A stretch of 64,000 nucleotides of DNA. It comes from Actinoplanes sichuanensis. GTDB taxonomy: Bacteria > Actinomycetota > Actinomycetes > Mycobacteriales > Micromonosporaceae. Every line of letters starts with the position of its first letter. Position 1 is the first letter of the stretch. The stretch spans positions 1,488,001-1,552,000 of the forward strand of contig NZ_AP028461.1 of assembly GCF_033097365.1 (NCBI RefSeq), in the 5' to 3' direction. Shown here one piece after another: positions 1 to 64,000 of the stretch. The notes beneath the pieces are model-generated. The model made no database searches, was not told the DNA's origin, and saw nothing but the letters and a program-made list of their open reading frames with translations. The position numbers and the translations under genes are program-made.

Positions 1-141
1 CTGGAGATCGAACCCGCCAACACCGCCTCCCGATCGGTGGCGGACGGCGCGGGCTTCCGCTACGAACGCCGAATCCGCGACCATTGCCGAAATCCGGAAA
101 CCGGCGCGCCACACGACTGCCTGATCTATGCAAAACCTTGA
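1..141 (+). CDS. GNAT-family N-acetyltransferase, C-terminal fragment
   Basis: An open frame enters from the left edge and stops at 139-141, leaving 46 residues. It carries the C-terminal GNAT signature of RimJ/RimL-type acetyltransferases: an E-x-x-N-x-x-S-x-x-V-A-x-x-A-G-F stretch, a Y-E-R segment, an R-D pair and a final D-C-L-I-Y. In this family the N/S and A-G-F parts form the last helix and strand of the acetyl-CoA fold. The substrate cannot be judged from the fragment. No gene is seen between its stop and 265. Confidence 0.6.
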   Translation: MEIEPANTASRSVADGAGFRYERRIRDHCRNPETGAPHDCLIYAKP

Positions 142-265
142 TTCGGTACGCCCTACTGAAGCTCCGAGCCTGTCCCCGCGACGTATTCCCGGCGCCGGAC
201 CGACCAGCGAGCGCCGGGCTGAGGGCGGCCCTCACCGTCACCCCCAACCCCGCTTCCGGTAATCG

Positions 266-1324
266 TCAGAGGGCCAAGGTCCAGGTGTTCAGATAGCCGG
301 TGTCGCCGGAATAGTTGTCCCGCACGCTCAGGCGCCAGGCGCCGTTCGTCGTTTCCGAGGACAGGTTCACCGTGTATGTCGCGGTTATGTCGGCGGAGCT
401 GTCGGTGCTGCTCGCGGATTTGAGGATGTAATAGGTGTTGTCCGGCGCGTACAGATAGATGGAGACGTCGCCGCGGAACGGGTGGACGACCTCGACATAG
501 ACCGTCGAGGTCGTCGACGGAGTCGTCTTCGCGCAGCCGGAGATGGTGATCGTGCTCGTCACCGCGGAACCGGCGTCGGGGATCGTGACATCGGTGGCGT
601 TCGTGCCGGTACAGGAGCCGCCGGTGGCCGTGGGCGACGTGGTGGTTCCCGATCCGATGGCCGTCACCACGGTCACCGTGCTGTTCGTGCAGGCGGCCGC
701 ATAGGTCGTCAGCGCACTCTTCTCAGCGGTGTCCACGGTCAAGGCCCAACGGGTCTTCACCGCGGTCCATTCGGTGATGTAACGGCAGCGCACGCTCGCC
801 AGGGACGGGACCCATTCGGCCGGATCCTGGTCGCCTTTCGACTGGTTCACGTTGTCGGTCACCGCGACCAGGGCGCGGGCGTCGCCCAGATCGTTGGCGT
901 AGGCCTCACGCTGCGCCGACGTCCAGTTCCGGGAACCGGAATCCCACGACTCGGCCAGCGGGACCATGTGGTCGATGTCCAGGTCGGAAGGGTCGGTCCA
1001 GGTGGCGCCGTCGTAATAGGACAGCCATCGGCCGCCGCTCAGTGCACACCCGGAACCGACACTCGGGGTCGTGGTGGCCTCGGTGATCAGAACCTCGTAG
1101 CGGGTGTTGCAACCGTCGCCGTCGGCGTCGATCCAATGGTTGAACAGATCGCGGTCGTAGCCGGTGCGGACCTCGGTGGCGACCGGCAGATTCGCGACCA
1201 TGGTGCGCAGCGGCTGGGAGATCGTCGCGGCGCTGGCCGGTCCGGCGGTCGTCACGACGGCGATCAGAGCTCCGGCCAGGGCGGTCGCGGCCGCGGTGGC
1301 CAGTGCAATGCGTTTCCGGATCAT
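266..1324 (-). CDS. Secreted HNH (DUF1524/GmrSD-type) nuclease with C-terminal P-domain
   Basis: Predicted exported 352-residue protein. An ATG at 1324 is preceded by GGAG seven bases upstream, so it is preferred to the longer frame. Residues 1-31 form an Arg/Lys-led hydrophobic signal peptide ending in A-S-A. The nuclease domain follows, with D-I-D-H at 116-119 and N-V-N-Q-S-K-G-D near 158-165, the metal-binding His and Asn core of secreted DUF1524/HNH nucleases. A Thr/Ser-rich linker leads to about 95 C-terminal residues resembling a proprotein convertase P-domain, with V-V-H-P-F-R-G-D and a final N-T-W-T-L. In other secreted enzymes that domain aids folding or substrate binding. The likely role is extracellular nucleic-acid breakdown. 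Four Cys in the mature part could form disulfides. Confidence 0.8.
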   Translation of the reverse strand: MIRKRIALATAAATALAGALIAVVTTAGPASAATISQPLRTMVANLPVATEVRTGYDRDLFNHWIDADGDGCNTRYEVLITEATTTPSVGSGCALSGGRWLSYYDGATWTDPSDLDIDHMVPLAESWDSGSRNWTSAQREAYANDLGDARALVAVTDNVNQSKGDQDPAEWVPSLASVRCRYITEWTAVKTRWALTVDTAEKSALTTYAAACTNSTVTVVTAIGSGTTTSPTATGGSCTGTNATDVTIPDAGSAVTSTITISGCAKTTPSTTSTVYVEVVHPFRGDVSIYLYAPDNTYYILKSASSTDSSADITATYTVNLSSETTNGAWRLSVRDNYSGDTGYLNTWTLAL

Positions 1325-1381
1325 GGGGGGTCTCCGGGTTCCTCGGGGGGTTGTCCGGATATTCTCGGCGACCTGTTTCAT

Positions 1382-2176
1382 TTATGAACGCCAATGTGAC
1401 ATGCCAGCTGGGTTATCGCCGCGGTGGTATGTCAGGCCCACCACGTCCTGCCGCCGCTGACCGAGATACCAGGTGCCGGAATCCGTCAGGTCGATCGTGT
1501 GCCGCAGGATCCCCGGGCGGCCCATCGGCAACTCGGCGAGCACCTCACCACGCGGCGAGACGATCATGCTGGGGCAGTGCTGGTGCGGGTCGGGGATGTT
1601 CGCGGACAGGACGAAGCGCTGGTTCTCGGCCGCCCGGCTGATCAGATGGCTGCGCCAGACACCCTCCGGCTCGCGCGGGTTGGCGGCGTTCGTCAGGTAG
1701 GCGAAGAACCGCGCGCCCGCGGCGGCCAGGTGCTGCCACTGCTCCGGGAAACGGATCTCACGGCAGAGCTGCACGGCCACCGTCTCGCCGTCGATCCCGA
1801 ACGTCGGCAGGTGATCGCCCGGCTCCAGGTGCGGACGTTCGTTCACGGCCAGGTTGATCTTGCGATAGATCCGGGGCTCACGGCCGGGGGAGAGTAGGAC
1901 GGCGGCGTTGCTCCAGCCCGTCCCGGTCGGGTGGAGCGAGCCGAGGAACACGTGCTGTTCGACGGTGGCGGCCAGGGCGGCCACGGCCTCGCGGATCCGG
2001 TCCGGATCCAGCGTCGCCAATGGGGTGAGGTCCTCGGCGTAACCGGAGAGCATGCCCTCGGGGAACACCACCACGTCACCCGGGCGCGACTCGCCCAGGA
2101 CGTCCCGCACGGTGGCCAGATTGGTTTCGACGTCCCATACCGCGGGGACCTGCGCGATCACGACCGAGAGCTGCAC
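1382..2176 (-). CDS. Carbon-nitrogen hydrolase (nitrilase superfamily)
   Basis: Cytoplasmic amidase/nitrilase-fold hydrolase of 264 residues. The Glu-Lys-Cys triad is visible: E40 in V-V-F-P-E-G, K106 in I-Y-R-K-I-N and C138 in V-Q-L-C-R-E. The frame stays open far upstream, but this family begins with the first beta strand, so the GTG at 2174-2176 (giving Q-L-S-V-V-I-A-Q) fits best; a GTG at 2201-2203 would add nine residues. No clear ribosome site is seen. It is divergent from the DUF4132 gene, with 39 bases between the two starts. Substrate is unknown; small linear amides or C-N bonds are typical. The following nuclease gene lies 57 bases downstream. Confidence 0.8.
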   Translation of the reverse strand: MQLSVVIAQVPAVWDVETNLATVRDVLGESRPGDVVVFPEGMLSGYAEDLTPLATLDPDRIREAVAALAATVEQHVFLGSLHPTGTGWSNAAVLLSPGREPRIYRKINLAVNERPHLEPGDHLPTFGIDGETVAVQLCREIRFPEQWQHLAAAGARFFAYLTNAANPREPEGVWRSHLISRAAENQRFVLSANIPDPHQHCPSMIVSPRGEVLAELPMGRPGILRHTIDLTDSGTWYLGQRRQDVVGLTYHRGDNPAGMSHWRS

Positions 2177-2215
2177 GGACGTAATCTTGTCGTACCCGGT
2201 CACTAGGGTGGCCGC

Positions 2216-5200
2216 ATGATCGTGGACGAGGGCACGTGGGGGCTTCCGGAGGACTGGTGGCACGGTCTGCATCCGCGCCGCGGGGGTCGCCCGGTGCCAC
2301 CGGTGGTGGTGGCCCACGACCCGGAGAAAGTGCGGACCCGTCGCGATCGGATCATGGGACGCCTCGTCGACTATGACGTCGGGCTGCTCGCCACCACCGA
2401 CGACACCCCGCTCGGGGCCGCGGTGGCCGTCCTGACCACGGGTGACGAGTCGCTCGTCGACACGTGGGTCGCGCGGTCCGGGCTGCCTTTCGTGGTCCAG
2501 ACGGTCGGCGAGGCCTTCCGGCTGGTCGACTCGGGGGCGCTCTGGCAGTCCCGCAGCGGGGGATATGAGCGGTTGTGGCATGGCGACGACTTCAAACGGG
2601 CCTGGGCCGCGGCCCGGTCGGTGCGGCGTCACCTCGCGTCCACGGCCGATGACGTCGACGAGATCCTCGCCGGATTCCGGAGCCGGCCGGTCGGGCGGAT
2701 CCTCTCCTCCTACCTGATGCCGACCCGCGTCGACTGGGTCGACGCCGACTGTGCGGCCGCCGCGAGCTGGGGCGACGGCCCCGAGGAGTGGGAGTGGGCC
2801 GACCATCGGCACCTGCGGGGTGCGCTGGTGCTGTCCGCGAGTCGCGTCGAGCATCTGGATCGGTTGCGGCTCGTGATCACCGGCGAGGTGCTCGGCTACC
2901 GGGACATCGGTGTGGTCGCCACCGTGCTCGACGGGGTCGGGCCGTCCGCCGCCACCTGTCTGGCCCAGCCGTTCTACCGAGACCTGTTCCAGCTGCAGGA
3001 CGATGCCTGGGAGCATCGGGAGCGACTCGGCGAGGCGGCGCTCCGGATCATGGCGGCGACCCCCGACGACGAGGCCATGCGGATCCTGCTGCGGGAAACC
3101 CTCGACGGCAGGTCGATCCGGCCGGGGCAGCTGCTGAAATCCGGGGCGCTGAAACGCTATCCCGTTCGGGCCTTGCGGGTGCTCGCCGAGCGTGCCGACG
3201 CCGTCTCCCGCGACCTGGCCGGCATGATCCGGCTCGACCGGCCGGAGCTCGGTCCCGAGGCGCTGCGGCTCGGTCCGCCCGCGCCGGAGACGGTCGGCCG
3301 TGCCTGGGCCGAGCTGTGCGATCGGCCGAGTGCCTTCGACAGCGCCGACGACCGGAAACGGGCGATCGGTGCGCTGGCCGCGATCCCGACCGAGGAGGCG
3401 TTCGGCCTGGTCCTCGACCGGGTGGAGCAGAAATATTACCGGCAGGCACTGCTGGCCGCGGCGAAACGCGCGCCGGAGCGTGCGATGCGGGTGTTCGCGT
3501 CCCGTGACACCGACCCGGCGGTGTCGGAGCTGATGCGCGACCACGTGCTGCGGTATCCGGCCGCGCTGTCCGCACTCGATCCGGCCGATCAGGCGCGGGT
3601 GAGGGCCATCGTCGGCCCGGTGCCGGGTTCCGGGTTTTCGGGTTCTGAGCTGCCGGGTTCTGGACTGCCGGGTTCTGTGATGCCGGGCGCTGCGCTGCCG
3701 GGTTCTGGACCGCCCGGTTCTGGATCGCCTGGTTCGGTGCCGCCGGGTGGGGTGTTCGCTCGGCCGGTCCGTGCGGCCGGGCTGCCGGATTGGCTTGTTC
3801 CCGCTCGGCTGCCGGCCGGGCCGCTGTCCCCGGAGGACGTGCGGCGGCTGTGCCGGCTGCTCGCCGCATCACGGGTCGGGGCGCTGAAACCGGAGATCGA
3901 CCGAGTGCGGCCGCTCGGTGACTTCGCCGGGTTCGCCTGGGAGATCTTCGAGCAGTGGCGGGCCGCCGACTATCCGTCGAAGAACACGCTGGCCATGACG
4001 GCGCTGGCGGCGTTCGGTGACGACGGTGCGGTCCGGGCGCTGGCCGCGTTCCTCCCCGAGTGGTCGTCGGTCAGCAGCCGGGTGCGAGCCGTCATGGACG
4101 TGTTCGCCGCGATCGGCACCGACGCCGCGCTCACCCAGCTAGACCGGCTCAGCCGCAGCGCGAAAACCGCGGTGGCCCGACAGACGGCCGCCGACCGGCT
4201 GGCGTCCGTCGCCCGGGCACGTGGGCTCCGCCCCGAGGAACTGGCCGACCGGATCTTGCCGGACTTCGGCCTCGATTCCGAAGGGCGCATCGAGCTCGAC
4301 TATGGATCGCGCCGGTTCACCATCGGTTTCGACGAGCAGTTACAGCCGTGGATCGCCGACGAGACCGGGCGGCGCCTGACCCGGCTGCCCAAGCCCACCG
4401 ATGACGTCTCGGCCGCTGCCCAGCGGTGGTTCGCCGACCTGAAGAAGGAGGCGAAGACGGTCGGGGCCGAGCGGGTCCGGTCCATCGAAGCGGCGATGGT
4501 CACCGGGCGGCGATGGACACCCGAGGAGTTCCGCCGATACCTGATCGACCACCCGCTGACCTGGCAGTTGACGCAGCGCCTGCTGTGGGTGGCACTCGCC
4601 GACGCCGATCCGGCGTCCAACGACGGTCCGGCCCTCGGCGGTGGGTCGGGCGCTGCCGCCGGCGTTTACGCCGATGCGGGGCTCGGTGGTGGCGGGTCGG
4701 GCGCTGCCCCCGCCGGCTCCGCCGGTCCGGGGCTTGGCGGTGGTGGGTCGGGTGCTTCCGCCGGTCCGGGGCTCGGCGGTGGTGGTCGCGCGTCTGATGG
4801 TGACGTGGTGGTCGGCGGCGATGTGGTGGCGGTCTTCCGGGTCGCCGAGGATCGGTCGTTTGCGGATCTCGATGACAAGGAGTGGACGCTGCCGGCGGGT
4901 GTCACCGTCGGAGTGGCTCATCCGTGGCACTTCGCCGCTGATCAGGCGGCGTGGGCGGCGTTGTTCGTCGACTACGCGATCATTCAGCCGTTTCCGCAGG
5001 TGGGACGGGAGTTGACCGGGCGGTCCGAGGTGGAGGTCACGTCGTTCGCCGGGCAGCCGGTCTCGGGGCGGAGGCTGTTCGTGCTCAGCGCGCGAGGGTG
5101 GCGGTTCTCCGACGGGCATTCTTCGCTGGTGCGTGACTTTCCCGGCGGGGTGACCGTGGAGATCGACTACTCGCCCGGCTATCACTGGCAGGAGCCGGAT

Positions 5201-5299
5201 GCTCCGCAGAGTTTCGTCGGCGTGAGCGGCCTGGACAGGCTCGGACCGGTCGCGTTCTCCGAGGTGATCCGCGACCTCCGGTACCTGACGAGCCCGTGA
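2216..5299 (+). CDS. DUF4132 domain-containing protein
   Basis: A 1027-residue cytoplasmic protein. From about residue 690 it matches the DUF4132 pattern: L-D-Y-G-x-R-R-F-T-x-G-F-D-E-Q-L, then L-P-K-P, a W/F-F-x-x-L-K-K stretch and M-V-x-G-R-R-W-T-x-E-E-F-R. The N-terminal two thirds looks helical and HEAT-like. Two low-complexity linkers interrupt it: about nine P-G-S-G-type five-residue repeats near 465-510 (3620-3760) and G-G-G-G-S-G-A repeats near 805-860 (4630-4790). The biochemical role of DUF4132 is unsettled; E. coli MolR is a relative. A TAGGGT hexamer seven bases before the ATG suggests a leaderless transcript. The next gene begins 12 bases after its stop on the same strand. Confidence 0.75.
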   Translation: MIVDEGTWGLPEDWWHGLHPRRGGRPVPPVVVAHDPEKVRTRRDRIMGRLVDYDVGLLATTDDTPLGAAVAVLTTGDESLVDTWVARSGLPFVVQTVGEAFRLVDSGALWQSRSGGYERLWHGDDFKRAWAAARSVRRHLASTADDVDEILAGFRSRPVGRILSSYLMPTRVDWVDADCAAAASWGDGPEEWEWADHRHLRGALVLSASRVEHLDRLRLVITGEVLGYRDIGVVATVLDGVGPSAATCLAQPFYRDLFQLQDDAWEHRERLGEAALRIMAATPDDEAMRILLRETLDGRSIRPGQLLKSGALKRYPVRALRVLAERADAVSRDLAGMIRLDRPELGPEALRLGPPAPETVGRAWAELCDRPSAFDSADDRKRAIGALAAIPTEEAFGLVLDRVEQKYYRQALLAAAKRAPERAMRVFASRDTDPAVSELMRDHVLRYPAALSALDPADQARVRAIVGPVPGSGFSGSELPGSGLPGSVMPGAALPGSGPPGSGSPGSVPPGGVFARPVRAAGLPDWLVPARLPAGPLSPEDVRRLCRLLAASRVGALKPEIDRVRPLGDFAGFAWEIFEQWRAADYPSKNTLAMTALAAFGDDGAVRALAAFLPEWSSVSSRVRAVMDVFAAIGTDAALTQLDRLSRSAKTAVARQTAADRLASVARARGLRPEELADRILPDFGLDSEGRIELDYGSRRFTIGFDEQLQPWIADETGRRLTRLPKPTDDVSAAAQRWFADLKKEAKTVGAERVRSIEAAMVTGRRWTPEEFRRYLIDHPLTWQLTQRLLWVALADADPASNDGPALGGGSGAAAGVYADAGLGGGGSGAAPAGSAGPGLGGGGSGASAGPGLGGGGRASDGDVVVGGDVVAVFRVAEDRSFADLDDKEWTLPAGVTVGVAHPWHFAADQAAWAALFVDYAIIQPFPQVGRELTGRSEVEVTSFAGQPVSGRRLFVLSARGWRFSDGHSSLVRDFPGGVTVEIDYSPGYHWQEPDAPQSFVGVSGLDRLGPVAFSEVIRDLRYLTSP

Positions 5300-5311
5300 C
5301 AAAATCGGCGC

Positions 5312-8300
5312 GTGCAGATCGGGATGCTGGGGCCGTTCGAGGTTCGCACGGATGCGGGCGTCCTCGTCGACGTGCCTGGTGCGCGGCTGCGTGGGCTGCT
5401 GGCCGCGCTCGCTCTGGAGCCCGGCCGGGCAGTCCCGAAAGCCGCGCTCGTCGATCGGATCTGGGGTGAGAATCCGCCCGCCGACGCCACGAACGCCCTG
5501 CACCGCCTGGTGTCCCGGCTGCGCAAGGTCCTGCCCGACGGCTCGATCGAGGGTCTGGCCGACGGATATCGCCTGACCGTCGAACCCGGTGCGGTCGACG
5601 CGGTGCGGTTCGAGCGGCTGCTCGCCGCGGGCCGGGCCCGCCCGTCCGACGATCCGGAGCGGCTGCCGTTGCTGCGCGAGGCCCTCGACCTGTGGCGGGG
5701 TGCCGCGCTCCAGGACGTGGAGTCGCCCGACGACGCGGTGGTCGTGCGACTGGCCGAGCTGCGGCTGACCGCCCTGGAGGAGCTTTTCGAGGCCGAACTC
5801 CGCGTCGGCCCCGGCGGCTTCGGGTCGGGTGGCGATGGGCCGGGCGTCGGCGACGGCGGGGATCTTGTCGTCGAGTTGAGTGGGCTGGTGGCTGAGCATC
5901 CGCTTCGGGAGCGGCTGGTGGCTGCTCTCATGCGCGCTCTGGTGGCTGCCGGGCGGGGTGGTGAGGCGCTTCGGGTGTATCAGCGGACCCGGGAGGCGCT
6001 CGCCGCCGAGCTGGGGGTCGATCCGTCGGCGGAGCTGGCCGCGCTGCACGTCGCTCTGCTGCGCGGGGACACCGGTGGCCGGGCGGAGACCCGCCGGACC
6101 AACCTGCGAGCCGAGCTGACCAGCTATGTCGGCAAGGGGGCTGATGTCGAGGCGGTTCGGGGACTGGTCACCGGGAATCGGCTCACCACCCTGATCGGGC
6201 CGGGCGGCACCGGGAAGACACGATTGGCCGCCGAGTCCGGGCGTACCCTCGTCGGGGAATTCGATGGTGGGGTCTGGCTCGTCGAACTGGCTGCACTCGG
6301 CGCCGGCGGGGATGTGGCCCAGGCGACCATCACCGGGCTCGGGTTGCGCGACGCGCTGCTCGGCGCCCCGCCGAACGCCGACGTGACCGATCGGATCATC
6401 GCCGCGATTCGTGACCGGGAGATGCTGCTGATCCTGGACAACTGTGAGCATGTGATCGAGCAGGCGGCGGAGTTCGCGCATCGGGTGCTCGGTGAGTGTG
6501 ACCGACTGCGGATCATGGCGACCAGTCGGGAGCCACTCGGCATCACCGGCGAGACGCTGTGGCATGTCGAGCCGCTCGATCAGGCTTCGGCGATGCGTCT
6601 GCTGCGGGACCGGGCGGCCGCCGTCGGACGGGTCGATGACGGTGACACGGCGACACCGGCCCGTGTCTGCCGGGCGCTGGACGGGATGCCGCTGGCGATC
6701 GAGCTGGCCGCGGCCCGGCTGCGCACGATGACCCTCGATCAGCTCGCGCACCGGCTCGACGACAGGTTCCGGCTGCTCACCGGTGGCAGCCGCACCGCCC
6801 TGCCGCGGCATCGGACGCTCCGTGCCGTCGTCGACTGGAGCTGGGATCTGCTCACGGGCGAGGAGCGGACGGCACTGTGCCGGCTGTCGGTGTTCGCGGG
6901 TGGGGCGAGCCTGGAGGCGGCCGAACACGTGGGTGCCGGCCTCGACGTGCTCACCTCCCTCACCGAGAAGTCGTTACTGGTCAGCACCGGCGAGATAGTT
7001 GGTCAGGCGCCGCGCTATCGGATGCTCGGCACCATCCGGGAGTATGCGGGGCAGCGCCTCGCCGAGGCCGGGCAGACCGATTCGGCTCGGCGGGCGCATC
7101 TGGCGTACTTCACCGAGCTGGCCGAGACTGCCGAACCCCGGCTGCGCCGCGCCGACCAGCTGGAGTGGCTGGCCCGCTTGGAGACCGACCACGACAACAT
7201 CGGTACGGCGATGCGGGGTGCGCTGTCCGCGGGCGAGACCGGGGCGGCGATGCGGCTCGCGGCGGGCGCCGGGTGGTACTGGTGGCTGAGCGGTCACAAG
7301 ACCGAGGGCAACGAGCTGATCGCCGCCGCCCTGGCGCTGCCCGGCGAGGTGCCGGACCGGATCCGGGCCACCGTGTACGCGTTGATGAGCCTCTACGTGA
7401 ACTCCGGCATGGGTGACGAGCATCAGGCCGCCGAGTGGATCCATCAGGCGTACCGGTTCAGTCGCGGGGTGGACGGCTCCCATCCGCTGATCGGGTTCGT
7501 GGAGCCGCTGGAACGTCTGCTGCAGGCGCCGGGCGAGGCCCTGTCCGCTTTCGAGCCGATGCTGGACGACGACGATCCGTGGGCCCGCGCCCTGGCCCGG
7601 CTGCACCTCGGGAAGATGCGGATCGTCCTCGGGCACGGCGGCCGCGAGGCGGACGACTACCTGGAGGCGGCGCTGGCCGAGTTCCGGGTGCTGGGGGAGC
7701 GGTTCGGGATCTCGTTCGCGCTGAGTGAGCTGGCCGAACGGATCGCCACCCGGGGCGGTTTCGGTCAGGCGTGCGAGTACTACGAAGGGGCCGTCGAGGT
7801 GCTGACGGAGGTCGGCTCGGCCGAGGACGTGATCCGGCGGCGAGGCCGGCAGGCGCAGCTGTACTGGCTGGCCGGCGACCGGGAGGCGAGCGCTGCCGCA
7901 CTGGCCGAGGCGCAGCGGCTCGCCGAGCGGGTCACCTGGCCCGGAGCGCTGGCCGAGCTGGCGTTCGTCAAGGCGGAACTGGCCCGCTGGACCGGTGCCC
8001 GAGCCGAGGCGTACCGGCACGTCGACGCCGGGATCGCGCTGCTCGGCGCCGAGGCGGACTGGCCGAACATCCGGGCGAGCACCCACGACCTGCTCGGCTA
8101 CCTGGCCGAGGATCCGGGCCGGTCCCGGACGGAGCGGGTGGCGGCGTACCGGGCGGCGATCGAGGCCGGACATCCGACTCTCATCGCGCGGGTGCTCGTC
8201 GGGGTCGCCGACCAGGCGCTGCGCGACGGTGATCACGCGCAGGCGGCCCGGCTGACGGCGGCGGCGGTGGCTGTACGCGGAATGGCCGATCGATCTCACC

Positions 8301-8425
8301 CGGATGCCGCGAGAATCGAGGAGACCGCACGCCGCAGCCTCGGCGAATCGGGATTCGCCGAGGCCACTCGGGAGGGCGCGACCGCCGACTGGCGAAAGCT
8401 GTCCGAGGTCACGCTCGCCGGTTGA
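5312..8425 (+). CDS. AfsR/SARP-like regulator with BTAD, NB-ARC ATPase and TPR-like tail
   Basis: A 1037-residue transcription factor starting at GTG 5312. Residues 1-95 form an OmpR-like winged helix (G-M-L-G-P-F-E-V at the start, with D-R-I-W and L-x-R-L-R-K later). Residues 98-250 match the bacterial transcriptional activation domain. An NB-ARC/STAND ATPase follows, with Walker A G-P-G-G-T-G-K-T near 296-303 and Walker B L-L-I-L-D-N near 372-377. The C-terminal 450 residues are helical, TPR-like repeats. Large AfsR-type proteins usually switch on secondary metabolism or stress genes after ligand or partner binding. The target here is unknown; the adjacent DUF4132 gene (12 bases) is probably co-transcribed. 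Its 3' end overlaps the convergent ABC permease gene by 17 bases. Confidence 0.85.
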   Translation: MQIGMLGPFEVRTDAGVLVDVPGARLRGLLAALALEPGRAVPKAALVDRIWGENPPADATNALHRLVSRLRKVLPDGSIEGLADGYRLTVEPGAVDAVRFERLLAAGRARPSDDPERLPLLREALDLWRGAALQDVESPDDAVVVRLAELRLTALEELFEAELRVGPGGFGSGGDGPGVGDGGDLVVELSGLVAEHPLRERLVAALMRALVAAGRGGEALRVYQRTREALAAELGVDPSAELAALHVALLRGDTGGRAETRRTNLRAELTSYVGKGADVEAVRGLVTGNRLTTLIGPGGTGKTRLAAESGRTLVGEFDGGVWLVELAALGAGGDVAQATITGLGLRDALLGAPPNADVTDRIIAAIRDREMLLILDNCEHVIEQAAEFAHRVLGECDRLRIMATSREPLGITGETLWHVEPLDQASAMRLLRDRAAAVGRVDDGDTATPARVCRALDGMPLAIELAAARLRTMTLDQLAHRLDDRFRLLTGGSRTALPRHRTLRAVVDWSWDLLTGEERTALCRLSVFAGGASLEAAEHVGAGLDVLTSLTEKSLLVSTGEIVGQAPRYRMLGTIREYAGQRLAEAGQTDSARRAHLAYFTELAETAEPRLRRADQLEWLARLETDHDNIGTAMRGALSAGETGAAMRLAAGAGWYWWLSGHKTEGNELIAAALALPGEVPDRIRATVYALMSLYVNSGMGDEHQAAEWIHQAYRFSRGVDGSHPLIGFVEPLERLLQAPGEALSAFEPMLDDDDPWARALARLHLGKMRIVLGHGGREADDYLEAALAEFRVLGERFGISFALSELAERIATRGGFGQACEYYEGAVEVLTEVGSAEDVIRRRGRQAQLYWLAGDREASAAALAEAQRLAERVTWPGALAELAFVKAELARWTGARAEAYRHVDAGIALLGAEADWPNIRASTHDLLGYLAEDPGRSRTERVAAYRAAIEAGHPTLIARVLVGVADQALRDGDHAQAARLTAAAVAVRGMADRSHPDAARIEETARRSLGESGFAEATREGATADWRKLSEVTLAG

Positions 8426-9149
8426 AGGTGCGGATCGCCCACACATACCCGAGCAGGGCGATCCCCGCGCACCAGGCGACCGACGTGATCAGCGCGGTGG
8501 TGTCGGGCGTGCCGGCCAGCAGCGACCGCAGTGCCTCGATGATCGGCGTGAACGGCTGGTACTCGGCGAACTGCTCGACTCCGGTGCCCATCTTCTCGGC
8601 CGGGACGATCGCGCTACTGAAGAACGGCAGCATGACAAGCGGCACCGAGCCCAGACCGGCGGTCTCCGGCGACTTCGCGGACAGGCCGAGCGCGACCGTG
8701 AACCAGCCGACCGAGAAGCTGAGCAGCAGCGCCAGGCCGATCACCCCGAGCCAGCCGGTGAGCCCGGCCGGTGACCGGAAGCCCAGCGCGAACGCCACCC
8801 CGACGATCGCCGCGATCGCGATCACGTTGTTCAGCATGCTCGCCACGACGTGCCCGGTCAGCACCGCGCCGCGGGACACGTCCATGACCTTGAAGCGGTT
8901 GATGATGCCCTTGGTCATGTCCGAGTTCACCGCCGTCGCGGTGGCGCTGAGTCCATAGCAGACGGCCAGCAGGATCATGCCCGGTGTCGCGTAGTCCACG
9001 TAGTCGACGCCCACGTCGAACGCCCCGCCGATCACGTAGACGAACATCACCATGATCACGACCGGGAACAGGACCGAGTTGAACACCGCGGCCGGGTTGC
9101 GCAGCGTGTGCTTGAAGTTGCGGCGCAGCATGATCGTCGAGTCGCTCAT
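8409..9149 (-). CDS. ABC-2 type exporter permease (DrrB-like)
   Basis: A 246-residue integral membrane protein with about six hydrophobic segments and the ABC-2 layout: a cytoplasmic N-terminus with R-R-N-F-K-H-T-L-R-N-P, then paired helices. A conserved middle part reads G-I-I-N-R-F-K-V-M-D-V-S-R, and Y-Q-P-F-T-P-I-I-E comes near the end. It is the membrane partner of the ATPase just upstream; the two overlap by four bases (ATGA), so translation is coupled. DrrAB-type pairs expel drugs or self-made hydrophobic metabolites. The substrate is unknown. The gene ends inside the convergent AfsR-like gene. Confidence 0.85.
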   Translation of the reverse strand: MSDSTIMLRRNFKHTLRNPAAVFNSVLFPVVIMVMFVYVIGGAFDVGVDYVDYATPGMILLAVCYGLSATATAVNSDMTKGIINRFKVMDVSRGAVLTGHVVASMLNNVIAIAAIVGVAFALGFRSPAGLTGWLGVIGLALLLSFSVGWFTVALGLSAKSPETAGLGSVPLVMLPFFSSAIVPAEKMGTGVEQFAEYQPFTPIIEALRSLLAGTPDTTALITSVAWCAGIALLGYVWAIRTFNRRA

Positions 9150-10081
9150 CGGTTGCTCGCCTCCTCGGCGTGGTGGGGGCGGCCGGTCAGGGCCAGGAAG
9201 ACGTCGTCGAGGTCGGGGGTGTGCACGGACAGTTCCTCGGCGTGGGCGCCGTGGTCGTCGAGCCGGTTGAGCAGGTCTCGCAGCGCCGCGGTGCCGCCGT
9301 CGCCGGGAACCCGCAGCGTCACGCCGTCCTCGTCGCGGGTCGCGCCCAGGAGGTCGGCCGCTGAGGAGGCTGAGGCGGCGTCGCCGAACCGGAGCCGGAC
9401 GTGACTGCCCGGGATCTGCCGCTTCAGTTCGGCCGGGGTGCCCTGGGCGACCAGGCGGCCCTGGTCGAGGACGGCGATCCGGTCGGCGAGCTGGTCGGCC
9501 TCCTCCAGATACTGGGTGGTGAGGAAGATCGTCACCCCGCCGGCCACCAGGTCCCGGATGATGTCCCACATCGTGCGGCGGCTGCGCGGGTCCAGGCCGG
9601 TGGTCGGCTCGTCGAGGAAGATGATCTGTGGATCGCCGACCAGGGTCATCGCCAGGTCCAGCTTGCGGCGCATGCCCCCGGAGTAGGTGGCGACCGGCTT
9701 CTGCGCCGCCGCGGTCAGGTCGAACCGTTCCAGCAGGCCGGGGATCACCGCACTGTCGGCACGCTTCAGGTCCACCATCAGTTGCAGGTTCTCCTGCCCG
9801 GTCAGCAGGTCGTCCACCGCGGCGAACTGGCCTGTCACGCCGATGCGTGCCCGTACTCCCTTGGCGTTTCTGATCAGATCCTGACCGGCCACCCGAGCCG
9901 AACCGCCATCGGCTTGGATCAAGGTGGTCAGGATGTTGACCGTGGTGGTCTTGCCGGCCCCGTTCGGGCCGAGAAGGGAGAAGATCGTGCCGGCCGGAAC
10001 ATGCAGATCGATGCCGTCGAGCACGACCTTGGTCCCGTAGGCCTTGCGCAGGCCGGCGACTTCGATCGCGGAATCACTCAT
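9146..10081 (-). CDS. Daunorubicin-resistance-type ABC transporter ATP-binding protein (DrrA-like)
   Basis: A 311-residue ABC ATPase. Walker A G-P-N-G-A-G-K-T lies at 38-45, signature Y-S-G-G-M at 133-137 and Walker B I-I-F-L-D-E at 153-158, followed by T-T-G-L-D-P-R-S. The C-terminal 80 residues form the extension typical of the DrrA subfamily, ending in a T-P-D-L-D-D-V-F-L-x-L-T-G segment. It powers export through the coupled permease. It follows the alcohol dehydrogenase gene by 37 bases on the same strand, so the four genes from 12289 down to 8409 may form one transcript. That gap also holds a palindrome (10106-10121), so a second promoter is possible. No Shine-Dalgarno sequence stands out. 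Confidence 0.9.
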   Translation of the reverse strand: MSDSAIEVAGLRKAYGTKVVLDGIDLHVPAGTIFSLLGPNGAGKTTTVNILTTLIQADGGSARVAGQDLIRNAKGVRARIGVTGQFAAVDDLLTGQENLQLMVDLKRADSAVIPGLLERFDLTAAAQKPVATYSGGMRRKLDLAMTLVGDPQIIFLDEPTTGLDPRSRRTMWDIIRDLVAGGVTIFLTTQYLEEADQLADRIAVLDQGRLVAQGTPAELKRQIPGSHVRLRFGDAASASSAADLLGATRDEDGVTLRVPGDGGTAALRDLLNRLDDHGAHAEELSVHTPDLDDVFLALTGRPHHAEEASNR

Positions 10082-10105
10082 GCCGAGAAGACTGGCGGGC
10101 TGCGC

Positions 10106-10121
10106 TGACAGCCCTCTGTCA
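10106..10121. promoter_or_regulatory. Palindrome before the DrrA-like gene
   Basis: TGACAG and CTGTCA flank four bases, giving a perfect six-base inverted repeat that covers the stop codon of the dehydrogenase gene, 25 bases before the ATPase start. It could be a repressor operator for the exporter or a small hairpin. No regulator gene adjoins it, so the role is a guess. Confidence 0.25.
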
Positions 10122-11138
10122 CGCCTCTGACATGGCGCGGACAGGATCGATCAGCACCTTCGGCCCGGCACCGGCCGACCGTGGGCGGCGCCCGGTCAGC
10201 ACGTCGGCGGCCTCCTCGAGGGAGACCGTCGCGGCCACCAACGGACGCGGGTCGACGGCCCCGGAGGCGAACGCGGCGATCGCCGGTGCCAGCCCCGCCG
10301 ACGCACCCAGGATGCCGATCGCGGTCACGTCCTTGAGCACCGCGTCGCGGGTGTCGATGGTGCTCGGCGTGCCGGACAGTCCGATATAGACCACGCGGCG
10401 GCCCGGTTCGACGAGCTCGACCGCCAGGCCCGGCATCGACGGTGCGTTGGTGGCGTCGACCACCGCGTCCCACGGTGGCGACGGCAACGACTCGCGGGTC
10501 CAGACGTCGGTGAACCCGAGTGAGCGGGCGAACTCCAACTGCTGTCCGAGCAGGTGCACCTCGATGCCACGGGCCCGGGCCAACATCGCGGTGAGCAGGC
10601 CGATCGTGCCGGTGCCGAGGACCAGCAGCCGTTCCCCGGCCGACAGCGCGGCCGCGTCGACGCAGCGCTGTGCGTTGCCGGCCGGTTCGACGAGCGCACC
10701 CGCGGTGGCGTCCACGCCGTCCGGTAGGGCGTGCAGGTAGGCCGCCGGGAACACCAGCCGTTCGGCCAACGCGCCGGCCAGGCCGTCCCGGATGCCGAGC
10801 TCGTGCCGTTCCGGGCAGACGTGGTGACGGCCTCCCACACATCGGCGGCAGTGACCGCAACCGATCATCGTGTCGCCGGTCACCCGCCGGTCCAGCCAGG
10901 CGGTGTCCACGCCCGGGCCCAGCTCGCGGACGGTGCCCGACCACTCGTGCCCGGGACGCAGCGGATACGACGACACGCCGCTGTGCAGGTAGCTCATCTC
11001 GCCGGTGAACAGCTCCACATCGGTGCCGCAGACCCCGGCCCGAGCCACCTCGACGACCACCTGCCCCGGCCCCGCGATCGGCGTCGGAACCTGCCTGACC
11101 TCGGCCTTTCCAGGGCCGGTGAGCACCAGCGCGCGCAT
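10119..11138 (-). CDS. Zinc-dependent alcohol dehydrogenase (MDR family)
   Basis: A 339-residue medium-chain dehydrogenase/reductase. Catalytic zinc ligands are visible as G-V-C-G-T-D and G-H-E. The structural zinc site is the four-Cys stretch C-G-H-C-R-R-C followed by H-H-V-C. The nucleotide site is V-L-G-T-G-T-I-G in the second half. It is related to threonine/sorbitol-type dehydrogenases and would oxidise a secondary alcohol or polyol with NAD(P). Its ATG shares one base with the stop of the upstream MFS gene (TGATG), so the two are translationally coupled. A transporter plus dehydrogenase pairing suggests handling of one shared compound, which cannot be named. Confidence 0.85.
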   Translation of the reverse strand: MRALVLTGPGKAEVRQVPTPIAGPGQVVVEVARAGVCGTDVELFTGEMSYLHSGVSSYPLRPGHEWSGTVRELGPGVDTAWLDRRVTGDTMIGCGHCRRCVGGRHHVCPERHELGIRDGLAGALAERLVFPAAYLHALPDGVDATAGALVEPAGNAQRCVDAAALSAGERLLVLGTGTIGLLTAMLARARGIEVHLLGQQLEFARSLGFTDVWTRESLPSPPWDAVVDATNAPSMPGLAVELVEPGRRVVYIGLSGTPSTIDTRDAVLKDVTAIGILGASAGLAPAIAAFASGAVDPRPLVAATVSLEEAADVLTGRRPRSAGAGPKVLIDPVRAMSEA

Positions 11139-12289
11139 CAGGACCCCTTTCGCCCGGCCGCCGCGCCCGCCGCCGTCTGCAGCAGGCCCAGCCCGATGAT
11201 CATGACGAGGGTAGCCTCCCAGGCCCCGGTGCGTTCGGCCAGCACACCCGCCGCCACCGGGCCCGCGGCGGCCAGCAGGTAACCCAACGACTGCGCCATC
11301 CCGGACAACCGGGTCGTCTCCGAGGGTGTCCGTCCGCCGAAACTGATCAGCGTGAGCGCGGCCACCAGCGAGGCGCCCTGGCCCAGACCGGCGATGGCCG
11401 CCCACAGCACGGTCAGGCCGGGCACGACCAGCAGGCCGATCGTGGCGACGACCACCGGCAGGCTGGCCGTGATCGCGCCGAGAGCGCGGGTCGCCGGATC
11501 GCGCAGCAGCAACGGAACCGCCAGCCCACCCAGAATCCCCATCCCCTGAAACAGGAACAGATGCAGACCAGCCGTTCGCTGTGACACCCCATGACTGATC
11601 TCGATCGTCGGAAGCCAGGTCACCAGGACGTAGAAGCAGGTGCTCTGCAAACCCATGAACGCGGTGATCAACCAGGCCCGGGGCTGCCGCCACACTTCCT
11701 TTCTAGTGTCTGGCCGGCTCTCCTCGAGCACCGGCGCCGGTCGGGCCCGCGGCGCCCAGACCAGTGCCACCACCAGTGCCAATACTCCCCAGACGGCCAG
11801 CGACAGCCGCCAGTCGACGGCATCCGCGATCGGGACCGCCACCGCCGACGCGGTGCTCGCCGCGATCGTGATGAACGCCGTGTAGAACCCGGTAGCCCGC
11901 GACACGTTCGCCGCGAAGTCACGCTTCACAATCGCCGGCACCAGCACGTTACCGACCGCGATTGCACATCCGATCACAACGGTGCCGGCCCACAGACCCG
12001 CCGTGCCCGTATACGACCGCGCCACGGTCGCCGCCGCCAGCACCAACAGCGCCAGCAGCACCGCGCGTTCCATCCCGACCCGCCCAGACAGCCGATGCAC
12101 CTGCGGCGACACCAGCGCGAACGCCAGCAACGGCAGCGCACCGAGCAGCCCCTGCGCCGCCTCACCGAGCCCGACATCGGCACTGATCTGCGGAAGCAGC
12201 GGCCCCACCGCGGTGATCGCGGGCCGCAGACAGAGAGCGACGAGAAAGATCGTCGCAGCCGCTGACGCGGCCGGAAGTAAGCGCTTCAC
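11138..12289 (-). CDS. MFS transporter, CynX/NimT family
   Basis: A 383-residue, 12-helix major facilitator. The opening has the family's L-R-P-A-I-T-A-V-G-P-L-L-P-Q-I pattern after the first helix. Other conserved spots are a cytoplasmic R-L-S-G-R-V-G loop, a G-N-V-L-V-P-A-I-V-K-R-D-F block and an F-Q-G-M-G-I-L-G-G helix. CynX/NimT members move cyanate, nitroimidazoles or other small molecules, and the substrate here is not predictable. The stop codon overlaps the dehydrogenase start by one base. The upstream region to 12509 (220 bases) has no gene I can support. Confidence 0.85.
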   Translation of the reverse strand: MKRLLPAASAAATIFLVALCLRPAITAVGPLLPQISADVGLGEAAQGLLGALPLLAFALVSPQVHRLSGRVGMERAVLLALLVLAAATVARSYTGTAGLWAGTVVIGCAIAVGNVLVPAIVKRDFAANVSRATGFYTAFITIAASTASAVAVPIADAVDWRLSLAVWGVLALVVALVWAPRARPAPVLEESRPDTRKEVWRQPRAWLITAFMGLQSTCFYVLVTWLPTIEISHGVSQRTAGLHLFLFQGMGILGGLAVPLLLRDPATRALGAITASLPVVVATIGLLVVPGLTVLWAAIAGLGQGASLVAALTLISFGGRTPSETTRLSGMAQSLGYLLAAAGPVAAGVLAERTGAWEATLVMIIGLGLLQTAAGAAAGRKGS

Positions 12290-12509
12290 GCCCCCGAGCC
12301 TCTTACGCTCCGCTTCCCACGGTCAAGATCCCTTCTTCGGTACGGCCACCCGCCCCGATTCACGTAGGAGGCCCGTCACCCCGGCACCGTCCGCATGAAT
12401 CCTCCGCGCCGATTCGCCCGCGTTCAGCAGGTGGCCGTGCGATCGTCCCCGCAGCGCCGGAAATCGGAAGATGTCGGGCACAGCCCGGATCCGGGATCGG
12501 GGATTTGCG

Positions 12510-12972
12510 ATGATCGACTTCATGGCGACGTCAAGCACCGACCGGATCGCGGGCGCGGACCGGGCGGCTCGGTTGTTCACCGAGGTTCTGTCGCCGGCGG
12601 TGCTGGTGACCGCGAACCCTGCCGATGCTCGTCTGCCTCGGTTCGACCGCGTCCGGCACTCTCGCGCCGGCCGCGGTCGGTGCGCCCGGTGACCTGCTGG
12701 CCCTGATCGCCTGCATGGCCGCCGCCCTGCTGATCGCCACCCCGATCACCCTGCCGGCCCGCTGGAAGATCTCCATCCACTCCCTGGTCGCGGCCGGAAC
12801 CGCGGTGACCTTCACCGTCGTCTTCGGCTGGGCGCTGCTGTTCACCTGGCCACTGGCCGCCGCCGTCGGCTGGTCCCGCGTGCATCTGCGCGACCACACC
12901 ACCGCCCAGGTCCTGGCCGGGGCCCTGGTCGGAGCCTGCGCCACCGGGCTGCTGTACCCAGCCCTCCGCTGA
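12510..12972 (+). pseudogene. Decayed PAP2-family membrane phosphatase
   Basis: Two pieces of one gene lie in different frames. The first, from ATG 12510 (GGGGAT upstream), reads T-D-R-I-A-G, then L-F-T-E-V-L-S-P-A-V-L-V, the usual N-terminus of actinobacterial membrane PAP2 proteins. It loses homology near 12600 and stops at 12692. The second, one frame over (best seen from 12625), carries the C-terminal half: W-K-I-S-I-H, then W-S-R-V-x-L-x-D-H-T-x-A-Q-V-L-A-G-A, with the conserved His residues of the C-terminal phosphatase motif. Roughly 80-100 middle residues, including the first phosphatase motif, appear to be missing. A deletion that shifted the frame is the simplest reading. A short functional protein from 12625 is a weaker alternative. 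Confidence 0.6.
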
Positions 12973-13051
12973 CCCCCGACTGGCGTGTTGGTCTTCACCG
13001 CCGGGCACCAGGGCTGTTGTGGGGTGGGACAGGTCTGACGGCCGGTTGGGG

Positions 13052-13810
13052 TCAGGCCAGGGTCAGCAGGTAGAGGACCGAGGGGACCGCCAACGTGAGG
13101 CCGGTCGCGGTCAGCCAGAGGACCCCGTTCAGGCCGGTGCGGGCGTCGCTTCGGCGGGAATCGATGGATTCGGTCCGGGAGTCGGTGGTGAAGACGGTCA
13201 GGCCGGATCGGTTGGGGAGCAGGCCCTCGTCGGTCACCCGGCCCATGGCGAAGACCGGCACGCCACGCGGAACCCGGACCTCGGTCAGGCGGAGACGTTC
13301 GGACTTGCGCAGACCGTCGATCACGTCGGTCGGGACGATCGGCGGCAGCGGGACCGGCTTGGCGCGGGTGTACACCAGTTCGGTGACCGTGTACGCCGGA
13401 GTGCCGGTCATGATCGGGTCGTAGAGGGCCCGCTTCGGTGACACCAGACGTGGGTCGACCGGGACACGATGGTGATGATCGGTGATCGTCGGCCAGGACG
13501 GTGACTCCGCCTCCAGGATCACGTCGTGGTCGGGGTCGTCGCCGGTGGCGAGCGCGCGGCTCGGCTCGCGCAGCAGGGACACCCGGTACCAGGTGCAGTC
13601 CTCGCCGGTGACCGGGGCGGTCTGACGACCGACGGCGCCGTATTCGGTGGCTCCCTCCATGGCGACCCGGCCTCGGGTGCCGACCGGTGACGGGCGTAGG
13701 CGGTTCAGGATCCAGAGAGCTCGAAGGTCGCCGAGGATGATCAGGACGAAGATTCCGGCCCCGGCCACGAGGAGAATGCCGAAGCAGAGCGCCACAGTCG
13801 CGACGGTCAT
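13052..13810 (-). CDS. Two-helix membrane protein with BAM/GIDE-like domain
   Basis: A 252-residue protein; the ATG at 13810 places the first helix at the N-terminus. Hydrophobic segments lie near 4-26 and 229-250. Between them is a soluble region that opens G-R-V-A-M-E-G-A-T-E-Y and continues T-A-P-V-T-G-E-D-C-T-W-Y-R-V. This resembles the BAM/GIDE domain of eukaryotic MULAN-type E3 ligases and its bacterial homologues, which lack the RING finger, as here. Function in bacteria is unknown; a membrane-sensing or envelope role is a guess. It is divergent from the next gene with 22 bases between starts, so the promoters must overlap. Confidence 0.6.
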   Translation of the reverse strand: MTVATVALCFGILLVAGAGIFVLIILGDLRALWILNRLRPSPVGTRGRVAMEGATEYGAVGRQTAPVTGEDCTWYRVSLLREPSRALATGDDPDHDVILEAESPSWPTITDHHHRVPVDPRLVSPKRALYDPIMTGTPAYTVTELVYTRAKPVPLPPIVPTDVIDGLRKSERLRLTEVRVPRGVPVFAMGRVTDEGLLPNRSGLTVFTTDSRTESIDSRRSDARTGLNGVLWLTATGLTLAVPSVLYLLTLA

Positions 13811-13832
13811 CACGCTGTCACGATAGGAGGCC

Positions 13833-14351
13833 GTGGCGAGCGTCGATATCGTCCGAGGCGTGGATCTGGCCGAGGTCGAAAAGTTGGTGTCCGTCATCGA
13901 TCTGGCGATCGAGCCGATCGCCACCCGCCCGGTGGGGCCCGACGAGTCGGGATTCGGCGATCCGCTGGTCGAGGCGGGGGTGGTCGACGAGGCTTCGGTG
14001 TCGCTGGGTTTCCTGCTCGACGCCTATGAGTCAGGTCCGGAAGCGGTCCGGGGCCAGGTCAGAGCTATTTTTCGAAAATATCCGTATTTCGCGTGGGCCG
14101 CGGCGGAGAAATCCCCTGTCGGAGACGCGGTCCGGCGGCAGATCGTTCATCTGTCCGCATTGGATCAAGGGAACGACGCTCGGGACTTGATCGTTGCGCT
14201 CGATGATCTCGTCCGGCGGGCTCGGGGCGACGGTATTGACGTCGAATCGATCCTGCTGGAGGTGGCCGGGATGTCCGCCGCCGAGGACCGGATGGGTATG
14301 GGCTCGACTCGCGAAATCTTGCTCCGAGCGGCCGGAGTTCCGCTGGAGTAA
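13833..14351 (+). CDS. Hypothetical protein
   Basis: A 172-residue acidic, mostly helical soluble protein that I do not recognise. AGGAGG sits at 13825-13830, only two bases before the GTG at 13833; a GTG at 13860 is the next choice and lacks a good site. There are no Cys residues, no signal peptide and no membrane segment. Codon use matches the neighbours, with strong GC at third positions, which supports real coding. It is divergent from the BAM/GIDE-like gene. Confidence 0.5.
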   Translation: MASVDIVRGVDLAEVEKLVSVIDLAIEPIATRPVGPDESGFGDPLVEAGVVDEASVSLGFLLDAYESGPEAVRGQVRAIFRKYPYFAWAAAEKSPVGDAVRRQIVHLSALDQGNDARDLIVALDDLVRRARGDGIDVESILLEVAGMSAAEDRMGMGSTREILLRAAGVPLE

Positions 14352-14414
14352 GGGCCGGAACGGATGCCCGAGCACGGGAATGCGTGAGGGCTGAAGTGAC
14401 GGGCCGGAGGTCGG

Positions 14415-15314
14415 TCAGGAGCGGGGGCCGGCGGTGAGGGCCGGGGTGAGGTCGTACGAGATCGGCGCGCGGCCGGGCAACTGCAGCACCCGCCGCGACC
14501 CGGTGCCACGGAGAATCGGCAGCGGTGTGACCGGCTGGTAGTCCTCGATCGCGCCCCACTGGGAGTGGATCGTTTCCAGCATCCGCTCGTTGGCCTGCGT
14601 GCAGTCCTCGGGGAAGGTCCAGATGTCGACCGGGTGCCGGCTGTCGGCGCCGGGCTGTGGATCCTCGATGTGTCGAACCGTGCCGTCTGCGCGGAACTGG
14701 AGGGCGCCGCCTTGTGGCAGCCCGGCCCAGGCATCGGTGGTCGCCGAGTATTCCGGTGTCTCCAGCTGGACGAGGACCTCCCCGGTGCCGACCCAGCTGA
14801 GTGACTCCTCACCGGGTGCGAGATCGGGCGCGAGACGGGGTGCGAACTCGGGCGCGAGATGAGGCGTGAACTCGGGCGCGAGATCGGGTGCGAACTCGGG
14901 CGGGAGATGGGGTGCAAGATCGGGTTCCCGATCAGGCGCGAGATGGAGGGCGAGCCCGGGTGCGGGCGGGGATGCGGGCGCGGGTACGAGCGCGATCCCG
15001 TGCTCGGCCGCCACGTCGCCGAGGCTGATCAGCGGGTGTCGCAACCAGCGGTCGAGATGTTCGCGTTCCGGCGGGCGAGGCACCCAGGGGTGGATCCATT
15101 GGCGCGCGTCCTGCCGTACGAACTGATCGGGATCTTGATCGGCGATGGCCGTGAGGCGGGCCACGTCCGCGGGGTCGGCGACCGCCTCCTCCGCGATGCG
15201 GTTGAGGCGGTCGACCAGGGTGTTCCACCTGCGGGGTCCGGGGCTCGCGGTCCAGTCGTGCCGCCAGGCGGCCAGTTGCCGCCAGCCGTCCAGCAGTTCC
15301 GCGACCCGGTCCAT
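14415..15314 (-). CDS. Hypothetical protein with Pro/Ala-rich octapeptide hinge
   Basis: A 299-residue soluble protein of unknown function; ATG at 15314. Residues 1-110 are helical and Trp/Arg-rich, with a W-x-x-L-x-x-R-L-x-R-I-A-E-E-A-V segment. A Pro-rich hinge follows, built of eight-residue units of P-E-F-A-P-D-L-A type. The C-terminal 140 residues form a separate domain with a T-G-E-V-L-V-Q-L-E-T-P-E-Y start, an L-Q-F-R-A-D-G-T-V-R segment and an aromatic D-I-W-T-F-P. The hinge is encoded by a 24-bp tandem repeat, so its length may vary between strains. Confidence 0.55.
   Translation of the reverse strand: MDRVAELLDGWRQLAAWRHDWTASPGPRRWNTLVDRLNRIAEEAVADPADVARLTAIADQDPDQFVRQDARQWIHPWVPRPPEREHLDRWLRHPLISLGDVAAEHGIALVPAPASPPAPGLALHLAPDREPDLAPHLPPEFAPDLAPEFTPHLAPEFAPRLAPDLAPGEESLSWVGTGEVLVQLETPEYSATTDAWAGLPQGGALQFRADGTVRHIEDPQPGADSRHPVDIWTFPEDCTQANERMLETIHSQWGAIEDYQPVTPLPILRGTGSRRVLQLPGRAPISYDLTPALTAGPRS
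14844..14915. repeat. 24-bp in-frame tandem repeat, three units
   Basis: Three consecutive 24-base units start at 14844, 14868 and 14892, each opening with GAACTCGGGCG and differing at a few positions; more decayed copies lie on both sides. They encode the eight-residue Pro/Ala hinge of the minus-strand hypothetical protein. Confidence 0.7.
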
Positions 15315-15331
15315 CCGCCGAGCATATGCTC

Positions 15332-16492
15332 TTATGTCCGGAAAGGCCCGGTGATGCAGTAGGTGATGCCGCCGGAGGACGCTCCACTCGTGCCCCGCTG
15401 CGACGAGAAGTAGAGGCGGTTGCCGGCCGGAGTGAACGCCGGCCCGCACAGTTCCGACGAACCCTGCCCGGTGACCCGCAGGAACACCGAGATCCTGTCG
15501 TCCGGCGTGATCATGCAGATCTCCATGTTGCCGCCGTCCTCGGCGACATAGAGATCGCCGTACGACGACCCGGTCACGTTGTCGACGCCGGTGAGCGGCG
15601 CACTGCCCGAGGTGATCAGGTTGTCGTCGTACGCCAGCTCGTACGTGCCGGTCAGGAGGTTGACCTGCCACACCCGATTGTCGCCCTTGGTGGTGAACCA
15701 GACGGTGTCGTTGGCGTAGTGGCAGCCCTCGCCGCCGTTGAACGACTTCGATCCGGACACCTGGCTGCGGACGGCTGTGGGGGAGCCGTCCGGGTCGGGC
15801 ACGTTCGCCCAGGTGAACGACCCCGAGGTGCCGCTGCCGGCGACGAACACCTGAAGCGTGCCGGCGGACAGGTCGCCCCAGGTGGTCGGCACGAACCGGT
15901 AGAAGCGGCCGTTCGTCTCGTCCTCGGTCAGGTAGATCACCTTGCGAACCGGGTCGGCGGCGGCCGCCTCGTGCTTGAACCGGCCCATCGCGGGCCGGGC
16001 CACCGCCGTACCGCCGAGGGGGTAGGTCTCCCAGACCCTGCCGAGGCTCACCTCTTCGCAGCTCAGCCAGGTGTTCCACGGGGTCTTGCCGCCCGCGCAG
16101 TTCTGGTTGGTGCCGGAGAGGATGCGCGACGCGCCGACGATCGCGCCGGTCGAGTCGAACAGGATCCGGGACGCGCCGCCACCGGCGGACGAGCTGACCT
16201 CGGAGTTGGAGACGTAGACCCAGCCGGAGCCGTTCGGGATGACCGCGCCGCCGTCGGGCGCGTCGTGCCAGACGTACGACGTACCGGGCACGGTCTGCCG
16301 GGAGCGGGCGATCACGGTGCTGGTGAATCCGGCCGGAAGCTGGATGCCGTTGGCGTCGGCGGCCTGGAGCGCGCCGTACGGGCCGGTGGCGTTCTGGGCC
16401 GGCGCGGCGTACGCGGCCGACCAGGCGGTGAAGGGCAGGGCCAGGCCACCGGCGCCGGCCATCGTGGTGCGCAGAAGAGTTCGCCGATCCAT
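15332..16492 (-). CDS. Tat-exported PhoX/DUF839-like protein
   Basis: A 386-residue protein with a Tat-type leader: M-D-R-R-T-L-L-R-T-T, then a hydrophobic run to A-Y-A-A-P near residue 30. The mature part is a beta-propeller-like DUF839/PhoX fold with S-C-E-E-V, Y-L-T-E-D-E-T-N-G-R-F-Y-R-F-V-P and V-A-E-D-G-G-N-M-E-I blocks, whose acidic residues in PhoX bind calcium and iron. PhoX enzymes release phosphate from organic esters outside the cell; some relatives have no proven activity. The gene is divergent from the polyester hydrolase gene with 200 bases between starts. It ends 17 bases before the start of the minus-strand hypothetical gene, so these two may be co-transcribed. Confidence 0.75.
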   Translation of the reverse strand: MDRRTLLRTTMAGAGGLALPFTAWSAAYAAPAQNATGPYGALQAADANGIQLPAGFTSTVIARSRQTVPGTSYVWHDAPDGGAVIPNGSGWVYVSNSEVSSSAGGGASRILFDSTGAIVGASRILSGTNQNCAGGKTPWNTWLSCEEVSLGRVWETYPLGGTAVARPAMGRFKHEAAAADPVRKVIYLTEDETNGRFYRFVPTTWGDLSAGTLQVFVAGSGTSGSFTWANVPDPDGSPTAVRSQVSGSKSFNGGEGCHYANDTVWFTTKGDNRVWQVNLLTGTYELAYDDNLITSGSAPLTGVDNVTGSSYGDLYVAEDGGNMEICMITPDDRISVFLRVTGQGSSELCGPAFTPAGNRLYFSSQRGTSGASSGGITYCITGPFRT

Positions 16493-16662
16493 GGGCCGGA
16501 ACGTATTTGCCCATTGAGGACGGTTGATGAACGGTAGGCGTCGGATCGCTGACTATCAATCTTCGTCCGTTTCGGGCGCTTTATCGCTCGGTGCCCGGAC
16601 TCCCGTCTCAGCATTCTCCGATCCGTTGTTGATGCTCTGCCGGCGGGCCAAGAATTGTGCCG

Positions 16663-16675
16663 GTAAACGTTTCAC
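16663..16675. promoter_or_regulatory. Possible LacI-type operator before the polyester hydrolase gene
   Basis: GTAAACGTTTCAC has a perfect eight-base palindromic core, AAACGTTT at 16665-16672, centred on CG as in LacI-family operators. It ends 17 bases before the GTG start. No cognate regulator adjoins, so this is tentative. Confidence 0.3.
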
Positions 16676-16692
16676 ACAGTGGGGAGAGAGAA

Positions 16693-17574
16693 GTGGGCAA
16701 GGTAATTCCAAAGTTATTCGGAATCGCCGCCGTGGTCGCTCTCGGTGGTGCCGGAATCACGCTGATCCCGGATGCCGACGCGGCCACCGCGTCGTTCGCG
16801 AAGGGCCCGGCGCCGAGCAACGCGAGCATCGAGGCGGTACGCGGCCCGTTCGCGATCGCCGAGTCGACGGTGTCCCGCGCGTCGGTGTCCGGCTTCGGCG
16901 GCGGGGACATCTACGCGCCGACCGACACCGGCGCCGGCACCTTCGGGGCGGTGGTCATCGCACCGGGCTTCACCGCCCGCAAGTCGAGCATGGCCTGGCT
17001 GGCTCCACGACTCGCGTCGCAGGGCTTCGTGGTCTTCAACATCGACACGCTGACCACCTCGGACCAGCCGGCCAGCCGTGGCCGTCAGCTGCTCGCGGCG
17101 GCCGACTTCCTGACCCAGCGCAGCAGCGTACGGACCCGGGTCGACGCCGCACGCGTCGCGGTGATCGGGCACTCGATGGGTGGCGGCGGTGCGCTGGAGG
17201 CCGCGCAGAGCCGACCCGCGCTGCAGGCCGCGATCCCGTTGACGCCGTGGAACCTGACCAAATCGTTCAGCCGGGTGAGCGTGCCGACGATGGTGATCGG
17301 CGCCGAGGCGGACACCATCGCCCCGGTGCGCAGCCACGCGCAGCCGTTCTTCCAGAGCCTGCCGTCGGCACCGGGCAAGGCGTTCCTGGAGCTCAACGGG
17401 GCCAGCCACTTCGCGCCGAACACGCCGAACACCACGATCGCGAAGTTCAGCATCTCCTGGCTCAAGGTGTTCGTCGACGACGACACCCGTTACCGGCAGT
17501 TCGTGTGTCCCGGGCCGGGCACCGGCGCGGCGGTGCAGGAGTACCGCGCGACCTGTGACCAGTTCAGTCAGTGA
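16693..17574 (+). CDS. Secreted polyester hydrolase (cutinase / PET-hydrolase family)
   Basis: A 293-residue exported alpha/beta hydrolase. The GTG at 16693 has GGGGAGAG four bases upstream. A signal peptide covers residues 1-30 (ends A-D-A). The triad is S161 in G-H-S-M-G-G-G, D207 in E-A-D-T-I-A-P and H239 in G-A-S-H-F-A-P-N. M162 and F93 (in P-G-F-T-A-R) would form the oxyanion hole, W186 in T-P-W-N is the substrate-clamp Trp, and C272/C288 form the C-terminal disulfide. The whole layout follows Thermobifida-type cutinases that cleave aliphatic polyesters and, in many members, PET. Most relatives have Tyr where this protein has F93. The next gene, a TetR regulator, overlaps its last 11 bases convergently and may regulate it. 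Natural substrate is probably cutin or a polyester. Confidence 0.88.
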   Translation: MGKVIPKLFGIAAVVALGGAGITLIPDADAATASFAKGPAPSNASIEAVRGPFAIAESTVSRASVSGFGGGDIYAPTDTGAGTFGAVVIAPGFTARKSSMAWLAPRLASQGFVVFNIDTLTTSDQPASRGRQLLAAADFLTQRSSVRTRVDAARVAVIGHSMGGGGALEAAQSRPALQAAIPLTPWNLTKSFSRVSVPTMVIGAEADTIAPVRSHAQPFFQSLPSAPGKAFLELNGASHFAPNTPNTTIAKFSISWLKVFVDDDTRYRQFVCPGPGTGAAVQEYRATCDQFSQ

Positions 17575-18100
17575 GCAGCGCTCGCAGGGCGGGCTCGGCG
17601 GCTTCGAAGGCGATCGGGCCGCTGCCCAGTAGCGGGCCGTAGAGCACCCCCTCCAGGGTGCGCAGGTAGAGGGCGGCGCGGCGGCGCAGGTCCGCCGGGT
17701 CGCCCTCGATCCCGGACTCCACGAAGATCCGCAGCTGGGCGTCGATCGCGTGTTGTCGCACCTCGGCCGCCGCGGTGAACAACACCCGGGCCGCGGTCTG
17801 CGGCTCGGCGTCGACGAACGTGCGCATCTGTTGGGCCGAGTCGAGCAGCTCGGTGAAGATCCGGGACACCGCGATCACCCGGTCCGGGCCGGTCCCGTCG
17901 GCCTCCTCGCCGGCCTCCGCGATCAGGATCTTCGCGATCGCCCAGAACACCTCGCCGAGTAACGCGTCGCGACTGCCGACCGCCCGGTAGAGCGTCGCCC
18001 GGCTGATCGCCAACTCCGCGGCGAGCAGGTCCATGTCGATGGTGGAATGTTGCAGATAATGGTGTGCCGCGCCCCGCAGAAGTACCTCCGGGGCGATCAC
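17564..18100 (-). CDS. TetR/AcrR regulator, QsdR type
   Basis: A 178-residue repressor starting at GTG 18100. The helix-turn-helix reads D-M-D-L-L-A-A-E-L-A-I-S-R-A-T-L-Y-R-A-V-G-S-R-D near 22-45, close to the QsdR subgroup, and the helical C-terminal ligand domain also fits. QsdR of Rhodococcus controls a lactonase gene; the ligand here is unknown. The stop overlaps the polyester hydrolase gene by 11 bases. Upstream, GGATACGTTTCC at 18159-18170 is a near-palindrome that could be its own operator. Confidence 0.8.
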   Translation of the reverse strand: MIAPEVLLRGAAHHYLQHSTIDMDLLAAELAISRATLYRAVGSRDALLGEVFWAIAKILIAEAGEEADGTGPDRVIAVSRIFTELLDSAQQMRTFVDAEPQTAARVLFTAAAEVRQHAIDAQLRIFVESGIEGDPADLRRRAALYLRTLEGVLYGPLLGSGPIAFEAAEPALRALLTD

Positions 18101-18184
18101 GCGCCGCGCCGTGGGAATGGCTATTCTCCTCCCCCGAGAAATGCATCCTGGCCGTAGTGGATACGTTTCCCGGGGCGTTCCGGT

Positions 18185-18640
18185 TCAACGGTCCGGAAGA
18201 TGATCTCGTAACGCCCCGGAAATCAGCGCCACGGCGTCCAGTTGGTCCGGAGTGAGCGCGTCGACGAACAGCTCGCGAACGGCGGTCAGATGGGGCACGG
18301 TCGCCGAGTGGAACGCCGTCGAACCGGCGTCCTCGAGGACCACGAACGCGCCCCGGCTGTCGCCGCTGAACCCCTCCCGTCGGATCAGATCGCGCCGCTC
18401 CATCCGGCCCAGGTGGTGCGACAGCCGGCTGCGCTCCCAGCCGATCGCGGCGGCCAGGTCTGAGGGGCGCAGCCGGGTCTGCGGGGCCTCGCTCAGGGCG
18501 AGCAGCACCGTGTAGTCGCCGGGGGAGAGTCCGGTCTCGGTCTGCAGGCGCCCGGCGACCACGCCCCGCAAGGCCTCGACGGTCTCGATGAAGTCCCGCC
18601 AGACCCGCAACTCGGCGGATGTCGGAAGTCTCCTGGGCAT
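18185..18640 (-). CDS. MarR-family regulator
   Basis: A 151-residue winged-helix regulator; ATG at 18640 with GAGG close upstream. The DNA-binding part reads L-R-P-S-D-L-A-A-A-I-G-W-E-R-S-R-L-S-H-H, followed by a wing with R-R-E-G-F-S-G-D-S-R-G. It is divergent from an LLM monooxygenase gene. The shared region holds two palindromic half-turn-spaced sites (18661-18697), so it most likely represses both itself and the monooxygenase gene until an aromatic or redox signal binds. Confidence 0.88.
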   Translation of the reverse strand: MPRRLPTSAELRVWRDFIETVEALRGVVAGRLQTETGLSPGDYTVLLALSEAPQTRLRPSDLAAAIGWERSRLSHHLGRMERRDLIRREGFSGDSRGAFVVLEDAGSTAFHSATVPHLTAVRELFVDALTPDQLDAVALISGALRDHLPDR

Positions 18641-18660
18641 AAACCTCGGCCCTCCACTGT

Positions 18661-18697
18661 TTGACGTGTCGATCAGCCTAGTTGACACGTCAATCAG
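18661..18697. promoter_or_regulatory. Double MarR-type operator
   Basis: Two 16-base direct copies, TTGACGTGTCGATCAG (18661-18676) and TTGACACGTCAATCAG (18682-18697), start 21 bases apart, two helical turns. Each contains a near-perfect palindrome of TTGAC-two bases-GTCAA form. The outer arms TTGACGTGTC and GACACGTCAA are exact inverted repeats. They lie between the MarR start (18640) and the monooxygenase start (18713). Confidence 0.75.
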
Positions 18698-18712
18698 TAT
18701 GGAGGAAGCGTC

Positions 18713-19729
18713 ATGATCCTCGGCCTCGACACCTTCGGTGACGTCCCGGTCGACGACGCCGGGCAGCCGATCTCGCAGGCGGCCGCGATCCGGCAGGTCG
18801 TCGCCGAGGCGGTCCTCGCCGACCAGCTCGGCGTCGACGCGATCGCGCTCGGTGAGCACCACCGCCCGGAGTACTCGATCTCCACCCCGGAGACCGTCCT
18901 GGCGGGGATCGCCGGTGTCACCGAGCGGATCAGGCTCGGCTCCGGCGTCACGGTGCTCAGCTCCGACGACCCGGTCCGGGTCTTCCAGCGGTTCGCCACG
19001 GTCGACGCGCTCTCCAACGGGCGGGCCGAGGTGATCCTCGGTCGGGGCTCGTTCACCGAGTCGTTCCCGCTGTTCGGCTACGACATGGCCGACTATGCGC
19101 GGCTGTTCGAGGAGAAGCTCGACCTGTTCGTGAAGCTGCTCGACGAGAAACCGGTCACCTGGTCCGGCCGGACCAGGGCCGCGCTCACCGACGCCGACGT
19201 CTATCCCAAGACCGAGAGCGGGCGGCTGGCCACCTGGGTCGGGGTCGGCGGTTCCCCGGAATCAGTGGTCCGCGCCGCCCGACACGGCCTGCCGCTGATG
19301 CTCGCCATCATCGGTGGCCCGGCGGCCCGGTTCGCGCCCTACATCGACCTCTATCGGCGGGCCGCCGACCAGCTCGGCACCGTCGCCCACCCGGTCGGCA
19401 TGCACTCGCCGGGTTTCGTGGCCGACACCGACGACGAGGCCAAGGAGCTGTACTACCCGGCGTACAAGATCCAGCGGGACCGGATCGGGGCGCTGCGTGG
19501 CTGGCCGCCGCTCACCCGGGCCGAGTTCGACCACGAGGTGGAGGACGGGTCGCTGTACGTCGGTGCCTCGGAGACGGTGGCCCGCAAGATGGCGGCGGCG
19601 ATCCGGACGCTCGGCGTGGGGCGGTTCGACCTGATCTACACCGCGGGGGCGCAGTCGGTGAGTGCCCGTACCCGCGCGGTCGAGCTGTTTGGGGCGAAGG
19701 TCGCCCCGATGGTCCGGGAGCTGTTGTAG
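18713..19729 (+). CDS. LLM-class flavin-dependent oxidoreductase (CE1758-like)
   Basis: A 338-residue luciferase-like monooxygenase; GGAGGAAG lies five bases before the ATG. The barrel opens with G-L-D-T-F-G-D-V, continues with A-L-G-E-H-H-R-P-E-Y, the R-L-G-S-G-V-T-V-L strand, G-R-A-E-V-I-L-G-R-G-S-F-T-E-S-F and a W-V-G-V-G-G-S-P-E-S phosphate loop. These match the FMN-dependent CE1758 subgroup. It would oxidise a small organic molecule using reduced flavin from a separate reductase. It is probably induced when the divergent MarR protein leaves the double operator. Confidence 0.85.
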   Translation: MILGLDTFGDVPVDDAGQPISQAAAIRQVVAEAVLADQLGVDAIALGEHHRPEYSISTPETVLAGIAGVTERIRLGSGVTVLSSDDPVRVFQRFATVDALSNGRAEVILGRGSFTESFPLFGYDMADYARLFEEKLDLFVKLLDEKPVTWSGRTRAALTDADVYPKTESGRLATWVGVGGSPESVVRAARHGLPLMLAIIGGPAARFAPYIDLYRRAADQLGTVAHPVGMHSPGFVADTDDEAKELYYPAYKIQRDRIGALRGWPPLTRAEFDHEVEDGSLYVGASETVARKMAAAIRTLGVGRFDLIYTAGAQSVSARTRAVELFGAKVAPMVRELL

Positions 19730-19738
19730 ATATACCTT

Positions 19739-20785
19739 ATGCCCGATTCAGCGAAACGGCGGTGGGCTCGGCTCGCCATCGCCGTCGGCGTCCTCCTGCT
19801 GCTGCCCGCCGCGGTCACCGTGCCGTCCGTGGCGGGCCCGCCGCAGGCCGGTCTGGCCGGGCCGCTCAACATCCTGCTGGCCGGCATCGACCCGCGCGGC
19901 ACCCACACCCGGCCGCTGTCCGACACGATCATCGTGGCGCACATCCCGGCCGACCGCCGCGGCGTCTACCTGTTCTCCCTGCCCCGCGACCTGGTGGTGT
20001 GGATCCCGCCGTTCGCCCGGACCGGCACCGCCGGCCGCTACGCGAAGATCAACGCGGCGATGGCGCTGGGCAGCGAGACCGGCCCGGACCGCTACGACCC
20101 CGCCCAGGGGTACGACCTGCTCGCCACCACGGTCGGCCAGGTCACCGGCATCAAACGGTTCGACGCCGGTGCGGTGATCAACTTCGGTGGCTTCAAGCGG
20201 ATGGTCGAGGCGCTCGGCGGCGTCGAGATGACAGTCGACCAGGACGTCGTCTCCGAGCACCTCAAACCGGACGGCACCCGCCGCGACCTGCTGCCCGGCT
20301 GCCGGATCGGCGGAACCTGCATGCGGCCGTACACCGGACCGCAGAAGATCTACCCCAAGAGCACCACGCCGGTACGGCTACGCCCATGGGAGGCACTCGA
20401 CTTCGTCCGGCAGCGCTACGGCCTGCCCAAGAGCGACTACGACAGGCAGCGCCACCAGCGGCAGCTCCTGCGGGCGGTGGCCCGGAAGATCACCGACCCG
20501 GCCCAACTGCTGAAGGTGATGGCCACGGTCGGTGACGATCTCATCGTCGAGGACGGTGGCCACGACATCACCGACTGGCTGGTCGCGCTCAAGAACGTCG
20601 ACACCACGGCCGTCGTCACGGTCACCCTGCCCGGCGGGCCGGTCTTCGACCACGGCAGGTATCTCGGCGAGCGCTACGCCACCGGCGTGACCAGCTTCTT
20701 CGCCGCGGTCAAGGAGGATCGGGTGGCCGCGTACCTCCTTGATCATCCGACACTCGTCGACCCGGTCGTCAAGCGCCACCGGTAG
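19739..20785 (+). CDS. LCP (LytR-CpsA-Psr) family cell-wall glycopolymer ligase
   Basis: A 348-residue membrane-anchored protein with one N-terminal helix (residues 12-32) and an extracellular LCP domain. Family landmarks are N-I-L-L-A-G-I-D, S-D-T-I-I-V, S-L-P-R-D-L-V-V, K-I-N-A-A, G-V-x-M-T-V-D and a late D-F-V-R-Q-R-Y-G-L-P-K-S-D-Y-D-R-Q-R-H-Q, which carry the Asp and Arg residues that hold polyprenyl-phosphate and metal. LCP enzymes attach teichoic acid or arabinogalactan-type polymers to peptidoglycan. The ATG comes nine bases after the monooxygenase stop with no Shine-Dalgarno; a TACCTT hexamer just before it hints at a leaderless start. Confidence 0.9.
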   Translation: MPDSAKRRWARLAIAVGVLLLLPAAVTVPSVAGPPQAGLAGPLNILLAGIDPRGTHTRPLSDTIIVAHIPADRRGVYLFSLPRDLVVWIPPFARTGTAGRYAKINAAMALGSETGPDRYDPAQGYDLLATTVGQVTGIKRFDAGAVINFGGFKRMVEALGGVEMTVDQDVVSEHLKPDGTRRDLLPGCRIGGTCMRPYTGPQKIYPKSTTPVRLRPWEALDFVRQRYGLPKSDYDRQRHQRQLLRAVARKITDPAQLLKVMATVGDDLIVEDGGHDITDWLVALKNVDTTAVVTVTLPGGPVFDHGRYLGERYATGVTSFFAAVKEDRVAAYLLDHPTLVDPVVKRHR

Positions 20786-20882
20786 TGACATCGGGTCAGG
20801 TCGCTGGCTTCTGCGACGCCGGGCTCCGCAAGACCGAGACGGCTTGGGGTTGCGAGCTTCCCTGTCGCGGGAGGCTCGGCCT

Positions 20883-20938
20883 GACCCGGTGACCCGGTGA
20901 CCCGGTGACCCGGTGGCTTGGTGACCCGGTGGCTTGGT
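20883..20938. repeat. 8-bp tandem repeat, seven units
   Basis: Seven consecutive octamers: GACCCGGT four times, then GGCTTGGT, GACCCGGT, GGCTTGGT. It lies in the 481-base gap (20786-21266) between the convergent LCP and membrane-anchored protein genes. The octamer length is not a multiple of three, so it is unlikely to be coding. Confidence 0.85.
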
Positions 20939-21093
20939 GGCCGTGTGGGACTTCGTGGCTGAAGTCCCACACGCCGACGAGTCTCGGCCATGACAACGCC
21001 ACATTTTCGCGGCCAGCGGCGCAGTAGGAACCCCAAAGCGTTCCGAAGGCGTCCTCAGCAGCACGGTATGAACCCTAAAACCCCTTGTAGAGA

Positions 21094-21261
21094 GCCCTGC
21101 CGTGCCGCTCGCGGGTGTTGTGGTGTTGGGAAGCAGCCTTGTCGTGCCGCTCGCGGGTGTCGTGGCGTCTCGAAGCAGCGCTGCAGTGCCGTTCGCCGGT
21201 GTCGTGGCGTCTGGAGGCAGTCCTGCCGTGCCGCTCGCCGGTGTCTTGGCGGGCGACGGTT
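21094..21261. repeat. 42-bp tandem repeat, four imperfect units
   Basis: Units start at 21094, 21136, 21178 and 21220. Each has a G-x-CCTG-x-CGTGCCG-x-TCGC-x-GGTGT core followed by a variable GTGGCGTCT-type tail. Because 42 is divisible by three, long open frames run through it on both strands, but neither joins a recognisable gene. It ends five bases before the stop codon of the minus-strand gene at 21267. The rest of the 20786-21266 gap has no gene I can support. Confidence 0.85.
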
Positions 21262-21266
21262 GGCCG

Positions 21267-22337
21267 TCAGCGGGTGCGGCGGCGGGCGATGAGCACACCG
21301 AGCAGCAGGGCAGCCGCGGCCAGTCCGATCCCGGCGGCCAGCGCGCCGACCGGGATGCCGCCCTCATCGGCCTGCCCGGCGGCGACGGGCCGGTTCGCCT
21401 TCTCCGAATCCGCCTTCGACGGCGGTGGCGACGAAGACGGCGACGAGGTGGCGACCGGGGTCGGGGCGTCCGGAAGCGGGTACCGCAGCATGTCCACACT
21501 GTCGGCGCCGTCGGCCATCTCCGAGATGCTCAGTAGCGCCGTGCCGTCCGGCGGGTAGGCGATCGACTCGCCTTGCGGCTCGTTCGGCAGGGCGATCCGG
21601 CGCGGCGACCCCTCGCCGATCGCGGTCACGACGGCGTCGGCGGTGCCGCCCGCCTCGACATCGAATTCAAACGCGTCGGCGTACGTCCGAAGCGCGACCC
21701 GTTTCCCGTCGGGGCTGGTCGCGGCACCCGTGACGACGAAACGGCCCTTGAAGCCGTACGGATTGTCGGTGGTCGTGACCGGGATCCGGAAGTCACCGGC
21801 GCGCCGCAGCGGAACCGTCGCCGACGCGTCGAGCGGCCGCTCCGGTACATACACCCCGGCGGTCAGCGGATCCTTGGTGACCACGATCGGGGTCCCGTCG
21901 CCGGCCACGAGCAGCGCCTCCGCGTCGTGCGGGCCGTCCGGGTAGGACAGCCGGAACAGTTTCGGCGATTCGGCGCCGGGGGCCAGCCGCCACAACCCGA
22001 TGGTGTCCCGCTCGCGGTCGTTGTCGCCGATGTCGCCGATCCACAGTGTGCCGTCCGCGGCGCGGGCCATGTCCTCGGTGTCCCGGGGCTTCGACGGGAA
22101 CGACACGGTACGGGTGACCTTGCACTTGCGGCTCAGGTAGAAGATCTTCCGCCCGGACTCCTCGTCGGCCCCGTCGTTGACGACCACGTAGCCCGTACCG
22201 TCCGCGACCAGGCCGGAGATCTCCACGAGCCGGTCGTCTTTCACCCGGCAGAGGGCCGCCGGCTCGGCGTGCGCCGGGACACCGGTCATCGGGAGCACCG
22301 CGGCGACCAGGGCCACACCGGCGGACAGCATCGTCAT
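21267..22337 (-). CDS. Secreted, membrane-anchored beta-propeller-like protein
   Basis: A 356-residue exported protein. ATG 22337 gives a signal peptide ending near A-H-A-E (residue 25). The body shows propeller-like repeats: E-I-S-G-L-V-A-D-G-T-G-Y, D-T-E-D-M-A-R-A-A-D-G-T-L-W-I-G-D-I-G-D-N, P-D-G-P-H-D-A-E-A-L-L-V and E-P-Q-G-E-S-I-A-Y. This pattern is seen in actinobacterial proteins with phytase-like or calcium-binding propellers. A Ser/Pro linker, one C-terminal helix and R-R-R-T-R at the end anchor it to the membrane. No enzyme activity can be assigned. The stop codon directly follows the 42-bp repeats. Confidence 0.65.
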   Translation of the reverse strand: MTMLSAGVALVAAVLPMTGVPAHAEPAALCRVKDDRLVEISGLVADGTGYVVVNDGADEESGRKIFYLSRKCKVTRTVSFPSKPRDTEDMARAADGTLWIGDIGDNDRERDTIGLWRLAPGAESPKLFRLSYPDGPHDAEALLVAGDGTPIVVTKDPLTAGVYVPERPLDASATVPLRRAGDFRIPVTTTDNPYGFKGRFVVTGAATSPDGKRVALRTYADAFEFDVEAGGTADAVVTAIGEGSPRRIALPNEPQGESIAYPPDGTALLSISEMADGADSVDMLRYPLPDAPTPVATSSPSSSPPPSKADSEKANRPVAAGQADEGGIPVGALAAGIGLAAAALLLGVLIARRRTR

Positions 22338-22433
22338 TCCCACCACCCTGCCATGACCCGGCCGGCCGGGCTCTACAGCAATCCCACAGGACGCTCACGG
22401 GGTGGGCAGAAATTGGCAGGTCAAGCTCCTGTC

Positions 22434-22664
22434 ATGACACAGATGACGTTCCCCCTCGCGTTTCCGGCCGGCCGTCGCGGCGAGATCACCGAGCCCGGCG
22501 CGCAGCCGCGCCTGCTGCTGCGCGGTGTCGAGTTCGCCGCCGCGCTCGCGGTCAACCTGGGCCCCGACCCGGCGACCACACCGGTCCACGTCGACCGTGG
22601 CGTGATCGTGGCCGGCCCGCGGGTCCCGGCCGCCGTGACCCGCTCGTGGATCACCTCGTGGTAG
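22434..22664 (+). CDS. Small hypothetical protein
   Basis: A 76-residue frame from ATG 22434, divergent from the propeller gene. It shows no signal peptide, membrane helix or known motif. Its middle part (L-L-L-R-G-V-E-F-A-A-A-L-A-V-N-L-G) is mixed helix and strand. Third-position GC is high, but a 90-residue frame on the other strand (22421-22693) is also open, so coding strand is not certain. The following 170 bases to 22834 hold an ACCACT/AGTGGT hairpin (22721-22736) and no gene. Confidence 0.4.
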   Translation: MTQMTFPLAFPAGRRGEITEPGAQPRLLLRGVEFAAALAVNLGPDPATTPVHVDRGVIVAGPRVPAAVTRSWITSW

Positions 22665-22834
22665 ACGTCACAGCTCCCACATCGTGGGCACACGGGGTTC
22701 GGTCCGGCCTGCAGGTGATCACCACTGACCAGTGGTTACCGCGGGTGGCCGGAATCGATTGACATCCGATTGACGGCCCGGCCCGGTGTCCCCGTCGGAC
22801 ACACCGCCACAGCCGATGCCGGTACCGTGCCGCA

Positions 22835-24742
22835 GTGCCCGACAGCCGTCCGAATCTGATCGCCGAACGCTACCGCCTGGTAGGCCAGATAGGCCAGGGC
22901 GGCATGGGCCGCGTCTGGTCCGCCCGCGACGAGCTGCTCGCCCGCGACGTGGCCGTCAAGGAGCTCGTCCCGGCGGCCGGCCTCACCCAGGCCGAACTCG
23001 GCGCACTCCGGGAACGCACCATCCGCGAGGCCCGCGCCATCGCCATGCTCGACCATCCCAACGTGGTCCGGATCTTCGACGTCGTCTTCGACCGCGGCGA
23101 ACCGTGGATCGTCATGGAGCTGGTCCCGTCCCGGTCGTTGTTCGACACCGTCCGCGACGACGGGCCGATGGCCCCCGACCGGGTCGCCCGGGTCGGCCTC
23201 GGCGTGCTGGCCGCCCTGCGCGCCGCGCACCGGGTCGGGTTGCTCCACCGTGACGTCAAGCCGGGCAACGTCCTGCTCGCCCACGACGGGCGGGTGGTGC
23301 TGACCGATTTCGGCCTGGCCACCGCGGCCGGGGACGCCGGCATGACCAGCACCGGCATCGTGCTCGGCTCCCCGCAGTACCTCGCCCCGGAACGCGCCCT
23401 CGACGCGGAGATCGGGCCGCCCGCCGATCTGTGGTCGCTCGGCGCGACCCTCTATGCCGCGGTCGAGGGCCGGCCACCCTATGTCCGCTCGTCCCCGATG
23501 GCGACCCTGGCCGCCCTGGCCACCGAACTCCCGGCCGCACCGGAACGCGCCGGCGTCCTGCGTCACGCCCTGACCGCGTTGCTGCAGCGCGACCCGGCCC
23601 GACGTGCCGACGCCGAGACCGCCCAGCGGCTGCTGCTCGCGGCGACGTCGCCGGGCGCGGCCCCACCGCCGGAGACGCCCCGCTACGAGCAACCCACCTT
23701 CGCCGTCCCCAACCAGCGAACCCCGGCCCCGGTCCTCCCGCCCGCCGCGCCCGCACCCGCTTCCGGGTTTGCCGGGCCCGGGCTCGTGTCCCACGGGCCG
23801 GTCACCGGTTCGGCTGATCCGCTCGCGGTGCTGGAGCCGTCACCGCGCAAGCCGGTCGATCCGCTGGCGGTCCTGGCTCCTCGGCAGGTCGGTTCCGGTA
23901 CCGACTCCGGGCGGCCGCCGGTCGGACCGGCCACGGCTCAGCCGCTCCTCGGGGCAGCGCCGGAGACCGCCGACGGTTCGATGGGGGCGGGGCCGCCGCC
24001 GGACCCGGCCGGGCGAAGCGGTTCGACGGTCGCCTCACCCGTGGTCGCGCCGCGATCCCGGCACCGTGCCCTGGTCGTGGCGGCGGCGGTCGCGTTGCTG
24101 GTCACGGGTGGGCTTGTGGCGTACCCCATGATCTCTGGCGGAGGCACCGCGGAGCCGCAGCCGGACGCCGCTCTCGTCCTGCCGTCGGCGGGGGAGGCCG
24201 GTGGCGCGGGAAGTCCGATCGCGAGTGTGCCGGTCCGGACCACCCGCCCGCGTCCGGGTGCGTCGGCCGCCGGGCCTTCCGGTGTCGCGAGCGGCTCGGT
24301 CAAGCCGACGAGACCGGCGAGTGCGACGCCCGCCGCCGTGTCTCCGAGCACCGCGACCACGACGACCCCGGCGGTCGTCGCCGGGCGGCAGTTCGTCAGC
24401 CACGGCACCGGGACCTGCCTCTACGCGCCCGGGACGACCGGCCGGATCCAGTCGTGGGCCTGCAACGGCGACGCCGGGCAGCGGTTCACCCACCCGTCCG
24501 ACGGCACGCTGCGCGTCCGCGGCAAATGCGTCCAGATCGCGGGCACCGGCGACGGCGCCACCCTCGACCTGGCCACCTGCACCGGGGCCCGGGCCCAGCA
24601 GTGGAACTACAACGAGTCCTACGACCTGGTCAACCTGTGGGCGATCAAGTGCGTCGACGTCCCCGACGCGAGCACCGCCAACGGTGTGGTGGTCCAGGTC
24701 TGGGAGTGTTCCGGAGCGTCCCACCAGAAGTGGGATTACTGA
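22835..24742 (+). CDS. Membrane Ser/Thr protein kinase with extracellular ricin-type lectin domain
   Basis: A 635-residue PknB-type kinase starting at GTG 22835. The cytoplasmic kinase spans about 10-270: glycine loop G-Q-G-G-M-G-R-V, K42 in A-V-K-E-L, H138-R-D140-V-K-P-G-N catalytic loop, D158-F-G and a G-S-P-Q-Y-L-A-P-E activation segment. A Pro-rich linker leads to one membrane helix (about 410-430). The outer part ends in a ricin-B/CBM13-like domain (about 515-635) with C-L-Y, C-V-Q-I, Q-Q-W-N and Q-K-W-D-Y. A carbohydrate-binding sensor coupled to intracellular phosphorylation is the natural inference. A TACCGT hexamer seven bases before the GTG suggests a leaderless transcript. Confidence 0.9.
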   Translation: MPDSRPNLIAERYRLVGQIGQGGMGRVWSARDELLARDVAVKELVPAAGLTQAELGALRERTIREARAIAMLDHPNVVRIFDVVFDRGEPWIVMELVPSRSLFDTVRDDGPMAPDRVARVGLGVLAALRAAHRVGLLHRDVKPGNVLLAHDGRVVLTDFGLATAAGDAGMTSTGIVLGSPQYLAPERALDAEIGPPADLWSLGATLYAAVEGRPPYVRSSPMATLAALATELPAAPERAGVLRHALTALLQRDPARRADAETAQRLLLAATSPGAAPPPETPRYEQPTFAVPNQRTPAPVLPPAAPAPASGFAGPGLVSHGPVTGSADPLAVLEPSPRKPVDPLAVLAPRQVGSGTDSGRPPVGPATAQPLLGAAPETADGSMGAGPPPDPAGRSGSTVASPVVAPRSRHRALVVAAAVALLVTGGLVAYPMISGGGTAEPQPDAALVLPSAGEAGGAGSPIASVPVRTTRPRPGASAAGPSGVASGSVKPTRPASATPAAVSPSTATTTTPAVVAGRQFVSHGTGTCLYAPGTTGRIQSWACNGDAGQRFTHPSDGTLRVRGKCVQIAGTGDGATLDLATCTGARAQQWNYNESYDLVNLWAIKCVDVPDASTANGVVVQVWECSGASHQKWDY

Positions 24743-24865
24743 CCGGCTGGTGCTCCGGGCGGTCGTCGGACCGCCGAGACCGCCCGGAGAGCCGGCCGCG
24801 GGCGGGGAGCCACCCGGGCGATTCGCCGGTCACCCGAAGGAGACCGGACGGACTAGGATCGAACG

Positions 24866-25126
24866 GTGCCGGTCATCGATCTGGATTCGCCCCGACCCGA
24901 GGTGGCGCCGCGTGCCGCCCGGCCCCGCCGCCTGGTCCTGGTGGTGGCCGGTCTGATGCTGGCCGCTCTGGCCGGTGAGCCCGCGGTTCCCGCCGCCCCC
25001 GACTCGCCTCAGGTGCAGCCGATCATCCTCTGCCACGTCGAGCCGGGCATCGACGCCCCGGCCTACCTGGTGATCCTCGACTCGGAGAGCGGAGAGGTCG
25101 CTGAGGACGTCGTCTGCCCGTCGTGA
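24866..25126 (+). CDS. Small membrane or secreted protein, possibly truncated
   Basis: An 86-residue protein from GTG 24866. It opens with P-V-I-D-L-D and a Pro/Arg-rich cytoplasmic stretch, followed by one hydrophobic helix (about 23-42), then a short outer part with two Cys (C-H-V-E-P-G and V-V-C-P-S). The opening V-I-D-L motif followed by a Pro/Arg stretch and a helix resembles the N-terminus of larger actinobacterial PQQ-like propeller proteins, so this could be a truncated relative. Its last 64 bases overlap the convergent oxidoreductase gene, unusually long for this window, which lowers confidence in one of the two ends. Confidence 0.45.
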   Translation: MPVIDLDSPRPEVAPRAARPRRLVLVVAGLMLAALAGEPAVPAAPDSPQVQPIILCHVEPGIDAPAYLVILDSESGEVAEDVVCPS

Positions 25127-26088
25127 TCGCTGACCGTGATCACGACGTTGCCGGTCTTGCGTCCGGTGTCGACGTAGCGGTGTGCCTCGACCAGCTCGGC
25201 GATCGGGTAGGTACGGTCGATCACGACTCGTAGTCGGTCGTGGTCGAGCAGGTCGCGGAGCTCGGCGAGGGCCTCATGCTTGCGGACCGACATGCCGGTC
25301 CGGACCCGGCGGCCACCGGTCAGGGCGGTGCTCAGGGCCAGCACGTTGTTGATCATTCCGGTGGTCGGGAGATAAACGCCCCGAGGGGCGAGGACCGGAC
25401 GGCATCCGCGGTACGAGCTACGCGTGACCGTGTCGAACACGACGTCGTACCGCTCCCCGCCGGCGGTGAAGTCCTCAGTGGCGTAGTCGAAGACCCGGGC
25501 CGCCCCGAGAGACTTCACGAGAGCCGCGTTCCGCCCGCTGCACACCCCGTGCACGATCGCCCCGGTCCGGGCCGCGAGTTGCACCGCGTACGTCCCGATA
25601 CTTCCCGACGCCCCGATGACCAGCACCTTCCGGCCCGCCTCGATCCGGGCGATCCGCCGCAGGAAGTGCCACGCGGTGGTGAACCCGTCGACGCAGGCGG
25701 CCGCCTCGGCGTAGGTGACCCGGTTCGGGATGGTCGTCATCGACGCCCGCTCCGGCAGGCACAGGTACTCGGCGTTGGCACCCAGCGCGAACCCGGTGAA
25801 CCCGAACACCCGCTCGCCGACCCGGTAGCGCTGCGCGTCCGGGCCGGTCGCGACCACCTCTCCGGCGAATTCGAGGCCGAGTACCCGTACCCCGCGGCGG
25901 GGTTGAAACGGTCCGATGATGATCCGCCCCCAGCGCGGCAGCCCCTGGCGCATCCCGGACTCCGCGGAGGTGACGGTGCCGGCGTGGACCCGGATCAGGA
26001 CCTGATCGCCGGACGGCGACGGAGTGGGCAGTTCAACCGGCTGCAACACCTCGGGCGGGCCGTAACGCCGGTAGACCATCGCTCGCAT
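25063..26088 (-). CDS. NAD(P)-dependent quinone oxidoreductase-like MDR protein
   Basis: A 341-residue zinc-free medium-chain reductase. It has Y-G-P-P-E-V-L-Q at the start, the G-x-E-F-A-G-E-V strand, an A-E-Y-L-C-L-P segment, A-A-x-x-D-G-F-T-T-A-W-H-F-L and the nucleotide loop V-I-G-A-S-G-S-I-G-T-Y-A-V-Q. Members reduce quinones or enones with NADPH. ATG at 26088. The promoter region of 91 bases is shared with the divergent LacI gene. The C-terminal tail after V-V-I-T-V is 21 residues longer than usual and overlaps the convergent small gene. Confidence 0.85.
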   Translation of the reverse strand: MRAMVYRRYGPPEVLQPVELPTPSPSGDQVLIRVHAGTVTSAESGMRQGLPRWGRIIIGPFQPRRGVRVLGLEFAGEVVATGPDAQRYRVGERVFGFTGFALGANAEYLCLPERASMTTIPNRVTYAEAAACVDGFTTAWHFLRRIARIEAGRKVLVIGASGSIGTYAVQLAARTGAIVHGVCSGRNAALVKSLGAARVFDYATEDFTAGGERYDVVFDTVTRSSYRGCRPVLAPRGVYLPTTGMINNVLALSTALTGGRRVRTGMSVRKHEALAELRDLLDHDRLRVVIDRTYPIAELVEAHRYVDTGRKTGNVVITVSDHDGQTTSSATSPLSESRITR

Positions 26089-26179
26089 ACGGTTATCCTG
26101 CGTGGCCCCTGCTGTGACGGCGCTGAGCGGCGACTTATGCTGGCGCGGCAGCAGGACAGAGCGTGAGGAGTTCGGGTTG

Positions 26180-27154
26180 GTGCGCACGACCGTGCAGGAT
26201 GTCGCGCGTGCCGCAGGCGTCTCGGTCTCGACGGTGTCCCGTGCCCTGACCGGCGGCAGTGTCAGCCCGTCCACCCGCGAGGCGGTGATGGCGGTCGCGC
26301 ACCGACTCGGGTACCAACCCAACCGGGCCGCCCGGGGGCTGATCACCGGCCGTACCGGAAACCTGGGGTTGATCGTCCCCGATCTGCGTAATCCGTTCTT
26401 CGCCGACGTCGCCAAGGGGGTCACCGCCCGGGCCCGGGCGGTCGACTGCGGGGTGTTCATCAGCGACACCGACGAGGATCCGGTCGCCGAGCTGGAGGCG
26501 ATCGCCACGCTGCGGCACAACACCGACGGGATTCTGCTCTGCTCGCCCCGAGCCCGGGACGCCGAGCTGCTGAAGGCGGCCGACCCGCAGAACACGGTGC
26601 TGCTGCACCGGCGGGTGCCCGGCCTGTCGTCGGTGGTGGCCGACATCGTCGACGGCACCCGGCAGGCGATCCGGCATCTGCGTGCGCTCGGGCATCGGCG
26701 GATCGCGTACGTCTCCGGCCCGGAGGACTCGTGGGCGTCCCGGCAGCGGCTGGCCGGGCTCGCCGAGTTCCGGGCCGACGACGATCTGGAGATCCTGCCG
26801 GTCGGTTCGGTGGCGCCCACGTTCGACGGCGGGGTGCTCGCCGGCGACCTGGTGCTGGCGGGTCCGGCCACCGCGGTGCTCGCCTACAACGACCTGGTCG
26901 CGATGGGTCTGCTGCACCGGCTGGCGGCCCGCGGCGCGGTCGTCCCGGAGCGGATGAGCGTGGTCGGCTACGACGACATAAGCTTCGCCGCGATGAGCCA
27001 CCCGCCGCTGACCAGTGTCGCCGTGCCGAAGGACCGGGCCGGTGCGATCGGTCTCGACCTGCTGCTCGGCCGGGGCAGCATGACGGCCGCCCAGGGCGCC
27101 GAGGTCATCCTCCCCACCACCCTGGTCGTCCGCGCCTCGTCCGCCGCGGTTTAG
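26180..27154 (+). CDS. LacI-family transcriptional regulator
   Basis: A 324-residue regulator. The GTG at 26180 has GAGGAG nine bases upstream and sits right before the helix-turn-helix (T-V-Q-D-V-A-R-A-A-G-V-S-V-S-T-V-S-R-A-L). The hinge helix and periplasmic-binding-protein-like sugar domain follow, with L-G-L-I-V-P-D-L-R-N-P-F-F and V-V-G-Y-D-D-I. Its stop overlaps the altronate dehydratase gene by four bases, convergently. A LacI-type operator lies upstream of that gene (28704-28721), so regulation of hexuronate use is likely. Confidence 0.88.
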   Translation: MRTTVQDVARAAGVSVSTVSRALTGGSVSPSTREAVMAVAHRLGYQPNRAARGLITGRTGNLGLIVPDLRNPFFADVAKGVTARARAVDCGVFISDTDEDPVAELEAIATLRHNTDGILLCSPRARDAELLKAADPQNTVLLHRRVPGLSSVVADIVDGTRQAIRHLRALGHRRIAYVSGPEDSWASRQRLAGLAEFRADDDLEILPVGSVAPTFDGGVLAGDLVLAGPATAVLAYNDLVAMGLLHRLAARGAVVPERMSVVGYDDISFAAMSHPPLTSVAVPKDRAGAIGLDLLLGRGSMTAAQGAEVILPTTLVVRASSAAV

Positions 27155-28686
27155 GTCACTGCTCCGAGCTGCCACGGGATGAACTCGTCGCGGCCCAGAT
27201 CGAGGTCCTCACTGCAGGTCACCTGGCCGGAGGCCACCGCCAGGATCGCCTCGAAGATCTGCTCCCCGGCGTCGGTGATGGTCAGCGATCCGGTGACGAT
27301 GCCGCCGGTATCGAGGTCCATGTCCTCGCGCATCCGCTGGTAGGTCTCCGAGTTGGTGGCGACCTTCAGCACCGGCGCCGGTTTGCCGCCCAGCACCGAA
27401 CCCCGGCCGGTGGTGAACACGACGACCGTGGCACCGCCCGCGACCAGGCCGGTCACCGACACCGGGTCGTAGCCGGGCGTGTCCATGAAGGTGAAGCCCC
27501 GGTCGGTGATCTTCTCGGCGTACTCGTAGACGGCGGTCAGCGGCGCCGAACCGCCCTTCGCCACCGCGCCGAGTGACTTCTCCAGGATCGTGGTCAGGCC
27601 GCCCGCCTTGTTGCCGGGAGACGGGTTGTTGTCCAGGGTGCCGCCGCCCGCCTCGACATACCGGTGCCACCAGGCGATCCGGTCGAGCAGCCGCTGCCCG
27701 ACCTCCTTGCTGACCGCCCGCCGGGTGAGCAGGTGCTCGGCACCGAACACCTCCGGCGTCTCGGCCAGCACGGTCGTCGCGCCCTGCGCCACGAGCAGAT
27801 CGGAGGCGTGCCCGAGAGCCGGGTTGGCGGTGATCCCGGAGTAGCCGTCGGAGCCGCCGCAGTTCAGGCCGACCACCAGTTTCGAGGCGGGGAACGTCTC
27901 GCGGCGGCGCTCGTTCAGGCGCTCCAGCAGCGTACGGACCACGTCCGCCCCGGCCCGCACGGTCGCCCGGACCCCGCCGGTGTCCTGAATGGTGAGCCGC
28001 TCGACGATCGTGTCCGAGTCGTCCGGCAGCCCGGCCAGCAGCGTGTCCACGCCGATCATCTCGCAGCCCAGCCCGAGCACGAGGATCCCGCCGATGTTCG
28101 GGTGACTCGCGTAGCCGCGCAGCGTCCGCAGGAGGATCTGCCCACCCTCACTGGCCGGAACCATGCCACAGCCGGAGTCGTGGGCGAGCGCGACCACACC
28201 GTCCACGTTCGGGTAGACGTCCATGATCGGCCCCCGGAACTGGTCGGCGATCATCCGGGCCGTCGACGCCGAACAGTTCACCGAGGTCACGATGCCGACG
28301 AAGTTCCGTGTGCCGACACTGCCGTCGCTGCGCCGGTAGCCCTGGAAGGTGCGCCCGTACTCGGCCGGCGGGATCTCGACGAGCGCGGTCCCGAACTCGT
28401 ACTCGTGATCGACCGCGGCCATTCCCAGGTTGTGCGCGTGCACATGATCACCGGCCGGCACGTCGGCGGTGGTCCGCCCGATCACCTGTCCGTATTTGTG
28501 GATCGGCGTCCCGGTCGTGAGGTCCCGCAGAGCGATCTTGTGGCCGCGGGGCACCGGATTCGCGACGGTCAGCTCCCGCCCGTCGTGCCGCAGCACCTCC
28601 CCGGCGGCGAGGTCCCGGGTCGCCACGGCGACGTCGTCTTGCTCACGCAGCAGCAGTGCCACTTCGCGCAGGTCGGATTGCGTCAT
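27151..28686 (-). CDS. uxaA: Altronate dehydratase family protein
   Basis: A 511-residue UxaA-type dehydratase; ATG at 28686 with AAGGA upstream. The N-terminal SAF domain (about 1-90) includes D-L-A-A-G-E-V and G-H-K-I-A-L. The catalytic part carries R-S-D-G-S-V-G-T-R-N, N-C-S-A-S, H-D-S-G-C-G-M, L-G-C-E and N-C-G-G-S-D-G-Y-S-G blocks typical of the family's metal-binding sites. Altronate dehydratase makes 2-keto-3-deoxygluconate in galacturonate breakdown; related galactarate dehydratases share the fold, so the exact sugar acid is uncertain. It fits the pectin- or uronate-directed flavour of the 40-54 kb locus but is separate from it. Confidence 0.82.
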   Translation of the reverse strand: MTQSDLREVALLLREQDDVAVATRDLAAGEVLRHDGRELTVANPVPRGHKIALRDLTTGTPIHKYGQVIGRTTADVPAGDHVHAHNLGMAAVDHEYEFGTALVEIPPAEYGRTFQGYRRSDGSVGTRNFVGIVTSVNCSASTARMIADQFRGPIMDVYPNVDGVVALAHDSGCGMVPASEGGQILLRTLRGYASHPNIGGILVLGLGCEMIGVDTLLAGLPDDSDTIVERLTIQDTGGVRATVRAGADVVRTLLERLNERRRETFPASKLVVGLNCGGSDGYSGITANPALGHASDLLVAQGATTVLAETPEVFGAEHLLTRRAVSKEVGQRLLDRIAWWHRYVEAGGGTLDNNPSPGNKAGGLTTILEKSLGAVAKGGSAPLTAVYEYAEKITDRGFTFMDTPGYDPVSVTGLVAGGATVVVFTTGRGSVLGGKPAPVLKVATNSETYQRMREDMDLDTGGIVTGSLTITDAGEQIFEAILAVASGQVTCSEDLDLGRDEFIPWQLGAVT

Positions 28687-28703
28687 GGGGAGTCCTTGAC
28701 ATT

Positions 28704-28721
28704 TTGCGGGAACGTTTGCAA
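28704..28721. promoter_or_regulatory. Putative LacI-type operator upstream of uxaA
   Basis: TTGCGGGAACGTTTGCAA has outer TTGC and GCAA arms and an AACGTT core; the core is offset by one base from the arms' centre. The right half, CGTTTGCAA, is the classical LacI half-site. It ends 18 bases upstream of the uxaA start. Confidence 0.5.
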
Positions 28722-28821
28722 GACATCCTGACACGACCGACCGGAATTGGGTACGGCCACACAGGCCCGCACCGCACCGCGCCCGCCGGGCTGAACGCGG
28801 CTCGCCCTGCCACGCCGCGCG

Positions 28822-29427
28822 TCAGGGTAGGTGCCAGATGGCCTGGGGCTGGGTGGGGTCGTCGGCGACCATCAACTGGTCATAGGAGGTTGCCGGGAAG
28901 GCCAGCAGGCGCTGAACGGTGGTTCCGGTGAAACCGGTCGAGCAGGCCACGCTCGGTGCGATCGGGCCCTCGTCGGTGATCAGCAGGAGCGCGTCCAGCG
29001 GCAGGGAATCGGTGCCGGCCGTCGTCTCCACGTGAAGGTCGATCGTCACCACCGGGCCGGTGGCGCAGGCCGCGGTCGTGGTGGTCGGGTTCGACGGGGT
29101 CACCAGCCATTCGGCTTCGCCCCTGCTCAGGCGGGTCGGCTGGCCGGCGGCCTTCATGAGGGCGCTCGGGTCGTGGGACCGGATCCGCGGGGGACCGAAG
29201 AGGGTCTCCATCAGTGCGGCGTTGCGAGCGTCGGTGGCCTGCTGTCCGGAGGTGGGTGCGCCGGATGCGGTCGTGCCGAAGGGCGACGCGCCGGACGGGG
29301 GTGTGGCCTCGCGCTGGGCGCGGATCTGCAGGCAGACATCGACCAGGAACACCAGGAACAGCACCCCGATGATCAGGAGCCGGATGATCTGTTTGGGCGT
29401 CAGCGACACGGTGCCCTCGTTGCTCAT
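28822..29427 (-). CDS. Membrane-anchored hypothetical protein
   Basis: A 201-residue protein with one N-terminal helix (about 13-33) and an outer part of about 165 residues. The outer part has a Thr/Ser/Gly-rich linker, an R-L-S-R-G-E-A-E-W-L-V segment, and two Cys (A-C-A-T-G-P and V-A-C-S-T-G) that may pair. ATG at 29427. I do not recognise the family. Type II membrane topology is inferred from the positive and Lys-containing N-terminus. The gap to the next gene (29428-29573) carries a TATCTT hexamer that serves that gene. Confidence 0.6.
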   Translation of the reverse strand: MSNEGTVSLTPKQIIRLLIIGVLFLVFLVDVCLQIRAQREATPPSGASPFGTTASGAPTSGQQATDARNAALMETLFGPPRIRSHDPSALMKAAGQPTRLSRGEAEWLVTPSNPTTTTAACATGPVVTIDLHVETTAGTDSLPLDALLLITDEGPIAPSVACSTGFTGTTVQRLLAFPATSYDQLMVADDPTQPQAIWHLP

Positions 29428-29573
29428 GATCGTGGATGTTAGAGGTGAGCCGGTGTTCGCATCTGCCCGGCGGTCGCGCTGTCGGCCGGGACCGGCCGAT
29501 CGCGTCGCGGTGTAGCCCGGGTTCTCGGCGTGGCTCGTACCGAAGGAAACTCTTTGCCCTTATCTTCTTGCAA

Positions 29574-30509
29574 ATGAAAATCGCTTTCACTGGCAAGGGC
29601 GGGAGTGGGAAGAGCACGCTCGCGGCGCTGTTCGTGCAGCACCTGCGGGCGGCCGGGCATCGGGTCCTGGCCGTCGACGCCGACGTCAACGTGCACCTCG
29701 CGCCGCTGCTCGGGGTGACCGCGCGGGCCGAGGCCGCGCTGTCGCATCCGGACAACGTCCGGCGGGTGCGTACGCACCTGATCGGGAGCAACAGCCGGAT
29801 CGACGGGGTCGAGCACTTCGTGGCGACGACACCGCCGGGGCCCGGTTCGCGGCTGGTCACGCTGGACGGCGACGATCCGGTGCTGGCCGGGCACGCGACC
29901 GCGCTCGACGAGCGCACGCACGTCATGCACGTCGGCACCTACGAGGCCCGCGACATCGGCTCCGGCTGCTATCACGGGCATCTGGCGATCCTGGAGAACC
30001 TGCTGTCGCACCTGGACCCGGCCGACGACGGCTGGGTGGTCTGCGACATGGTGGCCGGCACCGACGCGTTCGCGAACTCGCTGCACGCCCAGTTCGACAC
30101 GATCGTCGTGGTGGCCGAGCCGACACCGGAGTCGGTGTCGGTGGCCCGCCGCTACCGGGAACTGGCCGAGGCCGCCGGGGTGCTGGAGACCGTCGCGATC
30201 GTCGGCAACAAGGTCGCCGATCCGGCCGACCTGGAGTATCTGGAGCGTGAGCTCGGGGTGGCGCCGATCGCGGTGCTCGGCACGCAGACCGGGCTGCGCC
30301 GGGCGCGGCAGGCGGGTCTGCCACCGCGGCCGGAGGATCTGGACGACGCCTCCGCGCTGGCGCTCGTCGCCGAACACGCCGCGGTCCGGTCACTGTCCGC
30401 CGAGGACAGGGCGGCCCTCATGCGTACGCTCCACCTGCGCCTGTCCGGCAAGGGGTGGGTGAGGGCCGCCCACGGCGATGTGACGACTCAGTTGCCGCTG
30501 AGCGTCTGA
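29574..30509 (+). CDS. CooC/ParA-like P-loop ATPase
   Basis: A 311-residue SIMIBI-class ATPase. The deviant Walker A G-K-G-G-S-G-K-S-T is at residues 7-15, followed by A-V-D-A-D-V-N-V-H-L, then V-V-C-D-M-V-A-G-T-D-A-F and late V-V-x-E-P-T-P-E-S-V. This follows CooC-type nickel-insertion ATPases and their uncharacterised actinobacterial relatives. No carbon monoxide dehydrogenase or nickel enzyme is near, so the client is unknown. TATCTT at 29561-29566, seven bases before the ATG, suggests a leaderless start. TGAAA and TTTCA flank the first five codons as a small palindrome. Its end overlaps the next convergent gene by 22 bases. Confidence 0.75.
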   Translation: MKIAFTGKGGSGKSTLAALFVQHLRAAGHRVLAVDADVNVHLAPLLGVTARAEAALSHPDNVRRVRTHLIGSNSRIDGVEHFVATTPPGPGSRLVTLDGDDPVLAGHATALDERTHVMHVGTYEARDIGSGCYHGHLAILENLLSHLDPADDGWVVCDMVAGTDAFANSLHAQFDTIVVVAEPTPESVSVARRYRELAEAAGVLETVAIVGNKVADPADLEYLERELGVAPIAVLGTQTGLRRARQAGLPPRPEDLDDASALALVAEHAAVRSLSAEDRAALMRTLHLRLSGKGWVRAAHGDVTTQLPLSV

Positions 30510-31498
30510 ATCACGCCGCCGGAAAGCAGGCCCTGGGAGTAGGTGCCGCCCGGGTAGTAGGACGGGTCGGTGCCGATCGCCCAGTTCACCGCGAGGGTCT
30601 GCAACGCCGTCACGTTGGCCGCCTGGGAAGTCCCGGCGGTCAGCGTGCACAGCGCGTTGGTGCTGGCCCCCTCGGCGTCACAGTGCGAGCCGGTGGTGAG
30701 CCGCACGCCGAGGAAGTCCCGGTCGATCAGGTCGGTGAGTGCGACCGTGCCGCCGGCGTCGCTGTTGGCCAGGTAGGGCGGCGACGAGATGGTCAGGATC
30801 GGCAGCGAGGTGCCGGCCAGCCCGTTGAGCCCGTTCGCCAGGTTGTTGCCGAAGATCGACTTCACCGGGTCGAGAAGTTGCAGATGTTTCAGGTTCGCGA
30901 ACGCGGCCGGGTAGGTGGTGCGCAACCGGTCGGCGATGTAGGCGACCGCCTCGCCGCCCGCCGAGTGCCCGGCCAGCACGTAGCCGGTGGGCAGGGTGCT
31001 GCCGGACCGTCCGGCCTTGGCCGCGGCCGCGGCGTAGCTGGTGGCGAGCGCGCCGGACGAGGTGGTGGCAGTACCGATCCAGGCGGCCACGCTGTTCAGG
31101 AAGACGGTGTTGTTGCCCAGGTTGTTGACCGTGCAGCCGTAGATGTCGGCGGACGGCAGCGTCGGCGCGAAGACCAGATAGCCCGCGGCCTGGTACTTGC
31201 GGGCCAGATCGGCGACGTTGTCGTTGGCGCGGGAGAAGCCGTGCTGGAGGTAGACGAGCGCCTTCGGGCTGGTGGTGGCCGGGAAGTACCAGTCGGCGTC
31301 GGGCTTGTAGGTGTGGATCCAGCAGGGCACCGAGATCTCGCCGTCCACTTCGGTGGCGGTGGCGGCGTGCGCGGTCGAACCGGTGGCGAACAGGACGCTC
31401 GCGGACATCACGAGCGCGGCGAGGGCATGGCGAAGGGACAGAGACACGGGGACCCCCAGTAGGTCGGTCGTAACGCTCTCCGAAACGGTGTTTCCCAT
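30488..31498 (-). CDS. Secreted alpha/beta hydrolase
   Basis: A 336-residue exported hydrolase. ATG 31498 has GAGGAA five bases upstream; a GTG at 31447 would give a shorter leader. The signal segment ends at G-S-T-A-H-A-A. The fold shows Y-L-Q-H-G-F-S-R-A-N (oxyanion region), nucleophile elbow G-H-S-A-G-G-E-A, a likely acid in the L-L-D-P-V strand, and a late T-T-G-S-H-C-D His. Two to four Cys may form disulfides. It resembles chlorophyllase/lipase-like hydrolases from actinomycetes; the substrate is unknown. Confidence 0.75.
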   Translation of the reverse strand: MGNTVSESVTTDLLGVPVSLSLRHALAALVMSASVLFATGSTAHAATATEVDGEISVPCWIHTYKPDADWYFPATTSPKALVYLQHGFSRANDNVADLARKYQAAGYLVFAPTLPSADIYGCTVNNLGNNTVFLNSVAAWIGTATTSSGALATSYAAAAAKAGRSGSTLPTGYVLAGHSAGGEAVAYIADRLRTTYPAAFANLKHLQLLDPVKSIFGNNLANGLNGLAGTSLPILTISSPPYLANSDAGGTVALTDLIDRDFLGVRLTTGSHCDAEGASTNALCTLTAGTSQAANVTALQTLAVNWAIGTDPSYYPGGTYSQGLLSGGVIQTLSGN

Positions 31499-31606
31499 TA
31501 GCGTTCCTCGATTGTGAACTGTCAACCCGCACCCGCCGGTTAAATGTGAACACCGGTGACGAACTACCATGTGGCGCGATCTTCTTGACGGCTGAGACGA
31601 GGCGAC

Positions 31607-32293
31607 ATGCGGTGGTTCCGGTTCGGGTCGGGTCGGCAGCAGACCGGGCAGGACCCTGCTCGTCAGCAGGATCTCTACCGCGAACTGCGGGAACGGTTCG
31701 GTCCGCACGTGCCGGGGCGGTTCACCGACCAGGCCGACCAGGCGGTCGCGCTCCTCGACGGCGACGACGGGATCGTGGTGGCGGCGATCGTGCTGCGGGA
31801 GTTCGCCGACGCGGCCTTCGCGGCCACCGCGGGCCAGGGTTTCCAGGTGGATCGCCGGGACTACCGATGGGCGTGGCAGGGCGCCGGGCCGCGGCTGCGG
31901 TCACCGTTGGCCGGTGGTCCGGGTTTCCCGCTTCATCCGTACGTGCATGTCGCGGCCGCCGTGACGGTGATCGCGCGACAGGCCGGCCGCCTGGTGAAGG
32001 TCACCGACCCGCAGCCGGTCCTGGCGCACGTCCTGGAGATCCTCGACCTGATCACGGCCTCCTGGGAGTACGGCCGGGTGGTGCCCGACGTGGACACCGC
32101 GAACCTGGGCTCGGCCGCGATCGACGCGGCCCGGGAGATCCGGGGCGCGATGTCCGACGCGCCGCCGCTGCCGTCCGGCATTCGCGAGCAGATGCGGCGC
32201 AACAACACGGTCGACGTGTGGGATCCGGCCGCCAACCGGATCGTCGGCGGCTTCAACCCCGGAAAGGCGATGCGTGAGGCGTTGCTGGCGTGA
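31607..32293 (+). CDS. Hypothetical protein
   Basis: A 228-residue soluble protein of unknown family; GACGAGG precedes the ATG. It is mostly helical, with D-Q-A-D-Q-A-V-A-L-L-D-G-D-D-G-I-V-V-A-A-I-V-L-R-E-F and a C-terminal N-N-T-V-D-V-W-D-P-A-A-N-R-I-V-G-G-F-N-P-G-K. It has no Cys, signal peptide or membrane helix. It ends ten bases before the stop of the convergent NAD-kinase-like gene. Confidence 0.55.
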   Translation: MRWFRFGSGRQQTGQDPARQQDLYRELRERFGPHVPGRFTDQADQAVALLDGDDGIVVAAIVLREFADAAFAATAGQGFQVDRRDYRWAWQGAGPRLRSPLAGGPGFPLHPYVHVAAAVTVIARQAGRLVKVTDPQPVLAHVLEILDLITASWEYGRVVPDVDTANLGSAAIDAAREIRGAMSDAPPLPSGIREQMRRNNTVDVWDPAANRIVGGFNPGKAMREALLA

Positions 32294-32303
32294 TTCGTAG
32301 AGG

Positions 32304-33188
32304 TCAACCGAGGCGCAGCTTCTTCGCCGCCACGCCGATCCGGATCCGCTGACCCCAGGACAGTTCCAGGGCGTCCGACTCCAGGCCGTCGGCGAACACC
32401 ACGAGCCGCTCCGACTCGCTCGTCAACTCCAGCTCGGCACCGCCGCTGAGCAGGCCGGACGTCTGGGTGACCCCGGTCGCCGGGGACGGCCACGCCTCCC
32501 GGACGAACCAGCACAGCGCCGGATCGTCCGGGGCCGGCAGCGGGGGAGTGGCGGCTCGTTCCCGGGCGATCGACGCGCACCAGCCGGTCGCCCCGGTGCC
32601 GGTGCCGATGATCAGGCCGGACGACGACTGCCGCTCCCGGGCGCCCTCCGGGGTGGTCAGCACGTAGCGGGCCGACTGGTGGCCGGCGTGCCCGATGTAG
32701 ACCTCGTTCAGGCCGTACAGCTCCTGGCCGTCGTCCAGCCGGGCCACCACCATGGTCCGCTCCTGGCTGCCCCGGACCCGGTCGTGCAGCCGCGCCGCGA
32801 CCCCACCGGCCCGGTGGCGGGCCAGCACCCCCGGATTGCGGCCGGGCTCCGGGTCGACCCCGATCACCGGCTGGCCGTCCAGATACTTCGCCACGTTCGC
32901 CACCAGGCCGTCCTGGCCGACCGCCACGATCACGTCCTCCGGCGCGAACAGGAACCGCGGCAGGTCACCGCGCTCCACGTGACCGCGCCGCCAGTCGGCC
33001 GGGACGGCCGCGCCCACCTCGGTGAGCGCGGCCTTCAGCGCCTCGTGCCGGGCCGTCACCTCGTCCAGGTCGCGGCCCCGCTGACGCAGGAAGTACGCCG
33101 CGGCGCCGAGCGTGCCGTGCCGGGCGAGCAGCTCGTCGAGCTCGCTACGCCGCGACACGATCACGATCCGCGGGGTGAGGGTGCTCAT
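32304..33188 (-). CDS. NAD-kinase-fold protein (divergent GGDG motif)
   Basis: A 294-residue protein with the NAD kinase order of motifs. The usual G-G-D-G reads G-Q-D-G at 91-94 (in I-V-A-V-G-Q-D-G-L), the N-E pair is at 161-162 (G-L-N-E-V-Y-I-G) and the third site reads G-T-G-T-G-A-T-G-W at 195-203. In true NAD kinases the Asp of G-G-D-G takes the phosphoryl-transfer role; it is kept here, while the second Gly is Gln. The protein could phosphorylate NAD or another nucleotide-like ligand, or bind one without catalysis. It overlaps the SPFH gene by four bases (ATGA), so the two are made together. NrtR regulation of this pair is inferred from operators at 34262-34316. Confidence 0.75.
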   Translation of the reverse strand: MSTLTPRIVIVSRRSELDELLARHGTLGAAAYFLRQRGRDLDEVTARHEALKAALTEVGAAVPADWRRGHVERGDLPRFLFAPEDVIVAVGQDGLVANVAKYLDGQPVIGVDPEPGRNPGVLARHRAGGVAARLHDRVRGSQERTMVVARLDDGQELYGLNEVYIGHAGHQSARYVLTTPEGARERQSSSGLIIGTGTGATGWCASIARERAATPPLPAPDDPALCWFVREAWPSPATGVTQTSGLLSGGAELELTSESERLVVFADGLESDALELSWGQRIRIGVAAKKLRLG

Positions 33189-34243
33189 TGCCCGAGCCGT
33201 CCGACCAGCTTGGTGAGCACGTCCGGGGTGATGGTGAGCTCGTTGACCGACGGGAGGTGACCGGCCAGCTCCTTGAGCGCCAGCGCCTGCAGCACGGCCG
33301 GCGGCAGGTCCTGGTAGGCGGCCAGGCGCGCGGCCTCGGCCTCCGCCTCGGCCAGGCCGACGATCCGGGCGCCGGCCGCGCGGGCCTCGTCGCGGAGCCG
33401 GGTGCCCTCGGCCTCGCTGGCCGCGATCCGCTTGGCCCGCTCGGCGGCCGCGATGCTCGCGACCTCCTTGCGGTCGGCCTCGGCCCGGGCCGCGACCAGC
33501 TGGGTCTCGGCGTCCAGCTCGGCCTCCCGCCGGGTGTTGGCGCCGTGCTGCTCGACCAGCTCCTGCTGCCGCCGAGCCAGTTCGATCTTGGACTGCAGCT
33601 CGTTCTCGGCGATCTGCCGTTCCTGCTGGACGGCGTGGGCGCGGCGGGCGTACGTCGCCTTGTCCGCGTCCTGCTGCACCTGCTCCCGCGTCGGGGTCTG
33701 CAGCGCCCGCTCCAGGTCGGGCTCCGGGCGGATCGCGACCACCCGGGCACTGACCACCGACACGCCGGTCTCGGTCAGTCGCGGGTCGGTGGCCAGCGCG
33801 TCCGCGACCGACTGCCGGACCCCGGCGATCCCGGTGGTCAGCGCCTCGGCCAGCGGCACCCGGGCCAGCAGGTCCAGGGCCGGCTGCTGGGCCAGCTCGG
33901 CGAGCAGCGTGGCGACCTGGTCGAGCGGCTGGCCGCGCCACTTGCCGTGGTACGGGTCGATGGAGAAGTCGAGCCGGCCGGCGGCCGCGGCCGGGTCACT
34001 GAACCGGTAGGTGACGGTGGCCTGCACGGTCACATCGGCGAAGTCCTCGGTGCGGGCGTGGAAGAGCAGCGGCAGCTCCCGGTCGTCGACCGGAACCTCG
34101 GACAGCACCGCGGTCAGTGGCCGATACCAGAACGAGAGCCCGGTGCCCGAGCGCTTCTCGGTGCCCTTGAGGGTGTGGCTGACCCAGCTCGTCGGAGCGC
34201 CGCGCAGGTGCCGCAGGTGGAGGCGTCGCGTCACGTCGGCCAT
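33185..34243 (-). CDS. SPFH/band-7 domain protein
   Basis: A 352-residue protein with an SPFH-type domain (about 1-185: G-L-S-F-W-Y-R-P, V-P-V-D-D-R-E-L-P-L, T-V-Q-A-T-V-T-Y-R-F-S-D-P, then L-A-R-V-P-L-A-E-A-L). A long Ala/Glu/Arg-rich coiled coil follows (about 190-310) with a short C-terminal tail, L-K-E-L-A-G-H-L-P-S. There is no clear membrane helix, unlike flotillin; soluble or membrane-peripheral oligomers are expected. Coupling to a NAD-kinase-fold partner and control by an NrtR regulator suggest a role tied to NAD state. The gene is divergent from nrtR. Confidence 0.85.
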   Translation of the reverse strand: MADVTRRLHLRHLRGAPTSWVSHTLKGTEKRSGTGLSFWYRPLTAVLSEVPVDDRELPLLFHARTEDFADVTVQATVTYRFSDPAAAAGRLDFSIDPYHGKWRGQPLDQVATLLAELAQQPALDLLARVPLAEALTTGIAGVRQSVADALATDPRLTETGVSVVSARVVAIRPEPDLERALQTPTREQVQQDADKATYARRAHAVQQERQIAENELQSKIELARRQQELVEQHGANTRREAELDAETQLVAARAEADRKEVASIAAAERAKRIAASEAEGTRLRDEARAAGARIVGLAEAEAEAARLAAYQDLPPAVLQALALKELAGHLPSVNELTITPDVLTKLVGRLGQ

Positions 34244-34261
34244 GGTGGGGGTCCCTTCATT

Positions 34262-34282
34262 TTGTCGTCACGATGACGATAA
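34262..34282. promoter_or_regulatory. NrtR operator, site 1
   Basis: TTGTCGTCA, three bases, TGACGATAA: an inverted repeat with half-site TTRTCGTCA. It lies 18 bases upstream of the SPFH start and shares its half-sites with site 2; centres are 34 bases apart. Confidence 0.75.
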
Positions 34283-34295
34283 AGCGGTACGGCTA

Positions 34296-34316
34296 TTATC
34301 GTCAACATGACGACAA
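34296..34316. promoter_or_regulatory. NrtR operator, site 2
   Basis: TTATCGTCA, three bases, TGACGACAA: the same inverted repeat, covering the ATG of the NrtR gene at 34307. Autorepression follows naturally if the regulator binds here. Confidence 0.75.
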
Positions 34317-34984
34317 GCGTGGTGTCGGTCACCGTCGACCTGGTGCTCCTGACCATTCGTCAGGGCGTGCTGCAGGTGTTGCTGATCCGGCGGGGCATCG
34401 AGCCGTACCTCGGGAAATGGGCCCTTCCCGGCGGTTTCGTGCTGGACGGCGAGGATCTGGAGGAGGCGGCCGCCCGCGAACTGAGCGAGGAGACCGGGCT
34501 CGACCCGCGCGCCGGGCACTTCGAGCAGCTCGCCACGTATGGCGCGCCGGACCGCGACCCACGTGGGCGGGTGATCACCGTCGCCTACCTGGCGTTACTG
34601 CCCGACCTGCCCTCCCCGGTGGCCGGCGGCGACGCGGCGAGCGCCTCCTGGCAGCCGGTCGACGGGGTCGAGCTGGCCTTCGACCACGACCGGATCCTCG
34701 CCGACGGCATCGAACGCGCCCGCGCCAAACTCGAGTACACCCCGTTGGCCACGGTGTTCTGCCCACCCGAGTTCACCGTGGCCGAACTGCGCGCGGTCTA
34801 CGAGACGGTGTGGCGTACCCGCCTCGACCCCCGCAACTTCCACCGCAAGGTGACCGGCGCCGAAGGGTTCGTCGAGCCGACCGGTGGCACGGTGATCCGC
34901 GACCGGGGTCGCCCGGCCCAGCTCTACCGCCGCGGCCCGGCCGCCCTGCTGCATCCGCCCCTGTTGCGGTCCACTTCCGGCTGA
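34307..34984 (+). CDS. nrtR: NrtR-type Nudix transcriptional regulator
   Basis: A 225-residue protein joining an N-terminal Nudix domain to a C-terminal winged helix. The Nudix box is complete: G43, five residues, E49, seven residues, R57-E58-L59, E61-E62, G64-L65, so hydrolase activity may be kept, unlike many NrtR repressors where it is degenerate. The C-terminal part reads F-C-P-P-E-F-T-V-A-E-L-R-A-V-Y-E-T-V, then R-N-F-H-R-K-V-T, the usual NrtR DNA-binding helix pair. NrtR represses NAD synthesis genes and releases DNA on binding ADP-ribose. Here its divergent target is the SPFH and NAD-kinase-fold operon. Confidence 0.85.
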   Translation: MTTSVVSVTVDLVLLTIRQGVLQVLLIRRGIEPYLGKWALPGGFVLDGEDLEEAAARELSEETGLDPRAGHFEQLATYGAPDRDPRGRVITVAYLALLPDLPSPVAGGDAASASWQPVDGVELAFDHDRILADGIERARAKLEYTPLATVFCPPEFTVAELRAVYETVWRTRLDPRNFHRKVTGAEGFVEPTGGTVIRDRGRPAQLYRRGPAALLHPPLLRSTSG

Positions 34985-35058
34985 TTGCCCTCAGTCGCGG
35001 CACTTTCGGGCCGAAGCGTGTGGGGAAGGCCGTAATCCACCTGCCCAGGAAGTGTCCT

Positions 35059-36621
35059 ATGCCTCGTCTAGCCGACCTCAGCGTCGCCCAGCGACTGTCG
35101 TCGATCGTGGTCACCGGTGTGCTGGTCGCCGGCTCGTTGACCGGTATCGGACTCTGGTCGCAGAACCAGCTGAGCGACAAGCAGGCCAGCCTCAACAGCT
35201 ACACGCTCACCAAGGCGGCGCTCAACCACCTGGACACCCGGGAGGCGGAGCTGAAGGTGGACGCCTACCGGTCGACGCACGGCGACGACGTCAACGGGGA
35301 CGTGGCCGACGACGTGGTCTCGGCCCAGGAGGCCCTGGCCGCGGCCAGTGAGCAGGAGATCGGGCCGATCAGCGACGCGATCGACGCGCTGGGCGCCAAG
35401 GTCGAGGCGTTCAACGTGTTCGTCACCGACTTCGTCGCCGCCGCGGTGAAGGACCCGGCGAGCGTGTCGCCGGACGAGTACGCGTCGATCGCGGACCAGA
35501 ACGGGGTGGTGGACGACGCCATCGGCGCCATCCACGAGACCCTGGACGCCGAGATCGCCGCCCGGCAGGCCGAGATGGAGTCGACCAAGAGCTCGGCGAT
35601 GTGGTGGATGCTCGTGGTCTCCGGGATCGGCCTGGTCCTGCTGATGGGGCTGTCGGTGCCGCTGGTCCGGTCGATCCTGGGCCCGGTGCGGCGGGTCGCC
35701 TCGGTGGTCGGTTCGCTCGCCCAGGGTGATCTGACCCAGCGGACCGGGATCGCGGCCAAGGACGAGCTCGGTGTGATGGCCGCGAAGCTGGACGAAGCGG
35801 TGGAGAGCATCAACGAGACGATGCAGCGGATCGCCGAGAACGCGGGCACGCTGGCCGGCGCCGCCACCGAGCTGGCCGCCACCAGTCACGAGATCGCCGG
35901 TGCGGCCGACCAGACCGATCAGCAGACGTCGGCGGCGTCGACCGAGGCGGAGGAGATCTCCCGCAACGTGCAGACGGTGGCGGCCGGCAGTGAGGAGATG
36001 GGCGTCTCGATCCGGGAGATCTCCGAGAACACCAACCGGGCCGTGCAGATCGCCAGTGAGGCGGTGTCCGAGGCGGCGCTCGCCACCAAGCAGATCGAGC
36101 AGCTCGGCGCCTCGTCGGAGGAGATCGGCAACGTGATCAAGCTGATCACCCAGATCGCCGAGCAGACCAACCTGCTGGCCCTGAACGCCACCATCGAGGC
36201 GGCCCGTGCGGGGGAGATGGGCAAGGGCTTCGCCGTGGTGGCCAGCGAGGTCAAGGACCTGGCGCAGGAGACGGCCCGGGCGACCGAGGACATCAGCAGC
36301 CGGGTGACGGCGATCCAGCAGGAGACCGGTGGCGTGGTCGAGGTGATCAGCCGGATCAGCGAGGTCATCGCGAAGATCAACGACTATCAGACGACGATCG
36401 CCAGCGCGGTCGAGGAGCAGACCGCGACGACCGCCGAGATGAGCCGGAGCATCAGTGAGGTGGCGGCGGGCAGCGGCCGGATCGCGGTGAGTATCGCCGA
36501 GGTGGCCCGGGCCAGCTCGATCTCGAACGCCGGCACGAGTCAGACCAACCTGGCGAGCTCCGAGGTGGCGCGTACGGCCGAGGAGTTGCGGGCTCTGGTG
36601 AGCTCGTTCCGGCTGTCCTGA
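35059..36621 (+). CDS. Methyl-accepting chemotaxis protein
   Basis: A 520-residue chemoreceptor; ATG 35059 with AGGAAG eight bases upstream. Helices near 13-33 and 176-198 bracket a helical extracellular sensor of the four-helix-bundle type. HAMP follows (about 199-250: P-V-R-R-V-A-S-V-V, D-L-T-Q-R-T). The signalling domain contains the hairpin tip E-I-G-N-V-I-K-L-I-T-Q-I-A-E-Q-T-N-L-L-A then N-A-T-I-E-A-A-R-A-G-E. The ligand is unknown. The receptor implies a motile stage, as in zoospore-forming actinomycetes; no che genes lie in the window. Confidence 0.92.
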   Translation: MPRLADLSVAQRLSSIVVTGVLVAGSLTGIGLWSQNQLSDKQASLNSYTLTKAALNHLDTREAELKVDAYRSTHGDDVNGDVADDVVSAQEALAAASEQEIGPISDAIDALGAKVEAFNVFVTDFVAAAVKDPASVSPDEYASIADQNGVVDDAIGAIHETLDAEIAARQAEMESTKSSAMWWMLVVSGIGLVLLMGLSVPLVRSILGPVRRVASVVGSLAQGDLTQRTGIAAKDELGVMAAKLDEAVESINETMQRIAENAGTLAGAATELAATSHEIAGAADQTDQQTSAASTEAEEISRNVQTVAAGSEEMGVSIREISENTNRAVQIASEAVSEAALATKQIEQLGASSEEIGNVIKLITQIAEQTNLLALNATIEAARAGEMGKGFAVVASEVKDLAQETARATEDISSRVTAIQQETGGVVEVISRISEVIAKINDYQTTIASAVEEQTATTAEMSRSISEVAAGSGRIAVSIAEVARASSISNAGTSQTNLASSEVARTAEELRALVSSFRLS

Positions 36622-36666
36622 TCCGGGTGCCCGATTACTGTCGGACGTCCGTACCGTAGCGCGGTG

Positions 36667-36695
36667 TTGACATTGAACGGGCGTTCGCGTCTACT
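36667..36695 (+). promoter_or_regulatory. Candidate promoter for the DivIVA-like gene
   Basis: TTGACA (36667-36672) and TCTACT (36690-36695) are separated by 17 bases. This fits a housekeeping promoter with about 85 bases of leader before the DivIVA-like start. Confidence 0.45.
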
Positions 36696-36785
36696 TCCTG
36701 ACGTCGATCGGACCCGTTCCCCCGGGCGCTGTGGGAACGTGCACAGTCCGGCCGTGCGAGCCGCCCGGAAGGTAACAGGTACGCG

Positions 36786-37394
36786 ATGTCTCTTACCGCA
36801 GCGCAGGTCGGCAGTACCGTTTTCACGGAGCCGGCCGAGGGTGCGCGCGGGTATCACGAGGGGCAGGTCGACGCGTTCCTGGCCGAGGTGGCCGAGGAGA
36901 TGCGCCGGCTGGAGGGCGAGAACCGGGCGTTGGCCGAGCAGCTCCAGCACTCCGACCTGGCCGGGCATCTGATCCGGCTGGAACGCGACCGGGACCGGGT
37001 GCTGGAGCGGGTCGAGTCGTTGCGGATCGAGCTGGAGAAGGCCCGGGCCGAGTCGCCGGTGCTCGCAGGTGAGGCGCCCCGCCTGCTCGAGTTGGCCGAG
37101 CAGACCGCCGAGGTGCACATGACCGAGGCCCGGCAGGTGGCCGAGGAGCTGCTCTACAAGGCGTCGGTGGAGGCCGCCCGGCTGACCAGTGACGCCGAGT
37201 TGCGGGCGTCGACGGTGGTGGCCGACGCCCGGCACGCCCACGCCGAGCGGATCTCCGGCCTGGCCGTCCGGCGCCGGGACGCGCTGGCCCGGATCGAGGC
37301 GTTGTGCAGCGAGGCCCGCGAGCGCCGGGCCGCGCTCGTCACCGTGCTGGAGGATCGTCTCCGCGGCATGGACCCGAAACCGTCCCGCCGGTGA
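36786..37394 (+). CDS. DivIVA-domain coiled-coil protein
   Basis: A 202-residue protein. Its N-terminus follows the DivIVA lipid-binding start: M-S-L-T-A-A-Q-V, then V-F-T-E-P, G-Y-H-E-G-Q-V-D-A-F-L-A-E-V, E-M-R-R-L-E-G-E-N. A long coiled coil fills the rest, with an Ala-rich helix at 105-150. DivIVA proteins mark curved membranes and guide polar growth or septation; this one lacks a long C-terminal tail and may be an accessory relative, not the main Wag31. Its last 56 bases overlap the convergent MarR gene. Confidence 0.75.
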   Translation: MSLTAAQVGSTVFTEPAEGARGYHEGQVDAFLAEVAEEMRRLEGENRALAEQLQHSDLAGHLIRLERDRDRVLERVESLRIELEKARAESPVLAGEAPRLLELAEQTAEVHMTEARQVAEELLYKASVEAARLTSDAELRASTVVADARHAHAERISGLAVRRRDALARIEALCSEARERRAALVTVLEDRLRGMDPKPSRR

Positions 37395-37800
37395 CCATGT
37401 CGGCCAGCTCCTCGAGCAGGCGCTGGTCGGCGGGGGACAGATGCCCGACGATGTCGGGCAGCCGGGTGGACACGTCGGCGTAGAGCGCGTCGCCGATCTC
37501 CTTGCCCAGCGCGGTGCTGGACACCGTGCAGGCGCGCCGATCGTGCTCGGCGGCACCGCGCTGCACCAGGCCGCGCCGCTCGGTGCGGTCGACCAGGCCG
37601 CTCATGCCGGGTTTGGCCAGGCCGAGCAGGTGCCCCAGCTCGGACATGCCGCGGGGCTGGTCTTTGACCAGGCAGAGCAGCTGGGCCTGGGCGGTGGTGA
37701 GGTCGTGGTCGGCGCAGATCTGCACATACCGCTTGTGGATCAGCACGGACAGGCACACCAGGGTGTTGCCGAATCCCGGGCCCTCTGTCATGGCCGCCAT
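37339..37800 (-). CDS. MarR-family regulator
   Basis: A 153-residue winged-helix protein; ATG 37800, or 37791 three codons later, which has a better-spaced AGGA. DNA-binding helices read M-S-E-L-G-H-L-L-G-L-A-K-P-G-M-S-G-L-V-D-R-T-E-R-R-G-L. The wing has E-H-D-R-R-A. It is divergent from an old yellow enzyme gene, with two identical palindromes between them, and likely represses both. The inducer may be an electrophile or quinone, which the enzyme would reduce; this is inference. Its 3' end overlaps the DivIVA-like gene by 56 bases. Confidence 0.85.
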   Translation of the reverse strand: MAAMTEGPGFGNTLVCLSVLIHKRYVQICADHDLTTAQAQLLCLVKDQPRGMSELGHLLGLAKPGMSGLVDRTERRGLVQRGAAEHDRRACTVSSTALGKEIGDALYADVSTRLPDIVGHLSPADQRLLEELADMVTGGTVSGPCRGDDPPAR

Positions 37801-37813
37801 CCTACCTTGCGTA

Positions 37814-37851
37814 AGTTCGTGCCGCGAACTACTTTTGTTCGTGCCGCGAAC
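37814..37851. promoter_or_regulatory. Twin MarR operators
   Basis: The 15-base palindrome GTTCGTGCCGCGAAC occurs exactly twice, at 37815-37829 and 37837-37851, 22 bases apart (two helical turns). The first copy is flanked by A and T to extend the arms to AGTTCG and CGAACT. The pair sits between the MarR start and the reductase start at 37875. Confidence 0.8.
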
Positions 37852-37874
37852 TTTTAGACCTAGGGGAATCTCTG

Positions 37875-38942
37875 ATGGCTGACGCCTTCGACTCGTACGA
37901 CCTGGCCGGCACCAAGCTGGCCAACCGCATCGCGATGGCGCCGATGACCCGCAGCCGCGCGTACGGCACGGGCAACACCCCCACCGACCTGATGGCGACC
38001 TACTACGCCCAGCGCGCCTCGGCCGGTCTGATCATCACCGAGGGCACCCAGCCGTCCGTGGTCGGCCAGGGCTACACCAACACCCCCGGCCTGCACTCCG
38101 AGGAACAGGTCGAGGCCTGGCGCAAGGTCACCGACGCGGTGCACGCCGAAGGCGGCGTGATCTTCGCCCAGCTGATGCACGCCGGCCGAATCGGCCACCC
38201 GAGCATCCTGCCGGACGACCTGATCCCGGTCGCCCCGTCCAGCGTCAAGGCCGCCGGGCAGCTGCACACCTTCGACGGCATGCAGGACTTCGTCGAGCCC
38301 AAGGAGCTCACCGAGGAGGAGATCCGGGCGACCATCGCCGACTTCGCCGCCGCCGCCCGCAACGCCGTCGCGGCCGGTTTCGACGGCGTGGAGGTCCACG
38401 GCGCCAACGGATACCTGGTCCACCAGTTCCTGTCCGACAACGTCAACCAGCGCACCGACGCCTGGGGCGGTTCGGTCGAGGGCCGGATCCGGTTCGCCGT
38501 CGAGGTGGCCACCGCCATCGCCGCGGCCATCGGCGCGGACAAGACCGCCATCCGGCTCTCTCCGGCCAACCCGTACAACGACATCACCGAGACCGGCACC
38601 GAGGAGGTCTACCTCGCCCTGGTCGCGGCGCTGGCCCCGCTCGGGCTCGCCTACCTGCACCTGGTCGAGGGCGACCGGGAGTTCACCCGCAAGCTGCGCG
38701 CCGCCTGGCCGGGCACCTTCGTCCTGAACCCGGCCACCCACCCGCAGCCGACCGGCCCGGACGCGCTCGCCCTGATCGCCGACGGCACCACCGACCTGGT
38801 CTCGTACGGCGCGCTCTTCCTGGCCAACCCGGACCTGCCGGCCCGCCTGGCCACCGAGGGCCCGTTCAACACCCCGGACTTCTCGGCGGCGTTCGGCGGC
38901 GACCACCGCGGCTACACCGACTACCCGGCCCTCCAGGGCTGA
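37875..38942 (+). CDS. Old yellow enzyme-type alkene reductase (NemA-like)
   Basis: A 355-residue FMN enzyme; AGGGGAA lies before the ATG. Key spots are M-A-P-M-T-R-S-R near 21-28, Q-L-M-H-A-G-R near 99-105, the substrate pair H175 and N178 with Y180 in V-H-G-A-N-G-Y, R-T-D-A-W-G-G-S and the phosphate-binding end G-A-L-F-L-A-N-P-D. It reduces activated double bonds of enals, enones, nitroesters or N-ethylmaleimide with NAD(P)H. The divergent MarR and its twin operators suggest induction by reactive electrophiles. A GNRA-loop hairpin closes the gene. Confidence 0.92.
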   Translation: MADAFDSYDLAGTKLANRIAMAPMTRSRAYGTGNTPTDLMATYYAQRASAGLIITEGTQPSVVGQGYTNTPGLHSEEQVEAWRKVTDAVHAEGGVIFAQLMHAGRIGHPSILPDDLIPVAPSSVKAAGQLHTFDGMQDFVEPKELTEEEIRATIADFAAAARNAVAAGFDGVEVHGANGYLVHQFLSDNVNQRTDAWGGSVEGRIRFAVEVATAIAAAIGADKTAIRLSPANPYNDITETGTEEVYLALVAALAPLGLAYLHLVEGDREFTRKLRAAWPGTFVLNPATHPQPTGPDALALIADGTTDLVSYGALFLANPDLPARLATEGPFNTPDFSAAFGGDHRGYTDYPALQG

Positions 38943-38951
38943 CCCGCCGAC

Positions 38952-38975
38952 GGTCCCGCCGGAAACGGCGGGACC
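38952..38975 (+). terminator. Hairpin after the alkene reductase gene
   Basis: GGTCCCGCCG and CGGCGGGACC form a perfect ten-base stem closed by a GAAA tetraloop. There is no U tract, as common in high-GC actinobacteria. It separates the reductase from the P450 gene. Confidence 0.6.
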
Positions 38976-38993
38976 ACCGGGAATAGTGGTCTT

Positions 38994-40178
38994 ATGGCCA
39001 CATATACCCTTCCCACGTTTCTGGACTGGCTGGCCGAGCAGCGCACCCACGGCCCGGTCCACTACGACGACAGGCAGCAGGTCTGGCAGGTCCTCGGCCA
39101 CCCCGAGACCAGCGCCGTCCTGTCCGACCCGGCCCTGTTCTCCTCCGACCTCAGCAGCGTCATGCCCGCTCAGGACGACTTCCGGCTGTTCCAGCAGGGC
39201 AACTTCGTCCGGATGGACCCGCCCCGCCACCGCGAACTGCGCAGTCTGGTCAGCCAGGCGTTCACCCCGCGCGTGGTGGCCGGGCTGGAGCCGAGGATCG
39301 CCGAGGTCACCCACGAACTGCTCGACGCCACCGGCGGCAGTGGCCGGCTCGATCTGATCGAGGCTCTCGCGTACCCCCTGCCGGTGATCGTGATCGCCGA
39401 GCTGCTCGGCATCCCGGCCGCCGATCGGCCGATCTTCCGCCGCTGGGCGGACGTGCTCTTCGACCAGACCGACGTCGACCCGTCCGACCCGGTACTGACG
39501 GCCGGCCGGGCGACGATGAACCGGGTCGCACCGACGATCCGCGAGATGAACACCTACCTGCTCGATCACATCCGCGCCCGCCGCGCGCACCCCGGCGACG
39601 ATCTGACCGGCCGGTTGCTGACCGCCGAGGTGGACGGCAAACGCCTCGACGACCAGGAGATCGTCGGCTTCGTCGGCCTGCTTCTGCTGGCCGGGCACAT
39701 CACCACCACGGCGACGCTCGGCAACACGGTCCTCAGCCTCGACCGACACCCCGACGCGGCTGCGGAGGTCCGGGCCGACCCGGGCCTGCTGCCCGGCGCC
39801 ATCGAGGAGAGCATCCGATTCCGTACGCCGTTCCCGCGCCTGGCCCGGCGGGCCACCATCGCCACCCGCGTGGGTACGACGATGGTCCCGTCCGGCGCGA
39901 TCCTGCAGCTCTGGGTGACCGCCGCCAACCGGGACCGCCGCGTCTTCGACGACCCGGACCGCTTCGACATCCGCCGCAGCCCGAACCCGCATCTGAGCTT
40001 CGGGCACGGCATCCACTTCTGCCTGGGCGCGCCGCTCGCTCGCCTGGAGGCCCGGGTGGCCCTGCGGATCCTGCTCGACCGCTACCGCGACATCGCCGTC
40101 ACCGAACCCGTCGAGGAACGCAACCCCTGGATCATGGTGAGCGTCAACCGGCTGCCCTTGGAGGTGCGCCCGACCTGA
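38994..40178 (+). CDS. Cytochrome P450
   Basis: A 394-residue soluble P450. The heme loop is F-G-H-G-I-H-F-C343-L-G-A-P-L-A-R, the K-helix E-x-x-R is E272-S-I-R275, and the I-helix reads L-A-G-H-I-T-T (233-238). Most bacterial P450s have Glu or Asp where Ile stands here; the acid-alcohol pair that helps protonate oxygen is therefore half missing, as in some P450s of polyketide and peptide pathways. No ferredoxin adjoins. The substrate is unknown. It lies 51 bases after the reductase, with a hairpin between. Confidence 0.92.
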   Translation: MATYTLPTFLDWLAEQRTHGPVHYDDRQQVWQVLGHPETSAVLSDPALFSSDLSSVMPAQDDFRLFQQGNFVRMDPPRHRELRSLVSQAFTPRVVAGLEPRIAEVTHELLDATGGSGRLDLIEALAYPLPVIVIAELLGIPAADRPIFRRWADVLFDQTDVDPSDPVLTAGRATMNRVAPTIREMNTYLLDHIRARRAHPGDDLTGRLLTAEVDGKRLDDQEIVGFVGLLLLAGHITTTATLGNTVLSLDRHPDAAAEVRADPGLLPGAIEESIRFRTPFPRLARRATIATRVGTTMVPSGAILQLWVTAANRDRRVFDDPDRFDIRRSPNPHLSFGHGIHFCLGAPLARLEARVALRILLDRYRDIAVTEPVEERNPWIMVSVNRLPLEVRPT

Positions 40179-40348
40179 CCGCCGCTGATTTCAGCCGGGG
40201 CCGATGGCGTCGGCCGGAGCGGGGGTGCCGTTGATCAAGGTGCTGAGCAACCCGAGAGCGACGCCGACTTGGGTGACATGGTGGTTTCGCGCGATCTGAT
40301 AGTGACTGTCGGGTCCGGAGAAGCCCGAAGTTCCGCGCGTCGCCGCCC

Positions 40349-40393
40349 TTGACGGCTGCGGCGGTGGCGGGAACACTCCGGAATACGGTTTCC
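40349..40393 (+). promoter_or_regulatory. Promoter with shared LacI operator, before the secreted beta-helix gene
   Basis: TTGACG (40349-40354) starts 31 bases before GGAATACGGTTTCC (40380-40393). The operator is a near-palindrome centred on CG and lies in a 19-base block, ACTCCGGAATACGGTTTCC, repeated exactly before the sugar importer operon. It would cover the transcription start. The remainder of the 327-base gap 40179-40505 holds no gene I can support; about 110 bases of leader separate the operator from the start codon. Confidence 0.8.
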
Positions 40394-40505
40394 GGGCCGC
40401 CGGACCCCTCCGCGAGCCTGCTGTGAGTGCTGCCCGCCGTACCCCCTGCCCGCATCTGCCCTGCCACCGGGGCCGAACCGGGCCTCAATCCATGGAGAGA
40501 TGTCG

Positions 40506-43500
40506 ATGAAAGCGAACGCCCCCTCGCGACTGAGACGTTTCACAGTTGTAGCCGTAGCCGCCCTCCTCAGTACCGTCTCGATGTCCACCCCGGCGAGGGC
40601 CGAGGTCGTCGGGGCCACCTACTACGTCGACGCGGCCGCCGGGAACGACACCGACACCGGTCTGAGCAGCATCAACGCCTGGCGCACCCTGGATCAGGTC
40701 AATCGCACGACGTTCCGACCGGGGGACCGGATCCTGCTGCGCGCCGGGCAGCGCTGGACCGGGCAGCTCTGGCCCAAGGGCGACGGCTCCGATGCGGCGC
40801 CGATCGTCGTCGACCGCTGGGGCGACGGCGACAAGCCCGGCATCGACGCGGCGGGCGCGACCGGTGACGCGGTGCGGCTGTTCAACCAGGAGCACTGGAC
40901 GATCCGCAACCTGGACGTCACGAACACCGCCGCACCCACCGGCACTCCCGGCGCCAACCTGGCCGACCTGCGCGGCGTCCACATCAGCGGCGACAACGGC
41001 GAGACCCTGGACGGCTTCCTGATCGACGCCGTCGACGTGCACGACGTGACCGGCGAGGTCCGTTGGATCAGTGGCGCGTACGAGCAGACCGAGCCCGGCG
41101 TCTACAAGGGCAACGGCTGGGACCGTTCGAAACGGACCGGGGGCATCGTGCTGGACGGTTCGGTACCGGACATCGCGGCGCCGGGTGCCACCCCGACCGT
41201 GCTCAACGACGTCACCGTGCAGAACTCGACGGTCGTGAACACCTCGTTCGCCGGGATCATCGTCAAGCAGTACAGCGGGGACGCTCCGGGTGCCGTCGCG
41301 ACCGGCTGGGGCAGCCGGGACAACGCGACCGACCCGAAGTTCACCCCGCACACGAACGTGGTGATCCGCGGCAACTACATCAGGCAGGACGGTACGCCGT
41401 ACGGCTGCAACGGCCTTTATCTGACGGGTGTCCGCGGGGCCCTCGTCGAACGCAACGTCGTCCACCGGACCGGCACGTCGGGGATCGAGACCTACTTCGC
41501 CGACGACGTGACCGTGCAGTTCAACGAGGTGTACGAGACCACGGTGAAAGCCGGTGGCGCCGACTCGAACGGCATCGACGCGGACAAGGGCACCACCCGG
41601 CAGGTGTTCCAGTACAACTTCGTGCACCACAACGGTGACGGGTTCCTGATCTGCCAGTTCGGCTTCGGTGACGTGGTGATCCGCGGCAACGTGGTGGCGT
41701 CCAACAGCCGGCACCAGGTCTACCTGCACTCGGACCGGGCGGCGCGGGCGGAGGTCTACCACAACACGATCTACAACGACCGCAGTGCGACGCTCGTCTA
41801 CGGCTACGGGAGCTCGCTGAACGCGACATACACGATGCGCGACAACGTGCTGTTCTCGACGCGTGCCGGGGCGGCGCTCACCACCAGCCCGACGATCTTC
41901 TATGACGGCAACCTCTACGGCGGTGCCGAACTGGCCGTTCCGGACAGCGACACCCGTGCCGTCGTCGGTGCTCCACTCTTCGTGAATCCGCAGCTCAGTG
42001 GACCTTTCGGTACTCCGGAAACCGGGCCGCAACTGGCCGCGGCACACGGGTTCGCGGTCGATTCGGCGTCTCCGGCGATCGATGGTGGCGTGCCGATCGA
42101 GGCGAACGGTGGACGGGACTACACCGGTGGTGCGCTCTACAACGGCGACCCGGACATCGGCGCCTTCGAATACCGGACACCCGCCGGTGCCTCGGCCGAG
42201 ACGGTGGCCGGCTACGTCCGTACCCCCGCGGGTCGTCCGGTCGCCGGAGCCACCGTGACCGCCGCCGGGCGGTCCGCGACCACCTCGACCGGCGGCTGGT
42301 TCGCGATTGCGGACGTGCCCTTCGGGCCCGTCACGCTCACCGCGTCGCGCAACGGTTACCAGAGCGCCGAGCAAACGGTTTCCGTGACAGATCACAACCG
42401 GGCGACGGTACGGGTGGAGCTGACGTCCACGAGCACGGTCGGGGTGATCACCGGCCGGGTCCTCGACCAGTACGCACAGCCGGTAGCCGCGGCTGCGGTG
42501 ACGGTTCGTGACGATGCGCAGGTGATCGCCACCGGGACGAGCGGGACCGACGGTGTGTTCGCGGTGACCGGCGTGCCGGTGGGGGAGGGCTTCACGGTGA
42601 CCGCGTCGGCGGCCGCGCTCACCCCGGCGTCGCGTGCCGGCCTGGCCGTCGGGCCGGACACCGCCACCGACGCGGGTGCGCTGCTGCTGGCCGCGACGGT
42701 GCCCGACTACGTGGACGTGCAGGACTTCGACGACCTGCCCGACGGGCCGCTGGCCACCGGCACGAACGGTCTCACGGTCAGCGGGGCGGTCCAGGTGGCC
42801 GACGGCGCCGTCCAGCTCACCCGGACCGTGAACAGCGGCACCACCCGGGTGCTGCGTGCCTTCGACCCGCCACTGAAAGGCCTGGTCACCGTGGAGAGCC
42901 GGGTGATGATCGACCAGCCGTACGTCTCCGGGAACCACTGGTGGGGTGTGCCCTACGTGACCGGGAGTGACGGGGTCAACGCGATCAGCGTGGCGTTCAC
43001 GAAGAACACCGTGGTCGCCTACAACGGCGCGAGCACGGTCACGGTGGGTCGCTATGAGCTGGGCCGATGGCACCGGGTGCGCACCGTGATCGACACCGTG
43101 AACCAGCGGTTCGACCTCTACCTCGACGGGGTTCGGGTCCTGGAGCGGGCCGCGTTCCGGGTGCCTGTCGACGGGGTGGCGCGGCTCGACTACTTCGCCA
43201 ACAGCAGCAACTATGGTCAAGTGCACCTCGATGACCTGCGGGTTTCCCGGGGTGTGGGTCTCACTCCGGACGACTCGGGGCTGTTGAGCCTGACCACCGG
43301 GCACGGGGTGCCGCAGGCGGTGCCCGGGGGCGGATATCTGCTGGAGGTGCCGGCCGTGACCACCTTGGTGGACGTGACGGCGGTGGCGCGGAGCCGGTTC
43401 GCGCGGTCGGTGACGATCGGTGACTCGGCAACGGAGGGTGATCGGGCCTTCGCCACTGTGACGTTGGGTGATACGGGTGCATCGGTTCCGGTGACGGTCA

Positions 43501-43859
43501 CCGCTGAGGACGGCACGCGTACGGCGTACCCCCTGGAGATCCGCAAGCCCTCGCTGGCCGCCGACGCCTCGCTGACCGCACTGACCGTCAGCGTCGCGGA
43601 TCTTGATCCGGCGTTCGCGTCGGAGGTCCTCCACTACGCCGTCGATGTGCCGTCCGGGACCACGAAGATGCAGGTCACAGCTACGCCGGCGAACCCGCGG
43701 TCGAGTGTGTCGGTGGCCGGAAGGGCCGGTCCGGCGACGATTCGCCTGCCGTTCGGGACCAGCACCGTGCCGATCGTGGTGACCTCCGCCGACGGCACCG
43801 CGACCAGCACCTACACGATCACGGTGACCCGTCCGCGCTGCCGGGCGCTGCGCCCCTGA
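40506..43859 (+). CDS. Secreted multidomain right-handed beta-helix protein, likely polysaccharide lyase or hydrolase
   Basis: A 1117-residue exported protein. ATG 40506 has GGAGAG six bases upstream, better placed than ATG 40500. The signal peptide ends at A-R-A (residue 32). Residues 36-555 are a parallel beta-helix of pectate-lyase type, starting Y-Y-V-D-A-A-A-G-N-D with repeated N-x-V/I-x-N turns. Two carboxypeptidase-regulatory-like domains follow (about 565-640 and 645-735), then a LamG-like sandwich (about 740-915) and two cadherin-like sandwiches to the end. The beta-helix probably cuts or binds an acidic plant or microbial polysaccharide. The operator shared with the sugar importer supports this; the exact enzyme class is not predictable. 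A hairpin closes the gene. Confidence 0.8.
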   Translation: MKANAPSRLRRFTVVAVAALLSTVSMSTPARAEVVGATYYVDAAAGNDTDTGLSSINAWRTLDQVNRTTFRPGDRILLRAGQRWTGQLWPKGDGSDAAPIVVDRWGDGDKPGIDAAGATGDAVRLFNQEHWTIRNLDVTNTAAPTGTPGANLADLRGVHISGDNGETLDGFLIDAVDVHDVTGEVRWISGAYEQTEPGVYKGNGWDRSKRTGGIVLDGSVPDIAAPGATPTVLNDVTVQNSTVVNTSFAGIIVKQYSGDAPGAVATGWGSRDNATDPKFTPHTNVVIRGNYIRQDGTPYGCNGLYLTGVRGALVERNVVHRTGTSGIETYFADDVTVQFNEVYETTVKAGGADSNGIDADKGTTRQVFQYNFVHHNGDGFLICQFGFGDVVIRGNVVASNSRHQVYLHSDRAARAEVYHNTIYNDRSATLVYGYGSSLNATYTMRDNVLFSTRAGAALTTSPTIFYDGNLYGGAELAVPDSDTRAVVGAPLFVNPQLSGPFGTPETGPQLAAAHGFAVDSASPAIDGGVPIEANGGRDYTGGALYNGDPDIGAFEYRTPAGASAETVAGYVRTPAGRPVAGATVTAAGRSATTSTGGWFAIADVPFGPVTLTASRNGYQSAEQTVSVTDHNRATVRVELTSTSTVGVITGRVLDQYAQPVAAAAVTVRDDAQVIATGTSGTDGVFAVTGVPVGEGFTVTASAAALTPASRAGLAVGPDTATDAGALLLAATVPDYVDVQDFDDLPDGPLATGTNGLTVSGAVQVADGAVQLTRTVNSGTTRVLRAFDPPLKGLVTVESRVMIDQPYVSGNHWWGVPYVTGSDGVNAISVAFTKNTVVAYNGASTVTVGRYELGRWHRVRTVIDTVNQRFDLYLDGVRVLERAAFRVPVDGVARLDYFANSSNYGQVHLDDLRVSRGVGLTPDDSGLLSLTTGHGVPQAVPGGGYLLEVPAVTTLVDVTAVARSRFARSVTIGDSATEGDRAFATVTLGDTGASVPVTVTAEDGTRTAYPLEIRKPSLAADASLTALTVSVADLDPAFASEVLHYAVDVPSGTTKMQVTATPANPRSSVSVAGRAGPATIRLPFGTSTVPIVVTSADGTATSTYTITVTRPRCRALRP

Positions 43860-43869
43860 GGGGCCGCCG

Positions 43870-43919
43870 GCCGTCGCTCGCCACGGTTCGCGCGGGGGAT
43901 CTCGTGGTGGAGCGACGGC
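43870..43919. terminator. Bidirectional hairpin between convergent genes
   Basis: GCCGTCGCTC (43870-43879) pairs exactly with GAGCGACGGC (43910-43919). A second short stem can form inside the loop (CCACG with CGTGG). It lies between the stops of the beta-helix gene and the first LacI gene. Confidence 0.55.
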
Positions 43920-43950
43920 TCGCGGGCGGGCCGACTCTCCGGAGGGCGGG

Positions 43951-45147
43951 TCAGCGGGGTGGGGTGCTGTCCCGCAGGACCACCTCCACCGGCACCTCGA
44001 CGACGGCCGGGTCGCCGGCCAGGGCCAATTCCACGGCTCGGCGGCCCAGGTCGCGCAACGGCACCCGGACCGATGTCAGCGTCGGGGTGACGTCGCGCGC
44101 CGCGTCGATGTCGTCGAAACCGGCGACCGCCACGTCCCGGCCCGGCCGCAGCCCCGCCTCGCGGACCGCGGTCATCGCGCCGATCGCCATCACGTCGTTC
44201 ACCGCGAAGATCGCCTCCACATCACCCGCGCCGGATGGGCCGCCCGTGCCGGATGGGCCGCCCGTGCCAGATGGGCCGCCCGTGCCGGATGGGCCGCCCG
44301 TGCCGGATGGGCCGCTCGCGCCGGATCGGCTGTCGGGATCGCCGTCGGTGCCGGCAGCGCCGTTCCCGCTGCGCCGGCCGCCGCCGACCGGACCGCCGGC
44401 GCCGCCGCTGAGCAGGGCGGCCGCCGCCCGATGGCCGCCGTCCCGGTTGAGGTCGGTGGCGATCACGTGCCGGTCCTCGACGGTGATGCCGGCCTGGCGT
44501 AACCCGTCGAGGAACCCGCGCCGCCGATCGTGCGACATCCGGATCCGATCATCACCGTGCAGCACCGCGAACCGCCGGTAACCGAGCCCCGCCAACGCCT
44601 GGGCCAGCCGGAACGCGCCACCGTGGTGATCGACGGTCAGAGTCGGGAAGTCGAGCCCGTTGCGGCTCAGCAGGGCCACCCGCCCGCCCGCCCGGCGGTA
44701 CTGGTCGAGTTCCTCGGCGAGGGCGGCGTAGACACCGTCGTCGTCGACCCGGCTACCGGCGATCAGGATCACCTGCGGACGGCGGCCGCGCAGGGTCCGT
44801 ACGATATGCAGGCCCATGTCCGGCGAACGATCGGTGACCGCCGCGGTCAGGGTGAGTCCCGCCGCGTAGGCGCCCTCGGCCACGCCGTCCGCGATCGACG
44901 CGAAGTAGGGATCGTCGACCGCCCCCACCACCAGCGCGACAGTGGTGCTCGATCCGCGGGCGATGGCCTGCGCCGACACGTGCGGGGTGTACCCGAGGCG
45001 TGCCGCCGCCTCGCGGACCCGGGCCAGATTCTCCGCGCGCACACTGCGGTCGCTGCCGTTGAGCGCCCGGGACGCGGTCGCGTAGGAGACGCCGGCCTCG
45101 CGCGCCACGTCGTGCAGCGTCACCGCGGTCCGGTTCTGGTCAGTCAC
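43951..45147 (-). CDS. LacI-family regulator with Gly/Ser/Pro repeat insert
   Basis: A 398-residue regulator, about 60 longer than usual. GTG 45147 gives T-D-Q-N before the helix-turn-helix (T-L-H-D-V-A-R-E-A-G-V-S-Y-A-T-A-S-R-A-L). The effector domain is complete: V-A-L-V-V-G-A-V-D-D-P-Y-F, F-A-V-N-D-V-M-A-I-G and V-A-G-F-D-D-I. Between two halves of the sugar domain lies an insert of about 60 residues with five P-S-G-T-G-G units (about 276-306) encoded by 18-bp repeats. A longer frame from ATG 45183 would start inside the operator and is less likely. It is divergent from a second LacI gene with a shared operator. Confidence 0.85.
   Translation of the reverse strand: MTDQNRTAVTLHDVAREAGVSYATASRALNGSDRSVRAENLARVREAAARLGYTPHVSAQAIARGSSTTVALVVGAVDDPYFASIADGVAEGAYAAGLTLTAAVTDRSPDMGLHIVRTLRGRRPQVILIAGSRVDDDGVYAALAEELDQYRRAGGRVALLSRNGLDFPTLTVDHHGGAFRLAQALAGLGYRRFAVLHGDDRIRMSHDRRRGFLDGLRQAGITVEDRHVIATDLNRDGGHRAAAALLSGGAGGPVGGGRRSGNGAAGTDGDPDSRSGASGPSGTGGPSGTGGPSGTGGPSGTGGPSGAGDVEAIFAVNDVMAIGAMTAVREAGLRPGRDVAVAGFDDIDAARDVTPTLTSVRVPLRDLGRRAVELALAGDPAVVEVPVEVVLRDSTPPR
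44231..44320. repeat. 18-bp tandem repeat, five units, inside the lacI-type gene
   Basis: Five units of 18 bases begin at 44231, 44249, 44267, 44285 and 44303, with consensus CCGGATGGGCCGCCCGTG. They encode P-S-G-T-G-G on the minus strand and keep the frame, so copy-number change would only alter loop length. Confidence 0.9.
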
Positions 45148-45167
45148 AGCCGTGATTCTGGCACGAC

Positions 45168-45181
45168 GGGATACGGTTTCC
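45168..45181. promoter_or_regulatory. Shared LacI operator between divergent lacI genes
   Basis: GGGATACGGTTTCC differs by one base from the operators at 40380 and 46465. It sits 20 bases upstream of the first LacI start and overlaps the -35 zone of the second, for which TATCCT (45193-45198) is a likely -10. Auto- or cross-regulation of both regulators follows. Confidence 0.75.
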
Positions 45182-45232
45182 ATCGGCCGAGCTATCCTTT
45201 CGGCGCCGTCGCAACTGGAGAGGACGCCCGGA

Positions 45233-46273
45233 TTGCCGCACCGTGCCAGGGATACCGTCACCCTCCGTGATGTCGCCGCCGAGGCGGGTGTGTCGCTGGC
45301 GACCGCGTCCCGGGCGCTCGGCGGCGGCCGGTCGGTCGCTCCGGAGAACGCGCGGAAGGTGATCGAGGCGGCGACCCGGCTTCGCTACACGGTGGACGCG
45401 GCGGCCCGCGCGATGAATCGGGGCAGCGACGCGATCGCCCTCATCGCCGACGATCTGGCCACCCCCGCGGTGGCCGCCGTGGTCGCCGCGATGGAGCGCC
45501 AGGCCCGGACCGTCGACGCGTTCGTGACCGTCTCGTCCACCCGCGGCCTGCCCGAGCTGCAGGCCGCGACGATCCGTAACCTGTCCGGTTTCCGGCCGCG
45601 TGCGGTGGTGCTGACCAGTACCCGGATCAGCCAGGATCCGGCCGAGACCCGGGTTCTCGACGAGCTGCTGGCGTTCGAGCGCGGCGGCGGCCGGGTGATT
45701 CTCTACGGCAGCGGCAGTGTGCACCTGCCGTTCGACGCGATCGCCGTCGACGACCGAGGCTCGGCCCGGCTGATGGGCGAGCACCTGGCCCGAACCGGGC
45801 ACCGGCGGGCGATCATCCTGGCCGGGACCCGCGAGCGGGCGTACGCCGCGGCGCGCACCTCCGGTTATGTCGAGGGTCTGCTGGCCGCGGGCGCCGATGT
45901 GCAGGACATCCGGATCGTGAACTGCGAGGTCACCCGGCAGGGCGGGTTCGACGCGACGGCCCAGCTGATCCGGGAGGGCCTGGGCGGTACGGACGTGCTG
46001 GTGGCGATCAACGACACGGTGGCGATCGGGGTGCTGTCGGCGTGTCGGGCGGCCGGGATCGACGTGCCCGGGCAGGTGTCGGTGACCGGGTTCGACGACG
46101 TGCCGCTGGCCCGTGACCTGACGCCGCGGTTGACCACGATCGAGTTGCCGTTCACCGACATCGGCATCCGGGCGATCGAGATGGCGATCCGGGAGCGCCC
46201 GGTGGACGGGCCGCCGTTGCGCGAGACGGTGCGCGGCCGGCTGATCGTGCGGGAGAGCACCGGCCGGGTTTGA
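45233..46273 (+). CDS. LacI-family regulator
   Basis: A 346-residue regulator starting at TTG 45233, with GGAGAGGA eight bases upstream and no ATG or GTG that keeps the helix-turn-helix (T-L-R-D-V-A-A-E-A-G-V-S-L-A-T-A-S-R-A-L). The sugar domain follows with I-A-L-I-A-D-D-L-A-T-P, V-A-I-N-D-T-V-A-I-G and V-T-G-F-D-D-V-P-L-A. It lies directly upstream of the sugar importer operon and is the best candidate to bind the shared operator. Its C-terminal codons form the first unit of a 36-bp repeat that continues past the stop. Confidence 0.88.
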   Translation: MPHRARDTVTLRDVAAEAGVSLATASRALGGGRSVAPENARKVIEAATRLRYTVDAAARAMNRGSDAIALIADDLATPAVAAVVAAMERQARTVDAFVTVSSTRGLPELQAATIRNLSGFRPRAVVLTSTRISQDPAETRVLDELLAFERGGGRVILYGSGSVHLPFDAIAVDDRGSARLMGEHLARTGHRRAIILAGTRERAYAAARTSGYVEGLLAAGADVQDIRIVNCEVTRQGGFDATAQLIREGLGGTDVLVAINDTVAIGVLSACRAAGIDVPGQVSVTGFDDVPLARDLTPRLTTIELPFTDIGIRAIEMAIRERPVDGPPLRETVRGRLIVRESTGRV

Positions 46274-46358
46274 CGGTTGATCGTGCGGAGAGCACCACCC
46301 CGGGCTCGACGGTGAACGTGCCGGAGAGCACCGGCCGGGTCGGACGGCTGATCGTTCG
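46241..46358. repeat. 36-bp degenerate tandem repeat crossing a stop codon
   Basis: Units at 46241-46276, 46277-46312 and 46313-46347 and a partial one to 46358 share TGATCGTGCGG-x-AGAGCACC and an ending GACGG. The first encodes the end of the second LacI protein; the others lie downstream in the 226-base gap before the importer. Confidence 0.7.
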
Positions 46359-46433
46359 AAGTAGCGCGCACGGTCGGTGACCGACTCGCTGGGCAAGCGC
46401 TTTCCCCGAAGTAAATTCATCGACGCGAAACAC

Positions 46434-46478
46434 TTGACCGCCCCGTCGTAACGCCGCAGACTCCGGAATACGGTTTCC
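46434..46478 (+). promoter_or_regulatory. Promoter with shared LacI operator, before the sugar ABC importer
   Basis: TTGACC (46434-46439) and CAGACT (46457-46462) are 17 bases apart. GGAATACGGTTTCC follows at 46465-46478, again exactly 31 bases from the TTGAC start as at 40349. The operator would block transcription start and ends 21 bases before the GTG of the first permease. Confidence 0.82.
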
Positions 46479-46499
46479 AACGCCACGAAGGGGGGTCGG

Positions 46500-47426
46500 G
46501 TGAGCGCCATCGGCGAACTCCAACGGCTCAACACCTCCACCGGCGGCCCGCCGCGTAAGCGGGACACCAAGGCCGCCCTGCTGTTCCTCCTGCCCTGGTT
46601 CGCCGGGATTCTGCTGATCACCGCCGGCCCCGTCGCGGCGTCGTTCGTCCTGGGTTTCACCGACTACAACCTGATCCAGCCGCCCGAGTTCAACGGCCTG
46701 GAGAACATCCAGCGGATGTTCACCGACGAGCGGTTGCACCACTCGCTCGGCGTCACCTTCACGTACGTCTTCGTCTCGGTCCCGCTTCAGTTGGCCGCGG
46801 CGCTCGGGCTGGCCATGCTGCTCGACCGGGGGATGCGCGGCCTGGCGTTCTACCGGTCGGCGTTCTACCTGCCGTCGCTGCTCGGCTCCAGCGTGGCGAT
46901 CGCGGTGCTGTGGCGGCAGATCTTCGGCGCCGAGGGCCTGATCAACCAGATGCTCGGCTTCTTCGGCATCGAGGGCACCGGCTGGATCTCCGACCCGGAC
47001 ACCGCCCTGTCCACCCTGATCGTGCTGAACGTGTGGACCTTCGGCGCCCCGATGGTGATCTTCCTGGCCGGGCTGCGGCAGATCCCGGTGATGTACTACG
47101 AGGCCGCGCAGATCGACGGCGCCGGTCGGTGGACCCAGTTCCGTCGGATCACCGTGCCGCTGCTGTCGCCGATCATCTTCTTCAACCTGGTGCTGCAGAT
47201 CATCCACGCCTTCCAGTCGTTCACCCAGGCGTTCGTGGTCTCCGGCGGCACCGGTGGTCCGTCCGACTCGACCATGTTCTACACGCTCTACCTCTATCAG
47301 CGCGGATTCCACAGCTTCGACATGGGTTACGCCTCGGCGCTGGCCTGGCTGCTCCTGCTGATCATCGCCGCGTTCACCGCGGTCAACTTCTGGGCCGCCA
47401 AGCGATGGGTTTTCTACGATGACTGA
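46500..47426 (+). CDS. Sugar ABC transporter permease (CUT1, MalF-like)
   Basis: A 308-residue, six-helix permease from GTG 46500 with AAGGGGGG upstream. The cytoplasmic coupling loop is E-A-A-Q-I-D-G-A-G-R-W-T-Q-F-R-R-I-T-V-P-L-L, the classic EAA motif for docking to the ATPase. It pairs with the next permease (overlap of eight bases) and the lipoprotein downstream. No ATPase gene is present, so a shared MsiK-type ATPase elsewhere in the genome is expected. The operator at 46465 puts it under LacI control. Confidence 0.92.
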   Translation: MSAIGELQRLNTSTGGPPRKRDTKAALLFLLPWFAGILLITAGPVAASFVLGFTDYNLIQPPEFNGLENIQRMFTDERLHHSLGVTFTYVFVSVPLQLAAALGLAMLLDRGMRGLAFYRSAFYLPSLLGSSVAIAVLWRQIFGAEGLINQMLGFFGIEGTGWISDPDTALSTLIVLNVWTFGAPMVIFLAGLRQIPVMYYEAAQIDGAGRWTQFRRITVPLLSPIIFFNLVLQIIHAFQSFTQAFVVSGGTGGPSDSTMFYTLYLYQRGFHSFDMGYASALAWLLLLIIAAFTAVNFWAAKRWVFYDD

Positions 47427-48309
47427 CCTCGCTGAGCGTGTTACCCCGGCGCCGGCGAAGGCCGCGGCGACCGCGAAGGTCCCAGGCCCCTGGCGGAGCA
47501 TCGCCAAGCACACCGCCCTGATCCTGCTCACCCTGGTGATGCTCTACCCGGTGATCTGGATGGTGGTCAGCTCGCTGCGACCCAACGAGGAGATCTTCCG
47601 CTCCCCGGGTGTCATCCCGGACAGCTTCCGCTTCGAGAACTACAGCGAGGGCTGGACCGCGCTGGCCTCCCCGTTCGGCCACTACCTGATCAACTCGGCA
47701 ATCGTCGTGATCGGCTGCATCATCGGCAACCTGGTCTCCTGCTCGATGGCCGCCTACGCCTTCGCCCGGTTGGAGTTCACCGGCAAGAAGCTGTGGTTCG
47801 CGATCATGCTGGGCACCATCATGCTGCCGATCCACGTGATCATCGTCCCGCAGTACGTGATGTTCTCGCAGTTCGGCTGGGTCAACACGTTCCTGCCGCT
47901 GATCGTGCCGAAACTGCTCGCCACCGACGCGTTCTTCGTCTTCCTGATGGTCCAGTTCATCCGCGGTCTGCCGCGCGAGCTGGACGAGGCGGCCCGGATC
48001 GACGGCGCCGGTCATCCCCGCATCTTCCTGCAGGTGATCCTGCCGCTGATGCTGCCGGCCCTGGCCACCACCACGATCTTCACGTTCATCTGGACGTGGA
48101 ACGACTTCTTCAGCCAGCTCATCTACCTCACCGACCCGGACATGTACACGGTTCCGGTCGCCCTGCGCTCCTATGTCGACGCCACGGTCTCGACGTCGTG
48201 GGGATCGATGTTCGCCATGAGCGTCGTATCGCTGCTGCCGATCTTCCTCGCGTTCCTGGTCGGTCAGCGCTTCCTGATCAAGGGCATTGCGACCACCGGC
48301 ATCAAATGA
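47419..48309 (+). CDS. Sugar ABC transporter permease (CUT1, MalG-like)
   Basis: A 296-residue, six-helix permease. The EAA loop reads E-L-D-E-A-A-R-I-D-G-A-G-H-P-R-I-F-L-Q-V-I-L-P. Other MalG-type marks are M-L-Y-P-V-I-W-M-V-V-S-S-L-R-P-N-E-E at the first helix and T-W-N-D-F-F-S-Q late. Its ATG lies inside the end of the first permease gene. It forms the second half of the membrane channel. Confidence 0.92.
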   Translation: MTDLAERVTPAPAKAAATAKVPGPWRSIAKHTALILLTLVMLYPVIWMVVSSLRPNEEIFRSPGVIPDSFRFENYSEGWTALASPFGHYLINSAIVVIGCIIGNLVSCSMAAYAFARLEFTGKKLWFAIMLGTIMLPIHVIIVPQYVMFSQFGWVNTFLPLIVPKLLATDAFFVFLMVQFIRGLPRELDEAARIDGAGHPRIFLQVILPLMLPALATTTIFTFIWTWNDFFSQLIYLTDPDMYTVPVALRSYVDATVSTSWGSMFAMSVVSLLPIFLAFLVGQRFLIKGIATTGIK

Positions 48310-48332
48310 ACTCCACCCCCGGAGGAAATGAC

Positions 48333-49613
48333 ATGAAAAAAGTTCTCGTAGGAGCATTGGCCGCGCTACTTCTCGCCGGGTGCGGCGGTGGGGGCGGCGG
48401 CAAGGCCGACGGTGACCTGACCGCCGACAAGATCGAGCTGCGCTTCACCTGGTGGGGCTCGGACGCCCGCCACCAGCGCACCCAGCAGGTCATCGACCTG
48501 TGGCAGAAGACCCACCCGAACATCACCATCAAGGGCGAGTTCAAGGAGTGGAACGGCTACTGGGACAGCCTGGCCACGACGGTCGCCGCGAACGACGCGC
48601 CGGACGTCATCCAGATGGACGAGCTGTACCTCGCGTCCTACGCCGAGCGCGGCGCGCTGCTCGACCTCGGCACCGCCGGTAAGAACCTGACCAGCACCGA
48701 CTTCGACGCCAAGGCGCTGGCCACCGGTGCCATCGACGGCAAACAGTACGGCCTGCCGACCGGCGTCACCACGTACTCGCTGGTCGCCAACACCGACCTG
48801 CTCGCCAAGTACGGCATCACGCTGCCCGACGACGCGTCCTGGACCTGGGACGACCTCAAGACCGTCGGCGATCAGATCTCCAAGGCCAGCAAAGGCGAGG
48901 TCACCGGCCTGCAGTCGTGGGGCTTCGACATCGGCGGCGTGAACATCTGGGCCCGCCAGAACGGCGCCTCGCTCTACTCCCCGGACGGCAAGGTGGCCAT
49001 CCCGGCCGACATCCTCGCCAAGTACTGGCAGTACCTGCTCGACATCGCCAAGCAGGGCATCGCCCCGCCCGCGTCGGTGAGCGTCGAACGCGCCGGGGCC
49101 GGCCTCGACCAGTCCGGCACGGCCACCAACAAGTCGGCCATCGGCACCTGGTGGAACAGCCAGCTCACCTCGCTGGCCAAGGCCTCCGGCCAGAACCTCA
49201 AACTTCTCAAGATCCCCGGCGAGGGTACGGCCACCGGCGCCTACTACAAGCCGTCGATGTTCTGGTCGATCTCGTCGAGGTCGAAGCACCCGGCCGAGGC
49301 CGCCGCGTTCGTGAACTTCCTCGGCAACAGCCAGGAGGCCGCCGACATCCTGCTCACCGACCGTGGCATCCCGGCCAACACCAAGATCCGGACCGCGCTC
49401 ACCGGCAAGCTCGAGGGCACCGACAAGGCGGCCGCCGAGTTCCTCGACTCGGTCAAGGTCGGCGAGGCCCCGCGGGTGACCCCGAACGGCGCCAGTGACG
49501 TGGAGGCCATCCTCAAGCGCCACACCGAGTCGGTCCTCTTCGAACGCGAGACCCCGCAGCAGGCCGCCGAAGCCTTCATCAAGGAACTCCAGGCCGGCAT
49601 CGACGCCGCCTGA
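48333..49613 (+). CDS. Sugar-binding lipoprotein (extracellular solute-binding family 1)
   Basis: A 426-residue binding protein. ATG 48333 has GGAGGAA seven bases upstream. Residues 1-17 form a lipoprotein leader, and C17 follows L-L-A-G as the lipobox. The mature part has L-R-F-T-W-W-G-S-D at the first strand, F-x-E-W-N-G-Y-W-D, D-V-I-Q-M-D, Y-G-L-P-T-G-V-T-T-Y-S-L and W-W-N-S-Q, which fit oligosaccharide-binding family 1 proteins with many aromatic contacts. It delivers sugar to the two permeases. Two strong hairpins follow its stop and may raise its transcript level over the downstream genes. Confidence 0.9.
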   Translation: MKKVLVGALAALLLAGCGGGGGGKADGDLTADKIELRFTWWGSDARHQRTQQVIDLWQKTHPNITIKGEFKEWNGYWDSLATTVAANDAPDVIQMDELYLASYAERGALLDLGTAGKNLTSTDFDAKALATGAIDGKQYGLPTGVTTYSLVANTDLLAKYGITLPDDASWTWDDLKTVGDQISKASKGEVTGLQSWGFDIGGVNIWARQNGASLYSPDGKVAIPADILAKYWQYLLDIAKQGIAPPASVSVERAGAGLDQSGTATNKSAIGTWWNSQLTSLAKASGQNLKLLKIPGEGTATGAYYKPSMFWSISSRSKHPAEAAAFVNFLGNSQEAADILLTDRGIPANTKIRTALTGKLEGTDKAAAEFLDSVKVGEAPRVTPNGASDVEAILKRHTESVLFERETPQQAAEAFIKELQAGIDAA

Positions 49614-49623
49614 CCCGGTGTAC

Positions 49624-49647
49624 GCCCGCGCCGCGGTCGGCGCGGGC
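49624..49647 (+). terminator. First intercistronic hairpin
   Basis: GCCCGCGCC and GGCGCGGGC form a perfect nine-base stem with a six-base loop, 10 bases after the binding-protein stop. Confidence 0.55.
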
Positions 49648-49649
49648 AG

Positions 49650-49712
49650 AACCCGGCTGGTCCTCAGGGCTGTCTCCGACGCCCGGGGACAGCCCTGAGG
49701 GCCAGCCGGGTT
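49650..49712 (+). terminator. Long rho-independent-type hairpin
   Basis: A 25-base left arm (49650-49674) pairs with 49688-49712 with only one G-U wobble and a 13-base loop; TTTT runs through 49711-49714 at its end. It can act as a full or partial terminator, or as an mRNA stabiliser, between the importer genes and the oxidoreductase operon. Confidence 0.75.
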
Positions 49713-49735
49713 TTCGACTCCAGGAACAGGGAGCC

Positions 49736-50803
49736 ATGTCTCAACCTCGATACCGTGCGGCGATCGTCGGCGCCGGAGCCATCGCCGCCGCGCACGCCCA
49801 GGCCCTCCAGCACCACGGCGACCGCGTCGCCCTCACCGCAGTCGTCGACGTCAACCCCGACCTGGCCCGGCACTTCGCCGCCAAGTGGGACATCCCGCAC
49901 GTGCACACCGACCTGGACGTCCTGGACCGGGTCGACCTCGTCCACCTGTGCACCCCGCCCGCCACGCACACCCCGCTCGCCCTGAGATGCCTCGAAGCGG
50001 GCGCGAACGTGCTGGTGGAGAAGCCGCCGACACTGTCGCTGGCCGAGCTCGACACCCTGGCCGAGGCCTCCCGGCGGACCGGCGCGCACGTCGCCACCGT
50101 CTTCCAGCACCGCTTCGGCACCGGCGCCCACCGGCTGCGGGAGATGATCGCCGCCGGTGACCTCGGCCGGCCGCTGTTGGCCACCTGTGAGACCCAGTGG
50201 TACCGCGACGACGACTACTACCGGGTCCCGTGGCGCGGCAAGTGGGCGACCGAGGGCGGCGGTCCGACCATGGGCCACGGCATCCACCAGTTCGACCTGC
50301 TGCTCTCCATCCTCGGCCGGTGGGAGCAGGTCACCGCGGTCACCGCCACGCGGGCCCGCGAGGTGGAGACCGAGGACGTGTCGATGGCCCTGGTCACGTT
50401 CGCCGACGGCACCCTCGCCTCGGTGGTCAACTCGGTGGTCTCGCCCCGGCAGACCTCCTCGCTGCGGTTCGACTTCGAGAACGCCACGGTCGACCTCACC
50501 CACCTGTACGGCTACCGCGACGCCGACTGGACGATCACGCCGGTGCCCGGCCACGAGGACCTGACCGCGGGCTGGAACCGGACCCGATCGGACACGGTCA
50601 GCGGCCACATCGACCAGCTCGCCGCCGTGCTCGACGCCCTCGACGCGGGAATAGCGCCGCCGGTCTCGTTGCCGGACACCCGTACCACCATGGAGTTCAT
50701 CGCCGCCCTGTATGCCTCGGCGGCCACCGGACAGCCGGTCCGCAGCGGTGAGATCGGCCCCGAGCATCCCTTCGCGGCCACGATGAACGGAGCCGGCCGA
50801 TGA
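49736..50803 (+). CDS. Gfo/Idh/MocA-family oxidoreductase
   Basis: A 355-residue dehydrogenase. The Rossmann start reads A-A-I-V-G-A-G-A-I-A-A-A-H, and the family's E-K-P Lys is in N-V-L-V-E-K-P-P-T-L. The C-terminal sheet domain contains G-G-G-P-T-M-G-H-G-I-H-Q-F-D, whose His residues line the active site. It would oxidise a sugar or inositol-like ring using NAD(P). ATG follows GGGAG. Its last four bases overlap the DUF6807 gene, beginning a tightly coupled four-gene run to 53674. Confidence 0.9.
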   Translation: MSQPRYRAAIVGAGAIAAAHAQALQHHGDRVALTAVVDVNPDLARHFAAKWDIPHVHTDLDVLDRVDLVHLCTPPATHTPLALRCLEAGANVLVEKPPTLSLAELDTLAEASRRTGAHVATVFQHRFGTGAHRLREMIAAGDLGRPLLATCETQWYRDDDYYRVPWRGKWATEGGGPTMGHGIHQFDLLLSILGRWEQVTAVTATRAREVETEDVSMALVTFADGTLASVVNSVVSPRQTSSLRFDFENATVDLTHLYGYRDADWTITPVPGHEDLTAGWNRTRSDTVSGHIDQLAAVLDALDAGIAPPVSLPDTRTTMEFIAALYASAATGQPVRSGEIGPEHPFAATMNGAGR

Positions 50804-51693
50804 CCGTCCAGGTCGAGCACCGGCTGGGCGGTTCGGTCACCGTCTCCGCCGGTCAGGTGCCCCTCTTCTCGTACGTCTACCGGCCGGACACCCCGCAGCT
50901 GGAGTCGCCGAAGCCGTACCTCCATCCGATCCGCACCCTGGCCGGCGACCTCGTGTCGCTGTACCGCCCGCACGACCACGTCTGGCACAAGGGCATCGCC
51001 TGGTCGCTGCCGCATGTCGGCGAACACAACTTCTGGGGCGGGCCGACCTACGTGCACGGCCGGTTCTACGTGCAGAAACCCAACAACGGCAGCGCCCTGC
51101 ACCGCAGCCTGGACACGCTCACCGACACCGCGCTCGGTCACACGCTCGACTGGATCTCCGAACAGGGCGCGCCGGTCATCACCGAGCAGCGGACCCTGAC
51201 CTGGGCGATCGCCGACGACGTGAGCTGGGTGCTCACCTTCGCCACCACGATGACGAACGTGTCCGGCGCGACCCTCGCGTTCGGGTCGCCGACCACGAAG
51301 GGCCGGGAGAACGCCGGGTACGGCGGGCTGTTCTGGCGGGGGCCGCGCTCGTTCACCAACGGTCTGCTCCAGTCGCCGGACGGCACCGGGGGCGACGAGT
51401 TGCGCGGCACGCGGGGGCCGTGGTTCGCGTTCCGCGGCCGGCACGACGGAGTGGACCGGTCGTCGACCGTGGTGGTCGTGGACGACTCGGCCAATCCGCA
51501 TCATCCGCCGCGGTGGTTCGCCCGTACCGAGGAATTCGCCTGTCTGAACCCCGCGCCCTTCTTCAGCGAGGAGTTGGACCTGGCCGCCGGGGACTCCGTC
51601 GCGTTCCGCTACGCGGTCGTGATCGCCGACGGTGACCACGGGGACGCCGGCACCGAGAAGCTCGCCGCGCTCGGCGCGGAGGCCCTGACATGA
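50800..51693 (+). CDS. PmoA family (DUF6807) protein
   Basis: A 297-residue protein of the DUF6807/PmoA-annotated family, common beside Gfo/Idh genes in plant-polymer loci. Recognised from Y-V-Y-R-P, P-Y-L-H-P-I-R-T-L-A-G-D, H-D-H-V-W-H-K-G-I-A-W-S, H-N-F-W-G-G-P-T-Y and R-G-P-R-S-F-T-N-G. The H-D-H and H-K-G residues could bind metal or substrate. The enzymatic role is not established; the PmoA name is an annotation legacy and does not imply methane oxidation. It overlaps both neighbours by four bases. Confidence 0.8.
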   Translation: MTVQVEHRLGGSVTVSAGQVPLFSYVYRPDTPQLESPKPYLHPIRTLAGDLVSLYRPHDHVWHKGIAWSLPHVGEHNFWGGPTYVHGRFYVQKPNNGSALHRSLDTLTDTALGHTLDWISEQGAPVITEQRTLTWAIADDVSWVLTFATTMTNVSGATLAFGSPTTKGRENAGYGGLFWRGPRSFTNGLLQSPDGTGGDELRGTRGPWFAFRGRHDGVDRSSTVVVVDDSANPHHPPRWFARTEEFACLNPAPFFSEELDLAAGDSVAFRYAVVIADGDHGDAGTEKLAALGAEALT

Positions 51694-52394
51694 CGACCTT
51701 TCCCGGTGGTACGTCGGTGAGCCGGCTGTCGGTCTACGGCGAAGGGGGCACGCCGCACCTGCACACGGTGTCGACCGAGGCCTACGTGGTGATCGGTGGC
51801 ACCGGCACGCTGCTGACGCTCGACACGACCGGGCTGCACGAGACGCCGCTGGCCACCGGCTCCACCGTCTGGTTCACGCCGGGCACCGTCCACCGCGCGA
51901 TCAACCACGGTGACCTGCGGGTTCTCGTGATCATGTCGAACGCCGGGCTGCCCGAGGCGGGCGACGCGGTGATGACCTTCCCGACCGAGATCGTCGCCGA
52001 CCCGGCCCGCTACCGGGCCGCGGCCCACCTCGCCGGAGACCCCGAGCTCGCCGTCCGCCACCGGCGTGACCTGGCCCTCGAAGGATTCCAGCAGCTGGTC
52101 GACGCGGCCGAGACCGGCGACCCGAAACCGCTCGCCGAATTCTACGAGGCGGCGGCCGCACTGGTCCGGCCGTCCGTCGCCGGCTGGCGTGACCTGTGGC
52201 GATCCACCGTCGAGGCGGCCACCCGGCAGACCGCCGCCGTCTTGGACGCGCTCGACCACGGCGACGCCCGGCACCTGGCCGCGTCCGCGGTGCTCGGCTC
52301 GCCGCCGTCCGACCCGCTCCGCTGGGGCATGTGCGGACGGCTCGGCGCCCACGACGTCCACCATCCGGCCGTTCTCTCGGAAGGGACCCGATGA
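51690..52394 (+). CDS. Cupin-domain protein
   Basis: A 234-residue protein. A single cupin barrel covers about 10-85: G-G-T-P-H-L-H-T, then E-A-Y-V-V-I-G-G-T-G and P-G-T-V-H-R-A-I-N, with two His and a Glu able to bind one metal. The C-terminal 140 residues are helical and unlike known enzymes. It may isomerise or lactonise a sugar intermediate made by the adjacent dehydrogenases; this comes from context only. The start overlaps the DUF6807 stop (ATGA) and its stop overlaps the next start. Confidence 0.75.
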   Translation: MTTFPGGTSVSRLSVYGEGGTPHLHTVSTEAYVVIGGTGTLLTLDTTGLHETPLATGSTVWFTPGTVHRAINHGDLRVLVIMSNAGLPEAGDAVMTFPTEIVADPARYRAAAHLAGDPELAVRHRRDLALEGFQQLVDAAETGDPKPLAEFYEAAAALVRPSVAGWRDLWRSTVEAATRQTAAVLDALDHGDARHLAASAVLGSPPSDPLRWGMCGRLGAHDVHHPAVLSEGTR

Positions 52395-53674
52395 CCCGCC
52401 GCTACGCCATCGTCGGACTGGGCCACCGCGCGCAGCTCTACATCGACGCACTGTCGGGGGAGTGGGCCGACGTCGGGGAGATCGTCGCGTTCTGTGACAC
52501 CAACCGGACCCGGATGGGCTACCACAACGACCGGCTGACCGCGGCCGGCCGCGAACCCGTGCCGGTCTTCCACCCCGACCGGTACGCCGAGGTCCTGGCC
52601 GCCGTCGACGCCGTGGTGATCACCACGGTCGACGCCCGGCACGCCGACTACGTGTGCGCGGCCCTCGACGCCGGGATCGACGTGATCGTCGAGAAGCCAC
52701 TCACCGTCGACGCCGAGGGCTGCCGCCGGATCGCCGCCGCGGCCGAGCGCAGCCCCGCCCGCCTGATCGTCACATTCAACTACCGGTACTCACCCCGCAA
52801 CAGCGCGGTACGCCGGCTGCTCGCCGACGGGCGCATCGGCGAGGTGACGTCGGTGCACTTCGAGTGGCTGTTGGACACCATCCACGGCGCCGACTACTTC
52901 CGTCGCTGGCACCGCGAGAAGGCCAACTCGGGCGGCCTGCTCGTGCACAAGTCCACCCACCACTTCGACCTGGTCAACTGGTGGCTCGGTAGCCACCCGG
53001 TGTCCGTTTTCGCCCAGGCCGGCCTGCGGTTCTACGGCCCGGCGGGACCGGCCGGTGCATCGGCGCACGACTCGCCGCGGCCGGAACGGGCGCACGGGGC
53101 GCCCGGCCTGGGCACCGACCCGTTCCTGCTCGACATGACTGCCGACCCGCGGCTCAAAGCGCTCTACCTCGACGCCGAACACGAGGACGGGTACATCCGG
53201 GACCGCGACGTCTTCAGCGCCGGGATCGACATCGACGACACGATGTCCGTTCTGGTCACCTACGCCGACCGGACGGCGATGACCTACTCGCTCACCGCGT
53301 ACTCGCCGTGGGAGGGCTATCGGGTCGCGCTCAACGGCACCCGTGGTCGGATCGAACTGGAAGTCTGCGAGCGGGCGTGGACACCGGCGCACGGCGCGAT
53401 CGACCCGAGCGCCCTCGAGCAGACCGGCGGATTCGAGCGGCTGACCGTACAGGAGCACTGGCAGAAGGCCGAGGAGGTGCCGATCGTCAACGGCGCGGGT
53501 GGCCACGGCGGCGGTGACCGACTGCTGCTCGACGACGTCTTCCGCGGCCCCGCCGACGATCCCCTCGCCCGTCAGGCCGGCTACCGCGACGGTATCCGCA
53601 GCGTGTTGACCGGCGTCGCGGCAGACCGATCCGCACGGACCGGTCTGCCGGTGAAGCTGTCCGACCTTATTTGA
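52391..53674 (+). CDS. Gfo/Idh/MocA-family oxidoreductase
   Basis: A 427-residue dehydrogenase, longer than the first one. Rossmann loop Y-A-I-V-G-L-G-H-R-A; catalytic E-K-P-L-T-V in D-V-I-V-E-K-P; active-site segment H-K-S-T-H-H-F-D-L-V-N-W-W. The extra length lies in an insert after F-Y-G-P (about 215-275). This larger type is frequent in carbohydrate operons, acting on sugars with large substituents. It closes the coupled run and overlaps the convergent oxidoreductase gene by eight bases. Confidence 0.88.
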   Translation: MTRRYAIVGLGHRAQLYIDALSGEWADVGEIVAFCDTNRTRMGYHNDRLTAAGREPVPVFHPDRYAEVLAAVDAVVITTVDARHADYVCAALDAGIDVIVEKPLTVDAEGCRRIAAAAERSPARLIVTFNYRYSPRNSAVRRLLADGRIGEVTSVHFEWLLDTIHGADYFRRWHREKANSGGLLVHKSTHHFDLVNWWLGSHPVSVFAQAGLRFYGPAGPAGASAHDSPRPERAHGAPGLGTDPFLLDMTADPRLKALYLDAEHEDGYIRDRDVFSAGIDIDDTMSVLVTYADRTAMTYSLTAYSPWEGYRVALNGTRGRIELEVCERAWTPAHGAIDPSALEQTGGFERLTVQEHWQKAEEVPIVNGAGGHGGGDRLLLDDVFRGPADDPLARQAGYRDGIRSVLTGVAADRSARTGLPVKLSDLI

Positions 53675-54653
53675 CCAGCGGCTTCAAGGCCGATCCGACC
53701 GCGGCGACGACGCCGGGGCGGTGGCCGTTACGGATCAGGTTGATGGTGACCCCGCCGATACCGGCGGCGAGCACCCGCTCCTGGATCTGATCGGCCACCT
53801 GCTCCGGCGTACCGATGAAGGCCCGGTTGCGACGATCCTCCGGGATCGTCTCGCCGATCTCCTTGGCCTCCTGCTCGGTCTCGCCGACGCCACCCATCAC
53901 CAGGTAGCTGGTGGCCAGCGTGGCCGGGTCACGGCCGATCTCCTCGCACCGTTCGCGCAGCACCGAGACCTTACGGGCCAGATCGTCCACATCACAGATG
54001 ATGTTCATGTGGTCGGCGAAACGCGCGGCCAGCCGGAACGTCTTCTGCTCGCCCTGCCCGCCGAGCATGACCGGGATGTGTGGACGCAACCGCGGGTTGT
54101 TCATCGCCGACCGCGCCGTGTACCACTTACCGTCGAGCGACGCCGGCTCACCCCTCAGCATCGGCGTGATGATCTGCAGGGCCTCGTCGAGCCGCTCGAA
54201 CCGCTGGCCGAACGTGCCGAACTCGAAGCCGTAGGCGTCGTGCTCCAGCTCGAACCAGCCGGCCCCGATGCCGAGGATCGCCCGGCCCTTGGAGACCACG
54301 TCCAGCGTGGTCACCGTCTTGGCCAGAAAAGCGGGATTGCGGTACGTGTTACCGGTGACCAGCGTCGACAGCTGGATCGTGGACGTCGCCGAGGCCAGCG
54401 CGCCCAGCGTCGTGTAGGCCTCCAGCATCGCGTTCTCCGCGGGGCCGATGCCGGGCAGCTGATACAGGTGGTCCATCACCAGCACGGTGTCGAAACCGCT
54501 GGCCTCCGCCTCGCGGGCCTGCGCGACGACCGTGTCGAACAGGCTCTCGACGCCGATGCCCGGGTAGGTGAAATTCGGGATCTGGTACCCCAGCCTGATG
54601 ACCGGATCATGGCCCGAGCGATCCTGAGGCTGGTTTTCGTTCAAGGACACCAT
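53667..54653 (-). CDS. LLM-class F420-dependent oxidoreductase
   Basis: A 328-residue luciferase-like protein; ATG 54653 with GGAGG twelve bases upstream. The barrel shows L-G-Y-Q-I-P-N-F, V-L-V-M-D-H-L-Y-Q-L-P, T-L-V-T-G-N-T-Y-R-N-P, G-I-G-A-G-W-F-E-L-E-H and P-V-M-L-G-G-Q-G-E. These match TIGR03560-like F420 enzymes of actinobacteria. It may carry out an F420-driven redox step. The start lies within the last 47 bases of the upstream gene, so it could be part of the SARP-controlled transcript. Confidence 0.85.
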   Translation of the reverse strand: MVSLNENQPQDRSGHDPVIRLGYQIPNFTYPGIGVESLFDTVVAQAREAEASGFDTVLVMDHLYQLPGIGPAENAMLEAYTTLGALASATSTIQLSTLVTGNTYRNPAFLAKTVTTLDVVSKGRAILGIGAGWFELEHDAYGFEFGTFGQRFERLDEALQIITPMLRGEPASLDGKWYTARSAMNNPRLRPHIPVMLGGQGEQKTFRLAARFADHMNIICDVDDLARKVSVLRERCEEIGRDPATLATSYLVMGGVGETEQEAKEIGETIPEDRRNRAFIGTPEQVADQIQERVLAAGIGGVTINLIRNGHRPGVVAAVGSALKPLVK

Positions 54654-55572
54654 GGCTGAACCGTACCTCCGTCCCCGCCGGACAGGCGGGCTCCGGCAGT
54701 TCCGCCCCGAATCCGTGACGCCCGTCACCGAACCGCGGGCCGGTCTCGCCGTCGGGTGCGGTCACCGCGATCACGTCATAGCGCTGACCTGCACGATCAC
54801 GGGGTCGCACGGTGACCCGATAGGTCCCGGCCGGAGTCGCCACCGGTACCTCCCGGCGGTCGTCGTCGCCCGGTGGCCCGGGCTCCGCGACCCGTAGCGC
54901 GTCCACCCCGTCCAGGCCGGTGGCCTGCCGGACCGCCCACTCCGCCGCCTGCGCCTGCGGCGACAATCCGGCCCGGCCCCGATAGCGCGACAGCACGATC
55001 CGGCCCCGATCGGCCGCCGCGACCAGGGCGACCGCCTCGGCCGGACCCATGCCCCGGTAGAAGACACCGGACGGCAGACACACCAGATTGGCGGCGAAAC
55101 GGCACCCGCCGACATGGGTGGTCTCCCACGCGCGCGGTCCGGCGGCGGCCGACACGGCCCGCGCGACCGACCGGCCGGACCCACCGCAGACCGGGCTGCG
55201 CCGGCTGTTGGTGCACACCAGATACATCGGCTCGGCGACCGGTGTGGCCAGCCCGGACGGCCGCCCGGCGGCGAGCGCCTCGGCGACGCCGGCGAACCGG
55301 TCGGCCAGGCGGTCCACCGGCAGTCGTTCCAGCAGCTGACGGCCCCCGGCCGACGACGACACGAAACAGCGTTCCCGTCCGGGCCGGGGTACGAGCCGGT
55401 GCTGCCGGATGAGGTTGACCCGGAAGCCCAGAGCGGCGGCGGCCGCCCGGACCGCGGCGGGCAGTACCGGTGTGTCGGCGCCGGCCGAGAAGCCCCACGG
55501 CCCGGGATGTTCGATCAGCAGCCAGCCCCGGATCGCCGGTACGTCGACCCGCTGCGGTTGCGGCAACGTCAT
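54607..55572 (-). CDS. Sucrase/ferredoxin-like family protein
   Basis: A 321-residue protein with a thioredoxin-like ferredoxin fold. The cysteine pattern C-T-N-S-R-R-S-P-V-C then H-V-G-G-C-R-F-A-A-N-L-V-C-L-P matches the sucrase/ferredoxin-like family (related to yeast Aim32/Apd1), where Cys and His residues hold a 2Fe-2S cluster. G-W-L-L-I-E-H-P-G-P-W-G begins the domain. ATG 55572 lies 13 bases after the antiporter stop. An electron-transfer role is likely; the partner could be the F420-type enzyme whose gene overlaps its end. Confidence 0.75.
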   Translation of the reverse strand: MTLPQPQRVDVPAIRGWLLIEHPGPWGFSAGADTPVLPAAVRAAAAALGFRVNLIRQHRLVPRPGRERCFVSSSAGGRQLLERLPVDRLADRFAGVAEALAAGRPSGLATPVAEPMYLVCTNSRRSPVCGGSGRSVARAVSAAAGPRAWETTHVGGCRFAANLVCLPSGVFYRGMGPAEAVALVAAADRGRIVLSRYRGRAGLSPQAQAAEWAVRQATGLDGVDALRVAEPGPPGDDDRREVPVATPAGTYRVTVRPRDRAGQRYDVIAVTAPDGETGPRFGDGRHGFGAELPEPACPAGTEVRFSHGVLERKPASGSLGP

Positions 55573-55585
55573 CGCGGCCGCCCGT

Positions 55586-56827
55586 TCAGTGCCGCACCAC
55601 GGCATGGGGCCGTGCGGCGGTGGCGGCGGAGACCGCGTCCGAGCGCGACAGCAGGCGCAACAGTGGCGCGGCCATCGCCGTGGTCACCAGCGCCATGATC
55701 ACCAGAACGGTGAACAGCCTGGTGTCGATGACGCCGAGCTGCAGCCCGACCGTCAGGATGACGATCTCGGTGAGTCCGCGGGTGTTCATCAGCACGCCGA
55801 TCGACAGGGCGACCGGCCAGCGCTCCCGCATCGACCGGGCGGCGATCGTGGCGCCCCCCAGCTTGCCGGCGATCGCCGTGACGGTGACCAGCACCACCAC
55901 GCCCGCGGACTGCCAGGAGTCGAGCTGGTCGATACGGGTGGACATGCCGACGACCACGAAGAACATCGGCAGCACGAAGGCGTCGACGACCCCGGACAGG
56001 CGTACCCGGACCTGGTCCTGCCACTCGGGTCGGCGCGGCATCACCAGACCGGCGAGGAAGGCGCCGAAGATGGCGTGGATGCCGATGGTCTCGGTGGCCC
56101 AGGCGCTCAGGAACGCCACCACGAGCGTGACCCAGAACGGCAGGCGGGCCGGCCGTGCCAGCAGTGGTCGAACCACCTTCACCATGAACAGTACGAACCC
56201 GACCGTGCCGGCGATGTGCCCGGTGACCTCGGCCGGGCCGCCGGCGCCCGCGGCGGCCACCACGACGGCGAGCAGGCACCAGGCGATCACGTCGTCGATC
56301 GCCGCGCAGGCGATCGCCATCGCGCCGACCCGGGTGTGGTAGAGCCCGGTCTCCTGCAGGATCCGCACCAGCACCGGGAACGCCGTGATGGCGACGGCGG
56401 CACCGATGAACAGGCAGAACGCCATCCGTCCGGGGCCGGTGCCGGTGCCGGTGCCGAACTGCGGGTAGAGCAGCACGCCCAGTCCCGCGCCGAGACCGAA
56501 CGGGATCGCCACCGACACCAGGCTGATCGCCGCGGACCGGCGGCCCTGTCCGCGTAGCAGTCGGCCGTCCAGTTCCATGCCGACCAGCAGCATGAACAGG
56601 ACCAGACCGAACTGGGCGAGCACCTGGAATCCGTCGATCACCCCGGAGGGGAACAGCAGCGCGCGGGCCTGCGGCCAGACCAGCCCCAGGACACTGGGCC
56701 CGAGCAGGATCCCGGCGACGATCTCGCCGATCACCCGTGGCTGGCCGAGCCGGGCGACCAGCCAGCCGACCAGGCGTACCACCACGATGACGAGTCCGGC
56801 GGCCAGAAGCACCTTCGCCGTGATCAT
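55586..56827 (-). CDS. Cation/proton antiporter (CPA2, Kef/NapA-like)
   Basis: A 413-residue membrane protein with 12 or 13 helices. Family marks are L-G-Q-P-R-V-I-G-E-I-V-A-G-I-L-L-G-P, F-x-L-V-G-M-E-L-D, A-V-A-I-T-A-F-P-V-L and the ion-binding Asp pair A-A-I-D-D-V-I-A-W. N-T-R-G-L-T-E-I-V comes near the end. There is no KTN nucleotide-binding tail. In antibiotic clusters such antiporters often serve export or pH balance. It overlaps the upstream unknown gene by four bases. Confidence 0.9.
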   Translation of the reverse strand: MITAKVLLAAGLVIVVVRLVGWLVARLGQPRVIGEIVAGILLGPSVLGLVWPQARALLFPSGVIDGFQVLAQFGLVLFMLLVGMELDGRLLRGQGRRSAAISLVSVAIPFGLGAGLGVLLYPQFGTGTGTGPGRMAFCLFIGAAVAITAFPVLVRILQETGLYHTRVGAMAIACAAIDDVIAWCLLAVVVAAAGAGGPAEVTGHIAGTVGFVLFMVKVVRPLLARPARLPFWVTLVVAFLSAWATETIGIHAIFGAFLAGLVMPRRPEWQDQVRVRLSGVVDAFVLPMFFVVVGMSTRIDQLDSWQSAGVVVLVTVTAIAGKLGGATIAARSMRERWPVALSIGVLMNTRGLTEIVILTVGLQLGVIDTRLFTVLVIMALVTTAMAAPLLRLLSRSDAVSAATAARPHAVVRH

Positions 56828-57405
56828 GAGAGCCGCGCCGGAACGGGCTTCCGGGACAGCCACTGCGACACCGGTGACGGACCGGATCTCGGCGCCGCGG
56901 CCCACGCGCGGGTGGCCCAGCCGATGAGCTCGCAGGTGGCCAGCAGTTCGGTCACCACCGGGCAGCGGCCGGGCCCACCGGTCGCCGGTAGGTCGGGGGT
57001 CTGCCCGGTCCGGTGCCGGACCTCGGCCACCAGGTCGTCGACGTCCAGTGACGCGGTCGCCGGGCGGTGCCGGCCGGTGCGCTCGGCGAGACGGTCCAGC
57101 AGAGCCCACCCGGCGTCGGCGCGCCGGTGCGCCGCCCGCCCGTAGGTGGCGGCGAGCAGCAGCCGCCCGGCCACGTCCGCGTCGTTCTCGGCCCGCTCCT
57201 CGGGGAAGAGCCAGCCGGCTTTCGGCTCACCGGACAGATCGGTCCACCACACCGCCACCGACGGGATGCCGGTCTCGTCCGGGCCGGTGGCGCAGACCAC
57301 CAGCCGATCACCGGAACCGGCCGGCAGCATCGCCGGCAGGCCTGCGGAATCCACTGTCGCCGATCCGGCCCGAGCGGGCTCGGAAAGGCGTGGGTGAATG
57401 GACAT
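56824..57405 (-). CDS. Hypothetical protein, first gene of a SARP-controlled operon
   Basis: A 193-residue soluble protein that I do not recognise. GGAGG precedes the ATG. Visible parts are an aromatic strand S-V-A-V-W-W-T-D-L, G-W-L-F-P-E-E-R and a helical C-terminal half with two Cys. Three direct repeats typical of a SARP site lie 63 bases upstream of its start, so it heads the minus-strand operon with the antiporter and the sucrase/ferredoxin-like gene. Confidence 0.55.
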   Translation of the reverse strand: MSIHPRLSEPARAGSATVDSAGLPAMLPAGSGDRLVVCATGPDETGIPSVAVWWTDLSGEPKAGWLFPEERAENDADVAGRLLLAATYGRAAHRRADAGWALLDRLAERTGRHRPATASLDVDDLVAEVRHRTGQTPDLPATGGPGRCPVVTELLATCELIGWATRAWAAAPRSGPSPVSQWLSRKPVPARLS

Positions 57406-57467
57406 CTCGCCTCCACAATGTGGTCCGAGGAGTGCACTGAATCATCGTGGGAATCGTGCTCCACAGT

Positions 57468-57497
57468 GTCCTCGGATGGTCCTCGGCGAGTCCTCGA
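57468..57497 (-). promoter_or_regulatory. SARP-type binding site: three 11-bp-spaced direct repeats
   Basis: On the plus strand GTCCTCGG occurs at 57468 and 57479, and GTCCTCGA at 57490, spaced exactly 11 bases. Read on the minus strand they are CGAGGAC repeats pointing at the gene starting at 57405. SARP activators bind such one-turn-spaced direct repeats next to the -10 element. The SARP gene is next upstream. Confidence 0.7.
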
Positions 57498-57531
57498 CCG
57501 CATTCATGTGACATTTACTGTGACGAATTCC

Positions 57532-59292
57532 TCACGCCAGCTGGAGTGAATAGGCATGCATCAGCTCATTCATCCGGTAGCGGCCCGGCCCGGTGGCCAG
57601 GAGCATGTGGGAGTCGACGAGATCCTCCAGCAGCCGGGTGGTGTGGTGTACCGGGAGCCCGGCCAGCGTGGCCACCCGTTCGGCGTCGACGTCGTGCGCG
57701 CCGATCCGGCTCAGCAGTCGGAACAGGCGCTGGTGCTCGGGGTCGAGGCGGTTGAAGGACATGTCGAACGCTTCGGCCAGGCCCGCGCTGTCCATGCTCA
57801 GCTCGGCCAGCCGGGATCGGCCGTCGGCCAGCCGGGAGGCCAGGTAGGACACGCTCCAGGCGGTGCGATGGCGTAGTCGTACCGCGGCGCTGCGGATGGC
57901 CAGCGGCAGCCGCCCGCAGTGCCGCAGGATCTCGTCCACGGCGGCCGACTCGGCCTGTGGCCGGTTGTCGCCGACGACCCTACCGAACAGGTCCCGGCCA
58001 GCGGCGATGCTGAATTCCGGCAGCGACAGTTGATGGGTCGAGTGTAGGCTGGACAGTCGGCGGCGACTGGTCACGACGGTGAGGCAGCCGGGCGCGTGCG
58101 GCAGCAGTGGCGCGACGTGCGCCGCGGAGGCGGCGTCGTCCAGGATGATCAGCACCCGTCGGCCGGCCAGCCGGTGGTGCCAGGCGGCGCGCCGGCCCTC
58201 CAGATCCGCCGGGATCGACCCGGCCGGCCGCCCGGCGGCCCGCAGCAGCAGGGCCAGCGCGGCCGGGACGTCGAGTCGGGGGCCCGCGAGGCCGTGGGCC
58301 CGCAGGTCGACGTAGAGCTGCCCGTCCGGGTAGGCGGACGCCAGCTGTCGTCCCAGGTGCAGCGCGAACGCGGTCTTGCCGACCCCGGCCATCCCGTCGA
58401 CCGCCACCACCGCCGGTGTCGTGCTCGGTCCGTCGGCGTGCCCGCGCAGCGCCCGCAGGACCAGGTCCTGCTCGCTGTCGCGGCCGGTCAGTGGAGCGGT
58501 GTCGCCGGGTAGGTTGTGCCAGGGCGGCTCGTCGGTCCCGACGGTGGTGCCGACGTCCGCCCCGGTGCCGGTGATGATGCGCAGGTGCAGGGCACGCAGC
58601 TCGGGATCGGGGTCCACGCCGAGCTCGTCGCGCAGCCGGCGCCGGGTGTCGTCGAAGACCTTGAGCGCCTGGGCCCGGGACCCGGAGTGGCAGAGCACGG
58701 TCATCAGCTGGGCCACGAACCGTTCCCGGAACGGGTGCTCGGCGACCGCCGCGGTCAGCTCGCCGATCAGCGAGGCGTGCATGCCCAGCTCCAGCTCCAG
58801 GTCGACGCGCTGTTCGAGAGCGGCCAGCCGCAACTCCTCGATACCGGCCAGTTGCGAGCGCAGCACCGGACTGGTCAGGCCGGCCAGCGCCCGACCCCGC
58901 CACAGCGCGAGCGCGGACCGCAGCGCCTCGACCTTGGCGCCCGGGTCGCTCTTGAACGCCGCCAGCTCCGCGCGGCGGGTGAACTCGTCCAGGTCGAGGG
59001 CTGATCCGGCGCGGTCCAGGCGGTATCCGTCACCGCCGGGCTGGATGGACACCCCGGTGTGTGCCAATGCGTGCCGGAGATCGGAGACCGCGTTGCGGAT
59101 CTGCTTGGTCGCGGTCGGTGGCGCCTGCCCGTCCCACACCGCGTCGATCAGACGCGGCAGCGCCACCGGTTTGCCGCCGGCGAGCAGCAGTATCGCCAGC
59201 ACGGTCTGCTGTTTCGCGCCCCGGATCGGCACGGCGGTGCCGTTCGCCTCGCATTTGAGTGGTCCGAGTAGATGAAAACTGATTCTCGACAT
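57532..59292 (-). CDS. SARP-family transcriptional activator with NB-ARC domain
   Basis: A 586-residue regulator: winged helix (F-H-L-L-G-P-L-K-C, then L-I-D-A-V-W-D and I-R-N-A-V-S-D-L-R), BTAD (about 100-250) and an NB-ARC ATPase with Walker A G-M-A-G-V-G-K-T near 299-306 and Walker B V-L-I-I-L-D-D. It ends with a winged-helix-like part and lacks the TPR tail of AfsR. It is of the CdaR/DnrI-with-ATPase type and likely activates the peptide-type cluster. The three direct repeats at 57468 lie directly downstream, before the next operon. The 242-base gap on its 5' side holds no gene I can support. Confidence 0.9.
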   Translation of the reverse strand: MSRISFHLLGPLKCEANGTAVPIRGAKQQTVLAILLLAGGKPVALPRLIDAVWDGQAPPTATKQIRNAVSDLRHALAHTGVSIQPGGDGYRLDRAGSALDLDEFTRRAELAAFKSDPGAKVEALRSALALWRGRALAGLTSPVLRSQLAGIEELRLAALEQRVDLELELGMHASLIGELTAAVAEHPFRERFVAQLMTVLCHSGSRAQALKVFDDTRRRLRDELGVDPDPELRALHLRIITGTGADVGTTVGTDEPPWHNLPGDTAPLTGRDSEQDLVLRALRGHADGPSTTPAVVAVDGMAGVGKTAFALHLGRQLASAYPDGQLYVDLRAHGLAGPRLDVPAALALLLRAAGRPAGSIPADLEGRRAAWHHRLAGRRVLIILDDAASAAHVAPLLPHAPGCLTVVTSRRRLSSLHSTHQLSLPEFSIAAGRDLFGRVVGDNRPQAESAAVDEILRHCGRLPLAIRSAAVRLRHRTAWSVSYLASRLADGRSRLAELSMDSAGLAEAFDMSFNRLDPEHQRLFRLLSRIGAHDVDAERVATLAGLPVHHTTRLLEDLVDSHMLLATGPGRYRMNELMHAYSLQLA

Positions 59293-59534
59293 CGGTTACC
59301 CCCGTAGTTTCGAATGGTCACCGGCGGTCCACGCGATAATGTCGACGATTTTCGAGAAACGTGGCCCGAGAAAAGGCGGCCGGCGCCGCAGCGGCCACGT
59401 TAGGTCAGCCCATCGGCCGCCGTCAACGCGGTGCGTCACTTTGCGGCACATTGTCGACACGGAGAGTGACATAATCGCGTGCAAGTTGCAGGTGGACGGT
59501 GCGCTGAAGTTCACCGTCTGTGTGACGAGCCGGC

Positions 59535-60155
59535 CTAGGTGTCCGGGGATTCATAGACTTCCGTCTCAGTATCTGAGAGATCGGTGCGCGTCGGCCGGGT
59601 GCCCGCGACCGGCGAACGGATCAGCAGCACCGCCGTCGCCTCCTCGTCGTCCAGCGCCTCGTAGACGTGTGCGGTGTCGGCCCGCCACGAGTGGTGCTCG
59701 CCGGTGCGCAGCACGGCCGGTGCATCGGCCGTCCCGGCCCGCAGCCTGCCGCGAGTGACGGTGAGGTGCTCGGTCACTCCGGGCGCGTGAGCCGGCGAGT
59801 CCTGCAGCATGCCCGGGCGTACCCGGATGGTCAGCAGCTCGAAGGTCACGCCCGGTTCGTGGAACACCTCGATCAGGCTGGGGGTGACCGCCGAGCCGTG
59901 TACGTCGGCCATCTGCGCGGGCGGGGCCCCGGGCTCCAGCACCAGACTGGTGATCGGCACACCGAGCACGCCGGCCACCGCGTGCAGCGTCTCCAGCGTG
60001 GCGTTGCGGGTGCCGTGCTCCAGGCCGGACAGGGTCGCCTTGCCGATGCCGGCGGCCCGGGCCAGCGCCGACAGCGAGGTGCCCTGGGCCAGCCGCAGCC
60101 GGCGCACCCGCTGTCCGACCGCCCGTCCGGCCTCGCTTGTCTGGTCCGCGCTCAC
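59535..60155 (-). CDS. XRE-family regulator with C-terminal cupin
   Basis: A 206-residue repressor. The helix-turn-helix (about 15-70) reads T-S-L-S-A-L-A-R-A-A-G-I-G-K-A-T-L-S-G-L-E. The cupin sensor (about 95-185) has H-A-P-G-V-T-E-H, then G-E-H-H-S-W-R-A-D-T-A-H-V-Y-E. This kind commonly sits next to BenE transporters, as it does here. A perfect palindrome lies between the two starts. The effector is unknown. Confidence 0.88.
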   Translation of the reverse strand: MSADQTSEAGRAVGQRVRRLRLAQGTSLSALARAAGIGKATLSGLEHGTRNATLETLHAVAGVLGVPITSLVLEPGAPPAQMADVHGSAVTPSLIEVFHEPGVTFELLTIRVRPGMLQDSPAHAPGVTEHLTVTRGRLRAGTADAPAVLRTGEHHSWRADTAHVYEALDDEEATAVLLIRSPVAGTRPTRTDLSDTETEVYESPDT

Positions 60156-60180
60156 CCGGCTAGTGTGGCAAACGATCGGC

Positions 60181-60196
60181 GTTCCGTTTACGGAAC
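60181..60196. promoter_or_regulatory. Operator for the XRE/cupin regulator
   Basis: GTTCCGTTTACGGAAC is a perfect palindrome of seven-base arms around TT, between the divergent regulator (60155) and transporter (60255). Confidence 0.7.
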
Positions 60197-60254
60197 GGTC
60201 TTGGTCGCCCGTTCAGGGGCCGAGCAGCCGGTTCGGGGGAGAGGGAGGGCGGGC

Positions 60255-61490
60255 ATGCCACGTTGGGACACGGCCCAGCCGGCGCTGGCCGGGCTGGTCA
60301 GCGCGGTGGTCGGCTACGCCAGCTCGTTCGCCGTGGTGCTGGCCGGGCTGCAGGCGGTCGGCGCGAGCGCGGGCCAGGCGGCATCCGGTCTGCTGGTGCT
60401 CTGCACCGGCATCGCCGTGCTGGCCATCGGCTTGAGCCTGCGCCACCGGATGCCGATCAGCATCGCCTGGTCCACTCCCGGCGCCGCGCTGCTGGTCTCC
60501 ACCGGCACCGTTCCGGGTGGTTTCCCGGCCGCCGTCGGCGCCTTCCTGATCTGCGGTGTCCTCATCGTCCTCGCCGGGCTGCTGCCGTGGCTGGCCCGGG
60601 CGATCGACGCGATTCCCCGTCCGATCGCCGGCGCGATGCTGGCGGGCGTGATCCTCAGCCTCTGCACCGCGCCGGTGCGTGCCGTCATCGACGTGCCCGC
60701 CCTGGCCATCCCGGTGGTGCTCACCTGGGCGCTGCTGATGCGCTTCGCCCGTCAGTGGGCGGTCCCCGGCGCGCTGGCCGCCGCGATCGTGGCGATCACC
60801 GTCCGCGGGGTCGACGGCGGCTTGTCGCAGGCGTCGTTGCGTCCGGATCTGGTGTTCACCGTTCCCGAGTTCAATCTGTCCGCCCTGATCAGCCTGGCCG
60901 TCCCGCTGTTCCTGGTCACCATGGCGGCGCAGAACGTGCCCGGCATGGCCGTCATGGCGACGTATGGATACGCGGTCCCGCTGCGCACCGTGCTGGTGAG
61001 CAGCGGCGCGGCGACCATGGTGGCGGCCCCGTTCGGGGGCCACGCGCTGAATCTGGCGGCGATCACCGCCGCCCTCACGGCCGGCCCGGACACCCATCCC
61101 GACCCGGGGCGACGCTGGACGGCCACCGTGGCGCTGGGCCTCGGCCAGCTCACCCTCGGCCTCGGCGCCGGCCTCGCCACCGCCCTGGTGCTGCTCTCGC
61201 CACCGGTCCTGGTCATCGCCGTCGCGGGGCTCGCGTTGATCCCGGCGCTGGGCTCGTCGCTGGCCAGCGCGGTCACCGAGCCCTCGGGCCGGGAGGCCGC
61301 CGTGGTGACCTTCGTGGTGACCGCCTCCGGCATGACCATCCTCGGTATCGGCTCGGCCTTCTGGGGCCTGGTCGCCGGAGCCCTGACCGCCCTGGTGCTG
61401 TATCGCCGCCCCGCCCAGGCGCGACAGCCCGCTGCCGACGCCGCCCCGGCCGCCCAGCCGGCCGTGGCGGCGTCGCGCAGTGACTCCTGA
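60255..61490 (+). CDS. benE: BenE-family benzoate/proton symporter
   Basis: A 411-residue membrane protein with about 12 helices; GGGAGGG lies before the ATG. BenE marks are S-S-F-A-V-V-L-A-G-L-Q-A-V-G-A-S, I-A-W-S-T-P-G-A-A-L-L, A-A-Q-N-V-P-G-M-A-V-M-A-T-Y-G-Y and A-P-F-G-G-H-A-L-N-L-A-A-I-T-A. Family members take up benzoate with protons; many relatives of this type may carry other aromatic or branched acids. Here, beside a peptide-type cluster, it could bring in a precursor or release a product. Regulation by the divergent XRE/cupin protein is likely. Confidence 0.85.
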   Translation: MPRWDTAQPALAGLVSAVVGYASSFAVVLAGLQAVGASAGQAASGLLVLCTGIAVLAIGLSLRHRMPISIAWSTPGAALLVSTGTVPGGFPAAVGAFLICGVLIVLAGLLPWLARAIDAIPRPIAGAMLAGVILSLCTAPVRAVIDVPALAIPVVLTWALLMRFARQWAVPGALAAAIVAITVRGVDGGLSQASLRPDLVFTVPEFNLSALISLAVPLFLVTMAAQNVPGMAVMATYGYAVPLRTVLVSSGAATMVAAPFGGHALNLAAITAALTAGPDTHPDPGRRWTATVALGLGQLTLGLGAGLATALVLLSPPVLVIAVAGLALIPALGSSLASAVTEPSGREAAVVTFVVTASGMTILGIGSAFWGLVAGALTALVLYRRPAQARQPAADAAPAAQPAVAASRSDS

Positions 61491-61507
61491 CGTCCGCCCG
61501 GGTGCGG

Positions 61508-62623
61508 TCACCCCTCGAAGATCATTTCGCGCATCAGCTCACTGGCACCGGCCGCTATCGTCCCGGCCATCGCGTCGCGGTAGAGCCGGGCCGCCGCCGA
61601 CTCCTCCCGATAGCCGCGTGCCCCGTGGTATTGCACACAGGTCTGCGCGGCACTGACCGCCAGCTCGGTGGCCTGCAGCTTCAACACCGACGCGGTCCGC
61701 ACGTCCAGCTCACCACGGCTGTGTGCCCGGGCGGCGTGGCGTCCGTACTCCCGTACCAGGTCGAGCTGAGCGTGCAGGTCGGCGAGGCGATGCCGGACGC
61801 TCTGGTTGGCGCTCAACGGCGCGTCCCTGATCAGATGCGTACGGGCGAACCGGTCGACCAGCTCGACGCAGTACGCCACCCCGCCGACCGCGAGCAGCCC
61901 GGCGACGAGCCGTTCGGCGTTCAGGGCCTGCATCAGGTAGAGCAGGGTGCGCTCCGGACGGCCGATCACCCGGTCCCCGGCCACCGGGACATCGGTGAAA
62001 CCGACCCGGCAGACATCGGCCGAGTGCCAGCCCACCATCGCCTCCGGTTCCCGGGTCACTCCGGGCCGGTCGGCGTCCACCAGCAGCAGCACCGCGCCGG
62101 TCAGGCCGTGGCCGGACACCGCACCGTCGAGACGGGCGAGCACCACGAACACACCCGCCCGGGAACCGTTGGCGACATGCCGTTTGACACCGGTCAGCCG
62201 GTAGCCGCCGACCCCGTCCGGGGTGGCCACCGTGCTCAGGTGCCGCAGGTCCGAGCCCGCCGCGTCCTCGCTGATCGCCAGGGCCGCGACCGTCGTACCG
62301 GCCAGCATGCCCGGCCGGTACGCCGCCCGCTGCTCCGCAGAGCCGAACATCTCCAGATAGGAGGCCGCCATGTAGGCGTGCACCCCGACCGCGGCGCGGA
62401 TCCCGGCGTAACCGGTGTTCCCGAGTTCCTCCAGCAGCACCGCGCTGTCCAGGAATCCGGGCCCGGAGTGCGCGAGTGCGAACAGCCCGGCGGCGCCCAT
62501 GTCCCGCCAGCCGGTGGTGCTGATGTGCCGTTGCCGTTCCCACTGCTCGGCGTACGGCAGCACGGCCCGGGCCAGCGTCTCCCGGATCCGGGCCCGCACG
62601 TCCACGACGGTCGGGGCGCTCAC
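61508..62623 (-). CDS. Acyl-CoA dehydrogenase-family flavoprotein, coupled to an NRPS adenylation gene
   Basis: A 371-residue FAD enzyme. The family's middle domain shows A-L-A-I-S-E-D-A-A-G-S-D-L, and the C-terminal bundle shows C-V-Q-Y-H-G-A-R-G-Y. The GTG start overlaps the stop of the adenylation gene by four bases (GTGA), so the two are made together. Similar pairs desaturate an amino acid bound to a carrier protein (for proline, on the way to pyrrole). Here the adenylation code points to a branched aliphatic amino acid, so the product would be different. Confidence 0.85.
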   Translation of the reverse strand: MSAPTVVDVRARIRETLARAVLPYAEQWERQRHISTTGWRDMGAAGLFALAHSGPGFLDSAVLLEELGNTGYAGIRAAVGVHAYMAASYLEMFGSAEQRAAYRPGMLAGTTVAALAISEDAAGSDLRHLSTVATPDGVGGYRLTGVKRHVANGSRAGVFVVLARLDGAVSGHGLTGAVLLLVDADRPGVTREPEAMVGWHSADVCRVGFTDVPVAGDRVIGRPERTLLYLMQALNAERLVAGLLAVGGVAYCVELVDRFARTHLIRDAPLSANQSVRHRLADLHAQLDLVREYGRHAARAHSRGELDVRTASVLKLQATELAVSAAQTCVQYHGARGYREESAAARLYRDAMAGTIAAGASELMREMIFEG

Positions 62624-64000
62624 CGCGCGTCTGCCGAGGCCGTGGCCAGCAGGGCCCGCCGGTCCACCTTGCCGGTCGCCGACAGCGGCAGCTCGGTACA
62701 GAACCGGATCTGACCGGGCACCATGTAGCCGGGCAGCAGACCGCTCAGATAGTCGCGCAACCCGGCCGGTGTGCACCGCGCGTCCTCGGTGACGACGAAC
62801 GCGGCCAGTGACTTCTCACCGGCGGCGGTCTCCACCACGGTCACGAAGTTCTGCCGCACGTCACGGTGCCGACCCAGATGGTAGGAGATCTCACCCAGTT
62901 CGATCCGATACCCGTTGATCTTCACCTGGTCGTCGACCCGGCCGTGGAACATCAGCACACCGTCGGCGCGCAGTGCGCCCCGGTCGCCGGTCCGGTACAG
63001 GCGTTCGGGCACACCGTCGACGTCGCGGAGCAGGAACCGGTCGCGGTTGAGCTCCGGCGCCGCCAGGTAACCCGGGGACAGTCCGGGCCCGGCGAGCAGG
63101 ATCTCCCCGGCCCGGCCGGGGGCGCACAGTTCGTCACCGTCGACCACGTACACCCGGGTGTTCTGGATGGGCAGGCCGATCGGCAGCGACTCCTCCCCGT
63201 CGGTGAGCGCGTCGACCGGGTAGAACGTCGCGAAGGTCGTGCACTCGGTCGGGCCGTAGACACTGACCAGCCGGCCGGGGCCGTACCGGGCCAGAGCCGC
63301 ACCGATGTGCCGCATCGAGTGCGCCTCCCCGCCGGTGAGGATGGTGCGCACGCTGTCCAGCGTGTCCGGCGCCTCGTCGACGATCGTGTTGAACAGCGCG
63401 GTGGTCAGGAAGACCACCGTCACACCGTGCTCGGTCAGTACCGTGCGCAGCTCCGAGCAGCGCAGATGCTGCGACGGATAGAGCACACAGACACCGCCGT
63501 GCAGCAGCGGCCCCCAGATCTCGAACGTCGCCGCGTCGAACGTGACCGGCGCGGTGTGCAGCACCACCGCCCCGGAGTCCAGGTCGGCGTACCGCGCACC
63601 GAACACCAGACGGGTGATGCCCCGATGCGTGATCGGCACACCTTTGGGCCGGCCGGTCGACCCGGAGGTGAAGTTGACGTAGGCCAGCGTGCCGGGATCG
63701 ACGGTGACATCGGGACCGGAGGCCTCGTCGCCGGGTCGGGTGTCCACCGCGACGACCGTCGCCGCGGGGAACCGGCCGGTCAGCTCCCCGGCCCGGTCGG
63801 TCAACAGCACACCGGCGCCCGCCTGCTCGAACAGGCCGTTGAGCCGCCCGTCCGGCCAGGACGCCTCGAAGGGTACGTAGTGGGCCCCGCACTTGAGGAC
63901 CGCCAGCAGTGCCACGACCAGATCCGTCGACCGCCGCACGCACACCCCGACCGGGTCGCCGGGCCGCGTGCCGTGCGCGGCCAGCCGGGCCGCCACCACG
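62620..64000 (-). CDS. NRPS adenylation domain, partial at the right edge
   Basis: 460 residues enter from the right edge and stop at 62620. Core motifs are A3 F-T-S-G-S-T-G-R-P-K-G, A5 Y-G-P-T-E-C, A7 Y-R-T-G-D, A8 G-R-V-D-D-Q-V-K-I-N-G-Y-R-I-E and A10 L-P-L-S-A-T-G-K-V-D. No carrier or condensation domain follows; the protein ends 12 residues after A10, so it is a free-standing adenylation enzyme or the end of a larger protein. Reading the ten pocket positions by alignment to GrsA gives D-A-F-F-L-G-V-T-F-K, which fits valine/isoleucine-type pockets. It acts with the coupled dehydrogenase. Confidence 0.9.
   Translation of the reverse strand, partial: VVAARLAAHGTRPGDPVGVCVRRSTDLVVALLAVLKCGAHYVPFEASWPDGRLNGLFEQAGAGVLLTDRAGELTGRFPAATVVAVDTRPGDEASGPDVTVDPGTLAYVNFTSGSTGRPKGVPITHRGITRLVFGARYADLDSGAVVLHTAPVTFDAATFEIWGPLLHGGVCVLYPSQHLRCSELRTVLTEHGVTVVFLTTALFNTIVDEAPDTLDSVRTILTGGEAHSMRHIGAALARYGPGRLVSVYGPTECTTFATFYPVDALTDGEESLPIGLPIQNTRVYVVDGDELCAPGRAGEILLAGPGLSPGYLAAPELNRDRFLLRDVDGVPERLYRTGDRGALRADGVLMFHGRVDDQVKINGYRIELGEISYHLGRHRDVRQNFVTVVETAAGEKSLAAFVVTEDARCTPAGLRDYLSGLLPGYMVPGQIRFCTELPLSATGKVDRRALLATASADAR

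Follow-up and report, generated by a model that had tools for sequence, protein, structure and literature searches.

The question raised by this locus of Actinoplanes sichuanensis is whether a single 14-bp operator centred on CG ties a secreted beta-helix protein, two LacI-family regulators and a sugar importer into one regulon and, if so, which repressor reads it. The window, the whole 64,000-nucleotide stretch of DNA analysed here, contains the following regulatory elements and genes around the operator.

40349..40353, forward strand: TTGAC, -35-like element of the beta-helix gene, read from the sequence 31 bases before the site start
40380..40393, forward strand: operator 1, GGAATACGGTTTCC, upstream of the secreted beta-helix gene, seen in the sequence and in the mismatch scan
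40500..43859, forward strand: secreted beta-helix protein, GH136-like, with two CarboxypepD_reg stretches and a Cadherin-like domain
43951..45147, reverse strand: LacIA, LacI-family regulator, recognition helix VSYATASRALN, hinge AQAIA
45168..45181, forward strand: operator 2, GGGATACGGTTTCC, in the gap of the divergent lacIA and lacIB
45233..46273, forward strand: LacIB, LacI-family regulator, recognition helix VSLATASRALG, hinge ARAM
46434..46438, forward strand: TTGAC, -35-like element of the importer operon, read from the sequence 31 bases before the site start
46465..46478, forward strand: operator 3, GGAATACGGTTTCC, upstream of the importer operon

A scan of the window recovers the three sites claimed in the earlier note, exact at 40380 and 46465 and one mismatch away at 45168; direct reading places both exact copies in an identical 19-base block, ACTCCGGAATACGGTTTCC. 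Recurrence of the 14-mer at many unrelated places, named in advance as fatal to the regulon, is not seen at up to one mismatch. With at most one mismatch, the 12.14-Mb genome holds four places, three of which fall within 6.1 kb, and the fourth (6388860) lies inside a coding gene whose translation reads as a protocatechuate-dioxygenase-like protein. With at most two mismatches there are 46 places genome-wide vs 2 for the reversed pattern; a coding-bias check on 30 of the 46 put even the three real sites in open frames and so does not discriminate. The idea of a wider strong regulon in A. sichuanensis was rejected, as no further site with at most one mismatch is found outside coding genes: the regulon in this genome is local and has three sites. 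The four full forms of the operator have no match in the literature searched.

Loose matching within the window alone would be compatible with a chance or non-regulatory repeat, since allowing three mismatches yields 5 matches against a shuffle mean of 2.04 and 8 of 100 shuffles reach 5, which is not significant. Comparison across genomes contradicts this reading, leaving it scarcely credible. The operator palindrome, GGAANNCGNNTTCC, is CG-centred like those of LacI/GalR proteins and conserved at target promoters with imperfect inner bases, and members of four actinomycete families carry the regulon. In 200 permutations of the motif that left the central CG in place and shuffled letters only within each side, 8 near loci give a mean of 0.00 sites (maximum 0) against 12 real sites, and 14 named loci give a mean of 0.12 (maximum 8) against 26.

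The operator follows the LacI pair. LacIA and LacIB both score above the cut-off for PF00356 and PF13377, the LacI helix-turn-helix and the periplasmic-binding-protein-like effector domain, and both are found in the same 9 of 67 Actinoplanes genomes. Exact GGAATACGKTTTCC is present in 10 of the 67, including all nine with the pair and 1 of the 58 others, where it lies inside a gene (Fisher p 2.3e-10 for exact operator against LacI pair, kinship ignored). Fourteen of the 16 exact sites in this genus scan stand at the LacI-pair locus and the other two inside genes. Where LacIB is at least 50% identical, a site is present in 22/22 relative loci (8 from Actinoplanes, 14 from the named scan); where the LacI is at 28-38% identity, 0/64 loci have one. 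Among LacIA kin without LacIB, GGAANNCGNNTTCC is absent from all seven loci examined, and an upstream alignment of six loci reveals no clear operator.

Footprinting in the genus and beyond shows the same links between secreted protein, LacI pair and importer that the earlier note had drawn. In all 13 named loci with a beta-helix orthologue, a site lies upstream of its matched part at a distance of no more than 560 bases, and in 8/8 Actinoplanes relatives the operator stands ahead of the importer or GFO operon. In two genomes (G041, G066) only a relic of the beta-helix gene is left, next to a site that is retained; four beta-helix homologues away from the LacI pair lack any site at up to one mismatch. 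The lacIA-lacIB gap lacks a site in four of the eight Actinoplanes relatives (L043, L045-L047), so self-regulation is not general. The looser form GGAANACGNTTTCC is common: 110 of the 250 family genomes have it. Among the matches listed, exact sites in pair-less family genomes occur in G049, G079, G098, G117 and G160, and all except that of G160 are inside open reading frames. G160 carries an exact operator before an orthologous importer operon (L194), yet neither LacI gene was found: its genome yields no LacIB at 1e-60, LacIA matches do not exceed 39% identity, and the 9 kb covered at the locus contain no LacI match. This site would either have outlived the LacI pair or serve another regulator.

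The shared block with TTGAC 31 bases ahead, previously claimed for the first and third sites, is present in the sequence, and CAGACT stands at -10 distance after the TTGAC of the importer operon. As a conserved promoter architecture, the arrangement holds best at the importer/GFO operon, where the spacing is 31 or 32 in 8/8 Actinoplanes relatives. An exact 31 does not hold: 28 of 44 sites stand 31-34 nt from TTGAC, and the element is missing at such a distance from several beta-helix and lacI sites.

The operator is also directional. In a set of 58 sites gathered with the four inner operator bases left free, 54 pair a GGAAT(A/G)C half with a GGAAA(A/C/T)C half, which suggests that the two repressors may work together. 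Polarity is present both with (36) and without (22) a TTGAC at 30-35 nt. It might instead reflect the promoter and not the repressor, if the T-A or T-G of the T-half were the -1/+1 transcription start; homodimers would then bind, with LacIA and LacIB acting as isorepressors for different inducers. This account is a serious contender, if somewhat short of probable. The T-half lies on the promoter side in 36/36 polar sites with TTGAC at 30-35 nt, and all 58 polar sites carry A or G at position 5, where a start purine would be expected. However, the 22 polar sites without TTGAC at that distance, eight of them in lacIA-lacIB gaps, keep T4/T9, and isorepressors should at times be lost separately, of which there is no case among the genomes checked.

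A LacIA-LacIB heterodimer, obligate or favoured, that sets one subunit on each half-site is a tentative alternative. It would accommodate polar pairing irrespective of a nearby TTGAC, as well as the joint presence of the two proteins in every genome checked: they co-occur in 18/18 of the family sample, in 11/11 LacIA-bearing genomes of a further search and in 14/14 named loci. G072 keeps both genes on different contigs, and neither was found in G160, which is of the same genus. LacIA and LacIB form two separate clades that are not sisters in a midpoint-rooted tree, and their hinges differ consistently (mostly AQAIA in LacIA, mostly ARAM in LacIB) while nearly all of their recognition helices keep the TASR core. 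Against a heterodimer, LacI proteins are usually homodimers, promoter constraint would yield an equal asymmetry, and the site of M. deserti (L074) upstream of its importer, GGAAAACGTTTTCC, is symmetric. Because lacIA and lacIB are mostly neighbours, their joint inheritance needs no physical contact, and because the sites share ancestry, the 54 polar sites are not independent events. In G160, moreover, the polar site persists where the pair was not found. The fuller proposal, in which two deeply separate LacI proteins dimerize on a directional operator whose polarity sets a defined subunit by the promoter, possibly sensing two sugars, is a shade more doubtful again.

Less likely still is that a single LacI reads the operator and that the second is a mere neighbour with its operator elsewhere. 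Lactobacillus plantarum offers a precedent, as SacR1 and SacR2, two repressors of one pathway, are reported each to bind their own sites and not the other's (PMC7419226). Against this, the LacIA of G072 is kept although it lies on a different contig, where no operator was found next to it, and no second conserved motif was noticed, an incidental rather than a systematic observation.

The secreted protein resembles GH136 glycosidases. An AlphaFold2 model of its beta-helix domain (mean pLDDT 90.1, pTM 0.92) has the right-handed beta-helix fold of GH136, and the six best Foldseek chains, which come from five entries, all bear the title lacto-N-biosidase (GH136 as well for 6kqs and 6kqt), with TMq 0.58-0.76 and E 4.2e-19 to 3.1e-14; the next match is at 1.2e-7. 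D355 (codon 41562) and D362 (codon 41583) match the GH136 catalytic pair and are invariant in 26/26 sequences. They align with aspartates seven apart in 7v6i (23.0 bits), 7v6m (14.8 bits) and, over a weak stretch (2.7 bits), 6kqs. HMMER numbers the 6kqs aspartates 570 and 577, presumably an offset of two from D568 and D575, given as the acid/base and nucleophile aspartates of ErLnb136 in PMC7335108.

The protein shares the fold, a conserved N-terminal part and the spaced aspartates with the lacto-N-biosidases (7v6m, 7v6i, 5gqc, 6kqs) but is only about 20-23% identical to them, appears to carry tyrosine at the position of the Gal-stacking tryptophan, has unlike accessory domains and comes from soil actinomycetes rather than gut bacteria. 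Given this sequence distance, another glycosidase activity is quite possible. A pectin or plant-polysaccharide lyase was considered and rejected, with PL6 and Pel9A entries behind all six lacto-N-biosidase chains at E more than six orders worse. Nothing specific ties the protein to plant polysaccharide, on which the earlier note proposed to compare transcripts.

The importer operon comprises the following genes.

46500..47426, forward strand: ABC sugar importer permease 1
47419..48309, forward strand: ABC sugar importer permease 2
48333..49613, forward strand: solute-binding protein, nearest PDB sequence Bacillus subtilis YesO
49736..50803, forward strand: Gfo/Idh/MocA oxidoreductase 1
50800..51693, forward strand: DUF6807 protein, uncertain galactose-mutarotase-like fold
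51690..52394, forward strand: cupin-domain protein
52391..53674, forward strand: Gfo/Idh/MocA oxidoreductase 2

The DUF6807 model is only fair (pLDDT 75.0), and its best fold matches are GH36 alpha-galactosidases and galactose mutarotases at TMq below 0.5; DUF6807 appears as a name only in the literature searched. Operator loci elsewhere also bear on the substrate. The operator is upstream of GH59 genes in 2 Streptomyces loci examined, GH16 genes stand beside it in 4 loci (the one GH16 compared is closest to an endo-beta-galactosidase, 1ups), and GDSL esterases occur in three. These genes hint at a galactose-containing, perhaps acetylated glycan. GH43 and GH3 are also present among operator loci, however, and the solute-binding protein is nearest to YesO, a binder of rhamnogalacturonan oligosaccharides.

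A small local LacI regulon for uptake and breakdown of a glycan, probably galactose-containing, is the likely reading of the locus. The sequence itself shows the sites, how they are conserved and placed at promoters, and that the two LacI genes occur together; for binding, repression, inducer and substrate we infer the following course. At both the importer/oxidoreductase operon and the GH136-like gene the operator coincides with the predicted start of transcription, and a further copy lies in the gap of the divergent lacI genes. The paired LacIA and LacIB would bind these sites and block RNA polymerase until an imported sugar, or a product of it, released them, and through this release the secreted enzyme, importer and catabolic enzymes would be made together. 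Of the regulon first proposed, the links made by the operator stand; the secreted protein is now placed as GH136-like, and the 31-base spacing widens to mostly 31-34 nt.

An uncharacterised glycan pathway with a GH136-like enzyme, two Gfo/Idh/MocA oxidoreductases and DUF6807 thereby gains a regulon that is defined by sequence and present in four actinomycete families. The system also lends itself to a clear-cut check on whether repressors of the LacI family can act as dedicated heterodimers on a polar operator; if they do, one repressor might sense two different sugars. GalR and GalS of Escherichia coli are two LacI isorepressors of one regulon and close paralogues, whereas LacIA and LacIB belong to separate clades. 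SacR1 and SacR2 are likewise two LacI-family repressors of one oligosaccharide pathway, with a consensus having a central AACG-TT, but their reported lack of cross-binding differs from the one operator type at all promoters seen here (PMC7419226). AcrC and MalR-type regulators of Actinoplanes and Streptomyces, also repressors of the LacI family, have palindromic operators close to genes for sugar importers and for secreted hydrolases; AcrC sites are CTTGC(A/T)G repeats, unlike GGAA-CG-TTCC (PMC5526262). The conserved pair of LacI genes sets the present system apart from them, and what is new here is a two-clade LacI pair that co-occurs in all genomes checked, together with the polarity of its operator.

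The window holds all three sites reported in the earlier note, the block of 19 bases that the first and third share, and TTGAC, a −35-like element, beginning 31 bases before each of those two. The operator was also expected to be rare outside the regulon, and the genome agrees. With up to one mismatch, GGAATACGGTTTCC is not scattered over many unrelated places: it occurs at four in the 12.14-Mb genome, the three reported plus 6388860, which falls within a coding gene. Allowing two mismatches gives 46 places (a raw count) versus 2 for the reversed pattern, and three-mismatch matching in the window alone gives five versus a shuffle mean of 2.04, a difference not significant by itself.

Features of the locus in window coordinates, with proteins assigned from Pfam
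40380: operator 1, before the beta-helix gene
40500–43859, plus strand: secreted beta-helix protein
43951–45147, minus strand: LacIA, LacI-family regulator
45168: operator 2, inside the 85 bases separating the presumed starts of LacIA and LacIB
45233–46273, plus strand: LacIB, LacI-family regulator, divergent from LacIA
46465: operator 3, before the importer operon
Importer operon: two ABC permeases, solute-binding protein, first Gfo/Idh/MocA oxidoreductase (GFO1), DUF6807 protein, cupin protein, second Gfo/Idh/MocA oxidoreductase (GFO2)

Upstream of operator 1 lie FMN oxidoreductase and P450 genes (window 37875–40178), with no site of up to three mismatches nearby before them in the window search. 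Their position is kept in the relative G041; in the stretches from G066 and G028 the FMN gene alone was found. Within lacIA, an 18-bp repeat of 5.9 copies (window 44225–44330) gives the effector domain an insert of GPSGTG type. LacIA of G041 reads longer still, at 478 residues from HTH region to stop, and those of G066 and several distant orthologues have about 340 residues.

Within Actinoplanes, operator and regulators occur together. LacIB (E ≤ 1e-60) and LacIA (E ≤ 1e-70) are found in the same 9 of 67 genomes (9/9). Exact operators, GGAATACG[G/T]TTTCC, occur in 10 of the 67: every one of the nine pair-bearing genomes, and one of the 58 others (Fisher p = 2.3e-10, genomes treated as unrelated). 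Fourteen of the 16 exact sites lie at the pair's locus, and the other two are within reading frames, as read from the sequence. TTGAC stands 31 or 32 bases from the operator ahead of the importer or GFO operon in 8/8 Actinoplanes relatives. At two of these loci (L043, L044) the operator precedes a GFO-DUF6807-cupin operon and the importer is absent from the stretch read; at the rest it precedes the importer operon. The lacIA–lacIB gap is without a site in four of the eight.

The association extends beyond the genus. One scan of a named genome collection confirmed 554 loci, of which the best 80 were taken; 16 of the 80 encode a LacIB of at least 50% identity, and dropping duplicates of L043 and L047 leaves 14, from Actinoplanes rectilineatus, Micromonospora, Streptomyces, Lentzea, Amycolatopsis and Phytoactinopolyspora. 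A site with up to one mismatch is present in 14/14 of these, as in 8/8 Actinoplanes relatives, and in none of the other 64 of the best 80, whose LacI proteins are 28–38% identical. Thirteen of the 14 carry a beta-helix orthologue, each with an operator at most 560 bases before the matched part (13/13). Micromonospora sp. CPCC 205371 (L055) has a second beta-helix gene (15571–18879) after GFO1, the usual place of DUF6807, with no operator within 560 bases before it. Nine more loci from nine other genera of Micromonosporaceae have a site in 9/9 and a nearby LacIA in 8/9; three further loci with LacIB at 39–41% have neither. Other glycosidase genes adjoin the operator: GH59 is preceded by it in both Streptomyces loci examined (L059, L061), and GH16 adjoins it in four other loci (L074, L174, L178, L180).

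The two regulators are distinct and retained together. Eighty LacI proteins were placed in a maximum-likelihood tree, one partial LacIB row being assigned by hand; 32 LacIA and 32 LacIB rows form two separate clades (each 100/100), which are not sisters in the midpoint-rooted drawing, with moderate support (86/84). Co-occurrence holds in 18/18 genomes of the family sample (LacIB of at least 56% counted, three at 39–41% left out), and all 11 LacIA-bearing genomes among 121 (at least 58%) also have LacIB. Genome G072 retains both on different contigs. Genomes holding the next LacIA-like proteins (48–51%) lack LacIB at 1e-60, apart from G097, which also has the pair; one, G100, has a LacIB-like match at 41%. 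Seven such loci were fetched: a related GFO and DUF6807 cluster is present in 5/7 and the operator in 0/7. At L186–L191, a LacI about 50% identical to a LacIA has no LacIB alongside, and a related GFO/DUF6807 cluster is nearby in 5/6.

The operator itself is polar, one half reading GGAAT(A/G)C and the other GGAAA(A/C/T)C. Searching with GGAANNCGNNTTCC, in which the outer bases and CG alone are fixed, returned 58 sites spread over 32 loci. Read in one direction, 54 of them carry T at both position 4 and position 9; the rest are three symmetric sites and one with C at position 4. With GGRANNCGNNTTCC, 58 of 62 sites are polar. TTGAC lies 30–35 nt off on the T side in 36 of these 58 and on the other side in none; 22 lack it at that distance. 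The four non-polar sites comprise a symmetric one at the promoter of an importer (L074 11326), two at G072's decaying locus (L179), and one away from regulon genes (L064 1921). The bases that differ between the halves adjoin the centre. LacI hinge helices touch DNA beside the operator centre, and the hinge sequences of the pair are consistently unlike, mostly AQAIA in LacIA and mostly ARAM in LacIB. A LacIA–LacIB heterodimer on the polar operator would explain the polarity and the co-retention of the pair together. A constraint at the start of transcription (T then A or G) would also explain the polarity, but that alone.

The association has exceptions. The looser GGAANACGNTTTCC matches 110 of 250 family genomes, and near-variants of the operator are therefore common. 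Among the matches listed, at least five family genomes without the pair carry an exact GGAATACG[G/T]TTTCC; four listed places (G049, G079, G098, G117) fall inside open reading frames. In G160, an exact operator (L194 4310–4323) stands ahead of an orthologous importer operon with an 87% identical permease. That genome has no LacIB at 1e-60 and no LacIA above 39%, and the 9 kb read there holds no LacI match. The G160 operator possibly serves another regulator. In G072, of the same genus, the pair is split between contigs and the beta-helix gene is fragment-like; the simplest reading is that the regulon is decaying in this genus and that the two LacI genes were lost jointly. A G072 fragment reading like the beta-helix gene end (L179 10097–10525) adjoins the non-polar site GGAACACGTTTTCC and looks like another decaying copy.

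The beta-helix gene has its own relics. G041 and G066 keep the third operator, and neither genome has a beta-helix gene at 1e-60; the stretch following the operator can still be aligned to the beginning of the window's gene, scoring 159 and 72 where 200 shuffles reach at most 48 and 43. Judging by these relics, close relatives have apparently lost a gene that the window species retains. In G028 the site is kept, and the alignment is not above shuffles (33 versus at most 43). Where G041 and G066 keep the operator next to a beta-helix relic, a divergent ricin-type lectin gene is present (L040 12478–13143; L041 6864–7574).

The beta-helix protein is best called a predicted GH136-like glycosidase. 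Its beta-helix domain was modelled at high confidence from 26 sequences, and in a Foldseek search its six top-ranking chains are lacto-N-biosidases without exception (E 4.2e-19 to 3.1e-14; next 1.2e-7), the kind of protein that a PDB sequence search also returns. The acid/base and nucleophile of ErLnb136 are D568 and D575 (PMC7335108); D355 and D362 align with them, weakly in 6kqs and better in 7v6i and 7v6m, and are invariant in 26/26 sequences. Y332 appears to occupy the place of the Gal-stacking W548.

LacIA and LacIB most likely sit on the operator across the transcription start, blocking RNA polymerase, and the imported sugar, or a product made from it, would free the operator of them; we infer this sequence of events. 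The operon's genes include none recognised as an intracellular glycosidase. PDB sequence matches of GFO1 include a glucuronide 3-dehydrogenase and DgpA, and with two such oxidoreductases in the operon an oxidative route is plausible.

None of the operator's four full forms was found in the literature searched. For a polar operator served by a dedicated LacI pair, the searches made were too coarse to establish that nothing has been published, and its novelty would rest on sequence evidence and on general knowledge of the family. LacI operators ahead of importers and hydrolases are well known, one example being in PMC5526262, so the regulon is of an already known type.
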